Origin: Membranipora membranacea
Lineage: Eukaryota > Bryozoa > Gymnolaemata > Cheilostomatida > Membraniporidae
Assembly (NCBI GenBank): GCA_914767715.1
Contig: OU612065.1
Span: 34,408,001-34,472,000, forward strand
Reading direction: 5' to 3'
Length of the DNA: 64,000 nt
Shown piece by piece: positions 1-64,000 of the stretch. Numbering within the stretch: the stretch's first letter is position 1; every line of letters starts with the position of its first letter. The translations under genes were made by a program, and so were the position numbers. Under the pieces are notes generated by a model, which was not told the origin of the DNA, ran no database searches, and was given only the letters and a program-made list of their open reading frames with translations.

Positions 1-231
1 AGAGTTACAAAGATTTAATGTATAAATCAGTAAAGATAATCAGTGCGTTTAGTCTCGTCCGCTAGCAAACATGAAGTGTCAAGTTGTAAGAGGGAAGAGT
101 GTAAGCTTGCTAAAAATAGTTACTGTCGTAGCATTAATAAAGGATTATTATAACAGACAAAACATGTGTATGAATAGAATGTGTCTTCAGTGCTTAATAT
201 ATATAACAGTCAAAGACTGAAATTCCCCACA
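1..231 (-). repeat. 3' LTR of the Gypsy element (truncated by window start)
   Basis: Matches 3951-4207 almost base for base and ends at the same TGTGGGG (minus strand) boundary. It lacks a 26-bp duplicated stretch present in the other LTR. Its distal 214 bases lie outside the window, so the left target-site duplication cannot be seen. Confidence 0.92.
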
Positions 232-241
232 CTCTCCCACT
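232..241 (-). other. polypurine tract next to 3' LTR
   Basis: On the minus strand GTGGGAGAG lies immediately before the LTR start TGTGGGG. This is the position and composition expected of the plus-strand priming site of an LTR retrotransposon. Confidence 0.75.
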
Positions 242-325
242 AGATACAAATTAATTATGTTGGTAAATCGGAGCAAACGAATTAATTATTTATCTCAAAC
301 TTTAAAAAAAGGGGAATTTTAAAAA

Positions 326-562
326 TCAGCTTAAACATAGAATGTCTGTCAGCTCGTCGGCAGTTGGGTCGAGAGTAGCGATGTATCGGTGAATTGCTTC
401 ATCTGTGTTGGTAGGAGCCAGTGAGTTAGATGCAAGAGTTAGAGCTGCTGGTTTCACCTGACGGTAGATGTAGAAGTGTTGTGACGGCTTGAGGACTGAG
501 ATAAGCGTATTCTGTGTATATTCAGTGATAGATATGCAATGGAATGCAGCATATCTGTGCAT
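326..562 (-). pseudogene. short open frame before the 3' LTR, possible residue of pol C-terminus
   Basis: A 78-codon frame lies between the protease and the 3' LTR. I see no integrase zinc finger or catalytic motif. Position suggests the leftover C-terminal end of a deleted pol polyprotein, or a chance frame. The rest of 232-752 shows no recognisable coding sequence. Confidence 0.3.
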
Positions 563-752
563 AAGTGCAGATTAATACAATAATATAATATTTTGTTTGT
601 CTTTGACATGTGCCCACGCTTGAATAAGTGTTAGTTTACAACATGTCTTTTCTGGGTTTTCTTTTTTTATTAAAAATCACTACAGGTTAATAATTATCTA
701 ATTATAGTATTGATGTGTAGCCTAATATATAATCGGCTAGATATTTTCACAA

Positions 753-1865
753 TCACCCAATGCCTGTATCCAGTGCGGTGATTATGTTATTTGTTGTTTT
801 GTCATCTCCTATTGAGACAGATTGGCCTGTCTCCACAGGCTTTCCTGTTATTTCTATGAGGTGTTTTATTGGTTTAGTGTCCAGTAAAGCTGGAATAGAA
901 TGATTAACCGACTTTGTTGGACAGATAAGTGAATCACCTTGACAGAAAACATCGGAGTATTTTGTAAATAAATTTACTATTGCTCCTTTGTGGTCAGCTG
1001 ATTTCATCCCTTGAGTAGTTGTGCTACAAAGCTCTTTCATGTGGTTTGACACTATGCTGTCATAATGGTCACCCAGCTTTGAAGCTATACCCTTGCTTTG
1101 TTGTTCAATATTTTCATTTCGACTCAAAACATCTCCAATGTTTACTAAATTAAATGCCTCTCCCATTGTATTTAGTGGCTTCATGATGTTGCCTGTTTTG
1201 TTGTTTACAAGCTGATCATCTTTTGATAGTGATATTAAATCAGCGGAAAAAGTTCCGGCTCTGATTTCATCCTCTACTACAATTTTATTCAGCCCATCTG
1301 GCTCCCACAGCTTCAATGCCACCAAAACATTTTCTGGCATTTTATGATTCATTTTAGTTCCTGTTATACCACACATGCCTCTGGTATTATTACATAACTT
1401 TGTATGAATAGCCATCTCAGGTCTTACTGGGGTTATTGTATCACGCATAACTTGGATATTGCTTACAAGCAAATCCCCTAATCTGCCAACACATAACAGA
1501 TTTTTATTATTGATATACAGTGACGCTTTCTTGAAGCTTAGTGTACACCCGCTCGCTTTGAAAAACGACATTCCGAGTATAGCATCATGTGTAATTCTAC
1601 TCACAATGAATTCCTCAACAAATTTCTCTCCTCGCACTGAACATTGCAGCTTGATTTTCCCTATGAGGGGTAGTTTTGACCCATCTGCCATTACCCCAGA
1701 TTTTTCCAGAGGCTCAATTTCAGATCTGAGAGATTTTGGGAGTCTATCATACACATGCCTTGATAATACAGATTTAGAACACCCAGAGTCAAGTAAATAC
1801 TGTATACTCTTTCCACCAGCCTTGCCTGGCACATAATAACAGGAATCTGACTCGTAATGACACAA
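753..1865 (-). CDS. retroelement aspartic protease, followed by aborted start of RT
   Basis: The frame carries a retropepsin-like active site LLDSGCSKSVL (DSG rather than DTG) near residue 27, followed by the flap-like MADGSKLPLIG stretch and ILGMSFF, matching the hydrophobic [IL]LG motif after the active site in retropepsins. It cleaves the Gag-Pol polyprotein. The last 50 residues, with HSIPALLDTKPIK, resemble the leader just before Gypsy reverse transcriptase; the frame then stops. The methionine at 1865 is only the first in frame. Gag, the linker frame (2176-1691) and this frame are in three different phases, so expression would need frameshifting or the copy is decayed. Confidence 0.75.
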   Translation of the reverse strand: MCHYESDSCYYVPGKAGGKSIQYLLDSGCSKSVLSRHVYDRLPKSLRSEIEPLEKSGVMADGSKLPLIGKIKLQCSVRGEKFVEEFIVSRITHDAILGMSFFKASGCTLSFKKASLYINNKNLLCVGRLGDLLVSNIQVMRDTITPVRPEMAIHTKLCNNTRGMCGITGTKMNHKMPENVLVALKLWEPDGLNKIVVEDEIRAGTFSADLISLSKDDQLVNNKTGNIMKPLNTMGEAFNLVNIGDVLSRNENIEQQSKGIASKLGDHYDSIVSNHMKELCSTTTQGMKSADHKGAIVNLFTKYSDVFCQGDSLICPTKSVNHSIPALLDTKPIKHLIEITGKPVETGQSVSIGDDKTTNNIITALDTGIG

Positions 1866-2229
1866 TTCATTACAGCTGACAACCTTTTTGTCATTTTTCC
1901 CACTGTTATTTTCACAGAGTCTTTCCTCAAGTATTTTTGATTCTGCTATTCTATCTCTTTCTACTAGGCTGGTGATGCGATCCTCTGTCTACAGATTGAG
2001 CCAACCTCATCAGTTTGAGACACACTAGACTGGTCGGAAATTTTCCCAAGTTTACTGCTTGGATCAGCTTTCGAAGTCTGATCACATTCACTTTCCGCAG
2101 TGTTCAATGGGGTTTGATTTCCATGCTCAGCACTAGGATTTTTGTCCACTTTTTGATGGTTGCCCAACCTAGACATGTTTACACCAGCTTTTTCTTGTAA
2201 AAGGTTAGGTTCATCAGTAGCTGGTGAGT

Positions 2230-3153
2230 TTACTGAGAACCTGTGGAGTTTACCTGATTTTCATTAGGACATTCCCTTGCCATATGATTTTCTGAGCCAC
2301 ATGAGTAGCATGCTCGTTTTCTCTGCCTAGTGTTTTGGACACTGGCCAACTTTTCTACAGCTTTTGTATTCCTATCCAATATCTCCATTATTTTGATAAG
2401 AATTTCCGTTTGTTTAGCTATTTCACTACTGGTGCTCTCAGTGACTTTAGCTTTGGGTTTATTTTGATAATCACCACGTGTTGAGTGCATACCTACAGTA
2501 TTACAGTAAAAATCAACTTCATTTTCAAAGTCAGAATTTTCTGAATAGCTTACAACATTTATTTGCGGCCTTTGTCTGAGGTTGGAGCCAGCCTGAACAT
2601 AATCATCTGAAGCCCGACATATTTCCGCTACAGTGTTGAGTTCTATTGTCATTAGATGTCTCAATAACTGACGATTTTCTATGCACCTGCGCACATTTTC
2701 TACGGCGATATCTTCTTGATGAGCAGCGCCCATGTTTGGATACGCAATTCTTACTAATTTTAGAATTTCTACTCCGAGTGAGTGAAACTTTTGACCTGGT
2801 TCTTTTCTTACAGTGGACAATTTGTCCCGAGCTTGCCTCTGTGTTAGACCAAACCTGGCTCTCAGGTTAACAAATACCGCTTCTACATTATCTCCTCTTG
2901 CACATTCTTGTGCTTGTTTTTCGAGACACAGTCTGATGTTTAAATGGGCTGCCTTGGGATTCCAGTTGTTGGCTTGGGCCACATCAGTGAATTTTTGAAT
3001 GAAGAATTCGATATCTTCACTTCCATCATACTTTGGTGGTTTAAAGTGGTCTCTCCCACCATTCATTTGCCTGAAGGCATTTTGGAAGGCGTTTGCTAGA
3101 TGGTCTGCTTCATCAGCCGGCTGTTGCCTGGCAGCATTACCTCTGTTTGCCAT
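2230..3153 (-). CDS. retroelement Gag with CCHC zinc knuckle
   Basis: A 307-residue uninterrupted frame. The N-terminal half has the capsid-like pattern of Gypsy/Ty3 Gag (FKPPKYDGSEDIEFFIQKF near residues 37-55). The C-terminus has one zinc knuckle CYSCGSENHMAREC (CX2CX4HX4C) near residue 285. Gag packages element RNA into particles. It is the only fully intact product of this element, which fits a non-autonomous copy retaining Gag. The start ATG at 3153 lies about 560 bases after the primer-binding site. Confidence 0.85.
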   Translation of the reverse strand: MANRGNAARQQPADEADHLANAFQNAFRQMNGGRDHFKPPKYDGSEDIEFFIQKFTDVAQANNWNPKAAHLNIRLCLEKQAQECARGDNVEAVFVNLRARFGLTQRQARDKLSTVRKEPGQKFHSLGVEILKLVRIAYPNMGAAHQEDIAVENVRRCIENRQLLRHLMTIELNTVAEICRASDDYVQAGSNLRQRPQINVVSYSENSDFENEVDFYCNTVGMHSTRGDYQNKPKAKVTESTSSEIAKQTEILIKIMEILDRNTKAVEKLASVQNTRQRKRACYSCGSENHMARECPNENQVNSTGSQ

Positions 3154-3199
3154 ATTTTTGTGCTAAATTATACTCTGAGTTTCATACAGCTAGTTCTCT

Positions 3200-3650
3200 G
3201 GTCTACTATTTTAGTAGCGCTGTCAGAGCTTGTATATTATTATTATTATTAACAACCTGAAATACTGATATACCTCTTTGCGGTCTACTATTTTAGTAGC
3301 GCTGTTAGAGTTTGTATATTATCAATAATTTGAAATGTTGAAATAGCTCTTTGCGGTCTACTATTTTAGTAGCGCTGTTAGAGTTCGTATAGTATTAATA
3401 GACTAAGGAAAAAGATATTTATGCCCAAAAGTTTCTTGAAATAATTATTTTCTCGGGTCTGGTCACTACAGAAGTTCTCTGGTCTACATTTTAGTAGAGC
3501 TGTGAGCGCAGCGACATTCTTTGACCAACAATAACGACAAAAAGCGTAAAGTATTTTGTTCACAAAAAAATATCTTGTAATAATTACTTGCTCTGGTCTG
3601 GTCACTACAGAAGTTCTTTGGTCTACATTTTAGAAGAGCTGTGAGCGTAA
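3200..3650 (-). repeat. tandem repeats in the element leader (five degenerate copies)
   Basis: A motif reading GGTCTAC(T)ATTTTAGTAG followed by CGCTGT or AGCTGT recurs at about 3200, 3282, 3355, 3481 and 3620. Spacing is 82, 73, 126 and 139 bases. It lies between the primer-binding site and gag, where packaging signals are normally found. Nothing else is seen in 3154-3717. Confidence 0.7.
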
Positions 3651-3717
3651 TGACATTCTAAGACCGGCAAGGAAAAGACTTTTCAATAAATTTCCAGATT
3701 ACCTACCTTACGCGTCC

Positions 3718-3735
3718 ATCCTGCTTCTGCCACCA
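3718..3735 (-). other. primer-binding site, tRNA-Leu type
   Basis: On the minus strand TGGTGGCAGAAGCAGGAT starts one base after the 5' LTR end. It begins with the TGG complementary to a tRNA 3' CCA, and it resembles the tRNA-Leu primer site of other Gypsy elements. The tRNA identity is inferred. Confidence 0.7.
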
Positions 3736-3736
3736 G

Positions 3737-4207
3737 TGTTGGGAAATTCTATCTTGTCAGGATAGCCAGCATGGGCTTGGCATAATTATTCCCGATCTCC
3801 AACTTGTTCTGATGAACGCGTAAGGCTTAACGGCAACCTGCCAGTCGAAAAGTCGGTTTAAAACAAGGCTACCAGCCAGGCATAAAAAATGTGTTGTTTA
3901 TCAACTATACTATGATTTTATTGTGTACTAACTATCTAACTAAAACTAACAGAGTTGCAAAGATTTAATGTATAAATCAGTAAAGATAATCAGTGCGTTT
4001 AGTCTCGTCCGCTAGCAAACATGAAGTGTCAAGTTGTAAGAGGGAAGAGTGTAAGCTTGCTAAAAATAGTTACTGTCGTAGCATTAATAAAGGATTATTA
4101 TAACAGACAAAACATGTGTAGGAATAGAATGTATGATTAGAATGTATGAATAGAATGCGTCTTCAGTGCTTAATATATATAACAGTCAAAGACTGAAATT
4201 CCCCACA
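3737..4207 (-). repeat. 5' LTR of the Gypsy element
   Basis: 471 bases, starting TGTGGGG and ending ...CCCAACA on the minus strand (TG...CA termini). It contains a 26-bp internal duplication absent from the other LTR. The bases after 4207 belong to an interrupted LINE. Confidence 0.85.
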
Positions 4208-5050
4208 CCTAGTTCAGGTAGCTTTGTTGATTTATATGAGTTCTTGATGTTTATATAACACTTATCCAGGATCTTGTCACCTCTAGTAGTGCATGTCACT
4301 TGCTGTTGGAAATGAGGCAGTTGTACATATGAGCTGTTGAAATCACCAAGCACTACGATGGTAGCGTTGGGATTTCCCCTCTCTAGAGTTTCTATGACGT
4401 CATGGATCTTCCTAACATCTTCCTTGACAACCCCACTAGAGGGCGCCACAAACAATGTACAATATACTAGTACCACAATGATACAAGGGATTTCCCTTGG
4501 TAACCAGAATGGCCTTAGTCTGACTGTCATAATCTCTAATGTTCGTTCTGAGTGGGTCGACACAATTGAACCTTGATCGCACCACTTATCATTTATGTAA
4601 ATTAATAAACCACCACCTTGATTTTTATTGGTGGTGGTCTGACATCTGTCGCACCGAAGAGTCCAAAAGCCATCTAGAGCTACCTGAGAGTCTAAGAAAA
4701 TTGTCATGGAGCCATGTTTCTGTCAAAGCAATCAGACAGCAGTTTTGAAGTTGGTTAGTTTGGAATGCTGCCTCCAGCTGATCTACTTTGTTGTATAGTC
4801 TGTTGACATTAGACAGGAAGATGCTGGGTAAGGGAGTTCTGATCTTCCCATTACACTTACTGTCTCTTAGTTTTTGTCTTGCTCCTGATCTCTTCCCTCT
4901 TTTCTTACTCCTCAGAATTTCCGGAGATTGACACTTGACTACTTTTCTATATTTAGTGTCCCAGAGGTGCTTCTGTACAGTTTTTGTGGTTCTGCCAATA
5001 TGTAGGAGAGTTCTACGATCTATCTTGAGACAGTAGGCTGATGGTAGAGT
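4208..5050 (-). pseudogene. LINE fragment: apurinic-like endonuclease domain, interrupted by the Gypsy element
   Basis: Read on the minus strand, a lysine/arginine-rich stretch is followed by LPSIFLSNVNRLYNKVDQL, then ALTETWLHDN, then after a one-base frameshift near 4705 GGGLLIYINDKWC, VVLGDFNSSY and TTRGDKILDKCY. This is the order of the endonuclease domain in CR1/Rex1-type non-LTR retrotransposons. The final SDH catalytic motif is lost because the Gypsy LTR begins at that point. Frame 4186-4707 therefore ends in LTR sequence. It is a dead relic. Confidence 0.85.
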
Positions 5051-5109
5051 GCCTTAACTGGTATAAAATAGCTAAAACTCAGATAATTTTCAGGAGCACT
5101 TTCAAAACA

Positions 5110-5717
5110 AGGCCGCCATTTTTCGGCGCCAAATTGAAAAAAAAACAAAAAAAAACTTAAACTTGTTTTTTTTAAATTTTTACAAAATTAGCCGTCAAGA
5201 AAAAACTAAAAAAGGGAAGAAAATCAATCAAGATGGCGAAAAAAATAATCAGAACATCAACATTTGAACAATTTATAATTGAGTATTGAACATAAATTAA
5301 ATGGTATATTGTTAAAAGTAGATGCTATCATATTAACTAAGAAGTTATTTGAAGTTAAGTGTAGCTTGAACATATTAAAAATGCGCGAAAAATTAGAATT
5401 TACTAACATAAATGGTGGACATGTCTTGTTTACCAATTGATGTCCAGTTATGCTAGTAAAATATATCTTGAGCACTGGTAGATGTAGAAGGTGTAATGAC
5501 CCTGATAATTCATTAGTTGGTACCAGGTGATTAGGAATGATTTGTATATTACATTTCAACCTGAATGCTCTCTTTTGGAGTAAAAATATGTCCTTTAGTA
5601 TATAGTTTGGTGATAGGTTGTAGTAAATATGGATACTACTTATGATGTGGCAAAAAATTAAATGATGGTAAAGTATATAAGATGTTTTGTTGTCAAAAAA
5701 CTCCTACAAAGTTGTTA
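5110..5717 (-). pseudogene. LINE 3' end fragment, copy 1 (RT C-terminal region)
   Basis: The minus strand encodes the tail of a LINE reverse transcriptase: NLSPNYILKDIFLLQKRAF followed by the HLVP...LHLLHLPVL region and a terminal LCSILNYKLFKC. The 3' end lies in an A/T-rich stretch near 5110-5220. It is truncated at its 5' side. Closely similar copies lie at about 8690-9292 and 13790-14230, two of them directly followed by the same 182-bp repeat, so this fragment was copied along with the LRR-exon modules rather than inserted three times. Confidence 0.75.
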
Positions 5718-5905
5718 TTGCCTTTGCTTCCTTTTAACGGACTAAGGAAACATGGTCATGCCATGTTAGCCTGTCATTCATGATGAAACCTAACCGTTTT
5801 CATTCAGGCTTTATCAACAGACTAGCTGGTTCAGACTGACATTAGTAGGGGAATGTCAACTGATTTGCTGACTATGTTTATAATAAATACTGTAAAAAAA
5901 TACAT
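5718..5905 (+). repeat. 182-bp intronic repeat, single copy
   Basis: Starts TGCCTTTGCTTCCTTTTAAC and is nearly identical to the tandem array at 9293-9838 and the copy at 11764-11944. Each copy lies just upstream of an LRR exon, so it marks the duplicated module. Confidence 0.8.
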
Positions 5906-5948
5906 TTACCTAATCTTATCATAACACTATATGTGTTCTCTGTTATAG

Positions 5949-5991
5949 TCTAGGATCTCTGACCAGCCTAAAGGAGCTGTTGTTAGCATAG
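5949..5991 (+). pseudogene. truncated LRR exon
   Basis: After a good acceptor (TGTTATAG) the sequence encodes LGSLTSLKELLLA and then a stop. It matches the first 13 residues of the 141-bp LRR exons and then diverges, and no donor is retained. It is a broken copy of the LRR exon about 360 bases upstream of the intact one. Confidence 0.65.
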
Positions 5992-6307
5992 CTGTTGGTG
6001 ATAGGTGGTTTTGGTATGACAACACCTGGGAGTTAGAATCTAAAATACAAATATAGAATTTATTCTAAAGTCATAGATACCGAAGCACAATCCAAGTATT
6101 TACATTAAATCTGAGGTGCTCATATTCTCAAAAGATTTCATGCGGGGTTGGGCTTAAGCTAGTTCAGGCTTGATCAACAGTCTAACTGGTTCAGACTGCC
6201 GTTATCAGGGGATTATCAACTGATTTACTGACTGTCCCTATAAAAAATACTACATAAAAATACATTACCGAATCTTCTCACATCACAATCTGTGTTCTCT
6301 GTTATAG

Positions 6308-6448
6308 TTTAAGAACACTGACCAGCCTGGAAGAGCTGACGTTAGATGATAATATAACACTGACAGAGTTACCAGATGAGATCGGGGGATTGAAGAGTCT
6401 ACGGACATTAAATGTATCATACTGTGGCCTCACCAGTCTGCCAAGCAG
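6308..6448 (+). CDS. LRR exon A (two leucine-rich repeats)
   Basis: 141 bases between GTTATAG and AG|GTAAAT. Encodes SLRTLTSLEELTLDDN, TLTELPDEIGGLKSL and GLTSLPSR, i.e. two repeats of about 23 residues. Both ends are phase 2, so it can be duplicated or skipped without changing frame. Exon 12027-12167 differs at only a few codons. Confidence 0.8.
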
Positions 6449-9400
6449 GTAAATATATATATTTATATACATTCATTACATATTGAGTTTGAGTCGCTTT
6501 AAGAACATATTGATGTGCACTGAAAGAACTTATGTATATATAAATATATATATTGATTGCATGTTGAGTTTAGGAACTCTAAGAACTTATTGATGTGTGC
6601 TGAATCTCAAGCTCTAAGCTGAAAATATTGCATTGTGAGACTGGTGTGTAGAACACAATTACCAACAAGGTGACCCTCGATTGCAATTTTTTGTCAAATT
6701 TTTATAGCACTGTAGGACGTAAATATTAACTGCATGATATTGTCATAAACCAACTTTATGGCAGGATATTAAGGATTTGTCTTAAGTGCTGTTGGTCAGA
6801 GTTTTGGGTATACCAATTCGCCAGATCTGCGAGAGATAGAATTTACAATACAAGTATGGAATTTATGGAATCCTACTGATATGCAATGTATGCCTGGAAT
6901 CGTCAATATGATATACGTATTAGATTTCATTCCTTTTTAGGGCAGTTGTGTGCAATATAAACATATAGGAATGGAAAGTGATATACCTACTCAAGAATAT
7001 TATGAAGATCATCTTTAGGATCATATCCCCTTGTAAAAATCACTGACCCAGCTTTGTTGCCAGTATTATAGGAGTTGCTTGCACCGATGTGTTTGTATAC
7101 GCTGTTTGTCAGGTTTTTGGATAAGCCAACCGCAAGGAATATTTATAATAGAAAAGGCAATTTCAAATATCGTAGCCTATTGACCGTTGGTGTGCGGTCT
7201 TTGTATTAAACCTGTGGCCAAACGTCTCTGGGCATCACTGCCAAGAAAATTTATGTTGTAAGGTAGGAATTAATGAGCTATTTTTTAGTTAGCTGCAAAC
7301 GATATTCCGCTAATATTTAAAACTTGCAGATACTATAAATGGCAAAAAGATTTGCCCATATAAATTGTAAAACTAATAATTCATACATTACTATCAATCT
7401 ATTTATAAGCGGACATACTCTCCAAATATTACCAGACACCAAACTCCAGGGGATGGTTTCAATAAGAGACTCAAACATCTCTTATAGCTTCAAAATTCAG
7501 CAATAAATAGATATACAGACATAATGTTTCCCATCATTCAGTAAGTGTTTGCATTGCTGTTTGTCCGGTTATTTTATATCAGCAAGCTTTGAAAAATAGA
7601 AATTAGAGAAGAAATTTGAGAATATCAAATTTTATTTTACATCCAAAATATACAATCCCCTTTGTTAGAACTTACCTGTTCCCAAGTTGTAGGCTGGGCA
7701 TGTTACAGAGAGCAGGTTATCTTTCTGTTTAGCCAATGCAGAATGACAACCCAAGGCCTGCAGGTCAGATTCACTTTCTCCCATCTCTTTCCAGGTTAAT
7801 AGATCACCCAATAGTGATTCCGTACATGTGCTCCATTTTGGCACCAAACATCTCATAAAAGTTTGTCTACATTGATAAGGAAGAATTTGATGTCAGGAGT
7901 GGGACTCTCATAAACAATGCCCTATACTATCAAACAATAATTACTGATAAATAAATTTACTAATTTTTCTCAGTAAATAGTAATCATTTTTTTTAAAACA
8001 TTATAGCTGCACCTTCCTCCGCTATATTTGACTCTGAGGATGGATTTTTGAAAGCTTATTTTCTTTATTTAAAAGAAAGTAAAATATGAAAAACTGTAGT
8101 AATACAATACATTTGACTACTCATTCTTTTCCCGAGTTCAGTTTTTAGTTATATTACAATGGCTAGGCTCGATGTGATTACCATGATGTCGAAGTTATTA
8201 GGATGTAAATTTGAGCATAGCAAATTGGTAAAAGTAACTTGCATTTTTTGTCCCTAATATTACCCCCCACACAAGAAAACTGCTGCATGTGTAGTAACAA
8301 GTCTCTATAATGAATGCTGGACCTGAACCGCAGGCCATCTTCAAATCAGAGGTGCTCATACTCTAAACCTTTGACACGGGGTTATATGTATGTTAGTATG
8401 TCATTGTATTCATCTTATTCACTGAGAAATAAAATGTTTGTGTAATGTGCTCTGGGTAAAAACTTATAAAATATTGCACCAAAAATAATAAAAAGATATA
8501 ATAAAAGACACACAATCTATTTAGTTATCTAGTAAAGAGTATACTATTCAAAAGTCTGACACTTTCCGCCCTGAAACATTTGGCACGGATTTGAACTCTG
8601 TGTCTTATGGCAGTGTAACGACCTGATGGAAGTTGGTCAAGTATCAGTACAGGCTCGCTGGAGGTGGCAACCATTCGAAGACTTTTAGTCTTGAGTTTAC
8701 TTATGAAAAAAAAACAAACTTAAACATGTTTTTTTTTAAATGTTTTACAAAATTAGCCGTCAAGAAAAAACTAAAAAAGGGAAAAAAATCAATCAAGATG
8801 GCGAAAAAAATAATCAGAACATCAACATTTGAATAATTTATTATTGAGTATTGAACATAAATTAAATGGTATATTGTTAAAAGTAGATGCTATCATATTA
8901 ACTAAGAAGTTATTTGAAGTTAAGTGTAGCTTGAAAATGTCTCTCATATTAAAAATGCGCGAAAAATTAGAATTTTCTAACATAAATGGTGGACATGTCT
9001 TGTTTACCAATTGATGTCCAGTTATGCTAGTAAAATATATGTTGAGCACTGGTAGAAGTAGAAGGTGTAATGACCCTGATAATTCATTAGTTGGTACCAG
9101 GTGATTAGGAATGATTTGTATATTACATATCAACCTGAATGCTCTTTTTTGGAGTAAAAATATGTCATTTAGTATATAGTTAGGTGATAGGTTGTAGTAA
9201 ATATGGATACTACTTATGATGTGACAATAAATTAAATGATGGTAAAGTATATAAGATGTTTTGTGGTCAAAAAACTCCTACAAAGTTGTTATTGCCTTTG
9301 CTTCCTTTTAACGGACTAAGGAAACATGGTCATGCCATGTTAGCCTGTCATTCATGATGAAACCTAACCGTTTTCATTCAGGCTTTATCAACAGACTAAC

Positions 9401-12400
9401 TGGTTCAGACTGACATTAGTAGGGGAATGTCAACTGATTTGCTGACTATGTTTATAATAAATACTGTAAAAAAATGCCTTTGCTTCCTTTTAACGGACTA
9501 AGGAAACATGGTCATGCCATGTTAGCCTGTCATTCATGATGAAACCTAACCGTTTTCATTCAGGCTTTATCAACAGACTAACTGGTTCAGACTCACATTA
9601 GTAGGGGAATGTCAACTGATTTGCTGACTATGTTTATAATAAATACTGTAAAAAATGCCTTTGCTACCTTTTTACTGACACAGGAAACATGGTCATGCCA
9701 TGTTAGCCTGTCATTCATGATTAAACCTAGCAGTTTTCTTTTCAGGCTTTATCAACAGACTAACTGGTTCAGACTGACATTATTATGGGAATATCAACTG
9801 ATTCTCTGACTATGTCCATAATAAATACTGTAAAAAAATTCATTTATCTAATCCTATCATAACACTATCATGTGTTCTCTCTTATAGTCTGGGATCACTC
9901 ACCAGCCTAGAGGTGCTGAGGTTAGGTGGTAATGAATCACTGACCGAGTTACCAGATGAGATCGAGGGATTGAAGTGTCTGCGGAAGTTATATGTACGAA
10001 GGTGTGGCCTCACCAGTCTGCCAAGCAGGTAAATATGATATATATATATATATGTATATGTATATATAGAGGGAAACTGTGATTGTGTCAGCTAACTTGG
10101 CCAAAGATATGTCCACAGAGTAAGGATACAGAGGTGAAACTTTAATGAGAGTCATAGTGCCTTCGGTTTTGGATTCACTGTGGGAAAATCATCAATGTAA
10201 AGTAAAACTGATAAAGTGGAAAAGAAACTGTAGTCTGGAAGCTGTCACGTAAAATATTGAGAGATGACGGCATCTCAACTACCACGTTCCATCCTATTAC
10301 CTAAGCTTAGCCAGTTGTTTTCATCAATCAGTCACCAGCCTGCATATTGCTATATTACTGTATTTTTCTGTATAATATATTTTGTGTGTGTCAGGATGTA
10401 AAGAAAAGCAGTTAATTGAATGCATATGAGAAGTTTGGAACAGCTGTTGGATATCACATACTGCTATAAACATTATTTACATCAAAACATTAGATCATTT
10501 TTCAATAAATAATACTAATACTGAGTGCAAAGTTACCTCGCGTACCATTCTAACTAATAGTAAAAAACTATTAAAGGACCAAAGCAATATATAGTCTAGC
10601 TAGTGCTGCAGTAGCCTGTCTTGACAAGCTTTGTTCGGTGGGGGGTGGGGGAAAATGCAAGAGTTGACAAACTTTGTTCTCCACCCCAACCGAACAAAGC
10701 TTGTCAAGACAGGCTAGTCCTGCAGTAGTCATGCAACAGTTTTACACTGAAAGAGTCATAGCACTTCTGGGTAACAATCATGTAAAGTGGTAGAAATCAT
10801 CATCCTGCTGACCTAATGAATATATGCCATGTGCTGTACAAGTAAAATAAACTAGCACTTTAGAGCTTCCTACTTTCCTTCCAAACTGGAACCACTCACA
10901 CCAGTGGATAAAAAAACTCTTATGATGAGGGTTGCCATAACAAACTCCATATAAATCCCTCTAGTTGCTAGTATATACACCAACACCAGTTAACTGCAGT
11001 TCTCTAATTGTGTACTACTGTGTAATTGTTAGCACTCTGTGTGTATGGACTATCGAATCCACCTGAGCAATCAACTTCATTATGTGTCTTGCAAAGGTTG
11101 TGTCTAAGATTTTGTTTTGAGCCGTGAAAAAGTGGTCGGCATACTTTCAAATTATTACAACTGTCTACTATTCGATATAAAGTAGGTGAAATATGATAAG
11201 GATTCGGATGAAATCCAAAATATGACACAACAAAATTGTTTCAACTGGTTTTCCTCTGCCTAAACTCATCCAGAACATTTCAACATAAAAAGGAGGGGAT
11301 AACATTTATCACTTTCTATTAGAATCAATATTAACTTGGTCCACTGCAGCAATTCAAATAGCAGTCCCGCCAATAACAAAGAAGCCAAGATCTTACATAC
11401 CTTCCCTTGAACTGGAGCATAAAAATAATTATCCCGACAAATCATACAATAGAATCTACAATAGATTCAATATAGCTTCGATTATCTTTATTATATGTCA
11501 ATTATTTAAAAACTCCACTACTAAATTAAATGTATAAATAGATGCAATTTTATATCAGACATATCAGTCTATTTCTAAGTCCGCTGACACAATGAGTTTT
11601 GTAGCCACTTATATAGTGAAAAAAACCTTTAATATTCTCACTGAAACTTGTGTTGTTCAATCATTGTTCCAATTTTTTATTAGCTGTATAATAGAACTTC
11701 ACTCTAATTATCAGCTCCTAGTCACTAAGTTAACCTGGTCCTGGCATTAGCTGTTTGATGTTATAAGTTCCTTTTAACGGACTAAGGAAACATGGTCATG
11801 CCATGATAGCCGGTCATTCATGATGAAACCTAACCGTTTTCATTCAGGCTTTACCAACAGACTAACTGGTTCAGACTCACATTAGTAGGGGAATGTCAAC
11901 TGATTTGCTGACTATGTTTATAATAAATACTGTAAAAAAATGCCTACTGACTATCCCCATAAAAAATACTACATAAAAATACATTACCGAATCTTATCGC
12001 ATCACAATCTGTGTTCTCTGTTATAGTCTAGGAACACTGACCAGCCTGGAAGAGCTGACGTTAGATGTTAATAAAACACTGACAGAGTTACCAGATGAGA
12101 TCGGGGGATTGAAGAGTCTACAGACATTAAATGTATCAGAGTGTGGCCTCACCAGTCTGCCAAGCAGGTAAATATGATATATTTATATACATTCATTACA
12201 TATTGAGTTTGAGTCGCTTTAAGAACATATTGATGAGCACTGAAAGAACTTATGTATATATAAATAAATATATAAATAAATATATAAATATATGTATATA
12301 TATATAAATTCATTGCATGTTGAGTTTAGGAACTCTAAGAACTTATTGATGTGTGCTGAATCTCAAGCTCTAAGCTGAAAATATTGCATTATGAGACTGG

Positions 12401-15400
12401 TGTTAGAATACAATTACCAACAAGGTGACCCTCGATTGCAATTTTTTGTCAACTTTTTATAGCACTGTTTGTCAGGTTTTTGGATAAGCCAACCGCAAGG
12501 AATATTGATAATAGAAAAGGCAATTGAAAATATTGTAGCCTATTGACCGTTGGTGTGCGGTCTTTGTATTAAACCTGTGGCCAAACATCTCTGGGCATCA
12601 CTGCCAAGAAAATTTATGTTGTATGGTAGGAATAAATGAGCTATTTTTTTAGTTAGCTGCAAACGATATTCCGCTAATATATAAAACTTGCAGATACTAT
12701 AAATGGCAAAGAGATTTGCCCATATGAATTGTAAAACTAATAATTCATACATTACTATCAATCTATTTATAAGCAGTCATACTCTCCAAATATTACCAGA
12801 CACCATGATAGGTTGATAGACTGCAAGATGGATTACAAAGTCTCCAGGGGATGGTTTCAATAAGAGACTCAAAACATCTCTTATAGCTTCAAAATTCAGC
12901 AATAAATAGATAGACAGACATAATGTTTCCCATCATTCAGTAAGTGTTTGCATTGCTGTTTGTCCGGTTTTTTTATATCAGCAAACTTTGAAAAATAGAA
13001 ATTAGAGAAGAAATTTGAGAAAATCAAATTTTATTTTACATCCAAAATATATAATCCCCTTTGTTAGAACTTACCTGTCTCAAAGTTGTAGGCTGGGCAT
13101 GTTACAGAGACCAGGTTATCTTTTTGTTAAGCCAATGCAGAATCACAACCCAAGGCCTGCAGGTCAGATTCACTTTCTCCCATCTCTATCCAGGTTAATA
13201 GATCACCCAATAGTGATTCCGTACATGTGCTCCATTTTGGCGCCAAACATCTCATAAAAGTTTGTCTATATTGATAAGGAAGAATTTGATGTCAGGAGTG
13301 GGACTCTCATAAACAATGCCCTATACTATCAAACAATAATTACTGATAAATAAATTTACTAATTTTTCTCAGTAAATAGTAATCATTTTTTGAAAATCAT
13401 TATAGCTGCACATTCCTCAGCTATATTTGACTCTGCGGATGGATTTTTGAAAGCTGATTATCTATATTTCAAAGAAAGTAAAATATGAAAAACTGTAGGA
13501 ATACAATACATTTGACTACTCATTCTTTTCCCGAGTTCAGTTTTTAGTTATATTACAATGGCTAGGCTCGATGTGATTACCATGATGTCAAAGTTATTAG
13601 GATGTAAATTTGAGCATAGCAAATTGGTAAAAGTAACTTGCATTTTTTGTCCCTAATATTACCCCCCACACAAGAAAACTGCTGCATGTGTAGTAACAAG
13701 TCTCTATAATGATGCTGGACCTGAACCGCAGGCCACCTTCAAATCTGAGGTGCTCATACTCTAAACCTTTCACACGGGGTTATAGGCTTAAACTTGTGTT
13801 TTTTTAATGTTTTACAAAATTAGCCGTCAAGAAAAAACTAAAAAAGGGAAAAAAATCAATCAAGATGGCGAAAAGAATAATCAGAACTTCAACATTTGAA
13901 TAATTTATAATTGAGTATTGAACATAAATTAAATGGTATATTGTTAAAAGTAGATGCTATCATATTGACTAAGAAGTTATATGAAGTTAAGTGTAGCTTG
14001 AACATGTCTCTCATATTAAAAATGCGCGAAAAATTAGAATTTTCTAACATAAATGGTGGACATGTCTTTTTTTTCAATTGATGTCCAGTTATGCTAATAA
14101 AATATATGTTGAGCACTGGTAGATGTAGAAGGTGTAACGACCCTGATAATTCGTTAGTTGGTACCAGGTGATTAGGAATGATTTGTATATTACATATCAA
14201 CCTGAATGCTTTTTTCTGGAGTAAAAATACATTCTGCGCATGCTCAGCTCTGGGCATGAGCTGATCTCTGCAAAATTGAGTCTCGGAATTCCGAAGCCAT
14301 CTGATTGGCTACCTGCTCTGGTGACATATTCCCCAAAGCATGCGGATTTGTTATTAATAGTTATCCTCTCTTGTCATTATTAGCTGATTTTGATTGACAG
14401 TTTTTGCAGGGATGTCCCATCTCCCCTTATCCAAAGTTGCAATCAGAATCCAAACTAAACTCATTGTTCTTGCACATGCGCAAATTCAAGTCACGCATGA
14501 TGCATACTTAGCCTTACGACACTTGCTTTGTGGTAATAACACCCTAGTTTATCAGTGATCTACATGCCCAGTCAGATCACGAGAGTCAGTATGGTAAAAA
14601 TAAGTCAGTGATTGGATGGCGTTGCGTCATTTTATCGGAGAAGTGAGGCCGAAAAGGCTGTTTTAGCAAAGTGGATGGCTGTGCTACATTGATTGCTACA
14701 AATTTCTTAACAGGTTACATTCATTCTTAGAGACATAGTTCATCCTAATTTTAGGTTTAAAATAATATTTAATGAGCCCAAAATGGCTTTTTTAAGTCAC
14801 GTCATAATGCGTGTTTGTTTTTTAACTTTGATGATATAATGCTAAATTTTAGGCTACGATTTGAGACAGTTCGAATAAAAAAGGGCCAAATTATTTGCTA
14901 TTTTCCGCTATTATTGCTGTTTAAAATGACACACACAACTTTCAGCAGTATATCAAATGTATCAATATCAGCATAGACCATCAAAGGTAGACACGTTTTG
15001 CGCCATTTATCAATAACGTCAAACATGCTGTCAAAAGGTCCAGCACTAAGGACAAACAAATTTATTTTGAAAATTCTCACAAACGAAGCGGCTTTGATTG
15101 AGCATGGTGCAAACAGGAAATGCCAACAGAATATGGCATAATGTATTTGTCTTCCTCGAATTATACCACACAGAATGCCCAAAACAGCCCATTTAATGGA
15201 CTTTTCAAGGTGTTTTTCGGCATTCTGTGTGGTATAATTCGAGAAAGACTAAAACATAGTGCCATATTCTGTTGGCATTTCCTGTTTTTACTATGCTTAA
15301 TCAAAGCGGCTTCGTATGTTAGAATTTTCAAAATAGATTTGTCTGGCCTAAGTGCTGGACATTTTGACAGCATGTTTGACGTTATTGATAAATGGTTTTG

Positions 15401-18400
15401 TGGGTTAAAATTGCAAGTGTTGTCTCTGTCCGAGGACTGAGGAATATCAGTGCCTTAAGGGCGCGGCTGCTGTATTCGGCGCCAAGTTGCTCTCAGTTTG
15501 CAGGCAGGTCGGAGCACACCTGGGGCGTCATGTGTCATGAGCCCAGTAGTCAATAGACCGCAGCGGGATTCGAAGCCAGGACCTCCAATGCTTGCGCATC
15601 AGAGGGCAGGCGCTCTAACCAACTGAGCTACCTCCTACTCCTTGTCTAGTAGTAACAGTAAAGTAAAACCGATAAAGTAGAAAAGTTACTGTAGTCTGGA
15701 AGCTGTCACGTAAAATATTGACAGATGACGGCATCTCAACTACCACGTTCCATCCTATTACCTAAGCTTAGCCAGTTGTATTCAGCAATCAGTCACCAGC
15801 CTGCATATTGCTATTACTGTATTTTTCTATATAATATATTTTTTGTGTGTCAAGATGTAAAGGAGAGGTATACACCCGAGGGTGCTGGGGGCTGGAACAA
15901 TCAACAATGAAAGCTCCCCCAGTGGGACTCGAACCCACAACTCCTGCGGCACTGATCGCCTGGCAGTGAATAGCAAGCGCGCTAACCGATTGCTAGCGCC
16001 ATCTCACCATCCCCAAAAAAGAATGGGTGGATGGCGCTAATTAGATAGCCTGCTATTCACTACTCGGAGTTGTGTTCTCTCATCCCACAGCACATTCCAA
16101 TCCACCATTGCTACCCTATGAAACACAGCGTACTTGTTAGGGTTATTGGCCTTACATGGCCCATTTCTGGGACCCCTTGTAGTAGGTTTAGCTGTCTTTC
16201 CAGCTTGTCAGCATGTCTTTCCATGCTGTCACATGTCTTTCTATGAGTCAGTCAGTAGACAAGTACACAGGAAAGTAAAGCAAAGGATGTAAAGCAAAGT
16301 AGTTAATTGAATGCATATGAGAAGTTTGGAACAGCTGTTTGATATCACATACTGCTATAAACATTATTTACTTCAAAACATTAGATCATTTTTTGATAAA
16401 TAATACTGAGTGCAAAGTTACCTCACGTACCATTCTAACTAATAGTCTACCTGATCACTTGCCCATTGCTGGGTGCATTCATATGCCAAAATTGTGTGGC
16501 AAACACAGCCCATCAATAATGGTCACAAAACTACACAGTGACTTAATATCCAACAAAATAAATGAGCCAGGAAATTGGAGTGTAATTTATGAAATTGGCA
16601 ACCCAGGGGAGTCCTCCATGAGCGATGCTTTATAGAAGCAAATTATCACTATCACATCTCTCAAAATCATCACTCACTTGGCTGTTCAATTAGACAAAAT
16701 CGCTCACTCAGAATTTATATAGTTCCATCAAAGACTGAGCCATTTCTGAGCGAGACCATAGAGTGAGCGATCAGATTGCGATTTTGGCTGTTTTTAATTG
16801 AAAGATCCCCCTAAAACCCTTCGCTCTCCTTTAAAATACGATGCAAAAGCTAATAGCACAGTTGTTATAATCCAAGCAGATGAACCAGGTCAGAAATTTC
16901 ACTTTTAAGCCACCCTGTATGATGATGATGGGATCCTTGAAAAATACTCATGGTCAATCATGGCTCAATACTAAAAAACTTGATAAAAAGTATTAAAAAC
17001 CATAAGAGAGTTTCAAAATTGCAGAGTGTGAATTTTATCAGGAAACATTTGAAACAACATGTTTTGAACCTAACAAATAATGGGGGTTTGTCAACATAGT
17101 TTTGAACAGAAAAGTTTGTCATGATGATACAAATGGGTGTTTGAAATTTGACGACATAAAAATGACAGAAAAACATGAAACAACTGATAAATGCAATGAG
17201 TATTTTAGCAAAGTTGGCAGCAATCTTGGAGTCCCACAGGGCTCTGTATTAGGCCTGATCTTATTGATTATATTCATCAATGACCTTGTTAGTACAGCCT
17301 CAGTGTTCGCAGACGATACAAACATTTTCAGTCCGGAGCCTTCATTATCAAATTTGAAACGAATTGACTCATTTTAAAATATACAAACACTTTTCAAATT
17401 TTCTCAAAGCTCATGACAAAATGGTGCCAAATCCTGTTAACTTTATTTCAGATATTGGAAAGAACTTTTAGTATCGAAGTTGCTCACAAAATTTCATTTA
17501 ACATCATAATGCCATAATGTTCAAGCGCCATATTTGAGAACTTTGACAATAATCAAATTTCACTTTGCTCCTGATGTATTGCGCCAGACAGTATCTCGAT
17601 CAACAATCATATTCAGTCTTTATTATTCATTTTTTCACCTCCAACTCATGTATGGGATTGAGTTGTAGGGGCATGCTGCAGATTGCCATCTCGGCCAAAT
17701 TTACCTCCTCCAAAATGCAGCTCTTTTGTTATTTCCTCATTTGGGTCATGTCACTACATATTTTGAAGAATTTTGTCTAATGCCTATTAATATACTAATC
17801 AAATACAGATTTTCAGTTCATTTTCCAAAGCAAATTTTAATAACAAACTAGAAGACCTGAAAAACTGAAAGATCCCCAAAAACTTGTACACGTTCAAATG
17901 AAAATATTATTCCAACCTAAGAGAACCACTAGCTGCAGAGGGTAATGGTCACTGCTCACCGCTGAACTGCAAACCTCATTGGTGAAAGATGTCCTCTGTT
18001 GGGTCTTATGTTCCAAAGTCAGAGAGACTGGCCTGCCTGAGCGCTTGGGCAGGCAGGTCACCACACTAGTCCCCAACTAAATGACCGTAGCACCGCCCTA
18101 TTTTTCTAGTTGTCATGTTATGTCTGAATTTTACTGGATGCAGGAACCAAATAAAAAAAAAATATAACAAACACAATAACACCATTTTCAGTTATTTAGA
18201 CAATAGTCTAATTAAAGTTATTTTATTATGACCTAGATTTAAGTCTTGCAAACTGAAAAGATATGTGTTCTCGGCTTTTGGGTGAGAAGTTGCAGGGGAT
18301 TGGAATGAAGTATCTTTACTTTTATATTATGAGTGAACTGTACACTGATAAACAAATTTGATATTTCATCATAAATGTATTCTGTTTTGAATATTTCTAC

Positions 18401-21400
18401 CGTATCTTGAAATAAGGCATTAAGCAATGTGTGTGTGTGTGTAGTTTCATGCACGCTTGTATCCTTGGTTTTGATGAGTTGGATTTAATTTTGCGCCAAC
18501 CCATAAGTCGTCATTGAAATTGGCGTCCTAGAGACCTGCGAACAGGGCACAATGTTTTGTTGAAAAATCATTTGAACTCCATCTGAATTGGTAAACAAGG
18601 TATATAAGTCAACTCCGTCTACTTTCTGACAAAATTTATAATGAATCTGCTTCCTACAGTAGGAAGCAGATTCATTATAAATTTTGGCTATATTATTATA
18701 AAAATGGCCATATAGAACATTAGTCTCAGAACACATGATTCTTTTGATAGACAATTTCTCACAGGACTGGTCACGAATTCGCCAAATTACAGACACTAAT
18801 TTTGCTTTTGAAACATTCATCGAAAACTACTCTACCATTATTGAAAATTCAAGCAAGAAGACTAGTGCTAAAACCCAAATGCGACATTTTAAAAAGCCAT
18901 CGATGACCACAGAATCATTGGAACTTAGAGAAAAGTGTAAAAAATTGCACATTAAATTTAAACAAGAACAGGAGTTTCCAATACAGAAGCCAGCTAACCA
19001 ATAAATTGCCTTCCAATTAGTCCTTTTTATGATATTTAGGAATTGTTAACAATTTCAGGTATTTCAATGCGTCAGACCTTTTAAACTCTGCGAAGAACTG
19101 TCACAGTGTTACTATTACTGTTATATTGTCACTATTATTCCTCGAATGAACAGAACACCCCCCCCCCTCCCCTAAACATTTTAGTATTTCACAAGATCAT
19201 TATGGGGAAAGTGTGACAAATTTACATAAATCTGGTTAAGAAAAGTATTTCTATTTACATTTCAGAAAAGCTGTAAAATAGCAGACTCCTTTATTGATTT
19301 ATCACAAGAAAATTATTATTATTTTCCTAATAAGGAAGTTCTGATGAGACAACAGAAATTTGTTCTACCATAGACATCGGGTAGCAAGACAGAAATTGCA
19401 CCATATTTAAAACCTAGGCACGGAATCACTGTCCAAATCGATAAAGATTCTTTTATTCCTACCAAATTCCATAGAAAATGCACTGTATGCTATTAAAATT
19501 GCAATGGATTCCTACACTTCTCATAGGTAAAAATATTTGAGCTATTCTATTTTTCTTTTTACAGCATGTCAAACTTAGAAAATTTAAGGCTACTGAATAT
19601 CAATAAGAATATAGCTCTACTCTCAATTCCCGCTGGAGTATGTCGACTCGATACACTCAAGTCAATAGAGTGTGAAGACTGTGCATCTCTGACAAGTCCT
19701 CCTTATGCTGTCTGTAGTCAGGGGCTAGCAGCAATGAGAAAATACTTTGCCGATCTGGAAGAAAATGTTGAGCAAAACATAAAGTTTGTTCCAATAACTG
19801 TTATTGGTCAATCTATGGCTGGTAAAACCAGCCTTGTTCGGTCAATGCAAGAAAATAAACGGGCTTTGACCACTCGATGTAACAATAGCAAGCTAGATGA
19901 GGCCACCAAAGTGATCAAGGTGTGTGAGGTAGACGTTGATGAAAAATTCAAACTTGTATTTCATGACTTTGGTGGGCAAGCAGTATATCAGTTTGCCTAT
20001 CAATTGTCACATAGATCACAGTATGTTCCCATGCTTGTCATAGACATTGCTGAATTTGACCGACTTGTAGCTGAACACGGAGAAGAGAATGCCTGTGAGA
20101 CAGTCTGTTTAACATGGCTCTCCCACCTTTATTTGTCCTGTCCAAAAGCAGGCCAGCCTTTCGTGGTGCTCACCCACTGTGATCTTATCGATAATGAAAC
20201 CTGCAAAGCGAGAGTGAGTCAGTTGATAGAAGTGACTGAACGTCTACGCCTTAGGTTAATAGAGGAGGAGAAGGCAATGAGACCAATAAACAGTCCAATC
20301 TTCATAATGGAGAGTTTCTGTGATACATCTCAACCTCTTCTCTCAAAACACACACCCCTTCTCATATATAAAGGTTCTGGAACACAGGTAATCCTCGATC
20401 TAAAAACTTTCCTTGTGTCTGTTGGATTGCCTCTACTCACAGAGATTCCAGGTAGCTGGTATGTTCTGATGAATTTGTGTGCAAACAGCACACAGCCATA
20501 TCTTACGCTGGGTGAGCTAGACAAGCTCTTCTCTAATGACAAAGATCGCTTCATTCTTCAGTACCTTCATGAAATCGGGCGAGTGATGTGGTACAGAAAT
20601 CGAGTCAAACTAAAAAACATCGTGTTTCATCGCATTGAGCTGCTCACACACCTAGTTGAGTTGCTCTATGATCACTGCAGAGAGGAAGCGTGGAATAAGC
20701 GTAGTTTTCTGGCATTCCAGCATGGTAACATGAGAATCAATCAACGGCAATACAATCATATGGTCCAATCATACCTAAATACTGGAGTGATAAGGGACAT
20801 TTTACTGCTCAACCTCATCAAAAAAGAGTCCGAATTCAAATCCCAACCTGAGCTTGCAATCGAGGTATTGAAGGTCTTTCATTTGGTTTGTGGTCCTGTC
20901 AAGAAGGGCAGTGAAAGTCATTATATCGTCCCATACTTCAGTCAGAGAGAAATCACAATCGAGGAATCTGGAAAGTACATTCTTTTGAAAGTTGACATCT
21001 GTTTCAACGGACTGGCTATTCCTAGCTACGTATATCATCTTCTCGCTGCAAATTATGTGGATCTCCATATGACGCCATCCAATTGTATTGAGGCTGGCTC
21101 CAATGGTGTTTGTGTGAGGGAAAACAATGGCACAATCAAGTACCTGCTTCATAACCATACTGAGAGAACCTTTTCCCTCCTGATACTGACCCCAACAAAA
21201 CATGTCGATAAATCCTGGGACAGCCTGCTGTACACCTTGCAACATTTGAGATCTCAACTGGAACAAGAATGGAAGGGAGCTCACTATGAGATAGTATTCT
21301 ACTGTTCGCACTGCCTGCTCACTAAGAAGGAGAACCCAACCACTCAAGTCAATCCTGCATGGCTCAACACTCGCCATCAACCTTATACTGGCGATGAAAC

Positions 21401-24400
21401 TTGTGACTGTATTCAGCAAACTTCAGCCAAAAGCCGGACTACTATTCCGTATCCACTGTTCTATCCATGTGAGTACAGTTTCACCAACTTATGTATGATT
21501 GATATGGCAATGAAAATTCTGGTCTGCTCTTTCTGCCTTCCTCTATAGATACCTTAATTCAAATTGTTTTTCTGATGCTTGCTATATTATGACATACTAC
21601 ATGCTACTATATGCTTGATAGGTAGCACCATCACAGAGAGAGGGGTTCAGACTTTAGATGAGTACATGTCAGAATTGGAAGTGGCTTCTCATGAATCACA
21701 AATAGAGGATATTGTGAAGGAAGTAAATTCTGAGAAAGATCTTATTTACGCTTCAGATTTATATCCAGTCACGGCTGACCCAATGAGTAGTACACTGAAA
21801 CATAAGGTAGGAAGATGTTGTTGATTTTCACCTTTTATATGTAATATTTTCAAGATGAACCCCACTGTTTTTCTCGTAACCTGCATACAATAAGATGGTA
21901 GTAAATATACTAGATTTAGTTTGCCTAAACACGCATTTGTCAGTGTCTTATTTGCTTGCAAAAGGTGTACAAAATGTCTGAGACTCGCGGAAGAGCACTG
22001 ATTATATCGAACACCTGCAACAACACAAGAAGAGGTTCAGAGCATGACTATCTGAATATTAAAGGAATGCTAGAGAAGTTTGGATTCATCGCTGTAGGAG
22101 GTCACAAAGATTACACTGCAAAGGTAATAGTTTTGCTTAGCTGTTCAACTAAACACTTAATCAGATATCAGTTAATCTTAATATTTAAACAAACATTTAT
22201 GAGTTGGAAGCACTGATATAAATTCATAGATAAGGGAGCATATCTGGCCCTGAACAAGCATTTATGGCAATTTATGTATGATAGCTGGAAACAATTTCTC
22301 ATCTTTGATTGGTCCAAAAGTTCAGTAATGCTACAGCCGACCCCTTGTGAACACTTGACAAGTAGCTTGCCTGAGTTCTGACTGACTGACTGACTCATGG
22401 AAAGATATGTGACAGCATGGAAAGACATACTGACAAGCTGGAAAGACAGCTAAAAAAAACTCACTTCAAGGGGTCCCAGCAATGGGCCATGTAAGACCAA
22501 CAACCCTAACACGTACGCTGTGTTGCATAGCGACGCCGAAAATTTGCCGACCTGCATAGGGTGGCAATGGTGGAGTGGAATGAGCTATGGGACGAGAGAA
22601 CACAACTCTGAGTAGTGAATAGCGGGCATGCTAATTAGTGCCATCAAATCAACCCTTTCCTTTTTGGGGATGGTGAGATGGCGCAATCGGTTAGCGCGTT
22701 TGCCATTCACTGCCAGGCGATAAGTGCCGCAAGAGTTGTGGGTTATAATCCCATTGGGGGAGCTTTCAAGGTTGATTGTTCCAGCCCCCAGCACCCTCGG
22801 GTGTATACCTCTTCTTAAGCTCGTTACTGGGATGTTAGTCAATGCATTACATTAAAGCTGCCGGAATTTCACCACAAATAGCCATGATGTGTTTTTACAA
22901 CTAATCCATGAATTCATATCAATGGTTGGAAGTGACCGTAGCTCAATTGGTGAGGTGGGGGGTTTTCATATGTGAAGTACAGTGGTCATTTACCGCAAAC
23001 GAGAGTTTGTAGCATACTTTACTCAAACCACTTAGTTGTTGTTTTCTCAGATGATGGTAGCAGCTATCCATTCAGAGACACAGCACGTAAATCAAGAGAC
23101 AGAAGAATCAGTACACAAACATCTCAACTCATTTGTGTTGGTCATCACAAGTCACGGTCAAGAAGGATCTGTATCTGGTTCTGATAACAAGCACCTCAAA
23201 ATCACGGAGCTAATGGATCTTCTCTCTCCTAAGAACTTTCCTGCTATGAAAGGGAAGCCCAAGCTTGTAGTTTTACAGGCTTGTGCTGGTAGTAAGTTAA
23301 AGAACCAGTTTACAAACTTATATGAATATGTTTTGTCAAAAGTCTCTGGAAGGGGTGTCTTCAATAAATTGCATGCATTGAAATTAAGTTCCAACTTCCC
23401 TCTCTCATGGTAGGTAACAGCGAAATGCTTCATAATGTCATGCAGCCTGCACAACCAGCACCCAGTCAGGATCAACCAGAAGCACAAATTATCGATCAGC
23501 CTCCTGTCTCATTTCTGCATGATCAGTTTGGTGATTTCCATGGCGAAGACAGCAGTGAGGATGACAATGAATGCCTTCCAGCCGATCCTCATGATATCTC
23601 AACTTCAGACTTCATCATAATGCAGTCTAGCTTTGATTGTAAGTTACGATAACAAATTTTTTACTTTCAAACAAAACCAAATGTCTTTGTGTTGTGGGAA
23701 AGATAGCTGTGCCTGTTTGGCGATGTTGTTGCGATGTTTGGCTATAGAATGGATCATGATTGGTTGAACTATTAAGTCACTATATTATGGCTATCATGAC
23801 CACTGGAGTAGGAGGTGGCTCAGTTGGTTAGAGCGCTGGTTCTTTAGTATACAAATGTTGAAGGTCGTGGGTTCGAATCTCACTTGGTTAACTCCAAGAT
23901 GTGCTCCGACCTGCTTGCAAACAGTGAGCAACCTGGTGCAGATATTGCGGCCTTGCCACAAAGGCACTGCAATTTCGCCACCCACCCACGCGTCGGGATG
24001 TGGATGTGGCGTGTGATAAAAGATCTGATTTTAATCAACCTTTTTAATCAACCTTTTACTCGTCCATGTACAGCTCTCAAATTTGTGCTGGTTGGTTGAA
24101 GACTTACTTGTAATAGCATGAAAGTAGTGATGAATACTAACTACATCTTCTAGATATAGCTCAAACATTCCCCATCACTCGTTTGAGTGATTTTCTTTTA
24201 GGGATATTCTTCAATGTTGCCAGCATTAAATACTCATAAGAACTGCCGTAGATCATGAATCTAGCCGCTTGGTCAGAATATGCAATTGCAATCACTGGAC
24301 AATTTCATAATTCACATTTCAATCTATACAAAAATAATCATATTATTGTCTTTGTTTTCGCTTGTTTAGCATTCAAATCACATCGAACACCTAAATTCGG

Positions 24401-25152
24401 CTCACTGTTCATCCGATGTCTGGTGTCAACATTCTACAGATATGCTGCAACTCATCACCTTGAGGAACTGGCAGCAATTGTAAGAGATAGGGATACATAC
24501 AAGTGTTGGCTACATTATATAATTTTTAACACCAATTTCAAATTTGTTTCGAATACTGTAATTTGCTTTAATTTATAATTTATGTACACATTTAGGAGAG
24601 CTTTCAATGAGTTGTCCCTTCACAAAAATGGAATAATACTGATATAATGTATATAAGAATTTCTCATTGGTCGCCGAAGCTAAGATTAAATAAGCTGCAT
24701 CTCATAGTAAACTTACAATGAGTCACATAAAACTGTATTTGATGAAGAGCGGAACATTCAAAGTTTGTTGGTAACATCTGACTAATTGTTCTTGACATCA
24801 CTCTGATTTTCATTGTTTTGATTTACAGGTCAGAGACGCTGTAGTTAAAGCTGGAGCAAAGAGAACAGAATATCTGCAAAGGAATGAAAGACGTCGTAAA
24901 AACGCACATCACGCCTCAATGCCTCAAACAAGATGTACCTTTGTGGGAAATAAGTTCTATCTACAGCCTGGTATCAATATGATAACAGAGGACCACCCAG
25001 AATCACTGAGAAATCCTGTATTACGCAACCCTACAGCTTCTAGGATTGAGGGAAAACCTGGTGGGTGGAAAGAACTGAATCAGCTGGTAGATGATAATGT
25101 TGAATTCAAGATGCAAAAAACAAGTTTAATTTTCTACCTGATACTACCATAG
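6308..25152 (+). CDS. LRR-Roc-COR-caspase fusion protein (5' end outside window)
   Basis: Proposed exons: 6308-6448, 9888-10028, 12027-12167, 19565-21468, 21622-21806, 21965-22123, 23051-23291, 23414-23638, 24370-24479, 24829-25152. Every junction has GT/AG and matching phase, giving about 1,190 visible residues. Domain order: LRRs; Roc GTPase; COR; a roughly 60-residue spacer; caspase p20; an acidic Pro/Asp-rich linker; p10; a basic tail. The LRR would sense a ligand, Roc-COR would act as a GTP-dependent dimerising switch, and the caspase would be the effector. The first exons and start codon are not visible. Reading through the donor at 21469 gives a stop at 21548, so intron retention would yield a ROCO without caspase. 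A gene boundary at 21.5 kb is the main alternative, but the phases argue against it. Confidence 0.72.
6449..8390 (+). repeat. duplicated intron block, copy 1 (paired with 12168-13790)
   Basis: From the donor of LRR exon A to about 8390 the sequence aligns with the DNA after exon 12027-12167. The second copy lacks about 400 bases (near 6690-7090). Short open frames inside (for example 7665-7856, with a counterpart on the other strand at 13015-13257) are not conserved as protein. The block contains no recognisable gene. Confidence 0.8.
8391..8689. other. intron sequence without recognised features
   Basis: AT-rich sequence between the duplicated block and the second LINE fragment. No motif, coding frame or repeat recognised. 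Confidence 0.6.
8690..9292 (-). pseudogene. LINE 3' end fragment, copy 2
   Basis: Same RT C-terminal remnant as 5110-5717, with a few substitutions and a six-base difference around the FNMRDIFKLH codons. It is directly followed by the 182-bp repeat array, as in copy 1. Confidence 0.75.
9293..9838 (+). repeat. 182-bp tandem repeat array, three units
   Basis: Units begin at 9293, 9475 and 9656 with TGCCTTTGCT, giving periods of 182 and 181. The first two units are nearly identical and the third is more diverged. The array ends about 50 bases before LRR exon 9888. Confidence 0.9.
9888..10028 (+). CDS. LRR exon B (two leucine-rich repeats)
   Basis: 141 bases between CTTATAG and AG|GTAAAT, phase 2 at both ends. 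Encodes LGSLTSLEVLRLGGN, SLTELPDEIEGLKCL and RRCGLTSLPSR. It differs from exons A and C most at the variable positions of the repeats (LRLGG against LTLDD; KLYVRR against TLNVSY). Confidence 0.8.
10029..10195. repeat. TA microsatellite and intron sequence
   Basis: A (TA)n-like run near 10036-10070 follows the donor. The rest is ordinary intron, with a piece of the AGTAAGGATA motif shared with the palindrome at 52790. Confidence 0.6.
10196..10560 (+). repeat. 365-bp block duplicated at 15658-16443
   Basis: Runs from about AAAGTAAAACTGATAAAGT to CATTCTAACTAATAGT. The second copy is split by a 0.4-kb SINE insertion, so the duplication preceded the SINE. Confidence 0.8.
10606..10728. mobile_element. 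foldback element with 26-bp perfect inverted repeats
   Basis: Arms 10613-10638 and 10690-10715 (AGCCTGTCTTGACAAGCTTT...) are perfect reverse complements. CTGCAGTAG occurs at both outer edges (10606-10614 and 10720-10728), as a target duplication would. Related arms occur at 60232-60296, and a solo arm at about 34761-34785, so it is a dispersed family. Confidence 0.75.
10729..11763. other. intron sequence without recognised features
   Basis: About 1 kb of AT-rich DNA. A 74-codon minus frame (11004-11228) has no recognisable motif and is probably chance. Confidence 0.5.
11764..11944 (+). repeat. 182-bp intronic repeat, copy upstream of LRR exon C
   Basis: Starts at TTCCTTTTAACGGACTAAGG and matches the 5718 and 9293 copies almost throughout. 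It then joins the sequence that precedes exon A (near 6230), so this module looks like a recombinant of the two upstream ones. Confidence 0.8.
12027..12167 (+). CDS. LRR exon C (two leucine-rich repeats)
   Basis: 141 bases, GTTATAG acceptor, AG|GTAAAT donor, phase 2 at both ends. Encodes LGTLTSLEELTLDVN, TLTELPDEIGGLKSL and GLTSLPSR. It ends two bases into a Ser codon (AG|C) completed by the first base of the Roc-COR exon at 19565, so the LRRs join the ROCO in frame. Confidence 0.8.
12168..13790 (+). repeat. duplicated intron block, copy 2 (paired with 6449-8390)
   Basis: Near-identical to the first copy apart from a 0.4-kb deletion and a 30-base insertion around 12810-12840. It includes an A/T microsatellite near 12260-12310. 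No gene recognised. Confidence 0.8.
13790..14230 (-). pseudogene. LINE 3' end fragment, copy 3
   Basis: RT C-terminal remnant with NVFLLQKKAFRLICN and the LCSILNYKLFKC terminus, shorter at its 5' side than copies 1 and 2. An unrelated GC-richer sequence joins at about 14231. Confidence 0.75.
14231..15002. other. intron sequence, no gene seen
   Basis: Somewhat richer in GC at its left edge (GCGCATGCTCAGCTC and a partial inverted copy). It may be one end of an unclassified repeat. No coding sequence recognised. Confidence 0.5.
15003..15395. repeat. 177-bp near-perfect inverted repeat (long hairpin)
   Basis: Arm 15003-15179 and arm 15219-15395 are about 90% reverse complementary around a 39-base loop. 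Facing open frames arise on the two arms (minus 14898-15182, plus 15120-15440), but most differences between the arms change amino acids, so I do not treat them as coding. A transcript of the host intron would form a long hairpin here. Confidence 0.85.
15440..15645 (-). mobile_element. tRNA-derived SINE, family B, copy 1
   Basis: Read on the minus strand it begins GGAGTAGGAGGTAGCTCAGT, a tRNA-like A box, then a B box CTTCGAATCC, followed by a body with GTGCTCCGACCTGC. The same head and body occur at 23805-24055. The anticodon arm is not conserved, so it is not a functional tRNA gene. Confidence 0.75.
15658..16443 (+). repeat. second copy of the 365-bp block, split by a SINE
   Basis: 15658-15860 and 16285-16443 together match 10196-10560. 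The interruption is the family A SINE, flanked by GATGTAAAG on both sides. Confidence 0.8.
15861..16284 (-). mobile_element. composite SINE, family A, copy 1 (about 425 bp)
   Basis: Flanked by GATGTAAAG at 15852-15860 and again just inside 16285-16293, consistent with target-site duplication. In element orientation a 270-bp non-tRNA segment comes first, then a tRNA-like region (GATGGTGAGATGGCGC...; GGTTAGCGCG; GGGTTCGAGTCCCA), then a tail ending GGTGTATACCTC. The second copy is at 22375-22815. A tRNA-like promoter in the middle rather than at the 5' end is unusual. Confidence 0.78.
16339..17376 (+). pseudogene. LINE relic: endonuclease end plus RT fragment, split by a MITE
   Basis: 16339-16600 encodes the end of an endonuclease domain (LDHFLINN, then NSLPDHLPIAG at the SDH position). 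17102-17376 encodes NEYFSKVGSNL joined directly to GVPQGSVLG, IFINDL and FADDTNIF, the RT B and C blocks with FADD catalytic aspartates. Much of the RT fingers is deleted and a MITE lies at 16614-16818. Confidence 0.75.
16614..16818 (-). mobile_element. MITE with ATTGAAAGA-type termini, diverged copy
   Basis: On the minus strand it begins GGGGGATCTTTCAATTA and follows the same order of motifs as the intact copy at 28921-29170: CAGCCAAAATCGC, ATCGCTCACTC, GATGGAACTATATA, GAGTGAGCGA. Its far terminus is degraded. Confidence 0.7.
17377..18629. other. intron sequence, no gene seen
   Basis: AT-rich, with a short (TG)n run near 18430. Small open frames on both strands lack motifs. Confidence 0.5.
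18630..18686. repeat. perfect 27-bp hairpin with 3-base loop
   Basis: Arms 18630-18656 and 18660-18686 are exact reverse complements around CAG. Nothing suggests a terminator or gene; it resembles a MITE or inverted-duplication scar next to a LINE piece. Confidence 0.8.
18735..19004 (+). pseudogene. LINE fragment (linker between endonuclease and RT)
   Basis: An 89-codon frame with FETFIENYSTIIENSSKK, FKKPSMTTESLELREKCKKL and a lysine-rich helix. This is the pattern of the segment between the endonuclease and RT of CR1/Jockey-type LINEs, where KPW-T and KK-LY motifs occur. It is bounded by a hairpin on the left. Family assignment is tentative. Confidence 0.5.
19005..19564. other. end of the 7.4-kb intron before the Roc-COR exon
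   Basis: No gene or repeat recognised apart from a C-rich run near 19151-19170. It ends in the pyrimidine tract and TTTTTACAG acceptor at 19564. Confidence 0.6.
19565..21468 (+). CDS. Roc GTPase and COR exon of the LRR-Roc-COR-caspase gene
   Basis: Counting from the Met at 19566: a last LRR at residues 1-40; the Roc domain with P-loop GQSMAGKTSL at 81-90, switch motif DFGGQ at 134-138 and guanine-specificity motif THCD at 203-206; COR from IPGSWYVL (about 294), with LHEIGRVMWY at about 334 and VFHRIELLTHLVEL at about 353. A CxxC motif lies at 580-583. Roc binds and hydrolyses GTP and COR dimerises; all three nucleotide motifs look intact. The acceptor TTTTTACAG precedes base 19565, which completes a split Ser codon. 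The donor is CAT|GTGAGT. There is no kinase domain after COR, unlike LRRK proteins. Confidence 0.85.
21622..25152 (+). CDS. caspase domain exons (p20 and p10) of the fusion gene
   Basis: Exon 21622-21806 is a spacer. Exon 21965-22123 begins VYKMSETRGRALIIS with the conserved RRGSEHD (S1-pocket Arg). Exon 23051-23291 holds the catalytic His in ITSHGQEG and the catalytic Cys in LVVLQACAG (usual QACRG or QACQG). Exon 23414-23638 is a Pro/Asp/Glu-rich inter-subunit linker ending in STSDFIIMQSSFD. Exon 24370-24479 is p10 with KSHRTPKFGSLFIRCL, keeping the Arg and GS[WL]FI motif. The last exon carries VRDAVVKAG and about 100 residues of basic tail. The linker has several Asp residues that could be processing sites. 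The final stop at 25152 is provisional; another acceptor lies at about 25336. Confidence 0.78.
22375..22815 (+). mobile_element. composite SINE, family A, copy 2
   Basis: Lies in the intron between the two p20 exons. Same order as the 15861 copy: GACTGACTCATGGAAAGA, GGGGTCCCAGCAATGGGCC, the tRNA-like ATGGCGCAATCGGTTAGCGC, a degenerate B box GGTTATAATCCC, and the GGGTGTATACCTC tail. Confidence 0.78.
23805..24055 (+). mobile_element. tRNA-derived SINE, family B, copy 2
   Basis: Begins GGAGTAGGAGGTGGCTCAGT, with B box GGGTTCGAATCTCA near 23870, then the shared body GTGCTCCGACCTGC. It sits in the intron between the caspase linker and p10 exons. Confidence 0.75.
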
Positions 25153-25676
25153 ATTATTCTCTTGCCTACTTATTGATATGGTGACCAAAAAAATGGAGAA
25201 TTCACCAAAATAAAAGATGAGCGAAATATGATTGGCCTATGCAAGGAGTCTTTAGCTCCTTGGCCTATGGTAAGGAAAAGACATTGTGATTTCTTATCAT
25301 AATATACAATATTAATTGGGTTTTTCTCTTCTACAGACCTGATACATACATATAGAACCGGAGAGACAGAGCAGATGAAGACTTATTATCAGTGGTCAGT
25401 AAAGAGAAACTCAGTAAATAGGAACTCACCATGACCTTCTTTACTCTGACCTACCGGCAGCTCTTCACCAGACTGATGACGCTGAAGATCACTTATAACT
25501 CGGTCTTATCAACTAAGTCACAAACTGGTGGTTAGACAAAGAACTCAAGTTATCATCTATATCTAAGTGCTGCTATTGGAGTTACCCTGTGTACATTCAA
25601 ATATTCTTCTCAGTTATTATAAAAACTTCATATGTGTAGCAGTGATTGCCTTTCACATTTGATTCATTTTAATCAC

Positions 25677-25682
25677 AATAAA
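25677..25682 (+). terminator. AATAAA polyadenylation signal
   Basis: About 525 bases after the proposed stop of the ROCO-caspase gene, in an A/T-rich 3' flank. It is the nearest canonical signal I noticed. Confidence 0.5.
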
Positions 25683-28600
25683 TATGTTTCTTATCCGCAA
25701 TGAATATTTTTTTCATTCAAAATGATGCATGTTTTATTTATTATCCCCAATTTATACAATTTTTATTCACAAAGTTTATATTTATTATCTATAATGTTAT
25801 TTTATTAAAGCAGTGTATATATTTTTCTAATATATCTTGGAAAATTCAATTGTGGTCTACTTAAAAGTTTTGTCACACTGCATTAGAATTGAATATTTAT
25901 CCTAAGTATCTAAAAGCTACATTTAATCAAATTGAAGTTTTTATGGCAGCAAAATGACATTGGCAATCAGATATCTTGGAGAGCTTTTGCCCCAAAAGAT
26001 TGCTACTCCATTGCATAAAATTACGTTTAACTCTTGCAGCAACAAACACAGATAGTGTAGAAGAATCGATGACAAAACCTTTAGTCACCCTACATTTCAT
26101 TTGTGACCTACCAAAAGTATAATGTCCCATGATTCTCATAATACCTTGATTAAATTTGGTGCGCATAATTTTCAGAAGTGAGCTCTTAGATAAGAATTTC
26201 TTCCTAAATTAAGATGAGAAAATAAGTTCACACAAAGTCAAACTTGATTGCAGATCAGAGAAATACCAGTAAACAGTGACAGCTTTATACACAAAAAGCG
26301 TGTAATAGCCAGTATGTCTACTCAGGCTGCTCCAAAGTGGAGCTTTTCGAAAAAAATTCTGTTGGTGAATATGCTTTCATAACTTATGCCATCCTAGGTT
26401 GGTGATAGGTATATGGCTAGTAAGTGCATGGAAGACACTTTTGTTAGTAAACAGTCGGTGATGAATAAGGAGTTGGCAGCAAAACATATGTTTGCTATTC
26501 AAAGTCGTTGAAACTGTGATATTACCACAAATCGACCTATCATGTTGAGTCATGCTACAGATGGATCAATATACTTCACAAAAGCCTGTTTTCACTAGTT
26601 TTGTATCGACAAGAAGTACTCTTTGGTATTGAGGACAAAGCTTTTCAGGACAAGCTGAAATTGAAAGAATTTTCTGCAATATTCCTTCATCACCAACGAG
26701 AACACAATTTTTCCAGGCATAAATGGCGTAATTGAACTATATAGCTCACTTTGATCAGGCAGTTTGAAATATACTTCCCAAGCTCCCTGTTTTGATGACA
26801 ACGGGTAAGTATATTGTTGTAGGTACTAATGAAAGCGTCCAGTTCTGTATGGGCAGTAGCCATATTCATGAAAGAATCATAGTAGAGGGTTTGTTGGTGC
26901 AGCCAATGTTGCTTGCTAAGACATATTTTAGGTACTTAGTCTAATCCAACACTCCAGTGTTCTAATTCTAAGACATGTGGCAGATGCTGTATGTGATATG
27001 TCTTACATCACGCATGTGGCCCCTACAGTACCACAGCAATGCTTTATAGGCCTTGAGTGCTGTAAGATTTGTCACAGCCAGCACTTGCCACATTTCTTAC
27101 AATAATTGTTGTCAATGACGGTTTTTAGTACCCATTCAGAACATAATAATTTTTTGCAATGTTAGTTGTCTGCTCATGGCAAATGAAAGGACAACTTATA
27201 ATATACACAGACATCTGTAAATGAAATATTTTACAGTGTCTATTTTCTTATGCAAAGTCAATAAAATGATTCTGTAAGATGTTAAGTTGGTTTAGTAAGG
27301 TGGATATACTATGAGAGTCTCCCATTAACCTACACATGACATGGAACCTTGGTTAAAGTTTATTTGGGTCAAGTTTATCTAGCCAGTCATCTTCCAAGAA
27401 TTTCAACCTATTTCACATCTCAATATTTTGTGTCAACCGTACTAAGTTTTGAGAAGAAAGAAGAAGGTAGGAAAAAGCATTTTCATTGAAGTTCGACTTT
27501 TGGGCATTTCAGGTATGAGAATACTTTAGTTTGTAAAGAACAAGTTTGGCTTCTACAACCGTGACTTTAGCCCATTTTTATCACTAGGTAGATGACTGTC
27601 ATTGTAGAGTAGATCAATTCAATAAGTTATAGTGATAAATAAAAAGAAGTTTGTTGTTGCAGCAGAGCAACAATTAATTGAATCAATTTCGATGCCAGTA
27701 GAGTAGAGTAGAGACAGTAAAGTAGACTACTGGCATTGAATTGATTCAATTCATTGAGTTGTAGATGAGTAGTAATGAGTAACAACACAACAGCCCAGTT
27801 GGATGGCCAGTTTTGTTACTCCTTTCCTTGCTTGCTGTTTGATGATGTTTTGTTGCTGGCCCCAAACGGGGGCTAGTCAAACATTGCACGACAAGACCCA
27901 TCCCAATAATGTTTTGGACTTGGAGTCAACCTGTGATGCAGTTTGTACTCTTTACCATCAACTTGATCCAAAGCGTCCCGTCACAGGGCGCACATGAATA
28001 ACTATACCTTCAGTGTGTCGTGGTTTGGTTTGTAGATCGGGGTTTTTTTCCGCTTTGGGTAAACTGTTGAGCACTAATGGAAAAATATTAAAATTATTCG
28101 GGTGTGCACGTAGGCACAATTAGGGTTGAGAAAGATGGTGTGGCTCAATTCCAGTGAGCAGATATAAAACAAACATGGGAGATACTTTTCTCAGGCGTTG
28201 GTTTACCAACTTTGAAGATTCGATGCTAAGCCTATAGTTTGTACTTATATACAGTGGTTTTTGATGGGATAGTAACTGTAGAGATACGGTTTTGTTAATT
28301 CAACCTTGCCTATCCTCGTTCTATACTCAAACTCAAACCGATCAAAATTGAAAATTTAAGCAAGTTAAGTCTGTCAAGATTGATTGTTGTTAGTCAGTGT
28401 TTCTCCTGGACCTTGATTGATGTAAGTAAGCAATGATGGTGGGTGAGGAGTGAACTCGCAGTCACTATCATCGACTTTGAATATAGACCTGTGGGAAATA
28501 TGGGATCACCTTACTTTGTTTCTGCTACATGTTAGTTAGTAATTTTACCCAAACTAGTAGCTTGTTGTTACTTCTTAGACATTTTGCACATGTATACTGG

Positions 28601-28920
28601 TGCCTAGACAAATGGATCTCATTGGCTAGACTGGAAATAAGCAGAAAAACTGTGGAGGTTTTAGTTTCAGTTAGTAGCCAGTGTGATGTGTCGTCTAATC
28701 GTAAGCCAATACAGCCACAACCAGTTTCCCGAAAGGGATTGCTAAGCCATCTATTTTCCACTTAAACCCAGGTCGTCTCGATGAGTAGGAAACTAGCCAA
28801 TAACCGGCCGTTGGTGGCAGATGCTCAACACAATCACACAGTAGTATTCTGTGAGCTCTGACCCAGTAAGATTGGTGTTTAACAATGCTTACTCGGCGCA
28901 CTCAAAGCGCAGGTCTGCCC
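25683..28920. other. intergenic region, no gene recognised
   Basis: About 3.2 kb of AT-rich DNA. Short minus frames at 25927-26166 and 26595-26801 have no motif I know. A 64-codon plus frame at 27803-27997 starts with a hydrophobic stretch but overlaps a sequence shared with the foldback at 56254, so I leave it uncalled. A hairpin is listed separately. Confidence 0.5.
27671..27756. repeat. imperfect inverted repeat, about 30-bp arms
   Basis: Arm 27671-27701 (ending GATGCCAGTAG) pairs with 27727-27756 (starting CTACTGGCATTG), with a few mismatches. Confidence 0.6.
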
Positions 28921-29170
28921 CAGGGGGGTCTTTCAATTAGAAACAGCCAAAATCGCTATCTGATCGCTCACTCCCTGAGTGAGTGATACCTGCTAGGTTC
29001 TCGCTTTCAGATCGCTCACTCACTTGATGGAACTATATACATTCTGAGTGAGCGACTTCGGAGCGATTTTGTCTAATTGAAAGACCAAGTGAGTGATAAC
29101 TTTTGTGCGATGTGATAGTGATAACTTGCTTTAGTAAAGGATCGCTCTTTCTAATTGAAAGACCCCCCTG
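28921..29170 (+). mobile_element. 250-bp MITE with 23-bp perfect terminal inverted repeats
   Basis: Termini 28921-28943 and 29148-29170 are exact reverse complements, beginning CAGGGGGGTCTTTCAATTAG. Internally it repeats the octamer-like GAGTGAGCGAT / ATCGCTCACTC in both orientations. It has no coding capacity. I do not see a convincing target-site duplication. Confidence 0.82.
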
Positions 29171-29858
29171 TTTGCCTATAAACTCTGAGCAAACCGATTA
29201 ACAACGGCTCAAGAAAGACACAGGCAAACATGATCCTCATGTTTATCCTAGCTTACAAGAAGATCTGTTGTTCATTGAGTTTCATATTTTGGAAAACACA
29301 TTATATTATAATTCATCGGATCTTTCGGGTTTGGCAAAAATATAAACGGTATTGCAGTCCAGGAATTCATGAGTATTTCCGCCTCAAGTTTTGATCATCA
29401 GACAAGCTAAATGTTAATTATTATGCATGATAATTTTCGCTGTGTTCATATAATGTCACTCACATTACGTTAGGCGCAGCAGTTTCGCGATCACTGGAAC
29501 TACCGGGTCGGCACTGATGTCATTTATAGACTAATACTCATACCTATTAACATAACAGCACTCCACTCCCCAAATAAATGTATATTTATTTGCTCTGCTT
29601 GTAATTTTTATGTGATTCAGCAAGTTGTCGGGTAATTCCAGCATAGGGAACTTCGGGAGATGGATCAGTTCACAGTGCAAAAGAAGTATCTGGGAAAAGA
29701 ACATCTAATCTTTCCATCAATCATAGAGAAAGTCCGCACCCAATATATTAGTTAGCCTCAGTTTGTGTTCCCAGAATCTTGAATCATGCTCAATCCTCGT
29801 ACTTTCAGCTGAGCCTCGTACGCCAAACTGAATCTTCTGAGATAATACTGCAAACAAG
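29171..29858. promoter_or_regulatory. upstream region of EFTUD2
   Basis: About 690 bases between the MITE and the EFTUD2 start codon. No TATA box is evident close to the ATG. The promoter is not defined by anything I can see. Confidence 0.4.
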
Positions 29859-39707
<9,849 letters not shown>

Positions 39708-39939
39708 TCAAAAACTATCACAGAAATCATCGCTGGGAACGAGCAACAGGAAATGAGGATGAGAGAAGATCGGTTGTGGAAGCTTAGTTATTACCGGAAG
39801 TTTTATCCTTAACAATGACATTGACAACTAAATCTCATTTCAACCTTGTAAAATAATTGTTCTTCTTAACTTTATGACCAGAGTGGTGATTGTTGATGTT
39901 GCTGATTTGTCAGCCATTTTAGCCTACTGTATACATGTA

Positions 39940-39945
39940 AATAAA
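39940..39945 (+). terminator. AATAAA signal after EFTUD2
   Basis: About 230 bases past the EFTUD2 stop, within ATGTAAATAAATATC. Confidence 0.6.
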
Positions 39946-40084
39946 TATCGGAACTGAAGGCATTGATAACATACTGTCAAAAAAATTCATTGCATTATAA
40001 TTATTTGTCAATTTATCATCATTGAGAAGCATTTCCTCAACTTATATTTAGCTCTGCACGTTTGACATGAAATCGTATCACACA

Positions 40085-40112
40085 GTATTATAAGGATATA
40101 TATCCTTATTCT
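40085..40112. repeat. palindromic AAGGATATATATCCTT motif, copy 1
   Basis: Followed by ATTCTGTGATCA. It is a variant of the 32-bp palindrome at 52790-52821 and lies between EFTUD2 and the first membrane-protein gene. Confidence 0.6.
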
Positions 40113-40204
40113 GTGATCATATAGTTAATACCGGCACCCCGATGATATGTGACAGTCAGTTTGACAGTTGATTTAGTAGAATGACTTACTAACTTATTAA
40201 CTCA

Positions 40205-40339
40205 AAACATAGAGATCGTGGTAATCTGATAAAGGAAGCATATGTTGGCATTCTCATAGATATATCACATGTTCATACAACAGTCAGTCGATTTAACAAC
40301 AAGTAGTGGGAATCTCAACTTTGACATAAACGGACAAAA
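40205..40339 (+). promoter_or_regulatory. conserved upstream region of tetraspan-like gene 1
   Basis: Aligns with 43742-43890 upstream of the paralogue: CTGATA-A-GAAGCATATG, TGTTGGCATTC, GTGTTC/ATGTTC, AACAAGT and GAATCTCAACT are shared in order up to the ATG. It is duplicated with the gene; a promoter role is inferred. Confidence 0.55.
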
Positions 40340-41617
40340 ATGGCTCATAAGTTGTGTGAGCTTATCCTAGCCCTGATAGCATGTGCTGTGGGACTATCTA
40401 TCGTCGTGGTGGAGTGGTTAATTATAGCCGAAGAAGCCAAGGGCACCCCTGGATTCTTTATACTTCTACACAGGATGGTCGCTACGAAAGGTAAGATATC
40501 AGAGGCTTACTTTTCTTACATAATTTTACTTGCCGTTAAAAACCTAGTGACAGCATCGATTGGCTGTTACTTGTTTGTTACTTGGGTGGGAGTAGGGGAT
40601 GCTCTGAGGAAACCCTGAATTTATCGGTGATGGGATTAACTATAATGTGTTCGGTTTGAAGGACTGCATTCTATTCTGAAAATGATGCTGAACAGGACCG
40701 TCAGATGTCTCATCTTCGTTCACAAACAGTTGGTGCTGTCACCTTTAAACAAATAGTTATCTAAACCCCTGAGAAAAGTTCTTCTAATAACCTAATTATG
40801 CCTAATTATCACTCATCTCTTGTGTTGACAGGTGTGGTTCAGTTCTTAGGAGGAATTCTCCTAACTATCAGAGTGTGCAGAGGTGGCATCAAGTTGACCA
40901 TAGCTAATCTGGTTATCGCCAGTATGAATACCCTCAGCCTCACTGTACAGATCTCCATGGTCGCATTTGGTAGGTTTTCATCACCAACGATGTTTTCAAA
41001 CCACACATTTTATGCATGCTAATTATCTTCTGGTAGTAAAGTAATATCTGACATTCTAATCGTAGATGTAGTTGTAGTAGCTGTAGTTTGAGCACCCATA
41101 CTCTTGCTGCGGATCTGGTAGATGTGGTTATATGACTATGTATCCTAACCTCAATTTTATCATTGGCGATGCAGAGCTGACTGTACCATCTCGAACGGCA
41201 GCTTTACCCGTCAGTGGTCAATTTTTACTTGTAGGAAACGCAACAAACATTTTTATTTTGTAACTCATTATGTCAGGAAGCTCTGTAGGGTACCTGTCCC
41301 CTCAATACCTCATAATTATCTAACAGAGCGCATACTCTGTTGAATTAATTCTTTATACAAATTTCCTTGCAGGTATTCATGACGCTCGGACCAACTGTCA
41401 GAAGTATCCAGACTTCTGTACCCCAGGTAGCTCCTTACAGTATGGCGTCACTCTCCTTCAATCCCAGGAAGCTAACTTTGTAATCGCTACTGTAATCGAT
41501 TTTATATATGTCGTCATTCTTTGTAAATACCTGTCAGCGATTACATCAAATCTATCGACGATGAACGAAGATGAACATGGCGAGGATAAAGTCTTGTACA
41601 GTAAAGTTGCAAACTGA
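40340..41617 (+). CDS. four-helix membrane protein, paralogue 1 (unrecognised family)
   Basis: Exons 40340-40490, 40832-40969 and 41373-41617 with matching phase-1 junctions give 177 residues. Hydrophobic segments: LILALIACAVGLSIVVVEWL; VVQFLGGILLTIRVC; ANLVIASMNTLSLTVQISMV; FVIATVIDFIYVVILCKYL. The loop before helix 4 has two cysteines (NCQKYPDFC) that could form a disulfide. The acidic C-tail ends DKVLYSKVAN, which fits both an ITIM ([VIL]xYxx[VIL]) and a YxxPhi sorting motif. I do not recognise the family. The size and topology recall claudin/PMP22-type proteins, but the GLW motif is absent. A paralogue follows 3.5 kb downstream. Confidence 0.82.
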
Positions 41618-41821
41618 CCGTTATATTATCACATTTATTTTATCTTACAGACGTCGGTCATTTAAATCACAATCAGCGTGTTGGGAAGGCAGTCACCTTG
41701 GGCATACAATGAAATACATTCCAATGGGATCACATAATTCCGCTGAGTTTGAATATCGATTTGGGTGGCCCATTAAAATCTTATTGGCATTAAAAGGAGT
41801 AAATATAGGTTGAAGTTGAAT

Positions 41822-41977
41822 TTAGCTAGTGTACGGGTGACATAAAGTTAGCTAGTGTACGGGTGACATAAAGTTAGCTAGTGTACGGGTGACATAAAGC
41901 TAGTATACGGGTGACATAAAGTTAGCTAGTGTACGGGTGACATAAAGTTAGCTAGTGTACGGGTGACATAATGTTAG
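41822..41977. repeat. 26-bp minisatellite, six units
   Basis: Unit TTAGCTAGTGTACGGGTGAC plus ATAAAG, perfectly repeated except for one shortened unit (GCTAGTATACGG) and a final unit change. There are no unique spacers, so it is not CRISPR-like. Confidence 0.95.
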
Positions 41978-42127
41978 CTAGCAACATTTTTCACAAGGCT
42001 AAGGTGAGAGCTTATATAATGTAAAGTGGGATAGTGGAGTAACTCTGTAATTATAAAAACTCCCGTTTTATATCTATGAGTAGGAGTAACTCACAATAGA
42101 TTTGACTTTTTTAAGCCTGCATTAAAA

Positions 42128-42201
42128 CACAGCCAGCCCTTAAAAGCGTTCGGGATGGCGATCGCGGCTGCCATCCCGAACGCTTTTAAGGGCTGGCTGT
42201 G
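42128..42201. repeat. perfect 32-bp inverted repeat, 10-base GC-rich loop
   Basis: Arms 42128-42159 and 42170-42201 are exact reverse complements (begin CACAGCCAGCCCTTAAAAGC), loop GATCGCGGCT. It is distinctly GC-richer than its surroundings and looks like a compact foldback transposon or recent inverted duplication. Confidence 0.88.
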
Positions 42202-42964
42202 CATTATAAGGCAAACTTTTCCTCCTGCGAACGCTTTATACATCTTCAATTAGAATAACCCTGAACAACTAGTGTTTGACTGCGCGATACATCAGTGTGT
42301 GTATTCATTTATAGGCTTATGACATATGACATCAGACATACTAGTAGATTATTCATCATTCATCTATTTTTTGAATATAATATTGCTATAAGTCAGCCTG
42401 CAACTCTATGTTGATGTGCAGAATGTTCAGTATGAGATTTTCTTCGCTCCCATAGAAGGACACTTGCATCTGTAAAACAATGAGGAACTTAACTTGACCT
42501 TGACCTGTGTGAAGTAATGCGTTGTTGAATGCTAACAAAGATATCTAAGCAAAGATATGTGCAGAAGCCAGAAGTCTCCCAAAACTCAGTTGATGCTTTC
42601 ATTGCAATAATTTTGTTCTCATCCTAGACCGGCCTGCAGATTTTGGTATCATTCATTTGTTCCCATCAACAATGGGATCATTACGAAGCCGAATGCCTGA
42701 CTGGCACCAGATGACCCGCAGCGTTACGCCAGCTCAGCCACCAGCTCAGCCAGTTGATAATATTCTCTGCTGGCAGTTTTCATCTAACAAAATAGAATTT
42801 TTACACTTTACAACAAAAAGACACGGACGTATGCATTGTTTTGGCAGAGTATGACAGAAAATGAGACTATGATTATTGCTACCAGCTAGGAACATGTGAC
42901 ATAGGGTATGAGTGTGACGCTTTAAAAAGATATTTGATACAATCCACCCATGCTTTCGTTAGGA

Positions 42965-43075
42965 ATGATCAAATGGCGCAATCGGTAAGCTTGCCATCAA
43001 TAGCCAAGAGTATGCCACCGAGTTGTGGGTTCTTGATTGATTGTTCCAGCTCCAAGCACCTTCAGGTGTATACAC
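42965..43075 (+). mobile_element. partial family A SINE
   Basis: ATGGCGCAATCGGTAAGC, GAGTTGTGGGTTC, TGATTGTTCCAGCTCCAAGC and GGTGTATACAC match the tRNA-like half of family A. The 5' non-tRNA half is missing. Confidence 0.65.
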
Positions 43076-43237
43076 TAAAAATGTTTCGGTTTCTGCACGC
43101 AACATTATATCGCAGTACCTTTAAGCAGGGCAGGCAGGGCTGCTGTAAGCAGTTTGAATTCTTGCTGAACTTTTTGGTTTTTTAGTTAAATTATTGACAA
43201 TGTGGGGGTTAAAATGGATAATTATTTTCCTCTTTAG

Positions 43238-43404
43238 CAAGGGTCTATATGTCAGTATCTAATGCGTTTCAGATCCTGTTGGATGAACCAAATTTCATGC
43301 TGAACTACGTATAATATCACTAGCCAATTTTAAAAAATGTGTGACAGGAAATCAGAAGGAGAGTAGATCCGTTTTGGAAGCTTAGTTTCAGCGATTACTG
43401 AAGA
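43238..43404 (+). pseudogene. decayed copy of EFTUD2 last exon and 3'UTR
   Basis: ATGTCAGTATC, GATCCT, CATGCTGAACTA and, after the stop position, ACAGGAAAT, GATC-GTT and TGGAAGCTTAGTT match 39620-39800 in the same order. The reading frame is lost. It lies upstream of the second membrane-protein gene, exactly as EFTUD2 lies upstream of the first, so it was carried in the same tandem duplication. Confidence 0.78.
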
Positions 43405-43741
43405 CCAACAGTATTGTTTCCCCCATCTAATAAGAGGAACTCCATCTTTAATATTTGGCAACAAATTTAGTGAATATCATCACTGTGCCTGGAAATAAAT
43501 CTACTAAAGCAATGACACCGTAAACATGATCGGCTCAATCATCATTATTTACAAATCTATTATCATAAAGAGCATGTCCGCAACACTTTGGTTAAGTGCA
43601 TCCAAAATGGAATCATATAAAATTGATACTGGTACCCTGATAGTAGATGACATGGTAGTACATATAGTCACGGGTAGCCAAGTAACAAAGTATCAAAGTC
43701 TCATTTTGTAGAGTACTGACTAATTTTGCCTTAAACCCTAG

Positions 43742-43890
43742 ATATAATGGTAAACTGATAGAAGAAGCATATGTTGGCATTCACACAGACTTCATCACGT
43801 GTTCCTATAGCTCAGTAAGACGGTTCAAGGGATAACAAGTTGACTCAATAAGAAGTGGTGTGAATCTCAACTAGAAGTAAGACAGACAGA
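43742..43890 (+). promoter_or_regulatory. conserved upstream region of tetraspan-like gene 2
   Basis: Counterpart of 40205-40339, with the blocks GAAGCATATGTTGGCATTC and GTGTGAATCTCAACT preserved up to the start codon. Confidence 0.55.
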
Positions 43891-45860
43891 ATGGCTCATG
43901 TATGGTGTGAGCTTATCCTAGCACTTATAGCGTCTTCGGTCGGACTAGCTATCGTCGTGGTGGAGGGGCTGGTGATAGCTGATGAATCAGAAGGCATCCC
44001 TGGAGCTTTTGTTCTTTTACATCGGATAGTCGCTGTGAAAGGTAAGATTTTTTGGAGTTGAGATGGTAACTGGGTTTAAATTCGTTGACTAAGTATTTAT
44101 AAATTCATACAACATTGTAAAGTATTTGAAAAAGCTTCATTGAACCTGATGCAAAAATCATGTCAGCATTAATTTCTTGTTCGAAATTACTCAGGGTTGG
44201 AGGGGAGGTGTAACCAAAGTGTTGGCTCTGATCAGCTTGTGAGACTTGGGATGAGGGAGTGCGTTCCAGTTTCCTCCGTGAAACCATGATGATGATTTTA
44301 GGCCATATGATCACGCCCATACAACAGCATCGTACCAGTCGATACCAAAGCTAGGGTGTCGGCTCGTCTGTACGATGTCTGTACGATCGATCGGCTATCT
44401 ATACCCACTGACACAGTTGATAACATTAAAGCCTCATTTTCTACCATAAACACCTTAAGCTGTCACCACAAAACAAAAAGTTATCTAATCCCCAGAGATA
44501 AGCTCTTCTAATATCTTAATTATGTCTAATTATCACACAGTCTCTTGTTTTGACAGGTGTGGTTCAGTTCTTAGGAGGAGTTTTCCTTACTGTCAGAGTA
44601 TGCAGAGGTGGCATCAAGTTGACCATAGCTAATCTGGTTATCGCCAGTATGAATGCCTTCAGCCTCAGTATGCAAGTTATCATGGATGGATACGGTAGGT
44701 ATTCATTGAACGATGGAACTAAATTAACTCAACCCCTGATATTGCGAAACTCAAACATTATTAACAGATTCCCTTCCTGGTGATACTTACCTTGATATTT
44801 GATAGCATAACTTGTATTTATATGCTCAAAAAACTGAAGACAATGCAGAATGTTTTTTGAGAGATCTATAATTCCTTATTTGGCATAATAATATATTTTA
44901 CTACCTCTCTAAAATATCTCAATATATCGGCACCACACTTTTGCCAATATAGTCAGTAAAAATGGCTGTTCAATGCAGTCATAACTCAGACATGCTATAC
45001 CTCAAGCAAAGTCCATGTATGATGAGACAATGAGTAAAAGGGGAGAGGGGCGATAGTTCCTCTAATACATTTCACAAATCATAAATGTGCCTCAAACCAG
45101 GGGGGTGTGATATACCCTCCCTACCCAAACAGAACTCCCATGTTACTCCTTGGTTAAGCTTCAAGCTATCTCTTGGCCATAACTGATCTTTGCAATTGCA
45201 TGTGTACTAGATCAAGGTGGATCCAATTTGCCTGCATTCCAATTGATCCCCGCCCACTGGTCACGCCGCTCCCCGCCCACTGATCACGCGGCGTGACTAG
45301 TGGAGGGGAGCCGCTCGGTATGCAGGCAAATTTACCGAACTTGGTCTACATGTGTACCTACATTGTACTAGTGATTGCACAACACTACAAACACCTACGC
45401 TTGTCAGTTTTGCACATAGACAAAACACTGTTTTGCCTATGGTTTTGCATAAACAATTAGTTGGTGATTTATGTATTGGATCAGATTCGGCCAATATCTT
45501 GATCATAGCTTATTATGGCCTATTATATCCAACGGCCCTCAACTCATAATATTTCAGAACAAAATAATCTCTCTCACTAATTCACTTGCAGGTACATATG
45601 ATCTACATCGCCAGTGTCTGAAGTACCCAGAGGCCTGTGTCTCAGGAGCTCCTCTACAGTACGCTGTCACACTTGTCCAGTCTCAGGAAGCGAATTTTAT
45701 AATTGGTACAGCAATCAACTTTATATATGTCATCATCCTAAGCAGTTACATGTCAGCAGTTACATCAAATTTGTCGACAGCGAGACACGACACAATGTCA
45801 CATGAAGAGGACGAGGAGTGCGGAGAGGATAAAGTACTGTACAGTCAGGTTGCTAACTGA
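43891..45860 (+). CDS. four-helix membrane protein, paralogue 2
   Basis: Exons 43891-44041, 44557-44694 and 45592-45860, the same phases and nearly the same exon lengths as paralogue 1 (151, 138, 269 against 151, 138, 245), giving 185 residues. The middle exon is the most conserved (FLGG.FLTVRVCRGGIKLTI). The loop has two cysteines (CLKYPEAC). The tail is longer and more acidic (SHEEDEECGEDK) but ends with the same VLYSQVAN. Conserved splice sites and frame indicate a functional copy. Confidence 0.82.
45206..45358. repeat. inverted repeat with GC-rich centre (foldback)
   Basis: The outer arms pair GTACTAGATCAAGGTGGA...AATTTGCCTGCAT with ATGCAGGCAAATTT...CTTGGTCTACATGTGTAC. The centre contains CGCCCACTGGTCACGC and CCGCCCACTGATCACGC, with a self-complementary GATCACGCGGCGTGAC. 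Confidence 0.6.
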
Positions 45861-46268
45861 CCATAATATCATAATCATGTATCATTATTATATTAATATT
45901 ACATTACGTTGGATGTATTCATACAATCACTTTGGACAACAAGTAACTTCTGGTCAGGCTGTATCACATTTTCAAAAGCTCAAGTTGTAGAGCTCACATA
46001 AACTATGTATATGGAAGATTGAAACCCCATGGATACAGCTCTATTTCTGGTATACAATGAAATTTATTTTTATGGAGGGAATATTCTATTTCTAATAAGA
46101 GTTTTTATAAATGTAAGTTGGATGTCTATTTATCAGCTGCAAATTTGTCCGCTAGAAAAATGAAAATAATATTTCCTTATTTTTTATGGAAGTCCTTTGT
46201 GACAGAGAGTATTTTGGACTCAATCTGTCTAATCTACATGTTTGGGATATTTGCGTAATTATTATATA

Positions 46269-46274
46269 TTTATT
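46269..46274 (-). terminator. possible MGMT polyadenylation signal
   Basis: TTTATT on the plus strand reads AATAAA on the minus strand, about 155 bases beyond the MGMT stop. Confidence 0.4.
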
Positions 46275-46428
46275 ATATGAGCTAACTGGCATTCATGTAT
46301 TTACAGTGATGTCTGGTGTTGTTAGTAAATAATATAAACGCAAAAATAGTGAAATAACAAAACCGGTTATGTGATATTTCTGGTATGGAATGTACACAAA
46401 TTTACAATAGTATTTATATGGTGAAAAT

Positions 46429-56099
<9,671 letters not shown>

Positions 56100-56907
56100 G
56101 AACTAGAAGAGAATCAAACAGAAAAAAAATTATTCTTTATCAAGGAGTAGTCCTTGTCTTTATCAATCAGAGGTTTTGGCTCACATAGCTGATAATGATC
56201 TTTGACCTGCTCTTGTTCACAAAAAAAACTTGTATTGAACTCATTGATGTGATCACAGGTCTACTCCAAAACCTGGGACTTTGGCAATGTTTGACTGCCC
56301 CCCTTGAGTTTTTGTTGTTTTGTTGTTCAGCAAAACCTCAAGGGGGGCAGTCAAACATTGCCAAGGACCCAGGTTTTGGAGTAGACCTGTGGATGTGATT
56401 AAGGAGTTGGTGTGATACTTGCCTTGAATTGAGTGACCTAACAAGAGATCTTACTAAGAATCACTACTAGGAATATGCCAGTAGGGATAGACAATACTGC
56501 ATGTTAGTTGAGTTATATGCTTGACTTGCTGCTACTCGTTTTGTATACAAGAATCACCACATACTGGGTTTTAAGATTACCCGCCATGTGGCTGAAACAG
56601 CTTTAACATAGGGGTAGTAAAACATGTTTATTTGTAATATTGAACTCAACATAATTTGAATATTACTATTTTTTATTATTCATTTGTATTTTTATCATTT
56701 TCTATTTTAATTTATCTGATTATTTTCTTTATGATCAGAGTTTACAACAATTAATAGTTGAATAATAACAATTTTGAGATGCTACCCACAAAGTATTTGG
56801 TGACCTCTTGAACTATACAAGCACATGTACTCGATTGCTTTGCATGTACCTATTGAAAACAAGTGCCAGTCATTACTGCAGTAAGGATTCATCTGATCAG
56901 TGCTGTC
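56100..56907. promoter_or_regulatory. shared upstream region of MGMT (minus) and laminin (plus)
   Basis: The two genes are head-to-head about 0.8 kb apart. The interval contains a foldback (56254-56391) and then very A/T-rich sequence. No clear TATA or CpG-rich promoter is visible. Confidence 0.45.
56254..56391. mobile_element. foldback element with about 60-bp arms
   Basis: CACAGGTCTACTCCAAAACC starts the left arm, and its reverse complement ends the right arm. The arms match for roughly 60 bases with two mismatches around a T/G-rich loop. A related fragment (GGGGGCTAGTCAAACATTGC) is at about 27868. Confidence 0.8.
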
Positions 56908-59900
56908 ATGGAGCTAAGCTCCCAAATATTTGTAGCTTTTGCTACAATTCTGACAGTGTCTGGTGAGATATTATCACCACCATTATTTGATCTAGCAAAA
57001 GAAAGTACTATTGCTGCAACAGCAACATGCGGTGTCAACATTACTACACCAAGAGAGAGATTTTGCAGACTTACTGGAGCTTCTGCAGATGAGAGACAAG
57101 ACTTTTTCTCCAGCCTTTACTACTCTGGTAACAGTCAGATCATTGCTGGTCAGCTGTGTGATTACTGTGTGGCTGAGAGAACTCCTGAGGCAGACCAGTA
57201 TCCTCTGCAGATCCACTCTGCCAGATTTGCGATTGATGGAAGTGAGAAATGGTGGCAGAGCCCTCCTCTCTCCAGAGGACAGCAGTTCAATGATGTCAAC
57301 CTCACCGTGTCTCTCGGCCAGGTAAGAAACGTTCTCAGACCGGCATAGTAGTGGTAGCGGCAGAGCCATATTGAAATTCTTCAGAATATGTGGTATAGCT
57401 CGGTTTAGATTTTAGGTTGGCTAAATGGAATTTTTTCTATATCAAACTGAATGTATCCAAGGGAAGTTGTATGTAAATTGACGACGGCTTAAAAACCCAC
57501 TATGAAATCATCAAAGTTTCAGTGTATTTTTGCTGGAAAATGATCAACAGGCAATATTTTAGTTTGATAGTTTCTTCTGATCCAGTCAATGTTTTGAACC
57601 AGTAGCGTATCGTTATACATTGGAAGAACCAGGAGGGCGAAAAGTGTTACCAAACTGATATGATATTCTATTCTAAACTCTGATCAGGCCCCCTGTAAAC
57701 TAGAATTTAGCTATGGCTTTAGGTTTTGTTTTATTGTCGATGTTGCACATGGTAAACATGTTTCATAACTGCACGCAAACCTTCATGTTTTGTTTTTAGA
57801 AAGGCCACCTAATTTTGTTTGCCAATCGACTATGTACATTTGGTGGGTCTCATCAATGAACCGTCTATATGCATATTTATGTTTTAGTTATGTGTAAGAA
57901 TAAGCACTCTTTTGTTCAACTGGTTATCTGCTGAGATGCCCTGATTGACTTGTATTTGGAGTACTTGTGGTTTACAGTTTGTTAGCTATGTAAACCCTAA
58001 TCTAGGGAAAATACACTATAAACCTACAACATGAATGGACAGATTACAGCAGTTTTGCTATTGTAACTGCTTGTTGACTACAAATTTATCAGGTTTCTTC
58101 TGAGTGCAAATAGCTCCAGTAAATCTATATAGGCACTGGTCTCGTACATTCACCCCATTATAAGAATTCAAACGTGAATGTAGTTCGATATTGGGAGGGG
58201 AATAATTGCTCAATTATCCATCACAACCAAAGATACCAAATACTATTGCTACGACCCTCTTCATGCTTACATGCCTCCCTCATTTTGTGTGTCTCTAATG
58301 CAGTCCTTACAACTATAGCAATCCCAAAATTTCCCATCACACAGAAAGCTTTGCTCAATATTTAACAATTTTATATTACAGGAATTCCAAGTTGCATATG
58401 TGTTCATTAAGATGGGTAACTCCCCTCGACCCGGAGTATGGGCCCTTGAGAAGTCTGATGATTACGGTAAGACTTGGTCACCTTGGCAGTACTTTGCGGA
58501 CTCGGCAGCTGACTGTAGGAACTTCTATGATACCGAGGCATCAGACAAACCGAGATCAGACGATGATGTCATCTGTACCACCGAGTTCTCTAAGATCACC
58601 CCGCTGGAGAGCGGAGAGGTTAGTATTTGGTGATATTTCAAAACTGACCTGCTACAGGCCAGCAAGTGTGATAAAATCTGCATACTACAATTCTACAGAC
58701 TAATGGCAGAAGATTGGTAAACTTATGTGAGAAATGCAGAGCACCATCAGGCATTCTCTAACCTAACAGTTGCTTGAATTATGCAAAAATATAAAAAAAT
58801 GCTATTGTGATGTTATGCTTTTAGTGTCCTGCTCTTAATTTTGACACTTCTTGGAGTGAGGACCTGATTTCAGCACTCCTATGTCTGATTGCTCTCTTGT
58901 TTTTAGATCGCCGTGTCTATGATCTCAGACAGACCTGGAGCTAATGACTTCGCAGGATCTCCTATACTACAGGAGTTCTCTAAGGCTACAGATATCAGAA
59001 TGAGTCTTCGTAGAACTAAAACTCTACAGGGTCATCTTATGCAGTTGGCTCGTCAGGATCCTACTGTCACCAGACGTGTGAGTTAATCTCTCAGTTAGCA
59101 AATCTGGTAGCTTTTTCCAAATTATTTGAATTAAAGACCAAACAAGAAATTTTTACCTGTAACTGTAAGTATCAAGCATAAACATATAAATACTTACTTA
59201 TATGTTCATGGTATCAAGTTATAAATATTGTACAAAAACTGTAACTATCTAATTATAAACATTTTCGTCTCTTGAGCATAATTACAACGCAGCCAGCAAA
59301 ATTATCTCAAATACTCCATCAAGCATACTGTATTTAGTGAATATTTATGTAATTGAGATGCTGCTCAGCAATAAGAGCTTGTGGTCTAGCTGAACCCTAA
59401 AACTTGAGGCCCTTATAATTGTTTCACAGTCTCTAAATTAGTGAGCAATAGATTATAGTATAATATTTCCTATACATCATCTCACTACTAGGCTGTAGGG
59501 TGCGTTCCCATTGTGCTTTATGTAAAGACCCTTGTGTCGGATGTCTGTAAAATACAATCATACAGTCATCCTTTGTTATAAAAATATGTGTCAGCCCATT
59601 GATGCTGTGGCCTAGGAAGTTCTCTAATTCCTAAAGGTCAGAGGTGAATAATGACGCAGGACGCACAGGAGTTTTTTGTTGTCTAGAAGAAAAAAATAGA
59701 TATAGATCAATGAAGGCTGCCATTGTTATGTATGTCTAGGGATGGTTTTATGATCTAAAAATATATGGAGCACACATTGCGGAAACAGTGTTCATAATTG
59801 TGCTGATGATTTAAAAGAGCTTTCATACATGGATATAAACTACAAAAAAGCCAGGCTCTGCATGGGAATTTATATGGATTTCTTTTTTATGTTGAACAAT

Positions 59901-62900
59901 ACCTCACAGTTTGCTATTGACCAGATGGACATAGTAACTGAACTTGCATAGCTACATCCACCTCAAACTAAAGGTGTGCACAGGGGAAAGTCTGCCGCTC
60001 CGGTATATCACCTTAGTAACCTTATACCCAGCCTGCTATCAGAGTAATAAACTATTGTTTAGCAGCCCATAAACCATCAATTACAGCAGCACTGATTACT
60101 ATGATTCAGCAATACAACGAGATCTCATACAATCAAAAATAGTTAGCACCGCTGGGTATAGCAGCAGCAAAGGCGGCTGAGTTAGAAATTTATGCAACGG
60201 TACAGCCAGGGCTGTATCAATGACTCTGGAATAGCCTGTCTGAACAAGTTTTGCTGTTGTCCCCCTCCCCACAACAAAGCTTGCCAAGACAGGCTAGGCT
60301 CTTGAAGTGGTGACTTCAGGCAAGGGAGGCGGTGGGGAGCTGTAGCATTAGAGTCAATGTATATTTTTGATAAATATAGCAGGACGAGGTTTTTTTAAAA
60401 TCAGCCTGCTTAAAAAGGGAAAGGTCAAGTACTTTGAATGCGCTCCTTGAAACAGGTGGATGACTTGAATTTTGGGGTCGCTGTTGCCACATCAACCTAT
60501 TTCAATGCTTAGGTATATTGTCTAACAAGCTGTTTCTTTTCCTTATAATGATATTTTTCCTCTTTTTTTAAGTACTTTTACTCAGTGAAGGATATAACTA
60601 TTGGAGGACGTTGTGTATGTAATGGTCACGCTGACGCCTGCGACAAACAGGACCAGTTTAAGAGAGTGTGTGAATGTAAACACAATACCTGCGGAGATAG
60701 CTGTGATATGTGCTGTGAACCATTCGTACAGAAGAAATGGAGAAAAGCTACTACCGACAACCCCAACGAGTGTGAACGTTAGTAACATAACAGTTCTCAG
60801 TAATCGCAGTGTGTATGAAACAAGGGTTTTCTTTGCTTTTATGTTCTGTTGCTGACAATATTTCAGGTCTTAGAATAAGACATCAATCCAGAATACTAAG
60901 GAGTGCACATTTTAATAAAAATTTCAATTTACGAATTTAAAAAAAGTGCGTTATAATAGATGTCATAGCGTTTGTTGCTGCAAAGGTTTGTTGATAGATT
61001 GATTATTTTCGATTGGAATCTGTCTCTATTTTAGTTTTTGCCTACGTTCTGATCTCTATTACAGCTTGTCAGTGTTTTGGACATTCTAACGAGTGTATAT
61101 ATGATGAGGAGGTAGATAACCTCGGTCTCTCTATCGACGTTAATGGTAACTACGAGGGAGGAGGAGTGTGTCAGAACTGTCAGGATAACACGATGGGTAC
61201 TAACTGTGATCAGTGTAAGCCAGGGTACTTCAGAACTCCAGATAAAAGTCTCTTTGATAAAGATGTCTGCCAAGGTAGGTTTACACTAAACTAGGGGGTA
61301 AGGCCTGTTAATTTTGATGATTTGTCTGGGCGAGTCGGCTCTCTATGCGCTTGTTGCTTGGCTGGCAAATCACGTGTAGACATGTGAGAAGAAAACGATT
61401 TTTGCCAGCTTTCAGTCTATCATAGGACTTGTCTCTTCTTCCTTGTGTATACAATAATAATTATTATAAGGCGTGTAAAACTAGGACTGAAGTCGGTTTC
61501 CGTACGCTGTTTTAAAAGTCATATGTCAGGTAATATGATGGGTTATCGTCTTCATGGTCTAAGATTTTCAACAAGAAATCATGTCAGCCTAGATGTTATT
61601 TGATCCCTCCTCGCTCATTTTTGTCAGTATAACAGACGTTGCCCTCATGGGCAGTATATAAGTCTGCTTGTCCATTCATGAATTACAACAAGTTTGTTAT
61701 TTTATGGTTTTTATAACCGAAATTCACACATCTTACATATGATTTATGTATGAATGTGGACACAGGTCATGTTGAATGATAGCAGACACTCATCAACTAA
61801 GTGTAGTGGTGTGAAATAGGCCATCATTAGGTAGAATAAATATTCCCATGACTTTAGTACCAGAACTGGCTTAAGCGCTCATACAGTGTCGGCATAGCTG
61901 GTAGTAGCATTTCATTATCAACCACCAAGTGGTTGGGAAAGTGGTTGATAATGAAATGCTACTACCAGCTATCCCGACACTGTTTATACCAGAAGTAAAG
62001 ATTATAGATACTGTCATTGCCAGAACCTGCTGCTCAATGTCACACGTCTGCCGTTTGTATTGTTATAGAGTGTCAGTGTGATCTGAGATTCACTACAGGA
62101 GATTGTGATGATGATACCGGAATATGTCACTGTCTGCCCCAGTATACCGGACCAGACTGTAGAGAGTGAGTATAGTATAATGTAGTCTGACCGCTCAGAC
62201 TCTATAATGTTCAGAGGTGCCATCCAATATATCGCTAAGGAGGCTGATGTATAGTAATCATTGCTAGGATTTGGTATGGATTGGTGTAAAGCTCTGAGAA
62301 CAAACACTTTCGGTCTCTGCTGGTAACTCGAACAGATACCATCGAATAAAAGTACTATTTTTTTGTAAATAGAATGGTAGCTTGAATTGGAATTGTCACT
62401 GGACAGATTGACACAAAAGTAGACTACTGGTACTCATGTGTCTTACCTTATCTCACTCCCACTGTGATTTGTAAATAATTACTACTTATACAAACAACAT
62501 GAGGATGTTAATGCCTTGTTTTATAAACAAGATGGTTAGTTTGGTTAGTGCTATGGCTGACTCAATCCATTAACTAAACATGGCATATCACTATCAGCAA
62601 AGATTATTAATAGTCATTGCTAATAATGTCTCAATGTTACTCAAAAATGTTGAAGACATTTTTATCAACTTGCCACATCATCTAGAACTGACAGAGCATA
62701 CTGATCTAATTATGAATGATCAGATTAGGATGTCACAGAGTTCTAAGGATGAATTTTACTGCACTACAGCTGTATCGTGCATAGCAGCGGCCTCATGCTG
62801 CATTGTAACAATAGTCCTCTGATAACATCAAGTTTGAGGCAGGTCAGCAAATTGCTGAGGCCATGAATAGTGTGCCTAGTCTTTGATGTTAATTTTTGAA

Positions 62901-64000
62901 GTGAAAAAGAAGCCAAGTCTGCTAAGTTAATATCTGAATAATCATACAGGTATGCATGGGCTGACCAGCAGATGTATACCTGTAAAATAAATTTGTCAAG
63001 TGGAAAAAAGTTTAATCTCATCTAGTTTTTAGGCGTGTGTCGGGTGTGCCATTTATATATGGGTTGGATAGCATGTTTTCCCGAAGTGAAGTATCTGTAA
63101 TCTATCCCTATTTCAACATGGGATATATTCACCATGTTTTTATTCGTTTTTTAAGTGTTTATTGTCTTAAAATTTCAAAAAGAATAAAGTTTTTAAAAAG
63201 TGACTAAAATATACAGAGATCTTACTAGAAAGTTTGAAACTGTAAACTTTGGTTTACAGGTGTGCGTTTGGATTTTACGATCCCCCGGAGTGTAAGCAGT
63301 GTGACTGTTTCCTGAATGGTACTATGGGTGAGATATGTGAGGTGGGAGGAGGACAGTGCCCATGTAAAGAGAACTTTGATGGCGCCGGCTGTAATAAGTG
63401 CGCTGACGGTTACTGGAACTTCCCCGAATGTGAAGGTAAGCATTCATATTTTCTAGACTTGGCTCTTAATTTAATGTTTTCTTCCTTTGCTGAAACTGTA
63501 TGTAAATGAAGACCAGCCTCTCATTATCTTTTCTCTATCGATGATAGGACTAGACCATTTTTCCAAAACTAGTTTCCCTCATTTGTCGGTGATCAACTAT
63601 CGAAGCTTGCTGATCCTGAAGAACTCCTCCCTCATTGCTGATCTGGAGCAATCTAGAATATAGATCATAGATATTTTTAACAGGAAGTTAAACCAACTAG
63701 TGTTCACTAAATATCCATTACTTTCATACATTGGTTCTTCTGAGTTCGCAAAATTATCAGCCTAAATTCTCACCCAAGATTGTTGTAGTATATTTCTTAT
63801 TTTGCTGAAACTCTCACCTCTTCCTTTGTAGTATGTTCATGTAACGGTGTAGGATCTCTAGACCTTGTATGTGATCAGCTGACAGGACAGTGTAACTGTG
63901 GGTTTGAGTTCAGCGGAGCCGAGTGTGATGAGTGTCAGAAGGGTTACTTCTCCTACCCAGACTGTAACTTCTGTGACTGTGACACGACAGGTACAGAGGA
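56908..64000 (+). CDS. laminin alpha-like subunit, N-terminal part (continues beyond window)
   Basis: Secreted basement-membrane protein. Exons: 56908-57321, 58382-58618, 58907-59077, 60573-60777, 61065-61274, 62069-62165, 63260-63435 and 63832 to the window end; all phases agree. A signal peptide (MELSSQIFVAFATILTVSGE) precedes an LN domain: PPLFDLAKESTIAATATCGV, KWWQSPPLSRG, NSPRPGVWALEKS, DDDVICTTEFSKI and RRYFYSVKDITIGG across the third junction. LN mediates laminin network polymerisation. Laminin-type EGF repeats with regular Cys spacing follow (CKHNTCGDSCDMCC, CQDNTMGTNCDQCKPGYF, CADGYWNFPEC, CQKGYFSYPDC). The GGGVCQNC repeat and CC[EP] pattern favour an alpha chain. An in-frame Met 45 bases upstream is possible but gives a poorer signal peptide. 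Confidence 0.9.
57322..58381. other. laminin intron 1
   Basis: About 1.06 kb of AT-rich DNA with donor GTAAGA and acceptor TATTACAG. Nothing else recognised. Confidence 0.7.
59078..60572. other. laminin intron 3 with a foldback
   Basis: About 1.5 kb. The only structure recognised is the AGCCTGTCT foldback at 60232-60296. Confidence 0.7.
60232..60296. mobile_element. foldback, related to the element at 10606-10728
   Basis: TAGCCTGTCTGAACAAGTTT pairs with AAAGCTTGCCAAGACAGGCT around a C-rich loop. It shares termini with the 10606 element. Confidence 0.7.
61275..62068. other. laminin intron 5 with a foldback
   Basis: About 0.8 kb. Apart from the hairpin at 61884-61982 nothing is recognised. 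Confidence 0.65.
61884..61982. repeat. 42-bp inverted repeat, 15-base loop
   Basis: Arms 61884-61925 and 61941-61982 are complementary at 41 of 42 positions (left begins CAGTGTCGGCATAGC). Confidence 0.85.
62166..63259. other. laminin intron 6
   Basis: About 1.1 kb, donor GTGAGT, acceptor GGTTTACAG. No repeat or gene recognised; an 80-codon plus frame (62580-62822) lacks motifs. Confidence 0.6.

Follow-up and report, generated by a model that had tools for sequence, protein, structure and literature searches.

Does the region between positions 6308 and 25152 of the window (the whole stretch of 64,000 nucleotides analysed here) encode one protein that carries LRRs, a Roc-COR switch and a caspase on a single chain, or do a ROCO gene and a caspase gene lie side by side on the same strand? 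A sequence-only reading had proposed LRR, Roc-COR and caspase exons joined through in-phase GT/AG introns, and an independent re-derivation of the gene structure led us to the same arrangement. Ten exons on the forward strand (three for LRRs, one for Roc-COR, one for a linker and five for the caspase; Table 1) join in phase to an open chain of 1190 amino acids, all nine internal junctions are of the GT/AG type, and neither a stop nor a frameshift interrupts the 1190 codons of the joined frame. For the first codon of this frame, AG was assumed, standing for an absent upstream exon; an exon with a start codon was looked for and not found for the ten-exon gene. The first AATAAA beyond the last exon is located at 25209. 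In the introns of this gene, stops account for 6.4% of the codons, and frames as long as the linker exon (61 codons) stay open in 332 of 13,743 intron windows (2.4%); the homology found on either side of the join between COR and caspase is stronger support than such open-frame statistics. Elsewhere in the window, positions 51096–51497 carry histone H2B, which may resemble molluscan H2B; for the window, a lophotrochozoan origin seems likelier than one from a sponge.

Table 1. Features of the ten-exon gene and their positions in the window
Feature	Position	Strand	Remarks
LRR exon a	6308–6448	+	141 nt, length of about two LRRs; both ends in phase 2; from splicing frame and Pfam
LRR exon b	9888–10028	+	141 nt, phase 2 at both ends; from splicing frame and Pfam
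LRR exon c	12027–12167	+	141 nt, phase 2 at both ends; from splicing frame and Pfam
Roc-COR exon	19565–21468	+	Phase 2 to 1; encodes the last LRR, the Roc GTPase and COR, with a CxHC motif at the C-terminal end
P-loop, GQSMAGKTS	19806–19832	+	Motif located
Switch II, DFGGQ	19965–19979	+	Motif located
THCD (G4-like) motif	20172–20183	+	Motif located
FYCSHC	21297–21314	+	C-x-H-C invariant among ten aligned sequences; Bugula P0044 likewise FYCSHC
COR-to-caspase intron	21469–21621	+	153 nt; contains read-through stop 21548
Linker exon	21622–21806	+	Phase 1 to 0
Caspase p20 exon 1 (p20a)	21965–22123	+	Phase 0 to 0
Caspase p20 exon 2 (p20b)	23051–23291	+	Phase 0 to 1; catalytic His and Cys
p20 end and Asp-rich intersubunit linker (p20c)	23414–23638	+	Phase 1 to 1
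Caspase p10 exon 1 (p10a)	24370–24479	+	Phase 1 to 0
Caspase p10 exon 2 (p10b) and C-terminal extension	24829–25152	+	Stop at 25152

The chain contains a Roc GTPase that has both its P-loop and its switch II, and the P-loop, DFGGQ and THCD motifs, which had been described as intact, were all located. A Pfam search of the spliced translation, proposed as a check by the same reading, returned Roc (PF08477; 1.9e-6, 28.5 bits against a cut-off of 27) and Peptidase_C14 (PF00656; 1.4e-29) as matches; COR stayed below its own cut-off (COR-A, 0.0017, 18.7 bits, cut-off 35.3) and was recognized by fold instead. A structure model of Roc-COR (pLDDT 77) matches across Roc-COR, the best matches being the Roco protein from Chlorobium tepidum (6hlu), LRRK1 (8e05) and LRRK2 (7lht) with TM values, by query length, of 0.49–0.57. 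By the modelled fold, a COR domain directly follows Roc. When viral contigs were scanned with the Roc-COR alignment, 29 pattern matches and not a single relative were obtained.

The LRRs are recognized on the spliced chain (LRR_14, 1.9e-26), and what connects the LRR exons to Roc-COR, across an intron of 7.4 kb, is only their phase, their position and the continuity of the LRRs. Exon a is a recent tandem copy of exon c, and the two differ by six non-synonymous changes and one synonymous change, while their flanks show 40 differences in 1288 aligned positions (4/82, 6/264 and 30/942). Positive selection was considered and set aside, as seven changes are too few for a claim of diversifying selection. 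The two copies sit inside recent, repeat-rich tandem duplications and show no sign of constraint, as might be expected if the gene were fused but silent or decaying; we regard such a pseudogene as very improbable, since all ten exons are free of stops and frameshifts and the residues of the P-loop, the switch and the caspase active site are retained.

These active-site residues are distributed over several exons. The catalytic histidine (SHG, codon 23153) and cysteine (QACAG, codon 23282) reside in p20 exon 2, the first arginine of RRGSEHD (codon 22028) in p20 exon 1 aligns with the arginine of the R-x-G-S motif in caspase-9, and a further arginine is found in p10 exon 1 (codon 24384, within SHRTPKFGS), where the motif SHRTPKFGSLFI was also located. 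S1-pocket arginines serve in accepting aspartate at P1. As caspase-9 has matching residues in the alignment for the His/Cys pair and for both S1 arginines, the earlier claim of a complete caspase stands, and the notion of a catalytically complete enzyme is supported as far as active-site residues can tell. The number of aspartates from QAC to the p10 strand (QACAG to SDFIIMQS) is ten. Neither a CARD, DED or other death-fold prodomain (Pfam, E up to 1) nor a NACHT or NB-ARC ATPase was matched in the 1190-residue chain, which is without the 5' exon; the predicted chain thus has neither the prodomain of an initiator caspase nor the ATPase of an NLR receptor, and Roc-COR takes the place of the switch.

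The weak point of the proposed chain was the join between COR and caspase. The first protein search, with both halves as queries, yielded nine Roc-COR frames and no fusion. A search with the junction itself retrieved a protein of 604 residues from Bugula neritina (UniProt A0A7J7KAE5, P0044), publicly named 'CASP2', only as a caspase, that is colinear with our gene from the middle of COR across the junction into p20 (612 alignment columns, 31% identity, pairwise E 7e-79). Taken separately, both the COR half (4e-44) and the caspase half (1.7e-30) align, and Pfam finds Peptidase_C14 (8e-21) and, weakly, COR-B. The C-terminal half of COR, FYCSHC, a Pro-Cys pair at the very same junction, the linker and p20 are shared on one chain; the Bugula model differs in that it starts in mid-COR, ends at the beginning of p10 and has a longer linker that aligns poorly. 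As a predicted model, it may also be in error. All other relatives are single halves, and none of those found spans the distance from LRR to p10.

A second line of evidence comes from the end of the Roc-COR exon, which splits a cysteine codon (21468, phase 1). Of 40 relatives, 33 extend to the Pro-Cys exon end (32 under a stricter pattern); glutamate comes next in 21 and lysine in eight of them (29 of 33), the residues expected when a T|GTGAG or T|GTAAG donor is read through. The recurring cysteine in the relatives consists of the exonic T plus the GT of the intron and marks a donor site, and we set aside the idea of a conserved residue. Beyond Pro-Cys the relatives mostly diverge, so that the stop at 21548, present as had been noted before, looks like the result of intron read-through.

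It is against this evidence that an arrangement of two neighbouring genes with the same orientation must be judged, with an LRR-Roc-COR gene ending at 21548 and a caspase gene starting from an internal methionine of the linker exon. In-frame methionine codons in that exon, an in-frame stop upstream of it (21573) and three JGI caspases without a COR part (P0010–P0012) would all fit. Yet the apparent end at 21548 bears the signs of read-through, the gap measures just 153 nt and contains neither AATAAA nor ATTAAA, and the Bugula protein crosses the same junction as one chain. We consider two genes quite unlikely. Given the colinearity with Bugula and the Pro-Cys donor pattern in the relatives, one gene is favoured over two, and the fusion of switch and caspase read earlier from the window alone is probably real.

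The JGI caspases also bear on the number of products. P0010 aligns with part of the linker exon, is 56% identical and has 38 residues unlike COR ahead of the shared linker part; P0011 starts at p20 and P0012 inside p20. These N-termini suggest that certain close caspases may be produced with no ROCO part attached. In P0010, which comes from a contig of 1731 bases, the stretch corresponding to the five caspase exons reads through without introns. The structure model of P0010 is of low confidence (pLDDT 45), so that its fold matches, all of them caspases among the best 50 listed, count as agreement only. One locus could accordingly give rise to the full-length LRR-Roc-COR-caspase protein and, via an alternative promoter or splice, to the caspase alone, perhaps also to a ROCO protein alone that could be a brake. 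The different N-terminal stretch of P0010 speaks for such a pair of products, but P0010 stems from another organism and this stretch may be a retained intron; we deem the proposal unlikely.

On balance, we think it probable that LRRs, Roc-COR and caspase are encoded as one protein by one animal gene. In the mechanism that we infer to be the best, LRR sensing would act through Roc-COR on the caspase: the LRRs would bind a microbial or danger cue, cue binding would shift Roc-COR to another nucleotide or dimer state, and the ROCO dimer or oligomer would keep its caspase domains together, such that these pair and then cut themselves in the Asp-rich linker between p20 and p10 and perhaps also in the linker between COR and caspase. 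The activated caspase might bring about cell death or cleave other substrates. One chain would combine sensor, switch and executioner, and a protein of this predicted composition may reasonably be labelled a candidate 'immune or cell-death sensor'.

The order LRR-Roc-COR and the Roc-COR fold are shared with LRRK1, LRRK2 and the C. tepidum Roco protein. In the LRRKs a kinase follows COR, and C. tepidum Roco is not known to have a catalytic effector; here, in contrast, COR ends with a CxHC motif and is followed by a caspase. C-terminal CHAT domains (PF12770) occur in two of nine bacterial ROCO (Roc-COR) proteins scanned, L009 with LRR-Roc-COR-CHAT and L007 with the same order and a TIR domain in between. 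CHAT is caspase-like, differs from Peptidase_C14, and these bacterial proteins are encoded in one frame. With caspase-9, caspase-2, CED-3 and caspase-3 the protein shares the order of p20 and p10, SHG, QACxG and the S1 arginines; unlike in these animal caspases, a ROCO part stands in place of a CARD, DED or death prodomain. In apoptosomes and inflammasomes, caspases are recruited via death-fold contacts. Animal ROCO proteins with death or immune domains are described for Trichoplax, where they are joined to CARD, death or TIR domains, the excerpted text naming no caspase catalytic domain (PMC4104024). Brown-algal LRR-ROCO genes, proposed to encode immune receptors, likewise have phase-2 LRR exons that multiply by duplication, but these measure 72 nt with one LRR each, compared to 141 nt here; LRR-ROC-COR is reported as their sole architecture, and the word 'caspase' is absent from the excerpted text (PMC11378527).

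Among the matches listed by a full-text search of open-licence PMC papers, no described ROCO protein with a C-terminal caspase appeared. This agrees with the novelty asserted in the sequence-only reading as far as that literature is concerned; an example was already public under the name 'CASP2'. As for sponges, cnidarians and placozoans, to which that reading had pointed, the hint has found no confirmation to date, since the only fusion relative with a name is bryozoan. We tentatively put forward, as a possibility short of an even chance, a conserved class of animal receptors, LRR-ROCO-caspases, with Bryozoa and the lineage of the window as its minimal range, that would serve as one-chain death sensors with Roc-COR doing the job of NACHT or NB-ARC plus adaptor, with LRR exons diversifying by tandem duplication, and with bacterial ROCO-CHAT proteins following the same logic by separate or shared origin. 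How ROCO proteins, including LRRK2, convert their GTP state into an output is still debated. A ROCO protein with a caspase as output would offer a direct read-out of whether a change in GTP state or dimerization of Roc-COR activates a proximity-dependent enzyme, and it would be a caspase platform that requires neither a death-fold adaptor nor a NACHT or NB-ARC ATPase. In agreement with the death-domain ROCO proteins of Trichoplax, as far as excerpted, and the CHAT-bearing ROCO proteins of bacteria, this suggests that ROCO proteins may constitute a further branch of animal immune or death sensors.

Re-derivation of the gene from the raw sequence joined ten plus-strand exons into 1190 open codons that end at 25152, each of the nine internal junctions being GT/AG; the first codon was completed with an AG assumed to come from a missing upstream exon. 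The three LRR exons, each 141 nt long, have phase 2 at either end, the Roc-COR exon (19565-21468) is entered in phase 2 and left in phase 1, and it is followed by a 185-nt linker exon and then by five caspase exons in matching phases. A start exon was not found within the window, leaving the gene 5'-incomplete as seen here, and its start may lie outside; nor was a second copy found inside these 64 kb. The sequence-only reading had proposed a Pfam search of the spliced translation for Roc, COR and Peptidase_C14. This search returned matches to LRR families, to Roc at 28.5 bits (cut-off 27) and to Peptidase_C14 at 103.9 bits (cut-off 21.4), and a sub-threshold match to COR-A at 18.7 bits (cut-off 35.3).

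Part or all of the Roc-COR exon is present as a contiguous reading frame in 40 relatives (P0001-P0009 and P0013-P0043), a set that includes partial sequences and mutual near-duplicates; P0001-P0009 align with the window exon at 26-57% identity. The AlphaFold model of the exon (pLDDT 77, pTM 0.76) matched the folds of C. tepidum LRR-Roc-COR (4.3e-17), LRRK1 (1.2e-15) and LRRK2 (6.7e-12). These matches extend beyond 600 columns; the TM scores by query length of 0.49-0.57 and the rmsd of about 8 are in keeping with a chain of several domains that can shift somewhat against one another. Model confidence is low for the C-terminal 53 residues, starting inside FYCSHC. By sequence, the PDB yielded four Roco entries at E up to 0.1, matching residues 42-160 only.

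The caspase half matched 169 PDB sequences at E up to 0.001 (top 3.3e-12; the best 60 of the 169 are listed). The alignment with caspase-9 spans both p20 and p10. SHG and QAC pair with the corresponding caspase-9 motifs, the leading Arg of RRGSEHD aligns with that of the R-x-G-S element, and in SHRTPKFGS the Arg aligns with that of SWRDPKSGS. In known caspases, the S1 arginines at these positions confer Asp specificity. Three JGI relatives (P0010-P0012), caspases according to Pfam, are 43-56% identical to the window caspase and read across several of its exons, and therefore stem either from spliced transcripts or from genes that lack the introns found here. The model of P0010 is poor (pLDDT 45); its fold matches, among the 50 listed, are caspases.

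Are the two halves one gene? Searching with a profile of the junction region retrieved 37 proteins, of which only P0044, a bryozoan protein from Bugula neritina named 'CASP2' (UniProt A0A7J7KAE5), covers 100% of the query, whereas the others cover 28-53%. Against the window chain, P0044 gives a 612-column alignment with 31% identity (pairwise E of 7e-79; COR and caspase halves separately 4e-44 and 1.7e-30), the alignment crosses the junction, and a Pro-Cys is common to both; the linker of P0044 is longer and poorly alignable. Pfam finds Peptidase_C14 (8e-21) and, weakly, COR-B. The proposed fusion of LRR-Roc-COR to a caspase thus gains from the in-phase frame and from this named relative across the junction, but the P0044 model is without LRR, Roc and most of p10.

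According to the alternative, two separate genes, the ROCO transcript would end at the in-frame stop at 21548. The Pro-Cys end of the exon is reached in 33 of the 40 Roc-COR relatives (32 by a stricter pattern; the wider one adds P0009, which ends LLNPC), and the other seven diverge or stop sooner. The next residue in the 33 is Glu (21), Lys (8), Arg (2), Met (1) or the sequence end (1). Glu or Lys is the residue that reading through a T|GTGAG or T|GTAAG donor would give, and the tails beyond are mostly unlike one another, near-duplicates excepted. A phase-1 donor is therefore very likely shared at this position family-wide, and the simplest reading of the stop at 21548 is intron sequence. No AATAAA or ATTAAA occurs in the 153-nt intron between the COR and caspase parts; the first one past the last exon lies at 25209. 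Of 13,743 intron windows, 332 hold by chance an open frame of 61 codons, the length of the linker exon.

Against one gene, P0010 carries 38 residues unlike COR ahead of the shared linker part, which may represent an unspliced intron, an alternative first exon or a gene for a caspase alone; P0011 begins at p20 and P0012 inside it. An initial protein search that drew on both halves gave nine Roc-COR frames and no fusion, a result limited by gene callers on unspliced DNA, which could not reveal one. Overall, the LRR-ROCO-caspase architecture is real, and continuity from COR to caspase in one gene is quite likely.

LRR exons a (6308-6448) and c (12027-12167) lie within tandem duplications of recent date, with 95-97% identity between the matching pieces. 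Between the two exons 7 of 139 positions differ (six non-synonymous, one synonymous), and in the flanking DNA 40 of 1288; seven differences are too few to argue for selection. A short segment at 5950-6010, preceded by an AG, resembles the start of an LRR exon and then meets a stop; it may be a decayed additional exon. In brown-algal ROCOs, phase-2 LRR exons are reported to multiply as well, and these proteins have been proposed as immune receptors; the likeness is one of gene anatomy, not of descent (PMC11378527). Further features are listed in the table.

Other features of the window
Feature	Position	Strand	Remarks
LTR-element-like unit	1-4132		182-bp ends (1-182, 3951-4132), 98.9% identical
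Zinc-knuckle, gag-like frame	2230-3162	minus	inside the LTR-like unit
Three copies of one frame	5257-5703, 8822-9277, 13889-14308	minus	presumably C-terminal part of a non-LTR reverse transcriptase, by resemblance
Imperfect palindrome	15003-15395		87% match to own reverse complement; possibly a non-autonomous DNA transposon
Intron repeats of the probable fusion gene	15860-16275, 22366-22816	opposite orientation	82% match; tRNA-like look; probably SINEs
Intron repeat of the probable fusion gene	23797-23892		called as tRNA, identity ambiguous; probably a SINE
Elongation-factor-type GTPase exons	31161-35663		GTP_EFTU and EFG_III matches; taken to be EFTUD2-like
6-O-methylguanine DNA methyltransferase DNA-binding domain exon	46429-46731	minus	2e-26
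Histone genes, by reading	47374-51561	H3 (-), H4 (+), H2A (-), H2B (+)	3' stem-loop behind each of the four; H2B has a lophotrochozoan look, and a lophotrochozoan source is probable
Laminin_N match	56857-57348		part of 56857-61294
Frame downstream of Laminin_N match	60998-61294		EGF-like look

The CHAT fold is caspase-like. A prokaryotic genome scan gave ten Roc-COR loci, nine of which were run through Pfam (L005 was excluded because its frame reaches the contig end). CHAT follows COR in two of the nine (L007, L009) and TIR occurs in two (L007, L010). These bacterial LRR-Roc-COR proteins, which end in TIR plus CHAT (L007), CHAT (L009) and TIR (L010), are candidate bacterial conflict systems. 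Trichoplax ROCOs are reported to bear CARD, death and TIR domains (PMC4104024), and the legend of a sponge NLR architecture figure includes the labels 'CASc, caspase' and 'COR', which may belong to different proteins (PMC12909245). The sequence-only reading knew of no described ROCO with a C-terminal caspase, and none stands in the titles and abstract starts of the open-licence PMC matches listed, subscription papers being mostly outside this set; the COR-caspase join itself is already public as P0044, a relative that is overlooked under its name 'CASP2'.

ROCO proteins form COR-mediated dimers that change with the bound nucleotide, and initiator caspases become active when brought close together. 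Binding to the LRRs would alter Roc-COR, the altered Roc-COR would let the adjacent caspase domains pair, and these would then cut themselves in the Asp-rich segment from QAC to p10, which contains ten Asp, so that the active enzyme would be released or stabilised. Pfam detected no death-fold prodomain in the 1190-aa chain, which fits Roc-COR as the platform. Given one gene, we hold this mechanism to have about an even chance of being right; the complete statement, with more weight on the gene, is somewhat more probable than that: a single chain that may sense through LRRs, switch through Roc-COR and act through its own caspase.
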